Assembly: GCA_903813345.2 (NCBI GenBank)
Contig: CAIIXF020000003.1
Location: 13,222,931-13,286,930, forward strand
Direction: 5' to 3'
Source: Owenia fusiformis
Taxonomy: Eukaryota; Annelida; Polychaeta; Sabellida; Oweniidae
Length of the DNA: 64,000 nucleotides
Position 1 is the first letter of the stretch, and the number at the start of each line of letters is the position of its first letter. Below, in pieces: positions 1 to 64,000 of the stretch. Position numbers and translations under genes: made by a program. A model generated the notes under the pieces. The model made no database searches and was not told the origin of the DNA. It worked only from the letters and a program-made list of their open reading frames with translations.

Positions 1-1365
1 CCCATGACCCTTACACTCCGATTCAAATCCAGATGCGTTTATTACATTTTATTATACATAGTATATACGATATATTATATAGGAGCATGTTAAGTAAATT
101 GTAAATGCTACTTCATTAAGGGACACATACAAAGCCACGGGCATTTGGGTCATTTGTGTATGGTCTCTACTTCATATTAAACGGAAATAAAATCTGTTGG
201 TGAAAAAAATTGAAAAGCTAAAGTTTTTTTAAGCAAATAAGACAAGGGAAAGATCAATACCCGGTGATTTCAGCGGGAAGTGGCGTTTCGTTCATTGGAT
301 GAGCTGCGCGCGCACGCATAAATGTGATTATCCAATATAATTAGGGGAGGGCTATTTGAAGTAGTTTTTGGTCTCAGGCGCGACCCAGGGCTGTTGTCTT
401 AAGGACATTTCGTTGAAAATGAGCCATTCGGCTGATAATTGGTAAGAGTTTGCGATCTTATAATGTATAACTGTTACTCAGACACATATTTTGACACGAT
501 TCTGTTGGAAATAAGCTTTGAACCGAGAGATATTCACGATTGATATGCACATTTTTGATTGTGCCATTGCTTTTCTATTGCACAACCCATGTATTGATAG
601 AAGAAACATTAATAATACAGATTGGTTTACCTTCAATACATGGCAGACACTACATATCGGTCTATTAATACCAGTTTGTGCCTTAAATAGTTTTATATTT
701 CCATCCACGGCCTGGAGCCTGGGTGTGTTTGTCTCTTATGTGTATGCTTGTGCATGGACTTCTAATCACTAGCAGAATTTAGCATGATGCAAACTCGACA
801 TTATAACTCATGCTGTAACATTTTGACTTCGCTGGAAAACAATAGGAATTATTTTTCTTGCCAATCAATCATGAATCACAATCAAAATTTCAGAATGATC
901 AATCAGGCAATGATCCAAATCAAGTTATAACATTATATGATATTCAGCAAGAAGTCCGGTAGAAATACAGAATATTTAAATATCAAAGCTGAAAGTTAAA
1001 AGCTAATCTGTCAATTTTCTGTCTGCAAAAGAGCGTCCCAAGAGCGTTTACATTTGACACAATAACAGACTGAGGCTTTGAAATCTAGGATTCCCCAGGA
1101 AAATATGACGTCATACTAATTAGCATAAGGATTTCCCTATTGGGGTGGGTCGAGCCTTGTTCGAAAACCCAATCCATAAATACATGCTAATTTCTAAGGA
1201 GATAGGAAGTGTATAACGTGTTTATCGATTTTGTTTAAAGATTTAATCAATTATCAAATTGTTTAAGTGGATAAAGTGGTCACACTTGCTTCAATTCATA
1301 GCGAAATCGACGGATAGAAACTGACCGAATTCCCGATATCCTACCCCGTATTACTGTAGGCTATA

Positions 1366-1446
1366 AGCACAGTGACCTACAGAGGGCGCTATCACAAACA
1401 AGTACTGGACGAACCGATAAATTCCCGGGTATTGTAACGCCCTTGA
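1366..1446. repeat. Dispersed 80-bp repeat, copy 1
   Basis: This stretch, starting agcacagtgacc and containing cagagggcgc and gaaccgataaattcc, recurs in the same orientation at 55920-56003 with only a few substitutions. The sequence outside the match differs. It is probably the conserved part of an unidentified interspersed element. Confidence 0.7.
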
Positions 1447-2432
1447 ATAAGATGAGAAGCTTGATGTTTAAACAACAATTACTAGTTTAGTTTTTAGTTT
1501 TATAATTTAATTACGTCTCACGCTAATTAGAATAAAACGTTCACACTGAAAACAAAACATTTATCCCAGCGGCATTCAGCTTATGAGAGAGTGAAACTAA
1601 TAGTTTAAATACTAATTGTTATTTACGGCTCAAAACTTAATCTACTCTAAGCTTGGATGAGGTGTGTATGTTACAAAATATAATATGAAATCTATTGACC
1701 AACTGCCAACCGCGCATGGCATGAATCTCAAGCCATAACATGAGTATATTTGAAACGAAGACTGACTATACAAATATTCCCAATAAATGTATAAAATTCT
1801 TTTATTCTATATTTATTGCATAAAGGTCAAAACTGCTATTTTAAATGACAATTAAGCTATGGATTAAGGTTATTCTTTCCAGAAAACATGTTTAAAAAAT
1901 GCTTGCGATTTTTTCAAAAATGTTTTCTTTTAGAAGTACCTCGATTTTCTCAATGATTTATATACCAACAGGTACATGTTTACTTCCAACTAGACACCAT
2001 TATGTAACTGACCAAATGTCACCAGACAGAAAACTTGTTTTTGTTTTTTCACCAATAGTTATTCTGTACTGTGTACGGTTCAATACAATTTTAAAGGATT
2101 TAAGGCCAATTCTTAGCAGGAAGTGGATTGGAAGATGGCCAGACCAAAGTATTTGGATTAAACCTGACTTTTCTTATGACTTTCAATCAATTTTATTTGT
2201 GGTATAACACTATATAGTTAAAGGTTATATAGTTATACGTCGTACTTATACGGTGCTGTGTATTCGATCTGCTGAATTTGTGGAGAATATTCTCAGGTGA
2301 ATGGCTTAGAAGCCTTTTACTGGAGACAAAATTATACATTTCAATATAACATTTGTTTAATTGTTCAATGAAATCCAAATCAAGGGCTAGCATACATTGA
2401 GCAAACTTTTGTTAAGGGCAAATTCTAACATA

Positions 2433-2460
2433 TACAGGGTGGTCCAAAAAATGGGACACT
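2433..2460 (+). repeat. Possible mariner-type terminal repeat
   Basis: The sequence tacagggtggtccaaaaaat resembles the terminal inverted repeats of mariner-family transposons, which often begin CAGGGTG(G/C)nCCA. No matching opposite end or transposase was found within 1.3 kb, so this is at best a solo end. Similar ends in the opposite orientation occur near 23486-23502 and 55400-55415. Confidence 0.4.
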
Positions 2461-5059
2461 CGTATTTCAAAAATAAATATTGATTTTCTTGAGGAAAACA
2501 TGTCATATTATATATTTAATTTATCATAATGTCTGTCAACCGGTGTCCATAATATAAATGACGTCATTTTCGTTTCAAAACAGGTTTTTCGAAACTTGCA
2601 AAAACCAAGTTTTTTGTCATCTTGATTTACATAAACTGACGCTAATATGTCCACTATTTTAATCAATTATAAGTCAAGTTGTGGACAATAATTTATCTCA
2701 AAGTTATGGAAGATTGTCTGGTTTGAGAATTTGCAGGCGGTTCTATGTTTGGTATATTAACGGAGACGCAATTCACATATTTAGTTCCTCGCTTTCGTTA
2801 TGGTGACGATCTTCATGAATATTGTCACATTGGCAACAGGGGGGGGGAGATTTCCCAAAGATGACCTGTAGTATTCTGCACGTTCGATCGTCAGCATAAC
2901 TAGGTGAGTACCGGTGAAGACGAAGAAATGTAAACCGAACTGTAATTATCAATTACTGTCTCGGAATCTTGAAAAGATTTCCTCAATTTCAAAGAAGTTT
3001 TGTGTTGATCTCACTTTTGGAATTTTTTCTATGTAGCATAAGGCTGACACTATTAACACTAATGTCATGTGGAAACCCGATTGTTCTAGACTACCAAATA
3101 GTATAAGAGTATTCCGACACCTTACTTTCAAAAGCAAGTATTTGTAGTTTTGTTCAAGTTGACATTTTATTTATTCAATCCGATTAGTTCTGTTAAAACA
3201 TGTTACGACATAATACTAAGTACTGATTAACCATCGGTCGGGAAAGGTAAAACACAATAAACCCATTACAAAGGCTTAGGTTATTTTTAGACGTTATATT
3301 TATTTATAAGCGTGTTTGAAGATCAAGTTATTCAAAACATATAAATATTGGTACATATATATTACCAGGACGATCAATAAGTTCTGAGAAAATCGCTCTC
3401 AAACTAAGGATTTTGTGCCCTTTTCATTCAAATTTTCATAGGAGTTGTTCATAAAATACTCTCAAATTAAAATGCCAAACATTGACTCTTCTCAACTTTG
3501 CTAAAACAAATATTGTTACTATGGTTACTCGTGTTACAGGTGTCGGTTTGGAGAACTGTATCCTGGGCTAATAAGCTCTTTGTGAAAAATATAGAAATAA
3601 CACCCAAATCAAATTATGAATATTCAAAAGAGGACATTCAAATCTTCACAAGATGTAAAAAACAATATGGACATAGTTATCTACAAAATAAATGAACTCG
3701 GAATATTTGTAATTTGGTCAAGGTCAAGTCAAGAAAAGTTGGATACATGTTGAATACTTGAATTTGTAGTCAAGAGCAGCTTGGGTTAAACATACATGTA
3801 CGTATCACATTGTTAAAATCAGACAGTATTGTCACAAGGATCTGGTCAATGATATTGTGGCCAAACCTATGTTTCGACCAATACAATTCAATACAACGCA
3901 ACAAACAAAACAAACAAATGTGTAAACAGTGTTGATATCCACATTTTAATAGTTCATTAACGCGAATGACATATTATGAATGTTATACACAATCTTACTT
4001 ATTTTTTATAAAAATCGGTTTTTATTATTTAAGCATGAGATTGTTGCTCCAATGAAAATGCAGAGTATCAATTTAGACATGGTGGCTTAATACATGTACA
4101 ATACAATGCAAGTAGATCAGATTGGCATTGTTTTATTACAAATCCTTTTTTGTATCAAATATTAAATGCAGGCCAAGCCAAAAATATTATTTTAGCTAAT
4201 TTCACCGAGGTTATAATATGAAAGACAGTAAAATATAGATACCAAATATACTACATTCCAAAATAAAAGACAAATGTGATCATACAGAAATTGAACAAAA
4301 TGAGTAGTGAAGATATGACATGACACTCCCTCCAAAAGTATGTCAACTTGAACTTCCTATAACATATATCGTTTTGAGGCCTTTTTTGTTAATGGTTACC
4401 TCGATTCCAACAAAACTCGGAACGTATAGCAAAGATTTTGTTTGATTGTGACGAGATGTCCTGTTTTCACACAATTTTTGAGGGAGTGTACTCAATGAAT
4501 ATGATGAACACCTTCGTATATACAACCATAAAATACTTATAAAAACGTAATGTTGCCAAATTGCATCTTAGACGTAGTTACTTGCAAAATATATAGGAAT
4601 ACTAGTATAATTAAAATAGTACATAATTATGATTATCCAAAATGAAATACTACTAAAGCAATTTGCTGAAATCAAAGTCATCACCATCAATCTACCTTTA
4701 GTAATAGAAGAGAAAAGTTCGAAAGCTCTTTGGAAATATAAACACTTCCGGTAAATATTCTGACATTTATCCTTCAAACTGTGACATTTATGCTTATATT
4801 TCGACATATATATGATTCTTACATACCAATACGATCAAAAAGGTTACTAACATACCAAATGAAAGGTGATTTCCTGGTCAAACTTGCAAAAGTTGGTCCA
4901 AACTCACACTCGATCCCTCCACTCCCTCCAATACGCATGTGCAGCGATGTTAAAAATAAGGCAGTGACTGGAGAACCTACATTTTAAGGTTCTTTAGCAC
5001 TTCGGCCAAAGAGCCTTAAAGGTAATGTATGTACAAGCCACTCTAGTATATTTAAATGG

Positions 5060-5516
5060 TATAGAGATAATATGTTATGAAGCATCAGATTTTGGATTAT
5101 ATGTACAGATAAAAGAAAATTGTTTCTACAGTATAATGGTAAGGATATTTCATGTGCAACTTGGATTAGAGCATTTAAGTGCAAAGTAGATACCAAACTC
5201 TTAATTATTCATTGGAAAACATTACACAACGTATATCCATGTAATGAGATTTTAAATGGTTTTAGAATTAGAGATATTTCTTTTTAAAATTGTAATGTAA
5301 TTGACAATGTTAAACATAATTTTTATGAGTGTACAAAAATAAGGGATATATGGAATTTTTTTGATAATATCACTTTTGAACAAATTATAGGAATAAATAA
5401 GTATAAGAATTATAAAGAAGTTTTAATAACCAGGAGGGAAATACAAATTTTCAATAGAGACAAAACTGGAAGTATACATGCATATTTTGAAAATGAAAAA
5501 CTGTACAGAAATTAAA
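5060..5516 (+). pseudogene. Decayed 3' end of a non-LTR retrotransposon ORF
   Basis: One forward frame reads as the C-terminal tail of a LINE polyprotein: a Trp/His/Tyr-Pro region (IIHWKTLHNVYPC), then the signature HNFYECTKIRDIW, and a stop near 5515. The motif 'H.FYEC....W' is typical of the zinc-knuckle tail after the reverse transcriptase. One in-frame stop interrupts it near 5287, and the reverse transcriptase itself is absent. It sits between the arms of the 4692-6796 element. The exact LINE clade cannot be told. Confidence 0.55.
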
Positions 5517-5594
5517 CAATGTAACTGGGTCTTTGTATAATTATATTATTTACATATGTTATATTATTAAAATATAGATTTTACAAAAAGAAAA

Positions 5595-5665
5595 CACACT
5601 CTAGTTTTGTGGTTATGGCGTTTGCCTAATACTCCCACGGCGCAGGTTCGATTCCATGTTGGTAC
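5595..5665 (+). repeat. tRNA-like sequence, probably a SINE head
   Basis: The segment has an A-box-like tagttttgtggttatggcg and a perfect B box (ggttcgattcc, 5645-5655) at tRNA spacing. I cannot pair an acceptor stem, so a functional tRNA is unlikely. A tRNA-derived SINE fragment is the better reading. Confidence 0.45.
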
Positions 5666-6524
5666 AATTTTTTTCATTATGAAGTTTGTTCTCTGAGGTC
5701 CGGATATTATGTACACAATTTTTTAAAAATTCATGGGCTCGCTCCAACGCTCAACCATCCATGTTTAATGAAATTAATCACTTGTATTGGCTTTACTATA
5801 TTCACAAGCTTACAGCATACGGGGAATCCCATTTGAAGGTGGCAAAAAGTATGAAGGAGACTTTGGAATGAAGAAAATGATCTTGTTGAATTCTGGATAC
5901 AGCACATCATAATGCAGTTTATCGAGAATGTAGGGACATCAGCCCGATTTTTAGGATTTTCAAATGACAAGAGGCACAAAATATTTTTTCAATTTTTTGC
6001 AAAAACTTCCCCTTCAAAAGTCCTTCATTTGTATCAACGTTTTTTTAGGCTAGCCTCCAATTGGGCATCACTAAATGTGACCTCAACACCATTCTCCCAA
6101 GGGCCTATTCTAAACATCAAAATCTTTACTGATTAGTAAAATTGAACAAGTATATGACTGCTCCAAGTTGCTGCACCACGAAGGTTACTGAACCTTTAAA
6201 AAGCCAAATTTAGACTGAGGATTGAAAAGGTTCTAAGAACTTTTTTTTCGGTAGACCGGAAGTAAATTTACGAGTCGAGTAAAAAGTGATAATGTTCTTT
6301 TTATGAAGTGGGGAAGTCAAAACAGTTCTTATAGGAAGTCAAAGTAAGCATTCAAGGATCATTTAGATGCATTTAAAATCAAATCCACTGCAAAAGTGAA
6401 ATGAATAAAATCGTTGTAAGTTTCCTTCTTCGTTTTCTTCGCGGACCTCAGAGAAGACACTTCCGGTTTAATAATCGGTGAGTTTATCGATCAAAAAATA
6501 TTTTGTCATTTCCGTCACTTAGAA
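5666..6524. other. Interior of the foldback element, content unrecognised
   Basis: Forward open frames near 5686-5871 and 5912-6136 could be fragments of one decayed coding sequence, but neither resembles a family I know. The 12-mer ctctgaggtccg near 5692 recurs as its reverse complement near 6443, so the inverted symmetry continues into the interior. Confidence 0.4.
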
Positions 6525-6873
6525 TTCCTTTAAGGCTGGCTCTCTAGCAAAATTGGCAATCAAAATGCTAAAGACCCTATTTATGGCTTTCTAGCCGAAA
6601 TGCCAAAGAACCTTAAAATTTAAGGCTCTTTAGCCAAATGGGTTACCAAAATGCTAAAGAGCCTAAAATTTTAGGCTCTCCAGTCACTGCCTTATTTTTT
6701 ACATCGGGCTGCGCATGCGTATTGGAGAGAGTGGGTGGATCGGTAAATATCGTGACAAACAGCTTTTGAACTTCTCTCTTCTATTACTAAAGGTAAAGTA
6801 TACCATTGATAGTGCTGACTGTGGCTGAAATGCTCTAATGTCAACCATTTGTTATTAACCCATCACGCCATCT

Positions 6874-6879
6874 TTTATT
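6874..6879 (-). promoter_or_regulatory. AATAAA poly(A) signal overlapping the transglutaminase stop codon
   Basis: On the minus strand the last codons read GTG AAA TAA AAG, so a canonical AATAAA hexamer overlaps the TAA stop. If used, it would give a 3' UTR of only a few tens of bases. A later signal inside the neighbouring foldback element cannot be excluded. Confidence 0.45.
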
Positions 6880-7016
6880 TCACAATAATATCAACATCAT
6901 TGGACATGTCAGAAAGTTCGGTAGAGTGAAATGATACAATAAGCTTCCGGTCTCCAGGCCGTCTAGGTGTGTATTTCTGGGCTTCCAGTTTAGCTTCTGC
7001 GCCTGATGGGACCGAT
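6875..7016 (-). CDS. TGM: Transglutaminase exon 14 (last)
   Basis: The acceptor ttttccag precedes the exon. It encodes the end of the second C-terminal barrel ([16 protein letters not shown]...VDIIVK), the usual family ending, and the TAA stop. It begins with the third base of an Ala codon shared with exon 13. Confidence 0.93.
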
Positions 7017-10000
7017 CTGGAAAAATACCAATGATATGGTATGTAATAGTATATCGTCCTTGTCAATTACACATTTCTGGGCTATATTATCGTGGGCGTT
7101 TTTTACGAAACATATACATGTTACTTAAACACGTACAATTGTATTATGCAATGCATCCGCAATACCCAAGATAATTTAAGGAAGGCCTAAAAGAAAAAGG
7201 AATATCGAAAAGTCCGGTGGAATGAACAGGGAAACCCGCAGGGAAATGAACCCATAATCACAAAATAAAACTTTTGTATTTGAAAAACCATTTAATTCAT
7301 CATTGACTGATACACTTTTTTATACTTACGCAATTTTGACTTTAACGGGTTTCTGGAGACCGGGTCCTTCAACAGTAAACTCGCAGTTGGTCAATGGTGT
7401 TGGAAGAGGATTGATGAACTTGGCCTCGACACTAAATTCCTCTGCAACATTAACTGCATCCGGGGCCTTGATGTCAATATCCGGCTTAATCAACCGGAAG
7501 TCGTCAGACTCACAATGAACTTGCTTGGTCTCGATGATGCTTGCCATCAGATTCATACGAATCATGCACATGTCTACGAGTTTTCCGAGGTAGTCTGATG
7601 GGTCTACCTTCATCTCTACTTTTCCCTCTGTAAAAAATTGCATCATCTTTTGTTGACATATAGTTTTCACGTTTCCAATGAAATTACTCAGCATTTGAAG
7701 CTACCTTATATCCTGTGCTCATTCACTGACTAATAATAAGCTTGATTTCCAAATGAATAATCGAAGCTGATAAGATAAAACATTATAAAAAGTAGTATAT
7801 AATAATTATGCTATAATTGGATTTATGAAATTATAAACAGTTTGTTGAGGGGAGTAGTACATTATATGAAAGTATAGAACAAATGAAGTAGGAATCCATC
7901 CCCTGGACAAAGATCTCATGACTGATGTCAAGGTCACGAGGTAACTGGAACTTCATTATTCCACTGAACTTCAAAGAGGTATGACACTGAAAACAACCCA
8001 CAACCCACCCTTGAATCAAGAAATATAAGGTAATTAAATTATCATTTAATTGTACTAATTAGGCTCCCTGGCGGCAAACTGTTAGAATTAGAATAAAGCC
8101 ATTTTAAAGTGTAAAGACTACTATGCAGAATATATGCATCGCATAGATTGGGTGTTTTTGCTCTTTAACAAGAATTTAAACACGTTTCGAGCTGACAATG
8201 ACATTGACATCGTGTGATAAACGAAATTGCTACAACAAATCATTATTTACATTACTTTAAGGCTTCTGTATGAAATGAGATAGTTCACTACAAGGCTTTT
8301 ACATAAAATAACGTGTTTATAACTCTGAAATAAAAAAAATGAAAATACATACCAGCAGCTGCCTCTAGTTTGATATTCAATGATTCTGATTTAACGATTT
8401 CAGCTGGAACACCAGTGTAGTGAACAACCCTAGCAGTGAGTGTTGCCTTCACCGTGCGTTCCGCCGCGCTCTTGTTCTTAATCTTGAGAACCACATCAAA
8501 CGGCTGCCCGACAAGCACATCGTCCTTCTCTATCATATCAATGAAGACATCCTGCAAACCCGAAATAATGTCAGCTATTTTGTTCCTATTTAGGGGTATC
8601 ATTACATCCACCATGCTGCCATTTAGCATTGTATGATTGATTTCATGGTAAATTGGTTGATTGCTTTGTTACTTAAAGTAGTTCCACAATTTTATTAAAA
8701 CAACAATTTTTATTGTCATTATTATTTGATTCATTTATGTTGATTTTGCCAGTATGTGTTCTACAATACTAGGCCTAAAAAGATCAATGTTTAACGATAA
8801 AAATGTTACCTTTACATTCTATATATAATTCGTATATAAAATGTTCTTATCATGTGGATCTACCTTGATTGATTATTTTAAAGATGATTTGTTGATACAT
8901 ACATTATTGTGATTGTTTCTGTGTGCTTTATAATGATAATGTCGAGGATTGTGACATTTATGTTTTGGATTCCAAGTGCTACCAAATGACATTGTTTATC
9001 AAAGCACATACATGAAATGACATTTCAAAGGAGGACGGAAAGTATCACAACAGATTTGGACAGTCATATGTTGGATTTTGGCTATTGTCTGAGGATTTAA
9101 ACAGGTGCATGCCATATATCCATGCATCACCTCCATGAGATGATAAAATAATTTGAATTTTGAGACAGGGAAGATCCAAACAACCCGCCAACCAATATGT
9201 TGCATTTTGAGACAATGTTAACCACGTTAGTTATTTCTTTACAGATATCCATTATCGGTGACCAAAATTAACCTGAAAGCAATGGATCGCATGAGTTTTC
9301 CCTGTGGGATCATAATACGTAAAATATTGTTTTCCACTTTATATAAAAGGAATTACTTATTCCTTTAAAGGGGTTAACCATGTCTCAAAACGCAACACAT
9401 TGGTGCAACAAAAATTGAAAAGGCGGTGGTCAAAAGGAAAGGGTTCAAATCAGAACAAAATTTCAGAAAAAAACATGTAGGTTGGTTGTTTGCACCTTCC
9501 CTGTCTCAAAGTCGAAACCATTTTATCATCTCTATGAGTGCCTTTCCTGTAGGTAATGCATTGGACTAACATATGCACTTGTTTCAATCCTCAGAAAACA
9601 GACAAAATCCAACATATGCTTGTCTGAAATCTGTTGCGATATTTTCTTGCTCATTTGTCTTTGTTTAGAATTAATATAAGAAACTACTAATTCGAAAATG
9701 CTATGAATATAGCAAAAGCTACATTTCTAGCTGTGTTAGTATACCAAGCATATAAACAATAAAACACTACAACATTGCACCCTTAGTTTCAAAACCTATT
9801 AAATTGCACTCTGAAAAGGAACAATGGATGTTTTAAATGTATATGCAGGCAAGATCTAAATGTCCCTTACTGAAATGAAGTCATAATGGACTTCAATAGT
9901 AGTTAAGATATGAAAGCGTACAATTAAGCGTACAATTTGCATTGATTGACAATGACTGCGGTGACTATTTGTATTGGTGACTTGATTTTAATGAACGTAT

Positions 10001-13000
10001 CCTGTTTGAGTTCCAAGCCAAGAAGAAACAGAATCTAAACATTGGAATGGTAAAAGCAAGGTTAACCGATATTCAATTTGAGAAACCTAGAATGGTGTAT
10101 TTGTACAAAGCACGTGAAGCAAATTTGAAATACAAAGGGGTGTCGACAAACAGATATTTGGTGCAGAATTTAGCAGAAAGTGGCCAACAAGAAAAGCGGT
10201 GGTCAAAAGCGAACAAAACAGTGTAAAACTCTAAGCTGAAATCAGATAATATTGTAATCTACTGCTATAAGTACTTACGTCCTAAAATACAGCAATTATG
10301 GAAATAGAACACAATTTAGTTACACTGAATCACTGAACAATTGTATATATTTATTTTGTTTATTCCGTCAAACCATTCCTTATTCAAAAATCATGGGGGT
10401 TGCGCCCATAGTCATTTCAACCAATTAATTGAAAAATATCAAACACTTAACCAGCGGATCATACAATCAGATGGTGGTTTTATTGATGGCGCAACTTAAC
10501 TATACAAAAAGGTATATGTAGCAGCGATATACTTTCAAGTGAATAGGGAATTTATGGAGTTACCTGATCTTTAATATCGTACACATCGACAGGTAGTGAA
10601 GAAGCTTGTGCAGCTCGCCATACTGCGGTTCTTTCTTGGTGAGACTCTAAAAATATATTTATCATAAATGACTATATATGGCAAGCACTAGAAATCATGG
10701 CACGCCAAATAACCAACTATATGTGATTTATGAGCTATTTGGTCAGGATCGGACCATAGACGAGGCCAAAATAGACTCAGGGTAAATGGTCAAAGGTTGT
10801 GCATACACAACCATTGGACCTAGATTTCATAGCATACCTGACTGCGACAATCGATGTCATTTCTCAAGCATTACAGAGCCTCCTCAAGCTTTAAATTTTA
10901 CCCTTAAAGTATTATACGTACAAGTCATAAATTAGATAATCTGGCTTACTTTCTGGATATTTATATTGGTTGGTGATATCTTGTCTATCTCCACCGCCAA
11001 TTGCTCCTGACAACCGTTGACCAATAGGCAGCTTGGTACTGATGGATTTTCCAACCCTTTAACAAGTAAATTGATAATTTTATTTGACTGCACAGTGCAT
11101 ACACTGTATTTTTGACGATACATCATATTTTGCTGCCCCAAGCCATATTATGAAGATTTTCATTTATTATGGTAGTAAAAATTTCTTGAGAATCTATGCA
11201 TGTATACTTGATTACGTAAAATGTTGACAAAACAAAAAAGTAAAAATCTTGAAAATTATTGTATGCCCTTTTTCTAGATAAGTAGTATATATGAAGTTAA
11301 TAATTTGATACGACTAAAGACTTACTGGTTTTTCACTAGTTGTTTAGATGTCTGACCATCGGGAGCATGTATCCAATGAACACGGTCAGCATTTACCTCA
11401 GCAAATATAAAGGCACCATCATAAGGGAGATTCACCAGTCCGTTCTTCAACGCCTCTAGTGAGGCTGGTCCGGCACAGAATACACCTACCATTACAGATA
11501 CAAACAGTGCATGAAACAAAACAAATCATAAATGAACATTTCAAATAAATGTTGAATATAGAATCTATCGTTATTACAAAGAGTATTCAAAGTACAAGTT
11601 TATAAAATACAACTATACAATATATATTTAGAGTACAGGTATGTTGGAGTAAAAATATTTAAAGTTGAGATCGCTGGTCGAGAGGGATTAGGAGTATAAA
11701 AAGAACAGTACCTTTTGACAAAATACAAACTCACCGTCACTTGTCTCTTGTGGAGTTGCATCTATGGCCTGCCAACCACCAAACCCAGTTGGAAGATCTG
11801 GTCTAGCCATCCAGACATCATTCCATACGTGGAAGTTCCTGCAGAAAATTAATGGATACCAAAACACTTGGAATAATTCATGTGAAACTCCAGCCTGGAA
11901 AGGGCAAAACGACGCATGCAAAAGATCAAGAGAGAGAAAAAAGCATCGACTTGTCATCTAAAAAATTACAATATCTTACCATACTGAATCTGAATTATAT
12001 TCCTCTAGTGGTTTGCCATCTGTACCCCAATGGTTGTCAATGGTGATGCTACCATCGGTGTCATGGGCAGAGGAGAAGTTAGTAACACTTCGGGCAGGTA
12101 TCCCCAAACATCTAGCGACTGTAAAAATATTACAAATGATAGGATAATATGACATTCTGTTTCACCATAAAATATATTGTTTAGATTGTCTATTGTTGCT
12201 GCCTAAATTGTTTTTTTATTTTAATTTACTAGAATGTAACACCTACTTGAAGTCACAACACCGGAAAACACCCAACATTGTCCGTATTTAACTGGTTGCA
12301 ACGTCCTCCAATACTCCTCGAGGATTCTCACTGAACCACTCCAGGCTAATGGGGAAGTACCTCCCGCGTATTTACCTGACCAATTCCCAACCAACACACC
12401 TCCATCATCCGGGGCATTGGTCTGAAATAATTGCATGGTTCGTTAAACACAAATATATAGACCTTTCTTAAATAAACAGTTGCACAGACACCAACCAGCA
12501 CTTTTTTCTTTTAAGAGGTCAGTGTAAAAATGCTTAAAATATAATTACCAAAATATATCAACGGGAAGAAAACTGATAGATGTCAGTGATAATGTTACCA
12601 TATATTTAATTAGATGCATTCTTCAATGTTTCAAGAAATAAAGAATACAATCCAAATAAAAGCTTACCATTGCAGAAATTTTCCTTGAAACGTTCACTGG
12701 ATTTCCCATCACTTTATAACTCAAACCAGACTGTTCCAAAAGATGGAAACAACAGTCCAGCATGAAATCTTCGAACTAAACACAAAATTGAAAATAATTA
12801 GTTCATACAAATTATATTTCAAACTTCCAATTAAGGGTATCTATCAGCCTCAAAAAGTCAGTCTGGCAATTCTACGTCAACATAATTATGGTATTAGATT
12901 CTCCTACCTAACACCCATTGCAAAGAAGCTTAAATAGCTCTGAGCTTTTAAAGAAACTTTGCAACAAACTAGGACATGTGTAAAACAATTAATATTATCA

Positions 13001-16000
13001 TAGTATTATCATACTATTCTATTAACAAATTAGGCTTCTTGACCTCATACAAGATGGGAAATCATGGGTGTATTTACGACGACGGAACAGATGCAGACGT
13101 GTCTGTTTGATTTATACGAAACTTGGTGTACTCACTTGTCCAAAATTCCATGGTTTTGGTCGTATGTTCTTTGCTGTCCCAGAATAGATCTTACCAGAAT
13201 CGTTGAGCACATATTCTCTGCGTAGATTTTCGTCATCAAGGAACACGAGGTCATCTGGAATAGTACACTTATCAATAGAGTGTCATAATTACGACATTGG
13301 TCTAATTTTATGACATGATGTCGTAAACCATCACTTGTTTGTGTGCATGTTATACTGTATGTGATTTTATGTTTGGTACATAACTGCAGTATTTAAAATA
13401 TAACTAGTGTGAACTAGTAAACATTATGAAGTAAAAGCCACTTTGTTGAAAAATTCTTTAAATTCAGTAGTTGCCTTGTCGTTCTTTGTAGTCAAAAAGT
13501 GTTTGGAAACACATCTCATTATCTCACAACTTGGACTTCAAAATGACTAATGGAGAGAATGACTTTTTAAGACATATTGAACTACCAAGAAATATCAAGC
13601 CCTGTTCAATGATTATATCAGTTGCTGAAACGGTCATAATTAAAAGGAGAAAATCATTTACATCGTCATCAAACGCCAAGTCAAAAGACTGAGTGTTGGG
13701 ATGACATACTGGGACATACTCACCCGGGCACCAAGGGTTGAAGAGCATGTATATTGGATCTTCATGTGTGTAACGATACTTCTTCTTGCTGTCGGAGTCT
13801 TTGAATATGGAATCAATCTTGAATTGCCATTTTCCAATAGGGATATCAGGTGGGGTGAAGATAGTCATTACAATCTCTTTGTCCTTCTTAGATTTCACTT
13901 TAGCGCCCCATTGTTTTGGCTTGTCCGCGTCGGAGAGGGTTAGGGTGATGGATGTACCTTTGCTCACTAGAGGTCTTTTACCTGTCATGAAATCACGTAT
14001 ATAAATAAAACATCGACTGGAGGCGGGTTGTAAAGTTTGTCAAATTTAGTTTAATATAGATTTCAACATGATTTATATGCAATACTAAATTGCAGAATGC
14101 AGATGTTCAAGTGATAGGCATGCGCCACAAACATAAACCGAAAGCTTCCTTACCTATTTCAAATATCAAATTAAGGTCGTCTTTCTCTTTCGAAAATTCC
14201 CTATCGAACTCGACCTCGATATCAAAGGATTGCCCTCTCCTGACAACCAACTGGGATTTCATGTATTTATCTCCTTTCATGACATCCGTGATCTCAAACT
14301 TGTCGGTATGATGTGCTTTGACATTTTCAGCAATGTTAAAGTTGACTTTCTGTACTCTTAAGACTTCCTTGTCCGCTTCGGGAATGTCTGAAATTCACAA
14401 AATCACAATAATTATTATCACTATTAGTTGTAATTTTCATATATTGTTTATTCAACTATTGATCCTGGATATAGATTGCATGATTCACATATACTGTCAC
14501 ATTCAAATTATAATGCGATGCGACTTTTTTATATTTTTAGATAATTTACGAGGTTACATCAAGAATCATTGTGGGAGTGTTTTTAAATGAAAATAGATGG
14601 CGTACGTATATATCTAATCAACATTCATGGAGCCCCCTTTCCATCACCAATAAACCGTTGACTTATGTTTTACATTTTGACATTAGACATAATAAAAAAA
14701 ATATTTTAGATTTGACATGTGACCTAACGTTGGTGGTCGAACGGGCTAAATACGTGTCATCCCATTCACACATGGTTCCAAAATGTTATCTATATATTCC
14801 CGACATCGTATAAGCAAGTTGTCAGACAGCTCTTCCAATCGAATTTACATGATAGGGTAATAATAATTATCGGTATTAATTATATGTCGTAATTATATGT
14901 CGTAATTATTTATCAAATTGCTCTCCTGGCACATTTAGACCCTGGAATCATTTGACATCATCAATTTCACATCATCGCATATTATGTTCTATGTTTCCCC
15001 AGTTGTTTTTTTATAATAGAGGTTGGGTTATCAAAATGATTAATGTCGAGCTATGCAACAGGTCTTGCTGCTAACTGCTCATGGATATCATTCTAAATAC
15101 CAACCGGCATGTACGGTTTGTATGTAATAAATATCACTGAGAACGTACACAAACAACATACAGTTTTTAATACATCCTTCAGCAAGCGTTTGCAATGATG
15201 CAGTGATGAGGTCACAACAGTCTCTAACTAGCGTCTAGACGTAGTTATGAGTACAAGCAAACATAAAAAGGGAGTGGGCATCACTTTTACAGCCCATGTA
15301 ATCACATCAATATATTTACCAAGAACACATGGGTGCTGTAAGATGCTACCAAGAACGAATGTATCCGTGAAGTAGCATGTAATTATATGGCATCATACTA
15401 CGAGTACATGTTACATTCATCATATTTTAGTAATTTAGGCCGGAGTATCGGAAAATGACTGGGAAAAGCAATTTATATGGGAATAAACAAACCGATGCTG
15501 TAAATGTGCAAAACATCCTTAAATCTCTGACAATAATTTTCTTGAACCAGAAGAAGATTTTACACCTTTTAAACATATCCATAGAAGATTAGAAAATTGG
15601 CGTTATTAATGATTATACATGTACATGCCCTACTTATAATTTAATCATTGTAAACAATTGAGAATCATGTCCTTTGAAAGGATGACCAAACTATTTAAAT
15701 TAGTATATTTCCTCTCTCGACCCTCTCATATGAATCAATAGGCCCACCTCTGCCTCCATAAACTCCCATATTATCATTCATTTGGTAAAGCATTCATTTA
15801 CTATGTACATGTATCAATCACATCCCTTTATACGATCAATTACTTAACAACAATCGTGAGTGAATGCATACCTAATTAACAGTTGTTGTCATCAGAATGC
15901 TAATGACTTTTGATCTTTAGCTGTTATTATACAGGCCTTTTCAATATATTTTTAGTTTTTTTGTAAATGACCGCATGACACCAATACTTCTATAAACAGA

Positions 16001-16802
16001 CAGAAGGAGCTCCGTGAATGAATTGTTATTTAAATCGATATACGTCCCATTAAACAACGAGTATGGCTATAGTTTATATTGCTTTCAATATTAAAATCGA
16101 TTGAAAAAAACATCTAGAGAAGATCGCGAATTACGTTTTACCATAGACCCGCCGATGTAATTGAAAGTTGTGTTGAACATAACGTAAATGCCATCTACAC
16201 ATGTAAGTGATTATCTTCAAGCTGAATTACAGTTTTCTTCTTATACCTTGAATGATTTATACTCAGAGTGATCTGTGATTTATGGTATAAAGTGATTGAA
16301 GACTAGGTTCTCGGGATGATTTCCGTTAAATCGTTGGTGATACGGCCAAAGAAATATGAAAAATCGATTGTAAAGCACTCTCTACATAAAAAGTGCCATT
16401 TAAAGATTAATCGTCGATACTTGCAATCCGAAAGCTCCTAAATATCACGTTCCAGCCAATTATATTGAACATTTGATGCCGCATACCCATCATTTTATTG
16501 ATATGACTAGTGTTAACCATTAGATCACGTCGTTTAACATTGCGCAATGAGATCTTACCATCGACTGGTTTATAACTAACAATGCCATCATCGGTCAATG
16601 GCTTCGAATCGTTAACTCTCCCACTTGCATGCCTGGCATAATATTCCTCCGGTTGTGTCGGTTTTCTATCCGCAATGTTTCTGTGGGCACCTTCTACTCC
16701 ATTTGCCACAGCCTCAGCCGGTACAGTGCCATCAGTTGGTTTATATGGCACGTTGTCATCCGGTTTAGCGTCAGCGGATTTTCCTGCACAGTTATTCCCC
16801 AT
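6875..16802 (-). CDS. TGM: Transglutaminase (protein-glutamine gamma-glutamyltransferase), 14 exons in the isoform using the nearest first exon
   Basis: The enzyme forms Ca2+-dependent isopeptide bonds between Gln and Lys side chains. Joining 14 exons gives 2370 nt, 789 residues plus stop, with every junction in phase. Domain order: variable N-terminus (1-81), Transglut_N beta-sandwich (about 82-230, with HHTDKFE and LVVRRGQ), catalytic core (about 231-560) and two C-terminal beta-barrels (about 575-789). The triad is Cys370 in YGQCWVF, His429 in NFHVWND and Asp452 in QAIDATPQE. The spacing of 59 and 82 residues is close to the 58 and 81 of vertebrate TG2. Ca2+-site segments FAEVNAD and YKYPE are present. 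The length fits invertebrate enzymes of 750-790 residues. No disabling change was seen, so the gene looks functional. Two further candidate first exons lie 13-18 kb upstream. Identity as a transglutaminase is very secure; orthology to a particular vertebrate paralog is not claimed. Confidence 0.95.
7330..7627 (-). CDS. TGM: Transglutaminase exon 13
   Basis: The exon is bounded by ttttttacag and GC|GTAAGT. It encodes most of the second C-terminal barrel, including [20 protein letters not shown], which matches the family consensus 'NPLP..L..C.FTVEG.GL'. Confidence 0.94.
8353..8551 (-). CDS. TGM: Transglutaminase exon 12
   Basis: The exon is bounded by tttgcag and CTG|GTATGT. It encodes the first C-terminal barrel ([21 protein letters not shown]). 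It starts in phase 0 and ends on the first base of a Glu codon completed by exon 13. Confidence 0.93.
9006..9650. repeat. Inverted-repeat element in a transglutaminase intron
   Basis: Arm 9006-9228 is the reverse complement of 9367-9650. Shared blocks include ggttaac(a/c)(t/a)tgtctcaaaa, tttatcatctc and aaaatccaacatatg. The right arm carries extra bases around 9405-9480, including a gcggtggtcaaaag string that recurs near 10196. Arm divergence suggests an old foldback element. Confidence 0.65.
10564..10646 (-). CDS. TGM: Transglutaminase exon 11
   Basis: This 83-bp exon lies between ttttag and CAG|GTAACT. It encodes the linker between the core and first C-terminal barrel ([16 protein letters not shown]...YDIKDQ). 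It is too short to stand out as an open frame but is fixed by phase on both sides. Confidence 0.88.
10950..11056 (-). CDS. TGM: Transglutaminase exon 10
   Basis: The exon lies between ttaaag and AAA|GTAAGC. It encodes VGKSISTK and [10 protein letters not shown], the conserved 'ISTK...DIT..YKYPE' Ca2+-site segment at the end of the core. A longer open frame overlaps it in another frame; the splice phase and motif decide for this reading. Confidence 0.92.
11326..11485 (-). CDS. TGM: Transglutaminase exon 9
   Basis: The exon lies between atggtag and CCA|GTAAGT. It encodes [14 protein letters not shown] and [12 protein letters not shown], matching the family motif 'CGP.....I..G......F.FAEVNAD...W' that contributes Ca2+ ligands. 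Confidence 0.94.
11735..11838 (-). CDS. TGM: Transglutaminase exon 8, catalytic His and Asp
   Basis: The exon lies between tctgcag and ACG|GTGAGT. It encodes [18 protein letters not shown] and [16 protein letters not shown]. His429 and Asp452 of the catalytic triad are both intact. Confidence 0.96.
11980..12118 (-). CDS. TGM: Transglutaminase exon 7
   Basis: The exon lies between tttacag and ATG|GTAAGA. It encodes [20 protein letters not shown] and EEYNSDSVW, the conserved core segment between the catalytic Cys and His. Confidence 0.95.
12247..12421 (-). CDS. TGM: Transglutaminase exon 6, catalytic Cys
   Basis: The exon lies between tatttcag and CAA|GTAGGT. It encodes [16 protein letters not shown] and [14 protein letters not shown] with the active-site Cys370. 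The flanking Trp-Val-Phe is also intact. Confidence 0.97.
12668..12775 (-). CDS. TGM: Transglutaminase exon 5
   Basis: This exon of exactly 36 codons lies between tgtttag and ATG|GTAAGC. It encodes [17 protein letters not shown] and VSRKISAM, matching the helix that follows 'PWNFGQFED' and the 'V(G/S)R.(V/I)SA(M/L)' segment. Confidence 0.92.
13136..13254 (-). CDS. TGM: Transglutaminase exon 4
   Basis: The exon lies between attccag and CAA|GTGAGT. It encodes [19 protein letters not shown] and RPKPWNFGQ, the strongly conserved start of the catalytic core. Confidence 0.94.
13724..13981 (-). CDS. TGM: Transglutaminase exon 3
   Basis: The exon lies between catgacag and CGG|GTGAGT. It encodes the rest of the N-terminal beta-sandwich, including [10 protein letters not shown] and [10 protein letters not shown], the latter equal to the family motif 'LFN.WCP'. 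Confidence 0.93.
14154..14387 (-). CDS. TGM: Transglutaminase exon 2, first common exon
   Basis: The exon lies between atttcag and TAG|GTAAGG. It encodes the start of the Transglut_N domain: [19 protein letters not shown] and [19 protein letters not shown]. It begins with two bases (AC) of a codon whose first base comes from the upstream exon. All three candidate first exons supply G, giving Asp. Confidence 0.93.
14388..16558 (-). other. Intron between transglutaminase exon 2 and first exon 1a
   Basis: I found no conserved coding segment in these 2.2 kb. There are short direct duplications such as atatgtcgtaattat (near 14882) and several TACATGTA octamers, but no clear mobile element. Confidence 0.6.
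16559..16802 (-). CDS. TGM: Transglutaminase first exon 1a (MGNNC N-terminus)
   Basis: The exon encodes 81 residues plus one base and ends GATG|GTAAGA, giving phase 1 and Asp on joining exon 2. I chose the ATG at 16802 because the upstream in-frame start would be TTG, and because MGNNCAG leaves Gly2 exposed with Cys5 close by, the pattern of N-myristoylated and S-palmitoylated proteins. The rest is hydrophilic, Pro/Lys/Asp-rich, with the short motif (S/P)YKP(T/V)DG occurring twice. This is the shortest route to exon 2. A TATTTAA-like element lies some 45 bp upstream. Acylation is inferred from sequence only. Confidence 0.8.
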
Positions 16803-18557
16803 ATTTGAATACAATTGTTAATTTAACTTTCTTGGGTAGTTTAAATAGCCACTATTGCACACTTTGGATCATGTTGAAGTGTCCCTCTCCGTATACAAAA
16901 CATCCCACGACGTGTGTTTATTAGGAAGTGTTTTACATCGACGCTGCAACCTTTCTGTATATTGACTTATATGCAATAAAAATATGAGTCAAATAAAGTG
17001 TCAGTAATTCTCATTTAATACATATCAAAGGAAGCACGTTTTGTGAAGATCTCAAATCCGATATCATGCTCCATATGAGCTTAATTAAGGTCATATCCTA
17101 TGTGGCGATGTATATCATATTTATCCTTCAGCAATTGCTAATTTATTGAATGCAGACATACGGCGGAGTTCTAAGCCTATGGTATTTAATTACAGGTCAT
17201 ATTAATTCAATATACAACAGTGCAGTCGTTTTAACAACAACACGATGAGCGATTTTCCAATAACTGTTTTAACTGAATTTACTGATCGTACTTGTGCATT
17301 TAATACACGAGCCTCGTCCGCATGAAGACTCTCTCAAGTCCAAGCAACCTATGTGCATTTAAAGTACTTTTGAATTACTGTACTAAAATGTCTTCCAATA
17401 TCCTTTCTAAAAAATCTATTGCTCAATGAATAAGTTCATTCTAATTTGCTACAGAATTAATGAGTTCTTAAACTGGAATATCCCGTCGATAATTCACTTC
17501 TTTTACTTCTTCATAAATCCAATAGAAAAATGTGGAAAAACGATTGCATTGAGTGTCTCGTCTAATTGCATTCGCGTCGTCTCCGTCGTCAGAATCTATA
17601 TCTTAATAGCACATTCGTGGACCTGTGAAGTGCACACTGTTTCACCCGTTGCGACATCTTCTATGTGACGAAACCTTAAAGTCACATTTATCAGCCGGTG
17701 GATCCATACACAAGGTTGTTTACCGAGTCGTCATGTTTCAATATACAATGTAGTAGTCTATTCAAAACTGTCGTTTAATCATTATTAATACAACCTGTCC
17801 CTGTAATAACGCAGGCACAAATGTTGATTTATTTTCTTAACTGTTTGATATATCTGAAAACATGATACGGATTGTGTACTTTATTAGATACGATGGGATA
17901 ATATTTAAGTGTTGTTTAGACGCAGAAATGTAACAATGCCTGATTCACGAACATACTCCACATGAAAGTGGCACCAAGGTTTAAAGCCCCCATATAAATT
18001 TAAATCACTTTTGGCTTATATTGTAGTCTTATGCAGTGTTATCAAAGTGGGATATGAGAAACTCATCTTTTTCATTTCAAAAGGTGTTTTTTAAGGACTT
18101 TTTGTTCGAAAATGATATACTCAATAAATCATTGGTCTATTTTTAAAGTTTAGGACATATAGAAAAGACAGATATCGAAAAAAAAATTTCAGTTTTTCAG
18201 AAAAGTTTTGCCATCTGAGTGTCTGTGATGATGCCATGATGAGGTCACTTAGGTTGCAAAATTTTTGATGTGCTAAAACATTGAATTGGCACATTTTGTT
18301 TTTGAAATAGTGTGTCCTTTGTTCAATCTTTGCATTGGTGTTTAAAAGATAATGTTTTGCACTGTTTAGTGGAGTATTTGATGAATAAAATATTTCAACT
18401 TTTAATTGAAAAATGGCGTAAAATATTTGAAATATGAAAAACTAACAATTTTTTCATAAATCTCTAAAATAACTTTTAAAGTCATGACAAATAGTAAAAT
18501 GAATGATAAAACATATTTTCAAACTTCACATGGGGACTTTAAAGAATATAAAATGTT
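16803..18557. other. Upstream flank of exon 1a; no gene seen
   Basis: This probably contains the promoter for exon 1a transcripts, but no strong element can be assigned beyond the TATTTAA-like string near 16846. Several short forward and reverse open frames are unlike any family. Confidence 0.45.
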
Positions 18558-19290
18558 ACGGGCCAAGATTAGAAGTATACGTTGTGCAATCTAAGAAGTA
18601 TATGTTGCACAATCTAAGAAGCATACTTTGCACAATCTAAGAAGTATATGTTGCATAACGTAAGAAGTATACGTTGCACAACCTATGGAGTATATGTTGC
18701 ACAACCTGAGAAGTATATAGTGGACAATTAAAGAGGTATATATGTTGCACAACCTGAGAAGTATGTGTTGCACAATCAAAGAAATATATGTTGCAAAACC
18801 TGGGAAATATATGTTGCACAACCTAAGAAGTATAATTTGCACAACCTAAGCAGTATATGCTGGACAACATGATAAGTATATGTTGCACAACCTAAGAAGT
18901 ATATGTTGCATAGCATAAGAAGTATGTCTCATAACCTGAGAAGTTATACAGTATGTGCCACAATCTAAGAAGTATATTTCACAACCTAAGAAGTATATGT
19001 TGCACAACCTAGAAATCTACTTTGCACAAACTAGGAAGTGTATGATGAACAACCTAAGAAGTATACTCCGCACAAACTAAGAACTATATGTTGCACAACC
19101 TAAGAAGTACATGCTGGACAACCTAAGAAATATATGTCGCACAATCTAAGAAATATATGTTGCACAACCTAAAAATAAATGTTGCCCAGCTTAAGAAGTA
19201 TATGCTGCACAATCTAAGAAGTATGTGTTGAACAACCTAAGAAGCATTTGTTGCAAAAATTATGAAGTATATGTAGTTAAACCTAAAATT
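18558..19290. repeat. 23-bp minisatellite array, about 30 units
   Basis: The unit is approximately gttgcacaacctaagaagtat plus two bases. Successive units start at 18581, 18604, 18627, 18650 and 18673, a strict 23-bp period that later drifts through small indels near 18930-18980. Units vary at a few positions (caatc/caacc, tatgttg/tactttg), so the array is not freshly amplified. Since 23 is not a multiple of 3, open frames through it are by-products. It lies in the intron between exons 1a and 1b. Confidence 0.95.
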
Positions 19291-19989
19291 TCCATGAATA
19301 AGCAGGAGTTAAACCTAAGGTTAGCTATGGGTGGTTACACAGCAGGTTTGTTTGCTTTATTACAAAACATTTTGACAACAAAAATCGTAACGAAGGATTT
19401 TTGGGGCGCATTTTGCTGTGTATCAAGCCTTTCCACCAACTAACATACCTATTCAGAACATACGGGTGATTATTTAAAGTTATATGAGCCTGGCTATAGG
19501 AAAACTGGTCCTATCACAAAAATTTTAATTGAAATGTGCTACAGAGCCAAAAATGTGCCCACGATTAAGAGGAAAATGTGCTAGATTCAGATCCGACTTT
19601 TTAGTCTATATATGCAAGGAAAAATTGTATAAATTGTTAAACAAAAAATCAGAATATTGAAAAAATCTGTGACAAGACCCCTTTTCCTATGGCCTTGCTC
19701 ATATTATGAACAAGTCAACGTGTGTTGCGTGGGCTGTAAAGAGGCACTAGTGTAGCTTTGCAACATTATGACATTGTGTCATGTATTGTTACAAAGCAAA
19801 AGAACGTGATACTTGGTATACGCTGTTCAGGTATGTCACGGTGTCATCGTTCTCAATCCCTAGTGTAATTAACTAAAGATGTTAGGTCAAAATGCACGCA
19901 TTCCATATCCATTGATGTACATATTTTGATGTATAATAGTGAATGTGCCATATGGATCATTATGATAAACCATGACATCTCATTTCTTC
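19291..19989. other. Spacer between minisatellite and LINE
   Basis: No gene or repeat family was recognised. This is probably ordinary intron sequence flanking the LINE insertion. Confidence 0.5.
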
Positions 19990-22900
19990 TCAGCCCTGAG
20001 ATGTTTCAGGTGAAACAGAAAGTAAATGTCAATGGGTAGATGAAGGAGAAAAGCCAACAAGATACTTCCTAAATCTTGAAAAACACAATTACATAAACAA
20101 AACCATGACAGCCATTGAAGATGAAGAAGGCGTCCTAATAACAGACCAAAAACAAATAAGTGAAGAACAAGCAAAGTTTTACAGTGAATTATATAAAACA
20201 AGAATTGTAGAAACAACTAAATTTGATAAAGACTTTTTCCCAAAAGGAGAAAACCTGGAACTAAACAAAGATGAAAAACAAAATTGTGAAGGGCATATAA
20301 CAGCAGATGAATGCAGAAAACAAATTTCAAACCTCAAGAACAACAAAACCCCAGGAAGCGATGGACTCTCCAGTGAATTTTATAAAACATTTGTAGATGA
20401 CATCATAGACCCAATGTGTGCAAGCTTCAACTACTCAAAAAATAACAAAGACATGACGATAGAACAAAAAAGAGGAATAATTACTCTAATACCCAAAAAA
20501 GGTAAAGATCCAAACAAAATAAAGAACTGGAGACCCATAACCCTACTTAACAACGACTACAAAATAATGACAAAGGCCATAGCAGAACGCATTAAAAAAG
20601 TTCTTTACAAACTTATCAACGTAGACCAGACAGGATTTATATCAAACAGATACATAGGTGAGAACATAAGACTATCACTAGATGTAATGGAACACTTGAC
20701 TCAACAAGGAAAGAATGGCATTATGGCAACTATCGACTTCCAAAAGGCATTCGACTCATTGGAGTGGAAATTCATCTATAAAACCTTGAAGTATTTTAAT
20801 TTTGGCACAGACTTAATAGCCTGGGTTGAAACTTTCTACAATGGAATAAACAGCACTATAATAAACAATGGCTTCACATCCAGGTACTTCAACCTTGAAA
20901 GAGGTGTACGACAAGGCTGCCCATTGAGTCCTTACATATTCATCCTATGTGCAGAAGTTCTTAGCAATGCTACACGGAAGACAGACAAAATAAAAGGTAT
21001 CAATCTAACAGAAAACGAAGAACTCAGAATCTCGCAATATGCAGATGATACCTGCTTGTTCCTTAAAGACGCCTCATATTTAGAAAATGCACTAGATCTT
21101 TTTAATAAATTTGAGATGATATCAGGACTTAAAATCAATAAAGAAAAGACAACAGTAGTAACCATTGGAAAAGACAACCAGATAAACAAACAAAAGACAC
21201 AGAGAATATGCACAAATATTGGAGTGAATCTAGAAGAAAAGGAGATTAACCTCCTAGGCTTAACAATACCGATAGATGGAAGAAACATAGAAGAAATCAA
21301 CTATAGCAAACCAATCAGGACTATACTAAGATTAGCACAAATATGGAAGCAAAGAAATCTATCCCTGATGGGTAAAATCGTGGTTATAAAGTCACTACTT
21401 TTATCACAGTTAACATATCCAATGTCAGTGTTAAAAGCACCAACAGCTGAAATGACCAAAGAACTAGAAAGAATACTATTTGATTTTATATGGGACGGAA
21501 AACCGGACAAAATAGCAAGAAAAACATTAAGAGGGGGAATACCTTATGGAGGTCTTGAAATGACGCATATTCCATCACTTGCTAATAAATTAAAACTCAA
21601 ATGGATTAAAAAATTAACGGACGACAACATAAAAAGTAAGTGGAAAATACTCTGGCAACAGCAGTTTGAAGATATCAGAGAACATGCATGGGAATACAAC
21701 CTCAGAGAAATCAATCCGATGATTGCCAGCAACATCAAACTTACAGCAGCAAGGGACGTATACAATGCATGGTGTGCAATACATTATAAGGAGTACAAGG
21801 ACATCCATACACCCGAAAACCAGATAATTTGGAACAATAGACATGTACAAAATAGAAGAGAGACCTTATATATAGAGGGGTGGAAATCCAAAGGGATAAT
21901 ATATATCAAACAGTTGTATGAGGACAATCAATTAATCCCGTACCAAGCACTGAAAAGGAAATTTGATTTAATAAACACAACATTCATTCAATGGTACCAC
22001 ATCATACACAGCATACCAGCTGAATGGAGAAACCAAATAAAAACACCGAGAAGGCCAGAGACAGAAACTGATGTGAAAGAAAAATCCATTTCTATAAAGG
22101 AACTACAATCAATGACGAATAAGGATACATATAACATACTAATAAAAAGCCACACTGAAGAACCAATAAAACAACAACAACTATGGGAAAAGGCGATAGA
22201 CAACACAAATATAAACTGGAAAAGCAACTACTGTAGAATATACATAACAACAAAGGAAACAAAACTGAGATATTTCCAATATAGAATATTACTTCGAACA
22301 ATATTTTTCAACAAAATGCTACACAATATGAAAATCAAAACAAGCCCACAATGTGAATTGTGTAAAGAAGACAAACAGGATACCATCGAACATGGACTAT
22401 ACGAATGTATAGCTGTCAAACCATTCATAGAGATGGTCACCCAACTGTGTCAAATACAAAACCTGACAAGAGCAAAATACTTCCTAGGAGAGAACACCAG
22501 TTTGGAAGAAAACCTGACGCTACTCTTGGTTAAACACTACATCTATCTCAACAAATTAGACAATAAACCACCAAATATGACAGGCCTCAAGAAATATGTT
22601 GAAGCCCAGGAAATCATAAGCAGAAGCAATGCAGAGAAGAATAACAAGTTAGAAGCCCATGACAAAGCATGGAAAACTGCTCAAAAGATATTCAAGCAGT
22701 AAATAAAAACATTGTAGATCCCTTTACAACATATAGTAAACAGCATTAAAATAGGATAGGAAAGCACACCCCTTGCATTGGTTTTACATACACTTTATTC
22801 TTACTCATTCTTTTATCAATCAACAATCAACAACAATTGCAATTTTATTCAACATTCATTTAGTCAACATACATTTACAACATAACTATAAGTGTATTTT

Positions 22901-23021
22901 TTTGTCTACGTAAATTTTATTTATATTATTAATTGCATTACATTTACATGTACATATTTATATTTACATTTACATGTACATAAATAAGAATGAAGGAAAA
23001 AAAAAAAAAAAAAAAAAAAAA
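19990..23021 (+). mobile_element. 5'-truncated L1-clade LINE insertion
   Basis: The element has an L1-type ORF2 missing its endonuclease part, a 3' UTR of about 300 bp rich in tttacatgtaca strings, and a terminal run of about 26 A ending near 23021. L1 similarity begins at SKCQWVDEGEKPTRYFLNLE just after 20000, below an in-frame TGA, so the 5' junction is near 19990-20010 and is approximate. I could not find a convincing target-site duplication. It lies antisense to the transglutaminase, inside its long 5' intron. The unbroken frame and pure poly(A) suggest a recent insertion. Confidence 0.9.
20105..22702 (+). CDS. L1-type ORF2 fragment: reverse transcriptase and C-terminal zinc knuckle
   Basis: The frame is open for 865 codons from the first Met, and about 35 more codons upstream also match L1. 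Reverse-transcriptase blocks occur in order: NWRPITLLN (about 140), IDFQKAFDSLEW with catalytic Asp211, GVRQGCPLSPYIF (about 270) and QYADD with Asp314-Asp315. The C-terminal CCHC knuckle is Cys750, Cys753, His763, Cys768. The family normally encodes about 1250 residues with an apurinic-type endonuclease in front; that domain is missing by 5' truncation. The domain is intact, but the copy has no promoter or endonuclease and cannot be autonomous. Placement in the L1/Tx1 clade rests on motif style. Confidence 0.9.
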   Translation: MTAIEDEEGVLITDQKQISEEQAKFYSELYKTRIVETTKFDKDFFPKGENLELNKDEKQNCEGHITADECRKQISNLKNNKTPGSDGLSSEFYKTFVDDIIDPMCASFNYSKNNKDMTIEQKRGIITLIPKKGKDPNKIKNWRPITLLNNDYKIMTKAIAERIKKVLYKLINVDQTGFISNRYIGENIRLSLDVMEHLTQQGKNGIMATIDFQKAFDSLEWKFIYKTLKYFNFGTDLIAWVETFYNGINSTIINNGFTSRYFNLERGVRQGCPLSPYIFILCAEVLSNATRKTDKIKGINLTENEELRISQYADDTCLFLKDASYLENALDLFNKFEMISGLKINKEKTTVVTIGKDNQINKQKTQRICTNIGVNLEEKEINLLGLTIPIDGRNIEEINYSKPIRTILRLAQIWKQRNLSLMGKIVVIKSLLLSQLTYPMSVLKAPTAEMTKELERILFDFIWDGKPDKIARKTLRGGIPYGGLEMTHIPSLANKLKLKWIKKLTDDNIKSKWKILWQQQFEDIREHAWEYNLREINPMIASNIKLTAARDVYNAWCAIHYKEYKDIHTPENQIIWNNRHVQNRRETLYIEGWKSKGIIYIKQLYEDNQLIPYQALKRKFDLINTTFIQWYHIIHSIPAEWRNQIKTPRRPETETDVKEKSISIKELQSMTNKDTYNILIKSHTEEPIKQQQLWEKAIDNTNINWKSNYCRIYITTKETKLRYFQYRILLRTIFFNKMLHNMKIKTSPQCELCKEDKQDTIEHGLYECIAVKPFIEMVTQLCQIQNLTRAKYFLGENTSLEENLTLLLVKHYIYLNKLDNKPPNMTGLKKYVEAQEIISRSNAEKNNKLEAHDKAWKTAQKIFKQ

Positions 23022-24032
23022 GGTTCTATGAGTATCAGAATGCATGTGGATCATTCAAATTTTCGCTTAGTTAAAAGAGAGCTTCGTCTACACGATGCGC
23101 ATGAAATTAAAGCGTATTGATATTGATACATGTCAGATATGCCATGAAAACATATCATTTATATATAACATAATATGAAGGAGAATCTTGATATGCATGT
23201 GAATAAACAATATATAAGTATCATGAGTTGTTTTTCAAGATATGCATGCCATTACTGAACATCGATACGTAAAACCGTTGATTATTGTGTAAATACTGAG
23301 TGTCATCGAGGGAAATAGAAAAAATATGTTATTTGAAAAGAAAACAGTGCAAGTGGAATCTTCTTTGTACCGACAGCTTCCTACAGGCATTTAAAAGCAC
23401 CCGTCTTTGGTCTTCTATGATCTCTTAGCAGGAACTTTGAATCTTTCAGGAAATTAGTTAATCTATTTCATAACATGTGGTCTTTGTTTGGCCCACCCTG
23501 TATTTATGTATAGATATAAAGGAGGAATTTGGATTTGGCATGAACATTTGCACACAGCATATTTTCCAGCACATATCACTTTTACAAATAACATTACGAT
23601 CAGTGTTAGGGATGGCCCGAACAACCCACACATACATCCACATTAAAATGCCACTCTTGGAGTTATAAAACTTGATCCCAAATAACATTCACAATCGTTC
23701 AAGTACGTAACCAATTTTTCAATTTCCACCCCACAGTATTGTGATAATTCTATGTAAAATAATGATCGACAATCATTGTTAAATATGACTTCTAAGTTAA
23801 TCTTCAATGTGCCTAAAATTATCATATAATATGGGTGTACCTATTTTGATTAACCTATGAAGTTACCAAAGCAAATACTACTGTAAACACAACAAGTGAC
23901 AACTTGCAAGAAAAGAACAGTTTTAATACGTTTTACGAGACTATCTATTAGGATTCCATAGACACAGTATATATGCAAACTGTGAGAAATAGGCTATGTA
24001 TACAGAACCTAAAATATCAGAACTTAGACATG
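23022..24032. other. Intron sequence downstream of the LINE
   Basis: No gene is seen. A mariner-type end, gtttggcccaccctgta, lies at 23486-23502 without a partner. Confidence 0.5.
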
Positions 24033-27000
24033 TAGTCCGGTGGCCAAGAAGGAAGGGGTCGTTTTAGGGTATAAAGTTTTTTTCTTTGCATATTCTGATA
24101 GTACTTGACATTCTTAAGTAAATTAAACAATCTGCAAAATTTTATAGGTTGAGCATTTTTTTCTGCTGACTCAGCAAATTTTTTACTTTATTTTTCAATT
24201 ATTCTAATTTATCTCACTGAAAAATATATTGTGAGGTTATATTAAGCACTTATTTAACACAGACCTCTTCAAAACTCGACAAATGCATAAAATTATAATG
24301 TCTTAAAAAGTGCTGAGTCATCATTTTTTCTAATAATTGTTTTTTTGCAGATTTATATCGATAATCTTAGAAAATCCAAGTTTTAAGATCAATATTTCAC
24401 AAACTAATGCATTTGTAGGCAAAGGCAAATTGCTTTTAATTGGTTATTATCCCAGACATAGAGTGAAGTCCTCCACCCATTCGTCTGTTATCAAGATGGC
24501 CACCACTTTAAAAATGACGGGACTATTTCGCGAAAATATTAACTCTTTATTTTTAAACCAAAGTACTGAATATTTTTTTTAAATTTTGGTAGTATATTCA
24601 CAACATCCATCTTTTCCACATATATTCTATGTTTTTCACCCTGCCCCCCCCCCCGGGCTGAGTATAGGAGGGAGGGGGTGGGGAAAAAGAAATTTTCATT
24701 AATTTTGAGATCTTTCTGAAGTGTAGCTTTATTATACTCAAATGAAAGGCAATTTAGAGTGGATTGCAAATATTGTATCATTTTTCTGATTCAGACCTCG
24801 AAAAATTCAAAATGGCTGCCTAATGTAGGATTACACAATAATTTCCTGATCCATTCAAAGTATGTCTATATGGCCGAGAGGGCTTGAGCGCCAGCACGTT
24901 CAAACTAAGCAATTAGGTGCTGTAACCACGAGTTTGAGACGTGTGTGCTCCTTGTGTTTATTCATTTATACTCAAATTGAAGTAGATAACAATCATTGTA
25001 TTGTTTCTAGAGTAGAAATTCGCTATTACTCAGCGATTTCTTCAAAGTAAGGCTATATATTTAAGAAATATAGACTGAAGAGCAGGTGTTATATCGACGA
25101 TTACACCATGCAGGGCTAGGTACAAATGTTTTATGTACCCCGAACGACTGAAGGGAGTGAAGTGTTCGAAAGCTTTTGTGCCTAGCTCTATCATATGGGG
25201 TGTACGTATCCTAGCTTATTAGATATGGCATTGCATGCTCTAAATATTTAGATTTTAAGTCAAGACACAATACTTTAGTGATCAAACTGTTAGGTCAAGG
25301 TTATACTTGTAAAAAGTTTAAGAAATACTTTCTGGTCTTTGCTGAAAAATACAAGTCATTAATTTCGAAGTTTTAAGTTTTACCACTTGAGATGCTGAAG
25401 GATGTAGGAATTGTTTAAGAAATTGGCGCTGAACTCACAATTTTTTCAATTGGCACCTTTTGAGGTGGATCCCAGCACTGGCATTAATGGTTGAGAAATA
25501 GGGATCGAAACCAGCCATAGTTCTCTCCTGATGACCATTGTGAATTATTGTGTTTTATGGATTATGGCGATGGCTTTTGCGAATGGATGTTGACCCTTTG
25601 AAACGCCTATGGACTTGTAGACTGGATTTTATCTATCCCACATCATTTGAGACTGAATGCTCTATTTTATATGAGTACTTGTATCTACAACTATTTTTGA
25701 TGTTATGAGTATTGGATATCAATTTCTAATTTTTTCTTCAACATGTATTGTAATGACTTCAGTATGAATGAAATGTCCCTTGGTGTTCTAGTCTTGGATT
25801 GTGATATTGGTTCTTGAATGGCGGGGGAAAGACATTGTTTCTTTTCATGTTAGATCATGGTTTTGGGATATATGGGGTTTGTTTTTCTTGACTGGTATGC
25901 ACTTAGAGTTTGCTTTTTCTTGCTAAGTTCCATTACAACTTTTGGTCCTTTCCCTTTGGCACTCGTGCTTAGATATCTAAGGGGTGTATTTGTCGATATT
26001 ACACATTATTCGTATTACCAGGGGTAGTGTTGAGGAATATACCCCAGGTGAAATTCTGATATATCTGTAATGTATGCCTTTTAATATCTGTCAATTTGAT
26101 CAAGGGTAGAGTAGATGGTAAATAATCACATCATGCCATATACAGATTCATGAATATATTGTAGTGTTCGTTGGGATTTGCTACTCCGTGGAGTTGTCGT
26201 TTTCTAGTTAGATAACTATTACATAATCAACACTGTCGCTGTACTGCTAAACAGTCATTTTCTCCTGAAGCGCGCCATCCAGCCATTCACATTTATGGGC
26301 TTCAAGACTTCTGATGAGACACACTGTATGTCTTCTGGTAAAGCTCCTAAGTAATAATTCTCAACTTTTTCTCAACTAAATTGTGTTGATTCAAGGGCGG
26401 ATGGATTGGGACAATCTGCATATTTCAAGTTTTCCAATGAGCCCCCTTGAAATTTCTGCAATCTGCAAACGCCTTAATTGTTGGGGGTAGGGTTCGAACT
26501 TCATTGCTGTTGTAGATTGTTTTAATCGCTTTATATCCACCACTGCCCTCCCAGGTGATTTTCGCTGCATGGTGGACAGATTCTGCAACTGATGGTTGTG
26601 GTTATGATGCACAAGAAGAATATGCTATATATATCATTCCATGCCATATTCATTTGTAAGATGTTTAGCTTTAATCATCATGGTCATCATTGTGCTAGGG
26701 TCGGATGGTTTCATGTCAGCCAATGGCTAGTACTTTGTTAAGGTGGCAGGCTTAACTGATTTCTCTTCCATTGTAGTCAATCTGGTAAAGTATCCTCCAT
26801 ACTTGGGGATTTAATAGCTCAATATTCTTTTTAGTTGTACTGCCAATATCACCAATGTATGGGTTGACTTCCATCCATTCCAAAAGGACATGTTTGCTCC
26901 AAAATTGTTTGAAATTATCTGTATCAATCTAGATACAACAGCAGAAGCCTTGAACTCCAGCAGTATAGTCCCAAGCGATATTTGTAGAGGTAAATAATTG

Positions 27001-28092
27001 TTGATAACTAAGTTGGTGATTCAGTAATCTCTTAGAGGGGAAAGTTCACAATTGTTATTTTTCACACCTCTATGAAAATGGAATGTTAGTATAGTCACAT
27101 TTTTCGTTTGGATGACATTTTTTGACAAATTAGTTTAAAAAGCATCATATTTTGTATCACATGATGACTTTATAAATTGAGGTACATTGAATATAATTGC
27201 ATGTGCTTCTATCAAAATATGTACTATAGGTATTATCTTTTAACAAAGTTTTTTTTATTGTAATACTATGTAATCAATCTCAAACTAGATATCAGCAACT
27301 CGCACAGATATTAAGACATACATACATTAGAGATATATAAGAAGTTTCACAGATTTAAGCATATGAGTGACCATTAAGGGGTTTCGAAGGTATAAATCAT
27401 CAAGACAATACTATTTGAAATCTAATATAGTATCATGTAACACTACTTTGAAAAGATCTTTAAGTAATACAGAATTCCTGCTCTATGCAGCCATTTTGAA
27501 TCTTAAGGCATGAATTAGGAAAAACAATACTTTAACAGTGACCTGCTCTCACATTCCTTCAAATTGAATATAAAATATGCATACTTTGAAGATCACAAAA
27601 TTATTGCGAAATCCCACACTAGGCGGCCATTTTGAATTTCAGGAGGCCCGAATCAGAAAAATGATACAATATTTGCAATCTACTCTTAATTACCTTTCAT
27701 TTGAGTATAATAAAGCTATACTTCAGAAAGATCTCAAAATTCCTGTTTTCCAGACCCCTCCCCCCATTCACGGCCCCTGGGGGTCAGGCTGAAAACACGC
27801 AATGTATGTTAAATTAAACCTTTGTTCTCTCTATCTCTCCAAAACACATATTTCTCAGTGGTCTAATAATTTTTAATGAATGTTAACATGTTATAACTTT
27901 CAAAGTGCCACGCCCCCTTTGAAATTAATTACATAATTATATGGTGCGATTAAAAAAAATGCTCAACATATATGATTTTGCAGATTATTTCATTTTAAAG
28001 AATACATGTGTAGCAATAGAAAAATGCACAGAAAAAAACTTTATACCTTAAAACGACCTTTAGCCTGTCAGAGGTATTTGGCAACCGGACTA
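24033..28092. mobile_element. 4-kb structure with long inverted terminal arms
   Basis: The left end reads tagtccggtggccaa, and the right end read on the minus strand gives tagtccggttgccaa. Both are followed by ggtcgttttaaggtataaag-like sequence and later by aatctgcaaaat and ttgagcattttttt. An inner pair, 24575-24850 against 27600-27810, is also inverted: aatgatacaatatttgcaat, atttgagtataataaagct and cttcagaaagatct, each next to a C- or G-rich tract. The interior (about 24970-27480) shows no recognisable protein, though minus-strand frames near 26391-26612 may be decayed coding sequence. It could be one foldback element or two opposed copies of a repeat. Confidence 0.65.
24862..24970 (+). repeat. 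tRNA-like SINE, copy 1
   Basis: The segment starts tatggccgagagggcttgagcgcc, resembling the 5' half of a Leu/Ser-type tRNA with an A box, and contains a degenerate B box (gagtttgagacg). Its tail gtgctccttgtgtttattcattt is shared with a second copy at 57190-57262. A working tRNA gene is unlikely. Confidence 0.55.
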
Positions 28093-30141
28093 ATGTTAAT
28101 GCCAAAATATAAATGCTATGGAATTTAGGGAGAGGCATCTCAGAGTTGCCATGATGAGCTATTTTCGTAAAAGTTGGCAAGGGTTGAGCAAGGGTGATAA
28201 ATGACTAGTTAAGTCTACTTTCAGCATGCTCTCTATTTTCTTCACATTCTACCGCATTATCTAATAGGGCAAAACACCTTTTTGAATAGAATCGAGCTGT
28301 TTGTCTTCAGAAACAGATTTTATAAAGTAAGGCATATTTTGTAAATATTCGAAACTGTTTTATGAGAGTTCGGGTAGTTTGTTTGTGTCGTAATATGCTA
28401 TTCATATATTGTAAAACTGCTTATCTTAAGGTTAAAAGCTTGTTTACAAGAGTCGTCTTTACTCCTTGCTCACATCACTAAATGTCATGCATGGCTTTTA
28501 CTCGGGATAATCCGTCGATTTTCTAATGTTATATGGCGAATAATCTCAATGGAACGTCCCTTGAGTTTTCAGTTCTGAAAAATCTGATTATTTCAGAATA
28601 CCAAATATTTAATTACTCTCAAATTTTATCACATATCTCAATTCTATTTTTTCAGAAAATGAAATAATGATTGTGAGGACAAATTGGCATGATTTTTGAA
28701 GAAAATGCTTCAATTATATGTTTACGCTCTCTAAACCCCACAAAGTAAAGTTCGCCCTCCGTTTAACAGTACGCAAGAGATAATCGTTAACGTTAGTACT
28801 TATTTGTTGTTACTTGTTTCTGTCTGACGGGCGATACAGATTACAGGTGCAGATGTGTATGCAACAGATACTGACACCGATACGATCAACATACATGCTG
28901 AGCTAAAAGCGGTCGATAACGCATACGCTACTATCGTGACCCGACGGTCAATTACCCAAAAGTTTTATCACTCGCTGTTTTATTGTTAAATTTGTGTAAA
29001 GTAGGTCCATATTTGTCTCTTAAATTTTGTTCGACTTATTTTTTCTCTCGGAAGATTATCGTGTTTTTTCATGAGGACATGAATTATAGTTGTATGAAGA
29101 ACACGCATAATGACCACTCACAGCGGCTCGCTACTGACGTATAAGTACCACGAAACTACCACTCGAGGGTGAAGTGACGTTTATTGCATTTCAAGGGGAG
29201 ACATTGGAGGTCAAATTATATGAGGAACATGCTTTTTGTTTCGCTTTTTGCCATTTGTTGGTGTCAATAAACAAATACTACATATTATGTAGAGTATATG
29301 GATAAAACAAAATATGATTTTTATTTTATACAATATGCTGTAAAATGCAATGCAATGAAACAAACAATAAGTGTCATTATTCTTTGCAGCCATACTTAAA
29401 GTTGCCCAATAATAAATGATTTAGAAGGGATAGAGAATTCAAAATGTTGGAAGAAATAATTCCAAAAAGCATGCAAGTGCTTTCTATATAATCCTTGCTT
29501 TATTTTCTAGAAAGTTATTTATGACATATCTGATCAAATTAAGATCTAAGATGCAAAAATGTCAATTTTTTTAGAATTCATTCCCCTTTTCAATCTCGTG
29601 CAAGATAACCCAATAAATCAAAGGGTTTTCCTGAAATAAAGTCTCGCATATCGCGTCTATCCCTTCAATTGTTTGCATCTTTGCATACATATACATCTGT
29701 ACATAAGATGCTTGAATTTACATGGCAATTTTTACTTTATACATTTTCGGAATCCATTCTATATTCATGGTGATATACACACCACTTCAAAAAGTGATGC
29801 CCCCCACACACATATTATAGTAGCCATTGATATACTAGTGACAGTATTACCGCAGTAGGAACTTTCCTTTTGATCGAAACGAAAGTAGAAATGTATCTTG
29901 GGTGACATAAAGAGTCAAAGTCCTCTTTGAGGTATCAAGATTGATACATGGGGTCGAACAAAACAGTCCGAATAGAGGTCACAAAAATAACAGTCTCTTG
30001 GGAAATATGGAAAATATATAATTGTACCGTCATGTCCATGTCCATTTACAAAGGAATGCAGGGGAAACAGTTAAAAGGACACCCAATCAACCAAATCTCT
30101 GATAACTCCTGTAACCACACTGTCCTACGCTATTCCCTTAC
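28093..30141. other. Intron sequence between the 4-kb element and exon 1b
   Basis: I see no gene in this stretch. The part around 28720-29170 is less AT-rich and free of recognisable repeats. It could hold regulatory sequence, but nothing specific supports that. Confidence 0.45.
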
Positions 30142-30292
30142 CTTCAACCGGTGGCTGAGCTCTTGGTGGCTCGATAGGTTTTGCAGGACCCACTCTCCCA
30201 GGATGGTTCCTAAAGTAACGATCCCTATCGGTTAAATTATCCCCGGGTTTAGGCTTGGGTTCTTTGCCGACTTTACTGTTGATACAGCCCAT
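30142..30292 (-). CDS. TGM: Transglutaminase candidate first exon 1b (MGC N-terminus)
   Basis: The exon encodes 50 residues plus one base and ends GAAG|GTAAGG, so it joins exon 2 at 14387 in frame with the same Asp codon as exon 1a. The N-terminus MGCINSKVGKEPKPKPG is a textbook N-myristoylation/S-palmitoylation signal (Gly2, Cys3, Ser6, basic and Pro-rich following). The ATG has A at -3 and G at +4. No other transglutaminase core lies downstream, so it belongs either to this gene as an alternative first exon or to a lost duplicate. It is too short to be noticed as an open frame. Confidence 0.72.
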
Positions 30293-33162
30293 TTTGAATG
30301 TATCTTCTCTCTGATTTGTGTATATATGTTAATGATAATTATTATCTTCTCCTATCTGCTTTAAATAAGCACTACATGTGATGTGGGCTATTTTGAAGAC
30401 ATTGAGACTTGCAACTGAAATGTAATTTCACTTGAGCGAAACAAGTTGTTAATAGTTATCCAATCTCTACTTCGGTTCCTTAAGTCTAACTATTTTTTGT
30501 TGGAAAAATGACAAGTGAAAATTATGAGCCACAACAATGAGTCAGGCCGAGTAGCATATGTACAACAATAATTGTCGCTAAAGAATGTTTCGAATGACCT
30601 CAAAACAAGTACTTCAATCTATTTTTATGTACAAGCTATCAATCAAATCCTCATAGTCTGAATCTATCGGTATTTCACGTTCACGTTAACTCCAGCCTCA
30701 GTTGTATCACCCTTATCTCGATTCCCTTTTCCGAAATCGCCTGGAACCTCACGACTCACTGTTCCTAATCATCCGCGGAAGATACAGCATGAAAGATCTA
30801 TCTGGGGGCCGATGCGAACGCTTCTCAGTTGCCGCAATAAACCGAGCGCTTGTTTCTTGTTTGGATTTGGAATTTCACCTTTCCCCGTATTTATTTAGAA
30901 ACATAAACTGTTTCCATAGCAACATATATACTTAGAATGGTATCAACCTAGATGTTTTTCTGACATTGGTATGTTTACCGGCCTATCTGGCAGTCTTGTA
31001 ACGTGATAAATGAGCGCTATGGGAAACCGATGTCCTTGTATCCATATACTTTCCCGTTGTTTTTCTATAACATTACAAAACATGTACTTGTCTAAGACCT
31101 AAACGTTGTGTTGCCATGGTGAAAAAATAAATGGTCACCTTGCCCCGTGTTTGCTGAGAAACCAGATTCTTTATATGAGAGATAGACTATCTGCATGAAA
31201 TGTAAAATATAAGCGCCTTAAAACTCTCGGAAGAAACTTGTACCTCAATTACAAACAAGTCATTTACATTACAAGATGTCGCAACCTACAACCCAGAAAA
31301 ACAGCAGTAACAAGTGTTACAGGCGCCGGTCGCAAAATGGTGTCATCGTGTGTATTACAACATATGTTTGTCAAGACGTATTGGTCATGACATAAAAAAA
31401 TATATACATATGGCAAAATTATAATTCATTTATAGAAATTAAAATAGCCCTCTCCTTATGTTTAATTCAAGTTTGGAGTATATCATGTCCTACCAAAATT
31501 AGGTCCCCCTTTCCAATAATTTATATAATGACATAATTCTCTGTCGTTCCTTTTATTTCAAATACTCTGACAATCAGGGCTTGCACTTCGTAAATGTATA
31601 GACGATTGGAAAATGACATTGATGTACGAATGGGCAAAATTATCAGAACTGGACTTTAATTTTCAAAAAGTGACTTTTTATTGCCTGATGGCTGCATCCA
31701 CCAATAGGATGTTTACTATTATAATGTACATGTATATCGCTGATCATTTCCAAGCGATTTAAAGAAAACTGTAGTTATCTAATGTGCGGCCACATCTTCA
31801 AAACTATCTTCTCAACCAGCTTCTTTGTACTTTTGTAAAAACAGTAAACAAAGTAATTTTATTTACTAACATCGACAGGCAGCTGTTATAGTTAACCTAT
31901 CAGTCAAAGTAGTATTGCTCTATAATATTCTTACAGATATGTGGGCAACGCGGTAAGGTGGATAGGATTCACTTCAAGGATCTTACTAATTAAATCTGTC
32001 TGGGTTGGTGATTTATTAAAAATTATTTCATTTTAGCGTATATATTACAGACACACTGTTCCAATTAGGAAAATCATTTTTGATTTTTCTTTTAAATCCC
32101 AACCGGTAGCGGGTAACACACGGACACGAAAAGTATGTATTTAACTAATACGAAATCATCTCTCTATACACTGCTGCATAAAAATAGTATTAATTCTTCC
32201 ATATGTTGTATATTAATATCTGAATCATCTAGGCTTTCTGTAACCATGCCATCTTTTAGAAGGTTAAGATTCGCAGCTCAAAGGTGAATCAAACCACTGT
32301 ATTCTACAGGTAGGTTGCAGACAGGATTGATTCACACGCGCATTTTTTGTTTCAATCTTTGTCATCTTTGATTTCGTTTACGTGTATATGCATAAACTTC
32401 TGAACAAAGTTTGATTACACACAGCGCATGGTTTAAGATCGGACGTTTTACATCGTCCGTTATTTCGCCTGATTATTGCCATGATCATAGTTTTCCGTTC
32501 CTTTGTCCTAGATTGTGCAACCTTTTTAATCTGTTTCATTTCATATATTTCATAATTTAATACATTGCAATTCAATAGAAGAATGTCGACAATGGTGGTT
32601 TTTACGTGAAATAGTATCATAGGATACTCAAAGTATCACCCATTGACTAACAAATTAAAAAGACTTAGCCTGTATTCGCGAATGCAGCTTTCGGCTGTCG
32701 GCTACCGAATTAACTTTCAAATCTTTTATACATTAACAGTTTAACGTATTTTCAATTTATGTTGAACGTTTTTATCTTTGAAAACTTTTGTCTTTAAAAA
32801 GTTTTTATCTTTGATTCAGAGGTTTGCCTCATGAACACGCCTGATAAATACGTACTTTACACATTGCCTAAGCAGTTATTAAATGATTTAAGCCCTGGAC
32901 TCAGTGCAATGCGGAATGACCATTCCTTGAAGGTGTTGTTTTCCTAAAGCACAGTCGCGAGATGCAGAGCATCGTGTGTTAATTTTAAGAAACTACGCCT
33001 GAAAGGAATAGTCATTACCCAATGCAATAATGAGTCGTGGGCTTACATTTCTTTTCACAATTCACACATTCCAAAATATTTTCTTCAAAATCATCTAACA
33101 GATACAAAATCACTACTTTAATCTGGCTGTGGTCGGGAAATATGTCTAAAATAATTAGCAGT
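30293..33162. other. Intron sequence between first exons 1b and 1c
   Basis: No further coding exon was recognised. It is AT-rich, with no clear mobile element. Confidence 0.45.
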
Positions 33163-33860
33163 CGTTCTTAAACAGTCTTCAATACGTCCATCTCGTTCGC
33201 AGTTCGTTCAGGTCGCACCACGTCGGTATGCAACGTCGTAGAACGCGTCCCTTAGTCTAGAAGGTCAACATGACCTGATTACAGAACGGTATGGTCGCCA
33301 TCGAATTTTGAATCGATTCAAAATTCTAAAATTACCTTCCCGTCTGATAACGTTCATGAAGTTCGTAAATAGACCTACAAAGTTGCAGCTACGTTCATTC
33401 CGTTCGCACTCAGTTTAAAACCAGTTTTGAAGAACGCAGTGTCAACTTGTTTGGTGTGATAGCTATATTTTTGCCAACTCGTTCATAAGCAGTGTTAAAT
33501 ACGTTCTTAATCAGTTTAAACCCGTTTGCAATTAGTTCTACCTCGTTCTCAATACGTCCTCAGACAGTTCAACTCGTTGTTAAAACGTCCCTTGTAGGAT
33601 TGAAGTACGACGGTTCCGTTCGTAGTACGTCAAGCTCGTCGTTAGTTAGTTGTAACTTGTTCTAATTGTAGAACGTATCGATCACGAGAACATTTTGAGC
33701 ATGTTCTAAGTTCTAGAGGACCTACCCGTTCGAGTACGTTCGATGAAGTTTGTAAATAGACCCCAAACGGTTCTAAGTACGTCCAGTCCGTTCGTCCACA
33801 GGTTGAAGCCCGTTTTCGAGAACGTTGTGAAAACTAGTTTGGTGTGATAGTAGGGTAATG
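33163..33860. repeat. CpG-rich block of CGTTC-like motifs phased at 10-11 bp
   Basis: Short motifs (cgttc, cagtt, agttc, cgtcc) recur almost every helical turn, for example from 33478 to 33670. Two copies of a segment of about 115 bp bound its second half (33348-33470 and 33732-33850); both contain gttcgtaaatagacc or gtttgtaaatagacc and end gtttggtgtgatag. CpG is far denser than in the flanks. It has no coding potential. It may be the subterminal region of an unidentified DNA transposon or a regulatory array. Confidence 0.6.
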
Positions 33861-34286
33861 TTTGTCAAATCCCAGCTAATCAGGAAAACAGTATTTCATA
33901 CAATTGCATTGCTAATACAGGTCGAATGATGAGTTTTAAATGCATGAATGTCGTCAAGGTTATGAATTTGATTTCAGTGTTACCCCATTCACCCGTACAG
34001 TAAGTTTTCTTTTCAGAAAACATCAAAAATTCTGCGAGATATTGGTAAAAGTCTTTCGCAACGTGTGAGAAGAATTTTTCAAATTCAGTTTCCCAACGTT
34101 CCTTCTAATATATACCAACTTATTTAGCCTATGATAGTAGCAATGATTGGAAAATAAATCACTATCACAAGCCATTCGTGTTTATAACTTTTTTGAAGAA
34201 ATTAGTTCAAAGTCATGATTTGCACTTTTTATTAGAGAATATCAAAGCCACAGTGATATTTGGTTGTGTACGGTTTAGTTACTTAC

Positions 34287-34461
34287 CCGTATCTAGCTCT
34301 ACTATGGTTCGGTAATCTCTGATGTCGAAATGACAACCTGGTTCCCTATAGTACAACGAGGTCCTCGATCTCGGAGTCCAATCGAAAGTGGATCTGTAAG
34401 ATCTACCCCGGTCCAAGAGTCCGGTGGAAGAATAGCGATTGCGGCTGTAGTAACGTGACAT
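34287..34461 (-). CDS. TGM: Transglutaminase candidate first exon 1c (Arg/Ser/Tyr-rich N-terminus)
   Basis: The exon encodes 58 residues plus one base and ends ACGG|GTAAGT, again phase 1 with G, so it would join exon 2 in frame. The peptide begins MSRYYSRNRYSSTGLLDRGR, is basic and rich in Arg, Ser and Tyr, and has no Gly2, so this isoform would not be myristoylated. The ATG has A at -3. Support is weaker than for 1a and 1b because the peptide has no family motif. It is the most upstream candidate, some 20 kb from exon 2. Confidence 0.62.
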
Positions 34462-34794
34462 GTTTGCAACGGCGTGTCTTCTATTGGATTATTGTCTGAA
34501 GTACTATCTAAATGTACAATTAAAACAATTTTACTTTCAATTAATTGATATGAATCGAGACGTAAAACAGATAATATTAGTATAAATATTAGTAAAATTA
34601 TTATTGATAAAACTAGAAATCATAATTCTGATTTTGATTAGTCTGAGCAATGTTATCTTATTTCATTGATATTGAAGAAGCAAATGGTGTCATACCTAAA
34701 AGTAATTTTCAGGATTAAATGAATCCATGTTCAAGAATGTATTTAATGATTTTTACAATGAACATCCGGATTATGTATTTTAATAACAATAATC

Positions 34795-35215
34795 GTGGGA
34801 TGAAGTGTATGTACAGTAAAATTTTAAATGTTTGGAACTACTCTGAACCTAAAAATAAGCAATTAAAGGACCATATTGAAACAGAATATGTAAAAATAGA
34901 AACATTTATACATGTCCTAACTTTTGTATATCTTAGTTTGTTTTGTAGTTTAGCTATCATATCTGTGGCCTCTTATATTTTGATGCCTCTCTGCCATGTT
35001 ATTTTCGAAAAATTAACATGGGCGCTAAAACTCCCTGAATTACAAAAGGCCATAGCTTTGCTGCACATTATACATAACTATCTGAAATATACAAATTTAG
35101 GACTTGTATATGTTTCTATTTTTATATACTATTGCAATATAGCCATTTGATTGCTTATTTTTTAAATTCAAAGTAGGTTCCAAACATTTAAAATGTTGCT
35201 GTATATGCCTCATTG
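34795..35215. mobile_element. MITE with inverted arms of about 150 bp, older copy
   Basis: The left arm (34812-34945) and right arm (35070-35214) are reverse complements: attttaaatgtttggaac, aaaaataagcaat and aaaaatagaaacat appear in both, with scattered differences. The core of about 175 bp (ggcctcttatattt, ctctgccatgttattttc) is shared in opposite orientation with the element at 44284-44678. The 143-codon open frame running through it is a by-product. Confidence 0.75.
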
Positions 35216-35465
35216 ACTTATAAGAAAGACTTTAATAAGGAGTATTAAAGGGACTCGTTCAGTTTAAAGGTTCATCTTAATCAAAAAAGAGTATAAAATG
35301 ACCATGTCAAGACCGAGACTTGTCTTTTACACTTATTTTCAAAAGCAAATGAGAAATGCTGATAACAGCAGGATAGTTGTGAATTATTAAAAGAGTCTGT
35401 ATCATTGCTTCACCACTGATGTACCAAGAATATAGAACAAAGTAATAGGGCCTTGGTAATGCATT

Positions 35466-35593
35466 AGTCACATTTGCTCCGATTTTCACAACGGCGCCCG
35501 GCCGATTGAGTATTTTGTTGAAAATTGAATACGATATTGAGCAAAACACTCAATCGGCCGGACGCCGGCCGATGGATCGGAGCAAATGTGACC
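35466..35593. mobile_element. Short GC-rich palindromic element
   Basis: The ends gtcacatttgctccgat and atcggagcaaatgtgac are exact reverse complements. Inside, cggccgattgagtattttg faces caaaacactcaatcggccg. Its GC content is far above the surroundings. It could fold into a long hairpin. Non-autonomous MITE is the likely class. Confidence 0.8.
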
Positions 35594-37954
35594 CAGGCAT
35601 AATGTACTGTGTACAATTCAACAACTAACAGTCAAATAATGTTTTAATCAGTACCATAAACGTTTCAAAGAGAACTTGTGCGATAACGTGAAATATTTTG
35701 ACCCAAGAGATTATTGTCACCTCTCAATTTTCTCATTTTTTCAGTCCAGAGGCCTTCTAACAATGCAACTAGTGTACCCTTTCACATGTATACTCAATTT
35801 AGCAAGTTGTAAAAGGAAGGGAAGATGTCCAGGGGACCAAAATTCTACATATGTTCAAGTATATTGCCCCCTTTATCTATTTCCTATCATTTGAAGTTTA
35901 TCTTTCACGGTAATTCTATGAGTGTTAGAATTCCTGTATTTTTCAGGCTTTATGAATGACAGCAGTCATTTGAGGCAAAGTAATCAGCATCTATGAGAAG
36001 ACTTATAGGAAATAGAAATTTCGAAAGTAGGATTACAAAATGGAACTGAACATTGCGGTATATACTATGAACATTTCCATATACGTATACTATAACCATT
36101 TCCAGCCCTGATCTAACTGTGGAGCCCCCCCCCCCCCTATAGGCCGATGCGGCAGTGTCTGCGCTCCCCTGGAAATCTCACTGGCTACACATTCTACAAG
36201 GCGCGTGGGGATGAGCAGCTTGAAGATGGTACAGAGGCTTTTTATTTTTATGATATTTTAGATTTTGTATATCTATTTATCTTATTCTAGAACTTTACTT
36301 TTATCGGTGCCAATGTCGTCTATATAATTAATTTAATTATGAACAGTGGCAATGCCTGATGTTTCCAGGTTCTTCTTCCTCTACCAAAATCTTCTGTTGA
36401 ATGAGAGAAAAAAGGATTGAATCTTGGAAATATTTACGTTACATATTATCCCACTCCAAAGTACGTTGGGAATTTAAAGGGCATAAAAACATTATACTTA
36501 AAAAATTAAAAGATAAAGATTATTTTAATCAAAAAATTAAAATAATTTTGATAAATTCAATTTTTGGAAAAATGCAAATTTTCGGAAAAAATATTTTTTT
36601 GAAAAGAAAAATGAGAAACATATGATTGTTTTTAAAATGTAAAATTTTTGAATTTACCCGGGATGATATCAATATCATCCCTGATACCATTCCTCTAATC
36701 CTGATATCACCCCTGTTCCAAATATGTGATTTATCACTTGCTATTATATATACCTGATATTGCTCTGACTATGGTATGAGTGTGGAAACATCAATTAAGT
36801 TAAGGTTATACTTACGTTATTTGTTTTCTCGTGATGTATTATTAAAGAAGTCCTTATGTATATGTGATGTACTTATAATGTGACAAACTTATCTCTGTGC
36901 TATCGTCCAATACATTGCATTTATGATCCAAGTTTACATCGCATACCTTTAATGTTTACTTTCGGATTAACTACATATACTCTACATTTAAGTTCATGGT
37001 ATTTATGCTTCTGTTTTCTTATGACAGTACATCTTTACTATTTACCGTTTGACACTTATCAATTTCATTTTAACTTTGCCTTTAAATCTTCAAATTTTAG
37101 TTAAGCCATCACCATTTTATAGTTTTACTGAACCTGTTAGGGTATTTAAGTTCGGTTGACGTAGTTGTTACTTCCATACATCATCTAGTAGTACTTTTTT
37201 CATATTATTTAAATGTGTGTCAATGTAGCAGGTAAAATTGAAAAATTACAACCTGGTCGATAGCTACAGATGTATATGTAGTTTAATTAATATCTAGGTG
37301 TACTGTATATTCATAACTGCTGTCTAGATGTACTCTTTTTTATGCAGGCATTAATAGGAAATGAAAAGTGACTTACTAGTATAAATTATGCAGGAGTAAC
37401 TGCAGGTATGCACATTTATCGCTATAGATAAGATGCGACATTATGAATTTTAATAACACAACTATGCAAATATGAATCTTAAAACTAGATGTTACTTTGA
37501 AAAACTGTTGGTAAAATAAATATGCATAAAGTACTGTTACCTGTAAGTCCCCTAGCGATGAAAACCCAGCCTGATTCCGAGTTGTAACTCACTAAGACCG
37601 AGATGACCTGGCGTGATGATGAATGCGTTTATGTAGAGTGCAACTTGAATATTTTGGCGACAAGTAGTAGTGGTTGGTTCACTGGTTAAAGTAACATTTA
37701 AGGACGCTATATATATTTATTTATTGCTTAAAACACAGATAGACTTCCTGCAGCGCTTGGATATTAACATATATGTTATTGAACAGCATAATCTCAATGC
37801 ATGCTTTATATTGATGCATGTTCTCTGTATACTTGTATTCAACCATTGAATTATAAAACAGTGGAATGTTAAGAGAATTACTAAAATCCATTATATCAAC
37901 AGGTCCCTTAAATAGATGGTGCTATTTTCAGAATTTATTTTGGACTCATGAGAG
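35594..37954. other. Intergenic stretch without a recognisable gene
   Basis: It contains a run of C near 36125 and very AT-rich sequence at 36460-36650. I found no exon with family similarity and no convincing mobile element. Confidence 0.5.
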
Positions 37955-38050
37955 GGGCGGATCCAGGAACCAAAAAAGGGGGGGGGCAATATTTGAAGTC
38001 TAAAAATCCTCCAAATTGTTTTGCCCCCCCCCCCCCCCAGATCCGCCAGT
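37955..38050. mobile_element. Short element with GGCGGATCCAG-type ends
   Basis: It runs from ggggcggatccagg to agatccgcca, which are imperfect inverted repeats, and contains facing G and C tracts. Similar ends bound the larger copy at 40326-40534. Non-autonomous DNA transposons with such ends are common in animals; the superfamily is not certain. Confidence 0.5.
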
Positions 38051-39188
38051 GCATGAGCACGCTTACGGAAACTAAATGCAACCCCGCATAACAACCCAAC
38101 ACTGTATTTAAGAAGCCCGGGATAAGAAGACTCTGGTGCGCCATGGACGTTGCTGTCGGGGGCCGGGGACGTTGTGTTATATTGATGACAGTCACTCAGT
38201 TTCAGCAGGAACCTTGATCAAGAGTCAATGTAAATGTATGTGATTACAATTTGGAAGGAATGTGTCAAGTATTAAATATCGCTTGATTACACCAGGTTGA
38301 GCTGAAAATATAATACACTATACTAAAACGGTATTGAATATATAAAAAATATTATTTTAGACATATAAATACATATTATACATGTTTATACAAAAAGTAA
38401 TACTGCATACCGAGAACGCAATGTAGAAAATGTGTAAGTTTGTTTTTAAATTGAATTATACAAATATGATTCTGTTCCTTTTAAAGGTGGCGATAGTGGA
38501 GACTTTAAGCTTGCATTTTCACAACGTAACCGTGAACGGAAAGTGCATGATTCAATGTAGTGATTTATAACACGCATACAAAACAAGCGCTACGTAGTCT
38601 ATTTCAGATACCCGTTCAGGCTCAATTTCGAGTTTAGAACGGGAGATTTTTTTGCAATTTCACGTTGGAGTCAACGGGAATCATTATACTTATGTCTATT
38701 GAATACTATGCTGACAATTTTGGTGTGGATAAGCAGTATTTAATGATGCTCTCTGAAGAAAATAATGTATGTCATACAAGTTTTAGCTCCAAATATCTTA
38801 CGAAACGAGCTTGTTTAAAATATGTATCATGAAAACCAGGTATATAACTATCAATGGCATATGACACGATGATGTGTATTGTAGTCAAGCTAAGTAACGG
38901 ACTAATTAGACACTGCACTGTAGCCGAGACGATTATTTGAGTGAGAATAAACTATTGTACAATCATGCATTTGTGTATGGGCTATTTATATATGTATGTT
39001 TCGGTTGCCGTTTCGGTCTTATATGCAAGCTTAAAGTCTGTAGTAACATACTGTATATTGGTCCCAACGTGCATATCAGTCCGGCAAATTATTAACCGAT
39101 GATCTCGAGCTCTAAATAAAATCGAGATGAATTATAGTTTTCCTTCTGTCCTGTTCTTGAGCTTATGATAAATTCTTGAGCTAGTAAA

Positions 39189-40087
39189 TTATGATGTTGT
39201 TATGTGCGACTGTGGCAGAAGTGTTTCTGATACAACATATGGCGGGGGCTCTTCTTCATTTGAATTATTACCAGTATCCATTGGTGGATTAATGGGATCA
39301 TCAGACGGGATATTACTATCCTTAGTGTATGGTGGTGGACTTTGAGCAATAGTGTTTTCCTGGGATACAGACATGTCTGAACAAGGTTGCGTTGCTTGTT
39401 CATAAGATGGCGGCTGTGGCACGGTGGCTGTTGGAGAGACACCAGAAGGAGGAAGAGAATCTATTGGCAATGGATAATTTTCATCTTGATGAGTTCTTAT
39501 TACAATCGTCATCATTTCATACTCTGGTCCCGAGAGGTGCCTCCCTCCAAACTGTACCCTGAATGGAGTTCTGTTTGATGATGGTCTTTCTGCTCCTCTC
39601 ATCGTCTGAGAATCATTTGTTGAAGGGGCACACCTCAGTTGTTCATTAGGGGACAGTGTAGATGTATGTCTGGTATCACTGTCTCTTCTAGAAAGTCGCT
39701 CGATATTTTGATCAACAACCCATGTCTCCATGCCGTCGCCACCTTTAAAACAATATTCAGATGCCGTGTTGAGTCTCTTGAAAAACTTATAGCACCCGAG
39801 TAATATAGGAAGGAGAAAAACCCCTCCAAGCACTACCAGTGCCATTGTTCCAACTGTACGTTTTGAGCTGTGGGGTATAACACTTTTTGTCTCATTAAAT
39901 GGATATGGAAGGGGACCTGTGCCATTATCCAGTATGTACAATGGTCCAAAGTCTGTATAAAGTATGCCTTCGTCGGATTCATCGGACTCATTTGACTCAA
40001 TTGACTCCTCGCTTGAACTTGAATCATCGTTGGAAGCTGTGTATGATCTGTTGAAATATCTTGGTCGTTGTGGTTGGCAATTGCAGT
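39189..40087 (-). CDS. PPxY membrane protein, last exon
   Basis: The acceptor cttttcag precedes AC|TGC. The frame is open for 298 codons to TAA. The in-frame sequence upstream of the acceptor has no ATG before a stop, so an upstream exon is required; 44703-44790 fits. Confidence 0.8.
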
Positions 40088-43000
40088 CTGAAAAGAAAAG
40101 TGCACTATTACGAGGAACAATATGGATGAGGATGGAGTGTTAAGAATGGGAAAGGGAAGGGGATAAGATGTAATGGATAACATAAATAAGATGGAAGAAA
40201 AAAATGAAAGGGATAGCAGGAGCCATACCTAAGTAAAGATATAAGACTAGCTTAGTAGCAGGGGAGACAATGGAATATATTTATTAACTTTCTTCTGTAT
40301 TTGCTTTTTATATCATATGGACAGGACTGGCGGATTCAGTGGGGCATGTCCCCCCTTGGGTGTGCCCAGCATTTTTTGTCTAGATTAGAAAGCCTTTTTG
40401 TGCATTACTTGGTCTTTTGGGCCTTTTAGTCCAAATTATCATAAAATGGAATTAAATGTTCAAAATTTGGGCCCAAAGAATGTTTTTATTTTACTGATGT
40501 GCCCCCACCCCCGTTAGCTTCTGGATCCACCAGTGGGACATTATACCAAAAAGACAGTCACATACCGATACATATACATTACCAAAAGGCTTCTCCGACA
40601 TAAAAATAAAATTGTGAATACTACTTTCCATACACCTTATTAGCAATCATTCTCAAACCATGCGATATGATAAACTAGATCAGCAAATTAGATATTTATA
40701 TAAAGCCCATATAGTCCTCCAGATAACTGCAAAGTTCTGATCAAATCTGATCAGCTCTGGAAAACTCGTTAGTGTTTAAGTTGACAGATTATTTAGATAA
40801 GATGTAAGTTATGGGTTTGTCATCTTGGTTTTAGTCTAGAGTGAATTCACTGTCCTCCACTCATAGACAGATTGCAGTCTGATTCAATGTATTTTTAAAG
40901 GCAAATATCTGGTGTTCTTTGAAGTATTCAAGACTAAATAAGATGTTACTAGTATACAATACATGTACTATACTACCCAGAGACAGATATAATATTTACT
41001 CCAGTTTCAAGTTAAATATTCTAAAATGGAAAATGGAGTACCAAATTTCATTTGGTATAATTATATTTTTTGATAGAGACAATGGCCATTGTTAAAACCA
41101 AATAAACATGAGATTATTAATTTATTAGGGTAGTTAATACTTCATGCCTAGTTCACACTTCAAAACTAAGTTGAATTCAGATGTCATCTTGAAAATAGAA
41201 TGAGCCTAAATGGATTACTGTCTTAAAGGGTATCTAAGTCTAGATATGTGTTATAAGTAATTCACGACTTTGAAAATATTTTGAATACTTTTGCGCATGG
41301 GACTTCATGTTTATCCCTAAAAATGGTTGTGATTTTATTTCATAATGATACAAGATACTTTTATTTTCTAAAGACCAATTAAAGACCAATGACCAATTTC
41401 TGCATCTTAAACTTTCATAAAATAAATTCCACAATGATCAAATTATGATACCTTTATTACTTAATGTAAGATGAGGTAATTTGAGTGTGGGGGAGGGTGG
41501 GGAAGTATTTTTGCATGAATTTAAAAAATGAACCACCCCCTCCCAGTCACAAAATCCTGGCTATTGTAAGCCAAATAACATGATGAAGGCAAATGAATAT
41601 CAGTCAGTCAAGCTAGTTATCTATCTAGATCACAATGTGATATTATGCAGATAGAACTTTATTTTATTTTATTGCCTCATATATAGGAATTTGCAGGATA
41701 TGAAGTTTAAGAATGGAAATGTCTAGTAGCCAGCTTTCACTCAGTGCAGGGGGGGGGTGCGATCGCCAAAAAAATCTATTTTCAGTCAGGGGATGCGATT
41801 GTGGCATAAAAAGCCAATAATTAAGATTTACTGTATCTTGAATTTTTCAAAAATTTATGCAACTTCCTTCATAATAAATTGAGCTAGAAGCTTCAAATAA
41901 AAAGCATTCCAAAGCTCTTCTCATGGTTATATTTTATTGGTTATGGGAGGGGGGGGGTGCGATCGCCAATTGCACCCCCCCCCCATGGCTATGCCTATGG
42001 TCTAATTGAAATGTAAAAACTCTGCATTGAACTACACGTATTAAAAGTTGCTTTCACATTCAAATAGCTGATACAGATATTCTATCTACTACACTCTGTT
42101 AAGCATGATAAAAGGCAAGAAGTTTAGTTAGAAATAAAAGAGTTATCTCATGAATGGGACCCTTACATGGCTCCTAAAAGGTAGAAGACACTAAATGGTG
42201 TGACACTACAAGCTGAATTTTGTCCACATAGAGCATGTGCACAATACTAAAGACATGTAAAATTGAACTGTCAAAATAATAGAAATTACTCACCAGCTCG
42301 CCTCTACCGGAAGTTATGATACGTTATGGTGTAACTACGGTAATTAATTTTAAAATATTGAAAAAATCAACAACATTCAATTTCTAGGGTGTACAACCAT
42401 TTTCGAGCGAATTTGCCGATATAATAACAATATTTTTGAGTTCCCCTAGGCTATATATAAACTTCATCAATACACATTATATTCAACATAGGTTTTGCTT
42501 CTCGATTTTTAAATATCACTATGCAAAGACAGGGACTCATTTTAGGTAAAATCATTGCTTCACCAATGAAAATTAAAGGGAACGTTAGCTCACAAAATAA
42601 ATAAATCTATTACAATGTTAAGTATATGATTTGAAAGATTGTCTGGATTATATGTGTGATCGATTGATGCATAAACAAACATATTCATTTCAACTTGCAG
42701 ACCTCCATTCTGGCTCATGTATAGGCCTAAGACGCCATATTGCCTTATGTATTGTACTGCCCATGCGTGCATACTTAATGCGTGGCGTCACATCGACAGA
42801 GATCAGCGATCAAGTTTGACTAAAAAATTAAAAGATCCACACTTAACAGCACAAAAATGATATCAATGATCGCCAATTTCATATCAAATAAGTGTAGGAT
42901 GTAAGGTTTAACATTTTTCATGTTATTTAGTATTTACAGAAGCAGAGCTTGTAAAGAAACCAAGTTTTAAATTCCGATTTTGACTGTTGACAAAAATAAA

Positions 43001-44790
43001 GAAAAGAGAGAAAGAGGCGACTTGTTAGAAACAACGACATGAAATTGTGAATAAAAAAGATATTATTGTGGGTTTTATTTTTTGAGAGTTCATCAAATAC
43101 ACTCATGTGTATTAATTTAAATATGTATTGTAATACCTCTCAGTTCTACCAAGGATTATAAAAACTGATCGAAATGGCTTCGTTTTTAAAGTATAAAAAA
43201 CACTACCCTACCCGGAAGTAGTATAACATGTATATTGAAACCATGTGTAAACTGTAAATCACGTGAATCGGCTGATGCAATCAGGATGTGACTAGTACAA
43301 AGTAACTATGATGCAATCAGGATATGACTTGTGCAAAATAATTGGCTTCATCTAGAATTCGCGATCTTTGCTCTTTAGCATAACATGAAGACATGTTTTG
43401 TGTTTAAGTAGCTAGATTCAAATACAAACTAAATGAATATAACATAAACCAACCATCATTTGTTCCAGTCATGGCGAATTTTCAAGGAAAAACGTGTAAC
43501 TGAATGTAAATCAACAGCGGAGCTCTTCAATTATGAGGTGAGAAAAATTGAAAAATAAAAACAAAAATAAATCTCACAGAATAGAGCTATTTATACGATT
43601 CTAAGTACATTTTAAGTGCTCCATACATTAATGTAAGTATAAAAGCCATTAACCTCAACTGGGAAGCACTTTCCAACTATTTTTACGGCTTGAATTGTAA
43701 GAAAATGGCACTTATCTCAAAAAATGGAAATTTGAAAGAAGCTCAATTTATTGTGAAGATGAAGTTTATATATATCTGTATATGGGAGTGCGAATATATA
43801 GTCATAGTATGGGCTAATTCGCTTAAAAATGGCGATATATACCTCAGAACTTGTATTTTGTGATTTTTTCAATATTTTAAAATTAATTACCGTAGTTACA
43901 CCATAACGTATCATAACTTCCGGAAGAGGCGAGCTGGTAAGTATATTTCAGTTCTTTTGACAGTTCAATTTTACATGTCTTTAGTATTGTGCACATGCTC
44001 TATGTGGACAAAATTCAGCTTATAGTGTTACATCATTTAGTGTCTTCTACCTTTTAGGAGCTATGTAAGGGTCCCATTCATGAGATAACTTTTTTATTTC
44101 TAACTAAACTTCTTGCCTTTTATCATGCTTAACAGAGTGTAGTATACTCATATGAACAGAGATATAGAATTTCAAACTGAAACATTAAGATACTCTGTTC
44201 TGTCATTGACACAATATTTATGGCCAGCTAAATTTCTGAGAATTTAATGTGTTTCAGTCGTTTACCTCCTGGACTGCATACATTAGAGTCCATTTCACTG
44301 CTTCATTTCGTCAGTAGAACGGCAAAAATAAGAAATTGGGAGACCATTGTGCAATAATATATGGAAAAGTATATTCATAATGTACATGAATGACATTTGT
44401 ATATTTCAGATTTTTTAGTTTTTTGTGCAATAAGCCTGTGCCGTGTTGTAATTTGAAGAATTTCAGCCATGTTAATCTTATTGAAAATAACATGGCAGAG
44501 AAACATCCAAATATAAGAGGCCACACACTTTATAAGCCAAACTAGAAGCAATCCAAGATATACAAATGTCATTCATGTACATTATGAATATACTTTTCCA
44601 TATATTATTGCACAATGGTCTCCCAATTTCTTATTTTTGCCGTTTTACTGACGAAATGAACCAGTGAAATGGACTCTACATATACATACACATGCATCTT
44701 ACCTCTTATTAACATACATGAAGCTATTAATAGAAACATGATCATCGTCCTTTCAGATCCCGAGAAGTTTAACTTCATATAAAACGCCAT
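39189..44790 (-). CDS. Type I single-pass membrane protein with three PPxY motifs, two exons
   Basis: The exons are 44703-44790 and 39189-40087 (987 nt, 328 residues, phase 1 junction). Residues 1-29 look like a signal peptide (hydrophobic MIMFLLIASCMLI). The extracellular part has a short Cys pair (DCNC, 30-33), an acidic Ser/Glu/Asp stretch (50-69) and N-glycosylation sites at Asn42, Asn84 and Asn94. One membrane span covers about 108-130, followed by basic residues. The cytoplasmic tail of about 200 residues carries PPSY (255-258), PPPY (280-283) and PPPY (310-313), typical ligands for WW domains of NEDD4-type ubiquitin ligases. I do not recognise the family; Shisa-like or PRRG-like architecture is comparable but not shown. 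An additional exon in the 4.6-kb intron cannot be excluded. Confidence 0.72.
40326..40534. mobile_element. Non-autonomous DNA element with CTGGCGGATTCAG-type ends
   Basis: The left end is actggcggattcagt, and the right end ctggatccaccagt is its imperfect reverse complement. Subterminal ggggcatgtcccc and gtgcccccacccc face each other. It lies in the intron of the PPxY gene and is related in its ends to 37955-38050. Confidence 0.6.
41749..41990. repeat. Two copies of a G-run/GCGATCGC sequence
   Basis: The string ggggggggtgcgatcgccaa occurs at about 41750 and again at about 41950. The second copy is followed by an inverted C run (ttgcacccccccccc), giving a short palindrome. The text between them is AT-rich. 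It is probably the end of a MITE. Confidence 0.5.
42087..44145. mobile_element. Large inverted repeat, arms about 330 bp, loop about 1.4 kb
   Basis: Arm 42087-42420 and arm 43810-44145 are reverse complements with very high identity over roughly 250 bp, including ttttacatgtctttagtatt, gtgcacatgctctatgtgga and taactaaacttcttgcctt. Identity falls off towards the loop. Each arm contains cttccgg(t/a)agaggcgagctgg followed by a donor-like gtgagt or gtaagt. The whole lies in the intron of the PPxY gene. No transposase was found in the loop. It is either a foldback element or an inverted duplication. Confidence 0.8.
44284..44678. mobile_element. MITE with near-perfect 118-bp inverted arms and TA flanks
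   Basis: The left end is TA-gagtccatttcactg and the right end cagtgaaatggactc-TA. The arms match almost base for base (ggcaaaaataagaaattggg, agaccattgtgcaataatat, tatattcataatgtacatga). The core is homologous to 34920-35095 in the other orientation. The TA flanks suggest mobilisation by a Tc1/mariner-type transposase. It ends only about 25 bp inside the intron from the PPxY gene donor at 44702. Confidence 0.85.
44703..44790 (-). CDS. PPxY membrane protein, first coding exon (signal peptide)
   Basis: The ATG at 44790 (G at -3, G at +4) opens a 29-codon stretch ending AGAG|GTAAGA, phase 1. The hydrophobic run FLLIASCMLI is signal-peptide-like. Joining to 40087 completes an Asp codon and keeps the frame, and total length is a multiple of three. 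Assignment rests on phase and on the need for a signal peptide. Confidence 0.65.
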
Positions 44791-46073
44791 GACCACTCAG
44801 TGTTTTTTAATTGTAAGTTTTTTGGCAAGCGTGACCTAAATCAGTATATTCGTAAACAATTTGTAACATCATATGTTGTTGATATGGCTATATGGCTATG
44901 TCCCGAATGTTCTTTGTGACCTCAGGTACTAAAATACTTTTTAGTTTGTTTATACTCCGCATCCGTGCTTTTTGTCCATGTATAGGCCATAACCACAGTT
45001 TATGTAGAGTTTCCAAAACTGTTAACTAAAGTTGTACCAGCCGTATAAACATCTGAAGTTCTGTGTCCTCGATGAGTGTAAGGTAACCTTGTAAATATAT
45101 ACTCAGATTGAGAGTACATGTAGCTTCATTTCACACCTTGTTGATATCCACGTATGTATAATAATATACAACTCTCGTGATTGGACTTTGTACAAGCCAA
45201 GTATTGAGATCTGCCTAACTTTTGAAACCGGAGTAAAGTCGTAATTTAACACCTGTTCTGTTTGATATAAATAGATTACAACCACATGTGATCTTTATGC
45301 AGTATCTACAGTATATTTAGGGTGCTCAGCTAGTTATTGATAATTTTGCTATACCTTTTGTGCTTGTTGGATGCTATTCTTTATGAACAATTTTAACAAG
45401 AGAAACAATATTATTGTCAAAATATCATCAGGGCTCGTGTCATGACAACCAGCAATTATCGTTACTATGATAACCATCTGTTGTTGATAAAAGTTATAAG
45501 GATATTATCTTAATGTATAGACTAGATGCACAGCCAGCACCATCTATCTAATATCTAATAAAATTGCCATTAAGTCCGTTTACTTAGAAAAAAGTAAATT
45601 CAAAATAATTCTCATGCCAGTGGCTTTGATCAGTGATATTCTATGTTTGTTTAAATTTCATATTTTTGTAACTTGTCAGAGAATTGTTTTTAACATTTCT
45701 TGTCGATCAATAAATAGATATGAGGTCATGTCCATCAGAATCTTTTATTTGCATTCTTATCCGCCATTACAACACGCTACCAAAGTAATATCGGAAGCCC
45801 AAAAATGTCACACTTTACGTAACGTTTGGCATACATTTCTTAAAAACAGAAGACCCGAGTTAATTTCATGAAGAACATTTGGAGAATTTTCAGTGATTTA
45901 GAAATAATTCTAAAAGACGAGATCCCATTTTTCAATTCTTGTGAATGAATTATGAATTATCTCGAATATCTGAAGCAAACGAGAAAAGCGACATTATGAT
46001 GTCTGTACTGTTTTATTTACAGAGAAAATTATAACAATTTCACAGTGTAATGATTACAAAGGATCATTAATGA
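44791..46073. other. Spacer between the PPxY gene and the SLC17 gene
   Basis: The two genes are in tandem on the minus strand, about 1.28 kb apart. This interval should hold the PPxY gene promoter and the SLC17 3' end. No further gene was seen. Confidence 0.55.
46012..46017 (-). terminator. AATAAA poly(A) signal of the SLC17 gene
   Basis: A canonical hexamer lies about 57 bp after the SLC17 stop codon on the minus strand, a normal position for a short 3' UTR. Confidence 0.65.
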
Positions 46074-46418
46074 TTACAAATGATTCACATCTGGTGTAAA
46101 ACTACGATTGTCATGCGCTGGTTTCGAGTTATCCATTTCAAACACGCCACCCAGATACTCAACGTCTTTTACAACAGATTGTCCAGGTTGGATAACAACG
46201 TCTCTATATTTTACATGATTAACTTTATCTAGCGATATTTCTGTATCAGCTTCAGTAGTTTCTTTAGATTCAAAGATGTCCTTTTTGATGTCAAGATCAC
46301 TTGTTACCAAAGCCCAAGGTTGTTGATCAGCTCTGGCAAAAATGATAAACACAATTGCCCCAAATGTTGTGATTCCAGCAGAAAGAAAGTAGGTCCCTTG
46401 CCATTCTTGCTGTGTACC
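46074..46418 (-). CDS. SLC17: SLC17 exon 10 (last)
   Basis: The acceptor aatttag precedes GGT. It encodes [20 protein letters not shown], the final membrane span and the acidic C-tail to TAA. Confidence 0.93.
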   Translation of the reverse strand, partial: GTQQEWQGTYFLSAGITTFGAIVFIIFARADQQPWALVTSDLDIKKDIFESKETTEADTEISLDKVNHVKYRDVVIQPGQSVVKDVEYLGGVFEMDNSKPAHDNRSFTPDVNHL

Positions 46419-49400
46419 CTAAATTGAATTAATTTAGAATATTAAAAATGTTTCGTTAAATATTTGGCAATATAGCTTCAATAGGCGAACAGATGTCATC
46501 GAAAAGTTTTTTTACATTCTCCCTTCATTGTGTTCATTTAATGTTCTCCTTATTTTTGTTTTTAAAATTTAATTTCTAAAGCCGACATTCTCGTAAAACA
46601 ATTTTTATTCAATTTTCCTAAAATTTTGGTTTTTAGAGCTTGATAGATGTCGACGACAAAAAATAAATAATATAATTGTTTAACAAAAACGACATTCATT
46701 GTATATTCGTTTGTATTTATGAAATAAACCTATTGATTAAAAAAACTAAAACAACGACAAAGATGTGTTCCATTTAGATTTTTCATTAAAAAGTACTAGT
46801 CATGTGATTTCTTGCAAAAGAAATGTTCCAGTAGAACTTACATTTGGGGTCATAGCTGTGATAATTAGAGGTCCAATAATCCCCGGTAATGTACCAATCG
46901 TGTTTCCAATTCCAAATAACTCTCCAGCATAGCTACAAAATACAAAGTAGAGAGGAAAACAAAAACCCAAACGGCCTCTACCTCATCATGTATAATTCTT
47001 TTATTGGTGAAAAATCAGTGTCTCATTTTAAAGATTTGTCATCCGCAATTTAAATTATTTTAACAATATTGAGACTGTTACATCAGTACGATTATTGTAT
47101 TGCATTGTATTGTATTGTATTGTATTGTATTACATTTATATGTGTATTATCATATTGTACTGTATTGTATTGTCACTGTATTGTATTGTATTGTATTGTA
47201 TTCAGTATTGTATTCAGATATTCAGTATTGACACACTCGTCTTCGTCTCGTTCCAATACTTAATATTCGAGCAGAATATATCCTGCATTGCACTTCAAAT
47301 CATTCTATAACTTATAGTATTACATTGTATTGTATTGTTGTGTAATGTAGTACATTGTATTTTTCTATCGATGTATATTGTATTGTAGCATTGCATCGCA
47401 TTGTTTGTTTATCACCTTATTTATAAATATCAAAAATAAAACATGCGAAAACATTAAAATGCATGTGGTATATAGTGAGTACACCTACAATGGTGCAATA
47501 TCAACATAATTGACGACATAACCCGCTCTACTCCCAGGTTCAAGGATAGCAGTAACGATCTGCAAGAAGACAGCCCATCCTCGGTTGTAGCAGTTTAGAA
47601 AGCTGATGATGATGGAGCAAATAGCGATACCGAAGAATCCTAAAAAACAATTTATTTTTGTCATAATGAGTGTGTTCTATCCGAGAATCGGACTGGTTGA
47701 AATCTTAGAAACAGAGACTGTCGGTCCGGACAGAACACAAATGTTTTTATAAACTGAAAACTGATACATTTCGGTCACCAATTGGAAAATTTGCATTATA
47801 GATTTAGGTCAACATATACATCATTGGCAGACATTAAAATATAATTAGTTTTTTTCTTGCATTATTAGGATTTTTGCTTTGGAATTTTGGATGACTTGTG
47901 CATGAAAAAAATATAGTTACTCCAGGGCTAAGATGCGAACCTTATAATAGGTTAGGTCTTATAGATAATGATCAAAACGCAACATTTTAGAATTAACATT
48001 AACCCGACTTCAAATAATAAGAAAGCATATTTTAACCAAACTGAGACGCCATCTATTTCTAACAAGAATATAAGTCACATAAGTGTTGGAACACATAATA
48101 ATGAGAACACAACAAAAGTGAAAAATAATGATACATATTAATTTAAAATGTCATATTATACAATAAAGATAACCAGAAGGTATGTTAATTAATTAATAAA
48201 ACATAAATCAAATGTTGCAACCTTAGATATAACAATATCATTATGATTGTAATCCGAACAATTCGACAAGAAACCCATTAACAAAGTTCGGTCAAAATTA
48301 GAAATGTGGGAGCAAAATTCATGAACCATATACTTGCCTACGCACTGGAACACTTTCCTGACGGTAAGTGTTGTCCATATGCCATTAATCCTTATATAGT
48401 CTGCGAGTTGTCCGAATCCGATGGCTGCAAATACGCCCAGAAATATTGGGACAGATGAGACCACTCCATTCTGAAACAAACTTAAGAATACATTTTCATA
48501 CTCCTCTGAAACAAATGAATAAAAAGGCAAATGAAGATTAGGACAATGCCTTTTAATACATTTATTCCTCAGACAATTGCTTCCAATAAGAAAATCACAA
48601 TTGATCATTTTTCAGTTGATTCTCGTGACTGTTTCATTTTTCTTTACAACTCATTTGGTTCTCCAAGGGCAGTTTTTACTCATTCAACATATGTGAGTTA
48701 AAGGCTACATTTGGAACCGACCAGGTTTACATAATGTGGGTATCTACCTCAGTTTCAGTGAAGCGTAGTACTTGCTGCATATACTGCGGGGCAGTGGTCA
48801 TTGACGCAAATATTCCCCACGTGTTACAAAAGTGACAAACGACTATTGCCCATACAGCCGTGGAAGTAAATATACCTCGCCAGGGGACTGGCGGCCTCTA
48901 AAATAGACTGTTTTTTTTATTGAAAACACAACCATACATGTAGTGTTTACAAAACGGAATATTTGCCTCCAATGTTAAACGTTAAATAGGTATTTTTCTT
49001 AAGCTGCATTAACTCATTACTTGTTTAAACTTAAATTGTTGGTTATAAAAATAAAATAATATAACACCAACTAAGAATCGCTTACAACAAAAGATTTGTT
49101 AATGCCCTGTGAACCCTCTATATATTCGAGTTCCTCTGGAGTTATCCGTGGGTCTTTGGCAGGGGAGTCGTGCACAAATATTACCCAAAAGATAAGCCAA
49201 ATAAGACACAATCCTCCTATATAAGGGATATATAAAAAACATATATAGTAGGTACATTTATCTCAAATTTAAAAAAAACGGTATAGTTACTGTAATTAAT
49301 AAATACAGTGTAAGTAATGAAAAGTGGCATAAACAAATATTTTAATGAAATGTAAAATGTTACAGAGTATAGTGAAGTAATGAATGCAAAGAAATGGTAA

Positions 49401-52400
49401 ATAAAATAAACATCTGTCTATTTTAACTAAAAGAAAATACAGATAAATGCAGTGAACAATGGAAATTTTATAATGGCTTATAGTAGTATACCTGGTATAT
49501 AGAATAATGTTGGCCAACCATTATCAAATTCTCGCCAATTGCACATGAATCCTCCAAAGAATACTATAACTACATTGCCGAAAGCGGATCCTAGAAAAAA
49601 GAATATGTGTTTCAGGGGGAAGAATGTCACTTCTTGTTACATTGGTGTCCACTTTATTTTGACGAATTTGCTGAATTCGTCTGTAACAAATGGCAGTTGG
49701 TGACATTTTGAATTTTAGTGCCTTGTATACATTTAAAAAATGCAATGCTTACTTACCTGCATAACAAAATGTAATGAGTTTGCTTCTTTCGAGGGGAGGG
49801 GCCCATTTCCCCCATAATGTATGGTAGGCCGGAAACGATATACCCTGGTGGGAAATAAATGTTTAGTAAACAGATGCAATAATTTTTTGCTTTCAAGTGT
49901 GTATTGGTGAAATAGATGCACCTATACATCCAAGACACGATATAATTTTGAGATTCTTTATAGCTTGCATTGCATACTTTTTACCAGACAGGCTCTCAAA
50001 CAAAACATATTTTGATAACATCTTGCAATTGTGAAATCATGAAATATTGTAGAGCAATTACAAAATTAAACCCCCCAAAATGTATTACAGATTATGATGA
50101 GACTCTCTGGGGATGTATTTATCAACGCTATATAGATATGTTAAAATGCTTAACTGACAATACAAATATAATACAAATAGCAGAAAAAATGATTATGACA
50201 ATACCACAAAAAGTGGAACTTCACTCATGATCGACATCCAAATTTATGTTTATATACTTACTGTTGCAAGACCTATAATAACGCGTAGAGCTATGAGCAA
50301 ATTCACGTCGGTTCTGGCAGCTAGTGGACAAAATAGTGAACACACTGCAGCTATAGCTATTCCAACACCAAACACCAACTTTGTGCCAAGTCTACCCGCC
50401 AACGTTCCCCCAATTAATTGTGTGGCCATGTAACCAAAGAAGAATGAGCTGAGAACCCAGCCTTGTGTGATCCGTGACCATTCGAACTCTGCCATCTATA
50501 AATAACAATCTAATAAACAAAAGATATTAGGGAGGTTATTAGTACTGTCTTGAAGAACGTGTACGAGTAAAATTATGGTCCCCTTTATTTACCCGACGGA
50601 GTATGCATGTGTGATGGAAAATGTTGTAATACAGGTCCCCGTTTGAACTAATGGAGAGGTGGACAACAATTCATTGGGGTCATAATAATACCCGTTAACG
50701 TCCAAGTTCTCCCAAAGTCTGCAACTTAACCTCTATTGTTAGCATATTGAACGATTCAGTTCACTTGTCAGTGTTTGGGGGGGATTGGCTACCAGTATGC
50801 AGACCCGAGGATGGGGACAGACTATGTTCGAAGACTATATCACTATATTAAATAACATTGAAGATCGGACAACTAGCTCCTGGGGATAATGATTCATGGT
50901 TCACGACAGTCGTTATAAGCTAGGTTTCTTCATCTTAGGTAAAGGTTAATTTTGCAACTTAAGTTTCAGCTTTCTCATCTGTTTAATAAAGTTATGTATT
51001 TCATACTTGAGTGGGTTTGGGGTAGATATCACCCGGGAATATACATCATATCTGAGGAGCGGGCAGGATATATTGTATATGTCCCGCTCTAGGCCAAATG
51101 CGGGGAGATATAATATATCCATCCCGCTCCCGGGAATTTTTAAAAAAGTTTAAAAATTTTAAAATAAATTTCAGAAGTTTAAATTTTTTCAAAAAGTTTA
51201 AATGTTACAATTTCTATTGTATTGAGCTGAAGGAATATTATGAAAATGTTAAATATAAATTGTGCTTTTACAGTATAGGCCTATCTTGTCATTTGAAAAG
51301 GTGGTAAAGGTTACATCTACCCCAAACCCACTCAAGTATGAGATACACCAGTTATGTACGGTCGGTTTTGGATATAGGGTATATCCCTCGGGAAATATTT
51401 ATATCTCCCCTTGGTCCCTTCGGTCCCTCGGGGAGATATAAACATATCCCCCAGGATATACCCTATATCCAAAACCTCCCAGTACATAACCCTTATTTAT
51501 CCTATGCCAAGTAGAGTTTTAGGGAGATAAGTTGGTAAGATATATCCCGTATCCTGATTTTGAGGTTTCCATATCCAGAACCTCCATATCTCCCGCCATA
51601 TCTCCCGCTTCGGTGCATATCTTCCCGCTTCGGTGCATATCTTCCCGCTTCCGGTAAGTAGTGGAAATGCAATAAAATGACTTTGCATACACCTTTTACT
51701 ATTGAAATGGCCATATGCCCCTGAAAACTCTACTTGGTATAGGATAAAGCAGTTATGTACGGTCGGTTTTGGATATTGGGTTCACCCCTCGTGAGATATG
51801 CACATCTACCTTCGGTCCCTACGGTCCCTCAGGTAGATATGCATATCTCCCTCTGGATAAACCCCATATCCAAAACCTCCAAGTACATAACCCTTATTTA
51901 CATGTCTAAGATTGGGATATTTTAGAGAATAACAATTCAAACTTCAAATATCATTCCATCTATACGAGACAAAATATCACATCTAGGCTAGCACCTCCAC
52001 TTTTGATCCCAATATATAAGCTATCTATCGGTGAATTAGAGAATTAACGGAGTAAATAGATAAATCATAGTTTTACTGCTGGAGTGGCACATGCACTTCA
52101 ACTTCGAGACCTTGAATTCACGATAACCCAAGTGTTACAACTGTTACCAAAATAGAGTGAACAAACAAATGAGATCGGGTCCCACTAGACACTCCTATTT
52201 TGCATTCTGATCTGTCTAGATGACATGCTTTCGAACGTTGACAGCCCTAAAGTCCTCACAGATGTCAGTGACATAATGCAAATTGAGGATATACAAAACG
52301 CGGTCTTGGTGCGACAAGGGGCTTGCTGTATTCCAAAATATTTGTTTGACAACTGGGCAACCAGGGGTTGTTCTTTTCTGCGTGGAATATTCATATTTTT

Positions 52401-53146
52401 ACACATTCTAAAATCATTGTGCAGAAAAGTAGGATTTTCCCATATGAATTGATAAAAGTGTAAAAAGTAATCCGAATTTTATTACCCAGATGTGGTTGAA
52501 AGCATAATAATTTTAGTCAGACTAAAACCATGTTAAAGCACTGAATGAAGGTTTCGTTTCTCTTAGTAATGAATGGTTTTATGTTTCAAGAGTGACTTTC
52601 GTTAGTGTATTCGGCCGATAACTGAACCTTCTGTTGTATCTTAACTTCAGAGAGAACAAAATGAACATGTAACGAATTGAGAACACAATCACATATTATT
52701 CTACTGTGAGCCCATAGGCGTAGCTTCACATGGGGCAGGTGAGCCTCAGAAAATTTCAACAGAAACAATCTTCCAGATGCACAATGTTTCACTTCCATAG
52801 CTGATGATTTTATTAATTATATCAATTGGAAAACATAATTTACTACTTGTGATGTGAAAAGTCGATTTATCTTTGAAATGTCAGGAATGTGTTTCAAATA
52901 ATTTACCTCTAAGATTGTGGAATTTCCAGGGTTCCGATTGGCTATACAAGGGTCATCAGACATTGTATGGTTCGTCGAATCTTCTGTTGTATTTGTAATC
53001 GGTGGTTTGACCATACAAATCATTGCCCTGCTAATGTTTATTCGCAATGCATAATTGAAAAACATTCCCCAGAATCCAACAAATGCAACAGTCCATCGCC
53101 TGGAAAGGCCCTTCAACTTCGGTGGATCGTACACTTGTTTCGACAT
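46074..53146 (-). CDS. SLC17: SLC17-family anion transporter (sialin/VGLUT-like), complete, ten exons
   Basis: The ten exons sum to 1662 nt, giving 553 residues and stop with all phases consistent. This is a major facilitator with about 12 membrane spans that moves organic anions such as sialic acid, glutamate or phosphate, driven by proton, Na+ or membrane potential. Family signatures appear in order: [12 protein letters not shown] in span 1; a glycosylatable luminal loop (NTT, NHT, NST); [40 protein letters not shown] and [62 protein letters not shown]; and [19 protein letters not shown]. The C-tail (about 90 residues) is long, acidic and hydrophilic. Length is within the 480-590 range of the family. 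The substrate cannot be told from sequence alone. No disabling change was seen. Confidence 0.95.
46842..46932 (-). CDS. SLC17: SLC17 exon 9
   Basis: The exon lies between ttgtag and AAT|GTAAGT. It encodes [13 protein letters not shown] and [14 protein letters not shown], matching 'YAG...GI.NT.GT.PG..GP'. Confidence 0.92.
47090..47400. repeat. Pentanucleotide (TATTG)n microsatellite, degenerate
   Basis: Runs of tattg and variants (tgtat phase) fill 47096-47210 and recur in broken form to 47400. The forward open frames rich in Tyr-Cys-Ile through this stretch are by-products. Confidence 0.9.
47489..47639 (-). CDS. SLC17: SLC17 exon 8
   Basis: The exon lies between tttttag and ATT|GTAGGT. It encodes [20 protein letters not shown] and a following span ending VVNYVDIAP. 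It starts with GA, completing a Gly codon whose first base lies before the GC donor of exon 7. Confidence 0.92.
48338..48470 (-). CDS. SLC17: SLC17 exon 7, with GC donor
   Basis: The exon lies between tttcag and GTAG|GCAAGTAT. It encodes [22 protein letters not shown] and [12 protein letters not shown] donor six bases earlier (TGC|GTAGGC) would break the frame with exon 8, so the GC-AG junction is required. Confidence 0.88.
48748..48897 (-). CDS. SLC17: SLC17 exon 6
   Basis: This exon of exactly 50 codons lies between attttag and GAG|GTAGAT. It encodes [20 protein letters not shown] and [20 protein letters not shown], a highly conserved family segment. Confidence 0.94.
49086..49216 (-). CDS. 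SLC17: SLC17 exon 5
   Basis: The exon lies between atatag and GTT|GTAAGC. It encodes a membrane span and the cytoplasmic loop [20 protein letters not shown], typical of the family. Confidence 0.93.
49492..49590 (-). CDS. SLC17: SLC17 exon 4
   Basis: This 99-bp exon lies between ttctag and CCAG|GTATAC. It encodes [17 protein letters not shown] and [10 protein letters not shown]. Confidence 0.92.
49757..49844 (-). CDS. SLC17: SLC17 exon 3
   Basis: This 88-bp exon lies between ccaccag and GCAG|GTAAGT. It encodes [20 protein letters not shown], the best SLC17 signature in the gene. Confidence 0.95.
50262..50495 (-). CDS. SLC17: SLC17 exon 2
   Basis: This 78-codon exon lies between ttatag and ACA|GTAAGT. 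It encodes [20 protein letters not shown] through two spans to LRVIIGLAT. Its first codon is an internal Met directly after the acceptor. Confidence 0.94.
50985..51345. mobile_element. Palindromic element A in an SLC17 intron
   Basis: The ends catacttgagtgggtttggg and cccaaacccactcaagtatg are perfect reverse complements about 330 bp apart. The inside is rich in cccgctc, gggagatata and tttaaaa blocks. Confidence 0.8.
51350..51900. mobile_element. Cluster of three palindromic elements (B, C, D)
   Basis: B (51350-51497) and D (51752-51899) are copies of one palindrome: each starts agttatgtacggtcggtttt and ends aaaacctccnagtacataac, with facing gatat/atatc blocks. Between them lies C (51500-51748), with its own ends tatgccaagtagagtttt and aaaactctacttggtata and an internal 20-bp tandem duplication (cccgcttcggtgcatatctt). 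Each could fold into a hairpin. Probably MITEs inserted side by side. Confidence 0.75.
51901..52906. other. SLC17 intron 1, remainder
   Basis: Open frames on both strands around 52185-52452 have protein-like composition but no family I recognise. They may be a transposon remnant. A short cataggcgtagctt string near 52712 resembles animal DNA-transposon ends. Confidence 0.4.
52907..53146 (-). CDS. SLC17: SLC17 exon 1
   Basis: The ATG at 53146 (A at -3) starts [20 protein letters not shown], then span 1 with NYALRINIS and the Thr/Asn-rich luminal loop ending ILE. The donor GAG|GTAAAT is in phase 0. Confidence 0.92.
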
Positions 53147-54284
53147 TTTTATTGTATTGTTATGTCTCTTGGATTTTTGTGTACGCCAGTATGCATTATT
53201 TAGAAAAGTAATTTTAGTAAATAATTAAACATAATTCATTGATAACATCTGCAAAACAATCGAAATGTTACTTCTGTTTAATTTCAATGAGATGTGATTC
53301 CACGCGTTTAACGTCAGTCTGAATAACATTGACGTTGCAAATTGCACTGATCCTAAAATGTCATAGTCATCATGGGATCAAATTTGAATAATGATTTTAC
53401 TACCAAATTGCACTGCCCAAAGTGTAGGTCTACTGTACGTTATACGTCCCTCTATATATGATCTGGTCGACCTACTCAAGAGGTTAAGTATCAATTACAA
53501 TAAATTATCTGCTTTAGCAAATCTTACATTTACAGCTTCTATTTGATGGTTTTTATTTGACGAACTCCAATTTAGATTAGAAATACATATAAGCTATATT
53601 AACACAATGATAGTCACTTCAATAAAATAGATATATCAGTCGTCACATGTTCACTAAGCCGTTTGTAAGAATACGTAGTTGTGCAAGAAGTTTTAAATGA
53701 CTTGTCCAATAATTCTTGATATTCTTCAACTTTAAGCATTGCATAATATTATTTGGTCACTGTATACACAACGTTATATAAGTTTAACAATTTCGAATGC
53801 AGAATGCACTTAGGGGATCCGCATCGTCCTTGCATATTGACTTGAGAACCTACATCGGTGAGTGAGGAATGAATTGGGCAACGACGTATCAAGTTTAATT
53901 CAACATTGAAAGAATCAAGAATGAACAATATTGCATTAGGATATTGGGAACCCGATGTCTTGTCCAAAATAGGACAGTGTAATACAGATGACACTCAAAT
54001 TCAAAAACGCTTAGGCTTTGTCTTGAAATCAAGCCAGTTTTGGACGAGTGTGTGATTTTTCGTTATTTGGATTTTCAACAAACAGTTCAAGCCATTCGGA
54101 ACAACCCTCGTACATGTATAGTTTACACTGTAAGGTTATAGTAAAAATATACTTCTTGTTTGCATATCATTGCCTCGCAATAACGTATAAATGTTTTGAC
54201 AGTCTGAGATAACAATATGAGAGGCTATATTTATCTACTTTGACATAATCTTCTGTTTAGTTAATAATGTTACTCATGGTTCGT
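53147..54284. other. Upstream flank of the SLC17 gene
   Basis: This is the presumed promoter region. No TATA box or other clear element was identified, and no gene was seen. Confidence 0.45.
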
Positions 54285-54812
54285 GACACCTGAAATTATT
54301 TGTAAAGCTAGGAAATGGGCCAAACGTGAATTTCGCGAGACAAAAATGGCGACCATTTTGAAAATAGGCGAGCTTTTTAATCAGGAGTCATAGGGGACCT
54401 TTCTGTATTAATGTTGAACAAGAATAACTTGAAACAGGAATCCTATCAACAGAGGTTTTAAGGCAAATGGTCCAAAAGTGGATTTCGAGATACAAATGGA
54501 CAGATCAATGTTAACTAAAATGGCTAAAAATAAAAAAAATGATATTATTCTTTGTCGATTTTTTGTAACAAAATTATTTTGTAGAAGTGCTCTTTACATT
54601 GACATGGCTTTTTACAATGCAGGACACTTGAAATTATTTGTAAAGCTAGGAAAGAGGACAAAAGTGAATTTCGCGAGACAAAAATGGCGACCATTTTGAA
54701 AATAGGCGAGCTTTTGAACCAGGAGTCATAGGGGAGTATTGATGTTGAATGAAGATAATTTAAAACGAGAATCCTATTGGCAGAGGTTTTAAAACGGGGC
54801 AGACGGACAGAC
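54285..54812. repeat. Two tandem copies of a repeat of about 190 bp, offset 338 bp
   Basis: Copy 1 starts at 54285 and copy 2 at 54623. Shared blocks include gaaattatttgtaaagctag, gtgaatttcgcgagacaaaa and aggcgagctttt. Copy 2 ends in a gacagacagac run and gctcacc, an arrangement I remember from mollusc interspersed repeats. Confidence 0.75.
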
Positions 54813-54889
54813 AGACAAACAAACAGACGGACAAGTGAGTGATTGCAATTATAGCTCACCATGTGAAGGTGAAAGCTAAAAAAGCCCAA

Positions 54890-55417
54890 AAAGCACCACA
54901 TTTCTTACTGATCAGTCGATCCTCAAACCGTTGCCGCAGCCATTCCAACGATTGATTTATTGAACTGTGGGATGGCCCTGTCCCAATGGAACCGTTTCTC
55001 ACAAGGTGTGCTCCTACGTCTTCCTATTGCTGTCTAAACTTTCCTCATTAGGCACAATGTGTGATTTACTGATCAGTAGATGTGATCCTGAGTGGGCCCC
55101 ACACTTAACCAACTTGAGAGCCCCAGATTTATATGTGTGGTTAATTGAAGGCCCATTGTTTATATCAGAGATATCCCAAGAGAGGAGTGTGTCCGCGCAA
55201 CTGAGAACTCCAACCGCCGCATTCAGGGGTGCCTGCGACGTCACGTTGGTCATATTATCATTAGCTAGGTTTTTTGAAAAGCTTAAGGCCATAAAATACA
55301 CACCATATTTGAATGGCAGAATTCAAACTTTTAGGACTCATTTGTTATAAACTCAGCTTACTATGAGTGAAAAACAAATTAGATATCAGTTGCATTCATT
55401 TTTGGTCACCCTGTATA
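54890..55417 (+). pseudogene. Mariner/Tc1-type transposase relic split by an inversion
   Basis: Forward frame 55058-55348 reads DLLISRCDPEWAPHLTNL and RAPDLYVWLIEGPLF, comparable to the family's 'ISR..D..WPPRSPDL...DF.LWGYLK'. The preceding part (LEWLRQRFEDRLIS) is found on the minus strand, ending at 54907. Both stop at the 10-bp palindrome actgatcagt (54907-54916 and 55068-55077). The 3' end ggtcaccctgtat at 55403-55415 looks like a mariner terminal repeat. The 5' half is missing. Confidence 0.65.
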
Positions 55418-55919
55418 TGTTAATTCTTAATATGTTAAAATATGTACACCATATTCTGTCCTCGTATGCGTGGGTATACTCATCTGAAAATGATGGCACC
55501 TACCACATTTGATTATGTAACCCATTTACCCTCTGTAAAGAAAAAAGGTGCACTGCCCTTTACCAATCATATCTTAAGTTTTTAATTATTCATCATTATC
55601 ATACCAAACATTCAGAGGTATAATGTATGTATAACTTGACCACATAGAGAACATTTCAAAGAATTTCGTAAATATGGTAAAAAGTTAGAAAGGATTGAAT
55701 AGAACAACTCCCGAAATCGTCAGTGCTAATTATAACCATTTTGTAATACAACATTTGAGGTAATATCCTGCAGATTCAGAGGTCTCTTCTCAGTTCAAAA
55801 TTAGGGGTAGGGGTAACATCTATTACAATAAACTTGAAATGGTAAGATAAATGTAACCCTTAATCTTTCTCAATGACCCATAAATATACATCCTATACTT
55901 CGATTATGCATACTAGTAT

Positions 55920-56003
55920 TAAGCACAGTGACCAGCAGAGGGCGCAATCACAAACACGTACTGCACGAACCGATAAATTCCTGGGTATTGTAACGCCCTT
56001 GAT
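55920..56003. repeat. Dispersed 80-bp repeat, copy 2
   Basis: Direct-orientation partner of 1366-1446, sharing cagagggcgc, gaaccgataaattcc and gggtattgtaacgccctt. Confidence 0.7.
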
Positions 56004-57189
56004 TGGATTGTACAAGGCGGTAATAATTACACTGTATATAATAGCAAATTGAAAGGATGTGTCTGGGTATATGCCTTTTTGGTCCCTCAGTCAAATGAAT
56101 GTGAAATATGGTTCTTATTACTGTCCTAGTTATATTTGATAAGTATATTTACTTTTTCATGAGTTTTGATGCATAATTAGCCCCCTGCTGAGAGTTAGAA
56201 TAAGTAGCCTAACAAACAAAAATAGTCATTATCATAGAAAAAAACACCAATGGCAACATGTATGACATACAAAGAAGAAATAACTTAAGACCCATGAAGA
56301 ATTTAAAAAAAATCATATTTTTGAAATATATTTAGGATTAAATTTTTTTTCAAATTTTTGAATTTCCCGCCAGTTTAATTTGAAGGGGGAAAAACAAGAT
56401 GGCTGCCATTTGATGTAAGAAATATCAGAAAAAAAGTTGCTTCACTTTTAGTTTTCACAATGAGCACAGTTTTCCGGTTTGGGTTTTTTGACTGAATCTG
56501 ACTCTTCATCACCAGGGTCATGTATAGGGATTATAAAATTGAAACCAAAATATTGTGCTCAGCATGAATTTGACTGAAATATGTGTAACTTCACCAACAC
56601 AATTGAAGTCTCAAAACTGGATGCTCAGATACTTTGAGTGTCTATAAACCCTTGATTACCCAGATAAACACAGATAATTCACTTATCCAGAAATGCCATT
56701 CAATGTCTATACAAAGAAAATAAGCAATGTTTTGGAGGATATGTTTCAAACTTTTTGTATAAATAATTCATTTAATATTTGCCATTGATTTTTTTCAATT
56801 CTGACAAAGTGATATGCACTGTCTTTGATGCCAATATTCTTCATCAAATGTGATACAAATTGATATTTTAGTAATCTCAGAAGGATAAGATATTGAAGTT
56901 TAATAATATGTGTGATTGAGTTGTTTTTTCAGACATTACAATTTTCAATATTTTTTAAGTCGATACCCAGACTCATTCCCAGACTCATCCTTTATGACGC
57001 AATTTAAAGGAAAAAGTCATGTTTGTGAGTTTGTGATACAATGTTTTTAACCATTGCTATATAACTTTTTTAAATTTTCATCTCATTTCTTAAAATTCCC
57101 ACCAGTCATCCACAATATCTACGCCTTGCGCCTTTATACAAAATTTGGAAAATGTTATGACTAATAAAGGACCATGCACCTTTTTTCTT

Positions 57190-57262
57190 TACTAGGCGAG
57201 TAGGTGACGTAACCACGAGGTTGCGAGTTCGAGACGCGTATGCTCCTTGTGTTTATTCATTT
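57190..57262 (+). repeat. tRNA-like SINE, copy 2
   Basis: It shares taaccacgag and tgctccttgtgtttattcat with 24904-24968 and has a better B box (gagttcgagacg). The tRNA-like 5' half is truncated here. Confidence 0.55.
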
Positions 57263-57442
57263 TAGCAATAAATGAATCGGATCGAATTGAAAACGTATAT
57301 TCAAACTCAGTTGAAGGACCACTGTAGAGAACTTCATACAGTTATACTAGGTTAAATCAATGTATATTATATCTTTTAATGTTCAAAAGCAAAATCATAT
57401 CGTAATCCAGCGGTAGCATATATGTAAGGAAATCCTCTGCAG

Positions 57443-57671
57443 TTAAGTTAGTACATTGACACGTGATCTCTCGACAGTTTTTATCTTGTAAGCATGCATC
57501 CTCATGATCTCACCATATATTGACAAACGAGGGTCGTAGTTTGGAGGGCATCCGTCAGTTTCAGGGTACAGCGTGAAGCGCTGGAGCAAGGTGGTCATGA
57601 ACAGGAACATTCGGATCTTAGCCAACTGTTCTCCGACACACACCCTCTTACCACCTCCGAATGGCAACAAA
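57443..57671 (-). CDS. P450 exon with haem-binding loop (last)
   Basis: The acceptor gttgtag precedes T|TTG. It encodes [18 protein letters not shown] and the C-terminus ending RSRVNVLT. Confidence 0.92.
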
Positions 57672-58729
57672 CTACAACAAACCACATATTAACTCTGCCT
57701 CAATAGTGTATTAGTAGTAACCCAAATCCCAAAAATCCACACTATCTCTGCTAATGAATTGAAAAAATGCGTATAGCTCACGTACTGTTTTCTCTCGTGT
57801 ACTGGTATCAATTCACCTTCAGAGTCAAGGAATCGTTCAGGTTTAAACGTGTAAGGATCCGGGAAGAATCGCTCGTCGTGATGTAGTCCGTACAGATTCG
57901 GCCAAATCTAAATATAAAAATCATTTTTTGATGTTAAACCCAGTATATTTCGTTTTAACACAGACATTCAAAGGCTTTGTATAAAAAAAACTCCTACCTC
58001 ATACCCACCTACCCACGTACGTGTAAGAACCCTTGATAGCAAGTTGCTACTACATCCCAGCTGGGTTTGATTCCCACTCGGGGCATCGAATTTAGCACAC
58101 TTTCTTTCAATTTATTTTTCTGGCTTGTTAAAGCTATGCTCGCGGTCGTATAGTAATTTATTCCCCCGGGGCGCCCTCGGGTCATTACACATTAAAATGC
58201 ATCCATATGCCTTCATTTATGGATCTGTCATCTGTCTAGTCATAAAATAAAGCCGAAATTGTAGAAATGTTAATAATTTGAGCTATTTTGAAATTTAATA
58301 ATCTTTAAATTGAGCCCTTCAATGACTATATATCATGTTGCACGTAGGTGGGTAGGCGGGTATGAGGTAGGAGGTTTTTTATACAAAGCCGACATTCAAA
58401 TACTGAGAAAATGTTGTTAATGATACATGTTTTGTTGACTTAATTGCTGACCTGGTTCTTGATAAGGTTATCTTACCTGTGTGCCGTATGAAGGTATGAC
58501 GTTTACTACTTTATAAATTATACACGTTTCTTGAGCTGGTTGATGACCTACATATAGCAATTGAGTTTGTCTTACTTGTGTGTCTTTAGGTATGAAGTAT
58601 CCTCTTAACGTGACATCCTTCAACGTTTTATGTGGCACAGATATTGGAACCTCTGACATGTAACGCAATCCTTCCAATATGAACGCCTCCATATATGGCA
58701 TTACGCGTCTGTCCTCATATGTCGGTAAT
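57443..58729 (-). CDS. Cytochrome P450, CYP2-like, last three exons only
   Basis: A haem-thiolate monooxygenase of the ER membrane, partial. Exons are 58576-58729, 57786-57907 and 57443-57671, all in phase. In order they carry the K-helix ExxR (EGLR in [19 protein letters not shown]), the meander PERF ([11 protein letters not shown]), the haem-binding loop [16 protein letters not shown] with ligand Cys, and the C-terminal beta region to TAA. The FGxGxRxCxGE form and the 'IPKDTQ(I/V)[11 protein letters not shown]' style point to clan 2. About 170 residues are seen of a usual 490-510. No I-helix or N-terminal exon was found in the next 5.3 kb. The substrate is unknown. Confidence 0.88.
57786..57907 (-). 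CDS. P450 exon with PERF motif
   Basis: The exon lies between atatttag and ACA|GTACGT. It encodes [18 protein letters not shown] and [11 protein letters not shown]. Confidence 0.9.
57973..58390. mobile_element. 418-bp MITE with 48-bp inverted ends and 10-bp target duplication
   Basis: The ends ggctttgtataaaaaa...ctcctacctcatacc are matched in reverse at the right. The element is flanked on both sides by gacattcaaa (57963-57972 and 58391-58400), a perfect 10-bp duplication. A 9-11-bp duplication is typical of Mutator-like elements. It sits in a P450 intron and leaves both exons intact. Confidence 0.9.
58576..58729 (-). CDS. P450 exon with K-helix
   Basis: The exon lies between aactttag and CAA|GTAAGA. 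It encodes [38 protein letters not shown] and YFIPKDTQ. It begins with the third base of a codon, so at least one upstream exon must exist. Confidence 0.9.
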
Positions 58730-59651
58730 CTAAAGTTTTTTATGACATAAATGGTAACACAAAGTTATGGTGTTAAAACTGTATCAAAATTGGACATCTT
58801 ATATTTATGTGATATCTCTAGCACATAGAATAGCGTTCAGCAGAATACATACACAATCCGTGTGATTTCATACACGGTTTGTTCGAGTTTGCACACTTTA
58901 TGTTTGTAAAGTCACACTTGTACATGCGTATTTGTGTATGTATTGTTTAAAAATGACATGGAACAGGGTACACAAGTCGAACAAATGCTTATGCGGCTCG
59001 CACAAACGTTTTTCCCTTCACAAACCATGATGTGCCGATCACACACCTTGATGTACCGATCACACACCTTGATGGAACATAAATTGCTTTCTAGAGATGT
59101 TCGAGATTTTGTTCTAAATTTCGTTTTACTTTTGCACTGAACGAAATAACACATCGGCGCGGCAAAAAGATAAAAAGATATAAAGATAATTTGTATACTT
59201 TTTATAAACGATTACTACGAGCAAGGTGCCCAAATTAAGCTAAATTATATATTTTTAATCTAAACTTTACATTTTATAACATTTCAACGGAGGGCGCCAT
59301 ATTGTAGAAACCAGGATGTAAATATCACGTGACTTCAAATCTCGCACCCTATGTGAAGTGCAACTTGTTTGTGACAGCCTATGCGAGCGGGAACCATCCT
59401 ATGCGAGTTTGAACTCAATGCGTGTGTAAAATTGACACGTTCGTTCGAAATTTACGTTGATCCATGTGTAATTGTTTCAGCATTCTATGCAACTTACAAC
59501 ACAATCCGTGTGACATTTCAACATTGCTTTTTAGTGACCTCATCAAAGTCAAAAAGGTATTTTTATCTTGTTTTAACTAGGTGATGACATTTTGTTATGT
59601 TAATGCCTTGTTTTACTTAGTGAATGTCTTTGAAATGACATAAGCCTAATA
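58730..59651. other. Upstream of the P450 exons; no coding exon found
   Basis: I looked for an I-helix AGTET-type exon and a donor in the required phase on the minus strand and found none. A short direct duplication (cacaccttgatg twice) lies near 59042-59072. Confidence 0.5.
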
Positions 59652-59827
59652 CAGTAGGACCTGTGTTAGTGAACACCTTTCTCTAGTGAACACCTGTGTA
59701 AAATGAACACCCTATTTTCAGCACATACCTTGATTCCAATACAAATTGTCTCTCTGTATTGAAATCTACCAATAGTGAACACATTTTTTGTGGCTCTATA
59801 GATGTTCACTGTACACAGGTTTTACTT
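59652..59827. mobile_element. Pogo/Tigger-like MITE
   Basis: The left end is TA-cagtaggacctgtgttagtg. The right end, read on the minus strand, is TA-aagtaaaacctgtgtacagtg. The CAGT(A/C)..ACCT ends and TA flanks resemble pogo-type elements of the Tc1/mariner superfamily. A gtgaacacct string is repeated inside. Confidence 0.65.
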
Positions 59828-59929
59828 TATACAAAACACCTTTATATTTAACTTTAATAAATATACTGATTATCTAATTGCAATTATATTATTGGCCAGT
59901 TAGTCATGTTATCAGAGTAGCATAGTATC

Positions 59930-61592
59930 TGTCTAAAACGAATATTGGAATATCCCCTGAGTCCAATACGCTGGCCTCTTGGAACATCTGATGGGCTCTT
60001 GGTTAAAACAGAAAAGTCAAAATTATTACATGAGCTGGAAAAAACATATAATATAACATGGACCCAAACCAGAAAAAAACAATTATAGTCTATGATGGCA
60101 ATGCATTGTTCCATATACTTCATGAGCGACCCAAAACATTTGGATTATTGGCAGAGAGGATCCTTCAGAATCTGATGCTTCCTATAAGAAAGATTCAATT
60201 AAAGAACCAGAAAGAATACGGTGTGTCTCCAAAAAGCTAATAATAAAAGGACCTAATACCAGGATTCCTAACAATTGGAAGGAATGCCTTTTAAATGATG
60301 AGAATGAAATGCAGCTGAGTCAGTTGATCCTTTGCAAAGAATGGAAAAAGATAAAAATGCTCCTAAACTCAAAGAAAGACAGATTCGTGTGGTGAGATCT
60401 GTACAGTGGTAACCAGTAATAGAACATAGAGTTGAACCTAGCCTGAAATCTCCCCACAAAGAGGCAGATACAAAAATTATACTCCATGCAATTAACATGA
60501 AATGGACCAGATGTTTTTGTACTTCTTGTGCATTTTCCAATCTTATTCAAACTCCATAAATTTTGGACAGTGGTAGTGCAGACCACATATGACTTATTAA
60601 AGGTGCAACAATTAGTACAGGGGGGGGGGGTAATTTAACGATCATCGACCAGTGTTAAAATATATTTAAGTTTGGATATTTCATCAAGACTAACATATAT
60701 TTTTATTATCTACAAAGAAACCCCCTGGATGAACATTATTTCAGCTGATATTCTTCTTGAAACGTGGTGAATCTTAAAAATCTATTAGTGGGACTCCCTT
60801 TATAGAAGCTTTGAACTGAATTTACACTTCTAAATTGAGAGTTTATCCATACATTTTAAGAAAATAGGTATGTCAAAGAAGATGTTGGCCAAATATTGAC
60901 CCGATAGCTCAGAAAAAAAGAAAAAAATTCGAATTTTCTCTACAGTCCTTGTTGCCCCTTTAATGTAAAGGAAGTAGGAAATGCGCTCAGTTCAGACTTC
61001 AGACATTTGTGAATTTGTAATGCTTTATCAGCCTTCCATTCATTCACTGGATGTGATTCCTTCAGTGCCTTTGTGAGAAGGGGAAAGTGCCCCCTCTAAA
61101 ATTACTTATGAGATCTGTTTCGGCACCATTGGAGAGGTCATTAGTGATCAAACTGCTAAATGTGCTGAGAAGTTTACCTGCCAGATGTATGGAAACAAGA
61201 AGTGTTCAAATATAAATTAGCTGAGATATATCTTATTCAAGAACAAATTCCAACCAAAATCTGCTCCAAGTGTGATAACAAGCTATGAAGGCACTACCAT
61301 GAGCCTATTACCCCCATGTAAAGATTCATTACAGCAGCATTTGACAAGGGAAAGTTATCAAGCAAACATATGGAAACTTGCCAACATTCCCTCTCCATCA
61401 ATTCCCTCCCTTGTATCACATGGCTGGAGGATGAAAGATGGCCATTTGGATTTCAGTGGGTGTCAAATCCAGATAAAATTTTCCCCAGGACGCGGTAGAT
61501 GTTATTGTATTAGATGATACTTTAGAATATCAAATTGAAGAGGAAGTTCATGAAATACAAAGCTTTGTGGATCAAATATATTCTGGTGAATA
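59930..61592 (+). pseudogene. Broken copy of a multi-copy metazoan gene family with HEEADTR-like motif
   Basis: Fragments in several forward frames match, in order, a protein I remember as repeated in mollusc, cnidarian and other invertebrate genomes: EYPLSPIRWPLGTSDG and KTEKSKLLHEL (59945-60030), RIPNNWKECLLNDENE (about 60265-60310), KEADTKIILHA (about 60462-60495, family form HEEADTR..LHA), ALSAFHSFTGCDSFSAF (61020-61070), FTCQMYGNKKCS, and PPCKDSLQQHLTRESYQ with PSLVSHGW near 61315-61430, ending about 61592. Stops and frameshifts break it many times, and 60600-60950 looks inserted. Function of the family is unknown to me; its copy number suggests mobile-element association. Confidence 0.6.
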
Positions 61593-62154
61593 AAAACTAC
61601 ATTTGTGATGACAGAAATTCATACAATGAGTAAAATTAATATTATGACTGAGTCGTGAACTGTGTATTAAATAATATTTAACTTCAGATTTTTAATTTTC
61701 TTATATCTCGAGCCTACATAGAATAAATATTGTATTGTAAATAATTAACAGGTATTAGTACTATATGTATACACCTAAGTGAAAATATTTGATGGGAATA
61801 TATTTGATAAAATACATGATATGTACATGTATTCATTTAATGTGACATCATATTACTGTTTAAAATCCACATGTATTAATGGCCACATTGACCCTAACAG
61901 AACACATCAGAGTTTGAGTTTTTCTTTATGGGTAATATGCTGGGGACATGTTGCTATTTTTAGGAAAGTTTCATTAATATTAAACAAAGATTGATTGAGA
62001 AATTAAAATATCAATTCCGACCAGTGTCTCTCGACCCCCCTAAATTCGATGATTTTAGGGTGACAAAATGTTGTTGTTTTTAAATTAAGTTAAAATTCTT
62101 CAATTTTTTTACATATGCATTTTAAATATAACCAGAACAACGGCAACGCCAAAG

Positions 62155-62795
62155 CGTAGCGAATCCCATCGAACAGAAATGGCTGCCATTTTTACATACA
62201 AAATATACATTTTTCAAAATGGCCACCTACTACCAAAAATGTCATTAGACATTGTGCCATGCTTAAAGTGTTCACATACCAAATATGAACATATGGCTCG
62301 ACTACTTTTTGACTTACAGTAAAAAATGTTAAATAACACACGTAAAATTGGCGGCCATTTTTCAAAATGGCTGCCTACTACCCAAAATGTCATTAGACAT
62401 TGTGCCATGCTTAAAGTGTTCACATACCAAATATGAACAAAATCGCTCCACTACTTTTTGACTTACAGTAAAAAATGTTAAATAACACACGTAAAAATGG
62501 CGGCCATTTTGAAAAATGGCTGCCTTCTACCAAAAATGTCATTAGACAGTGTGCCGTGCTTAAAGTATTCACATACCAACTATGAACAAAATCGCTCCAC
62601 TACTTTTCAAGTAACAGTAAATTAAGTTAAAATGGCGGCCATTTTGAAAAATGGCCGCCTTCTACCAAAAGTGTCATTAGACAGTGTGCAATGCTTATAG
62701 TTTTCACATACCAAATATGAACAAAATCGCTCCACTACTTTTCGAGTTACAGCAAAAATCGTTAAATAACGAGTAAAGGCCGCAATTTTTCAAGA
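62155..62795. repeat. Tandem array of four units of about 148 bp
   Basis: The block gtcattagaca(t/g)tgtgc starts at 62241, 62389, 62538 and 62673 (periods 148, 149, 135). Each unit also has ttcacataccaa(a/c)tatgaac, tcg(a/c)ctactttt and an aatggcggccatttt-type palindrome. No coding potential. Confidence 0.9.
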
Positions 62796-62850
62796 TGGCT
62801 GCCATGTGCTTCTTTAATATCTACATTTCTAGCTTTATTAATCTCCTATA

Positions 62851-63620
62851 CGAGGGGTGATCCAAAAGTCTTGGACGCCCCGCTCTAACTTTGCTATTTT
62901 TTAATATAATTACATGAAACTTTCAGATAATAAAGATCAACATCTTAACAACTTTATGTTTAAGTTTCAACAGAAAATAATATATTTTAGCTACTTTTCT
63001 AAATATCTTTGTATACCGGGTCCCTGCCACCCGGAACGGTATTTAAATATAGCAAATCACGTCACAACTGTTATAATATGGCAAATACTTTAGGGGCAGG
63101 TGCACAACCTAACACCAGCCATGATATGAGAGAATTTTCGATTTTCCATCTGAGTGTCATCTGCCATCATCATCTTCACATATTAAGACCTACTTTTCAA
63201 TATATTTTCCACGAATTTGAACACATTTTTCATACCATTTTACCAATGAATGGAAGACATTTATGAAACCGCCATTGCTTATGTGATACAAATGCTGCTG
63301 GAGTGCTACTCTAAATCTCATTCAATGAGTAAAAAACATTTTCTTTCAACCCTCCTTTTCAACTTGGAGAAAAGGAAGAAAATTACATGGAGCCATAGAT
63401 AGACTGTATTGTGCATATGGTAGCTGCTCAAGGTCAATAATAGTGAAAACATCTTGTAGTATTCTTTGTTCCACTTTGATTTCTCTCGTGTTCTGCATTT
63501 CAGCAGCCATCTTGCAGCAAAAATGATGCCAAATTGAGGGTTGCTTGTCTGATGGCATTTTCTTAGAACTTGACATGTACGGCCATTGTAATATGTGACA
63601 TTATAATTAAAATACAATTA
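62851..63620 (-). pseudogene. Internally deleted mariner-family transposon
   Basis: A mariner-like terminal repeat (cgaggggtgatccaaaagtc) marks the left end at 62851. On the minus strand, N-terminal-like MAAEMQNTREIKVEQR (about 63510-63465) runs straight into the C-terminal YSLSMAPCNFLPF and then, in another frame, LVKWYEKCVQIRGKYIEK near 63190-63245. The central catalytic region is absent, and the last catalytic Asp of 'APCDF' reads Asn. The 5' terminal repeat was not located. Confidence 0.6.
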
Positions 63621-63882
63621 ATTGGTTGCCTTGTAACAAAGAAAGTAAACTAACGTGGTTTAACATTCAAAATTCAAAGAAATATAGTGGTCAAGACTTG
63701 CGAAACAAGTGAAATGGCCGTAACATTTAAGGACAGGGTGCATGTTGGGAAATTTTCTGCGTTCCTCAATTGAGTCACATGTTATTTTTCAAACATGAAT
63801 AACTCCTTCCCCACATTGTCTACATCTTCCAAGTTTGCACAAAGAATGCACTTCTGTGCCTAGAAAAGGCTTGTGAGAAGGT

Positions 63883-63996
63883 TTGTTTTGTAAAATGTAT
63901 AAAAAATGAGAAAATTCAGTGAAAAAAAATTCTGAAAATTTTCTGATTTTTTTCACTGAATTTTCTTGTTTTTATACACTTTATGAAAACATACTT
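63883..63996. repeat. AT-rich palindrome at the window edge
   Basis: The strings aaaattcagtgaaaaaaa and tttttttcactgaatttt face each other, flanked by further inverted matches (gtataaaaaatgag with cttgtttttatac). It could be a hairpin-type MITE. The right part reaches the window end. Confidence 0.65.
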
Positions 63997-64000
63997 CTCA

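Follow-up and report, generated by a model that had tools for sequence, protein, structure and literature searches.

Can one transglutaminase gene acquire different N-terminal targeting signals through the choice of its first exon? The question is raised by a gene, here called gene A, on the minus strand of a 64,000-nucleotide stretch of Owenia fusiformis DNA (the window). The original prediction gave this gene three alternative first exons (1a, 1b, and 1c), two of them encoding an acylatable N-terminus and one not. Transglutaminases of several animals lack classical secretion signals, and their route to the outside of the cell or to the membrane is partly open. We find that the sequence pattern of three phase-1 initial exons is real and not a product of chance, and we consider it reasonably likely that a single gene of the factor XIII A type has three alternative first coding exons here, all three in use.

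Results

The body of gene A

Exons 2 to 14 of gene A were modeled from splice sites and alignment (Table 1). This body runs from 14387 to 6875 with GT-AG boundaries at all introns and no internal stop, and the frame is open through 14 exons, giving 789 (1a), 758 (1b), or 766 (1c) amino acids. The N-terminal, core, and C-terminal transglutaminase domains all matched over the Pfam cut-off (PF00868, E value of 6.9e-34; PF01841, 7.7e-12; PF00927, 2.1e-28). The closest solved structures were factor XIII A entries (1evu, E value of 7.6e-151), the alignment beginning at residue 80 of the 1a form, just ahead of the exon 1/2 junction. The sequences YGQCWVF and NFHVWND and a 10-residue stretch of exon 8 aligned with the Cys, His, and Asp regions of factor XIII A, and we take these to hold the catalytic Cys-His-Asp of gene A. 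With the three domains and these stretches, gene A is an intact transglutaminase gene of the factor XIII A type, and the targeting exons would precede a complete, apparently active enzyme.

Table 1. Positions of gene A exons, candidate promoter elements, and paralogous genes (window coordinates unless a contig is named)
Feature	Position	Strand	Remarks
Exon 1a (candidate first exon)	16559..16802	minus	MGNNCAGK...; 81 codons + 1 nt; 244 nt
Exon 1b (candidate first exon)	30142..30292	minus	MGCINSKVGK...; 50 codons + 1 nt; 151 nt
Exon 1c (candidate first exon)	34287..34461	minus	MSRYYSRNRYS...; 58 codons + 1 nt; 175 nt
Exon 2 (common)	14154..14387	minus	phase 1 at both ends; start of N-terminal transglutaminase domain, PF00868 match
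Exon 3	13724..13981	minus	GT-AG boundaries, frame, factor XIII A alignment
Exon 4	13136..13254	minus	gene model
Exon 5	12668..12775	minus	gene model
Exon 6	12247..12421	minus	YGQCWVF, aligned with factor XIII A active-site Cys region
Exon 7	11980..12118	minus	gene model
Exon 8	11735..11838	minus	NFHVWND and 10-residue stretch, aligned with catalytic His and Asp regions
Exon 9	11326..11485	minus	gene model
Exon 10	10950..11056	minus	gene model
Exon 11	10564..10646	minus	gene model
Exon 12	8353..8551	minus	gene model
Exon 13	7330..7627	minus	gene model
Exon 14	6875..7016	minus	holds stop codon; gene model
TATTTAA box, candidate core promoter of 1a	16841..16847	minus	begins 45 nt before ATG; consensus match only
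TATTTAA box, candidate core promoter of 1b	30361..30367	minus	begins 75 nt before ATG; consensus match only
Gene B	contig C3		tandem neighbor of A
Gene C	contig C3, near 29.67 Mb		
Genes D and E	contig C3, near 34.13-34.14 Mb		E is a tandem copy

Phase, junction, and coding start of the candidate first exons

The coordinates, frames, phases, and donors originally given for 1a, 1b, and 1c proved exact on re-reading. All three lengths equal 1 modulo 3, with a single G left over in each, and the donors (GTAAGATC for 1a, GTAAGGGA for 1b, and GTAAGTAA for 1c) all have the form G/GTAAG in phase 1. The exon 2 acceptor is TTTTGTGAATTTCAG, with 14387 as the first base of the exon, and every junction to it creates GAC, the same Asp codon as had been claimed.

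In-frame stops end 15 nt (1a), 36 nt (1b), and 27 nt (1c) before the ATG. The gap between stop and ATG contains no AG in 1a; there are four AGs in 1b and two in 1c, preceded by 5 to 9 pyrimidines in 18 nt versus 10 to 13 of 18 for the 13 modeled acceptors of gene A, and two of those in the 1b gap but none in the 1c gap are in phase 1. With stops so near and no convincing acceptor in the gaps, coding most likely begins within each of the three exons. Untranslated exons farther upstream, or intermediate exons, are possible.

Exon 1a also carries an internal repeat (DAKP..YKPTD / DSKP..YKPVD; window 16802-16560, minus strand), equaled in 12 of 5,000 shuffles.

N-terminal acylation patterns

The PROSITE N-myristoylation pattern requires Met followed by G-{EDRKHPFYW}-x-x-[STAGCN]-{P}. 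Tested against it, the claim of two N-termini with the acylation pattern and one without it held up: 1a (MGNNCAGK) matches, with Cys at residue 5, as does 1b (MGCINSK), with Cys at residue 3 and a Lys-rich stretch after it, and 1c (MSRYYSRNRYS) does not match, being rich in Arg and Tyr (31% together). The pattern occurs at 41 of the 3,541 open ATGs of the window and 13 further loci; at 11 of the 3,541, those of 1a and 1b included, it is accompanied by a Cys among residues 3 to 7. The start of 1b lies close to the MGC-I-x-SK, then Lys, of the Src-family SH4 region (Lyn and Yes; compared by eye). No kinase is present in the gene A product, and the likeness is one of a short motif.

Comparison of the candidate exons with background

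When both strands of the whole window were scanned strictly, for an ATG, at least 45 open codons, and a phase-1 G/GTAAG, exactly three matches came up, namely 1a, 1b, and 1c. These criteria, applied to both strands of the 13 further loci (129,931 bases), gave a single match, whose sequence reads like that of a retroelement fragment. When GTAAG was retained but the preceding G was not required, the window gave four phase-1 matches, the fourth being a reverse-transcriptase open reading frame (ORF), together with three in phase 0 and six in phase 2, scattered elsewhere; many of the extra matches, over all phases, were true internal exons or this same ORF.

Candidates were also ranked by a combined codon and donor score, with a codon model trained mainly on exons 2 to 14 of gene A itself, plus neighbors. 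Within the 24.6 kb of minus strand from 14388 to 39000, 1a (40.0), 1b (25.3), and 1c (23.6) were the three nonoverlapping phase-1 candidates scoring at least 23, the next reaching 12.9. No candidate in phases 0 and 2 of this region scored as high as 23, and on the plus strand the reverse-transcriptase ORF alone did. The minus strand was also dinucleotide-shuffled 200 times, and no shuffle reached 23 (mean top score, 11.1; maximum, 20.0). In an earlier test with broader training (1,655 codons), the score of 1a lay above those of all 483 null windows, and 0.2% and 1.0% of them reached 1b and 1c, respectively. By synonymous codon choice alone, 29% (1a) and 74% (1b) of null windows were as high, so neither stands out by that measure.

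It is very improbable that all three exons are chance open frames that happen to have good donors. Short exons are prone to chance, and these were chosen after the sequence had been seen, but the strict scan recovers precisely these three, no shuffle attains their score, and a rare N-terminal pattern occurs in two of them. As first exon of gene A, 1a has strong support from these comparisons, 1b good support, and 1c moderate support.

The grading of 1c bears on another reading, in which only 1a, and perhaps 1b, serve gene A, and 1c is a chance frame or an exon of an unrecognized gene. The stretch would then yield only acylated forms, or a non-acylated form would draw on an exon elsewhere. The codon score of 1c is the lowest and is less frame-specific than that of 1a, two other frames beating its own; its peptide gave no Pfam match over the cut-off (one was subthreshold, with an E value of 0.076); neither TATTTAA nor a looser TATA match occurs in the 150 nt upstream of it; and it lies 19.9 kb from exon 2. 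On the other hand, the donor of 1c, at 11.5 bits, outscores those of 1a and 1b and is in the correct phase, and no candidate as good as 1c arose in the shuffles or in phases 0 and 2 of the minus strand. We therefore regard the restriction to 1a and 1b as unlikely, while giving it real weight.

Candidate promoters

TATTTAA boxes lie shortly upstream of 1a and 1b (Table 1). This motif, picked after the sequence had been seen, occurs 50 times in the window on both strands, or 0.04 times per 100 nt of strand. The boxes are a hint of separate promoters for 1a and 1b, and on the reading that we favor each of the three exons would probably have a promoter of its own.

Neighborhood of the candidate exons

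Between 1a and 1b lies the plus-strand reverse-transcriptase ORF (20000-22702), uninterrupted over 900 amino acids and with matches to RVT_1 (E value of 1.9e-41) and zf-RVT. The next large ORF beyond 1c is on the minus strand at 39189-40139 (316 amino acids) and had no Pfam match at an E value of 0.1.

These surroundings bear on whether 1a, 1b, and 1c belong to a nested or neighboring gene and not to the transglutaminase. In favor of such a gene, the 316-residue ORF lies 4.7 kb upstream of 1c, and first introns of 15 to 20 kb would be far longer than the others of gene A (128 to 2012 nt). However, the eight longer ORFs tested on the minus strand from 26 to 38 kb had no Pfam match at an E value of 0.1, so no other gene there lays claim to 1b or 1c, within a search by Pfam that a gene without Pfam domains would escape. 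Exon 2 moreover requires a first exon ending in phase 1, and all three do so. We judge ownership by another gene improbable.

Three further features of the minus strand were seen. The ORF at 39189-40139 has an apparent transmembrane stretch and a Ser/Pro-rich tail. By eye from the ORF list, exons at 46074-53224 resemble an SLC17-type transporter and exons at 57443-58764 a cytochrome P450.

The proposal of three first exons thus stands in part. Exons 1a, 1b, and 1c are far above background as initial exons of gene A, and among the acceptors found they fit that of gene A only; from the sequence we infer their transcription, their splicing, their separate promoters, and the acylation and destinations of the three forms.

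Paralogs and the origin of the exons

The transglutaminase N-terminal domain matched five places in the genome, all on contig C3 (genes A to E). A Pfam search of the genome with the core domain listed only another gene, on contig C10, gene A being missed because several exons share out its core. The homolog of exon 2 starts with AT after AG in C, D, and E, and it would likewise complete an Asp codon in phase 1 behind a first exon with a terminal G; that of gene B starts with CG farther upstream. The exon 1/2 junction is thus probably old.

Relatives of the first exons themselves were sought in several ways. A whole-genome search with the 1a, 1b, and 1c peptides at E values up to 10 returned self-matches only (a shallow search, with one candidate each), and tblastn of the peptides against the window and the 13 loci gave nothing convincing apart from one weak match between 1a and 1b. 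Ranking of initial exons under a single-exon model, over the 15 to 30 kb ahead of genes B to E, produced no well-scoring exon with an acylation pattern; one pattern match, upstream of E, scored 1.1. The protein score of 1a against 1b, the best of three pairs, was equaled in 69 of 5,000 shuffles and their DNA score in 318 of 1,000, which is no more than suggestive of a common origin. No similarity was found between 1c and the N-terminal exons of B, D, and E, for which 1,019, 3,276, and 1,677 of 5,000 shuffles, respectively, were as high.

In gene D, an N-terminal exon is rich in Arg and Trp, and there are two candidates for a first exon in phase 2. One (L010:1628-1831) encodes 68 amino acids rich in Arg, Gly, and Trp, with a TATTTAA about 80 nt upstream; the other (L010:5087-5128) encodes 14 amino acids and is conserved in E (L012:4197-4238) with the same strong donor. 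Gene D may thus also have two alternative first exons, in phase 2. In gene B (L001:9543-9841, minus strand), a basic PYKRRRK just before the N-terminal domain reads, by eye, like a nuclear localization signal.

Discussion

The reading that we favor, three first exons serving gene A, can be set against known transglutaminases. Annulin is an insect transglutaminase that is membrane associated and N-terminally acylated; the predicted 1a and 1b forms would be alike in this, as far as a comparison by description goes. Annulin is not known to have alternative first exons. Vertebrate transglutaminase 1 (TGM1) and factor XIII A have the same catalytic architecture as gene A. Factor XIII A carries an activation peptide, and TGM1 is anchored to the membrane by a palmitoylated Cys cluster without Met-Gly, unlike the Met-Gly plus Cys of 1a and 1b.

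The original prediction also invoked a precedent in Drosophila, whose transglutaminase was said to have an acylated, exosome-secreted form and another with a different N-terminus. The fly gene, CG7356, gives TG-A and TG-B, and TG-B is the form with the different N-terminus. The first half of the precedent is borne out by a published review, in which one transglutaminase gene yields an acylated form that exosomes release (PMC7023112); the primary source for this release is a 2017 JBC paper cited there. Gene A differs from CG7356 in that three first exons are candidates and that two of these, 1a and 1b, carry acylation patterns. Three first exons in one transglutaminase gene are not described in the published passages sampled. 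To choose among three starts, two of them acylated, would be a variation on the two-form arrangement of the fly, extending a known principle.

We propose that 1a, 1b, and 1c would each be transcribed from their own promoter and all be spliced to the common exon 2. A transcript starting with 1a or 1b would give an enzyme with its N-terminal Gly myristoylated and the adjacent Cys palmitoylated, and this double acylation would tether it to the membrane and possibly lead to release in vesicles. A 1c transcript would give a non-acylated enzyme with an Arg/Tyr-rich tail. Because the catalytic body is identical in all three forms, promoter choice would decide where crosslinking occurs. A wider version of this proposal, which we put forward tentatively and hold to be somewhat doubtful as a whole, is a three-promoter address switch with a Src-like 1b, a second acylated form from 1a, and a non-acylated 1c, in which 1a and 1b may stem from exon duplication, gene D may be organized likewise, and N-terminal switching would recur in the family.

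If three first exons are indeed in use, one species could serve to test whether the N-terminus alone picks cytosol, membrane, or vesicle export, and it could show whether the two-form arrangement of the fly is more widespread. N-terminal switching, if recurrent, would give this enzyme family a way of setting the site of crosslinking.
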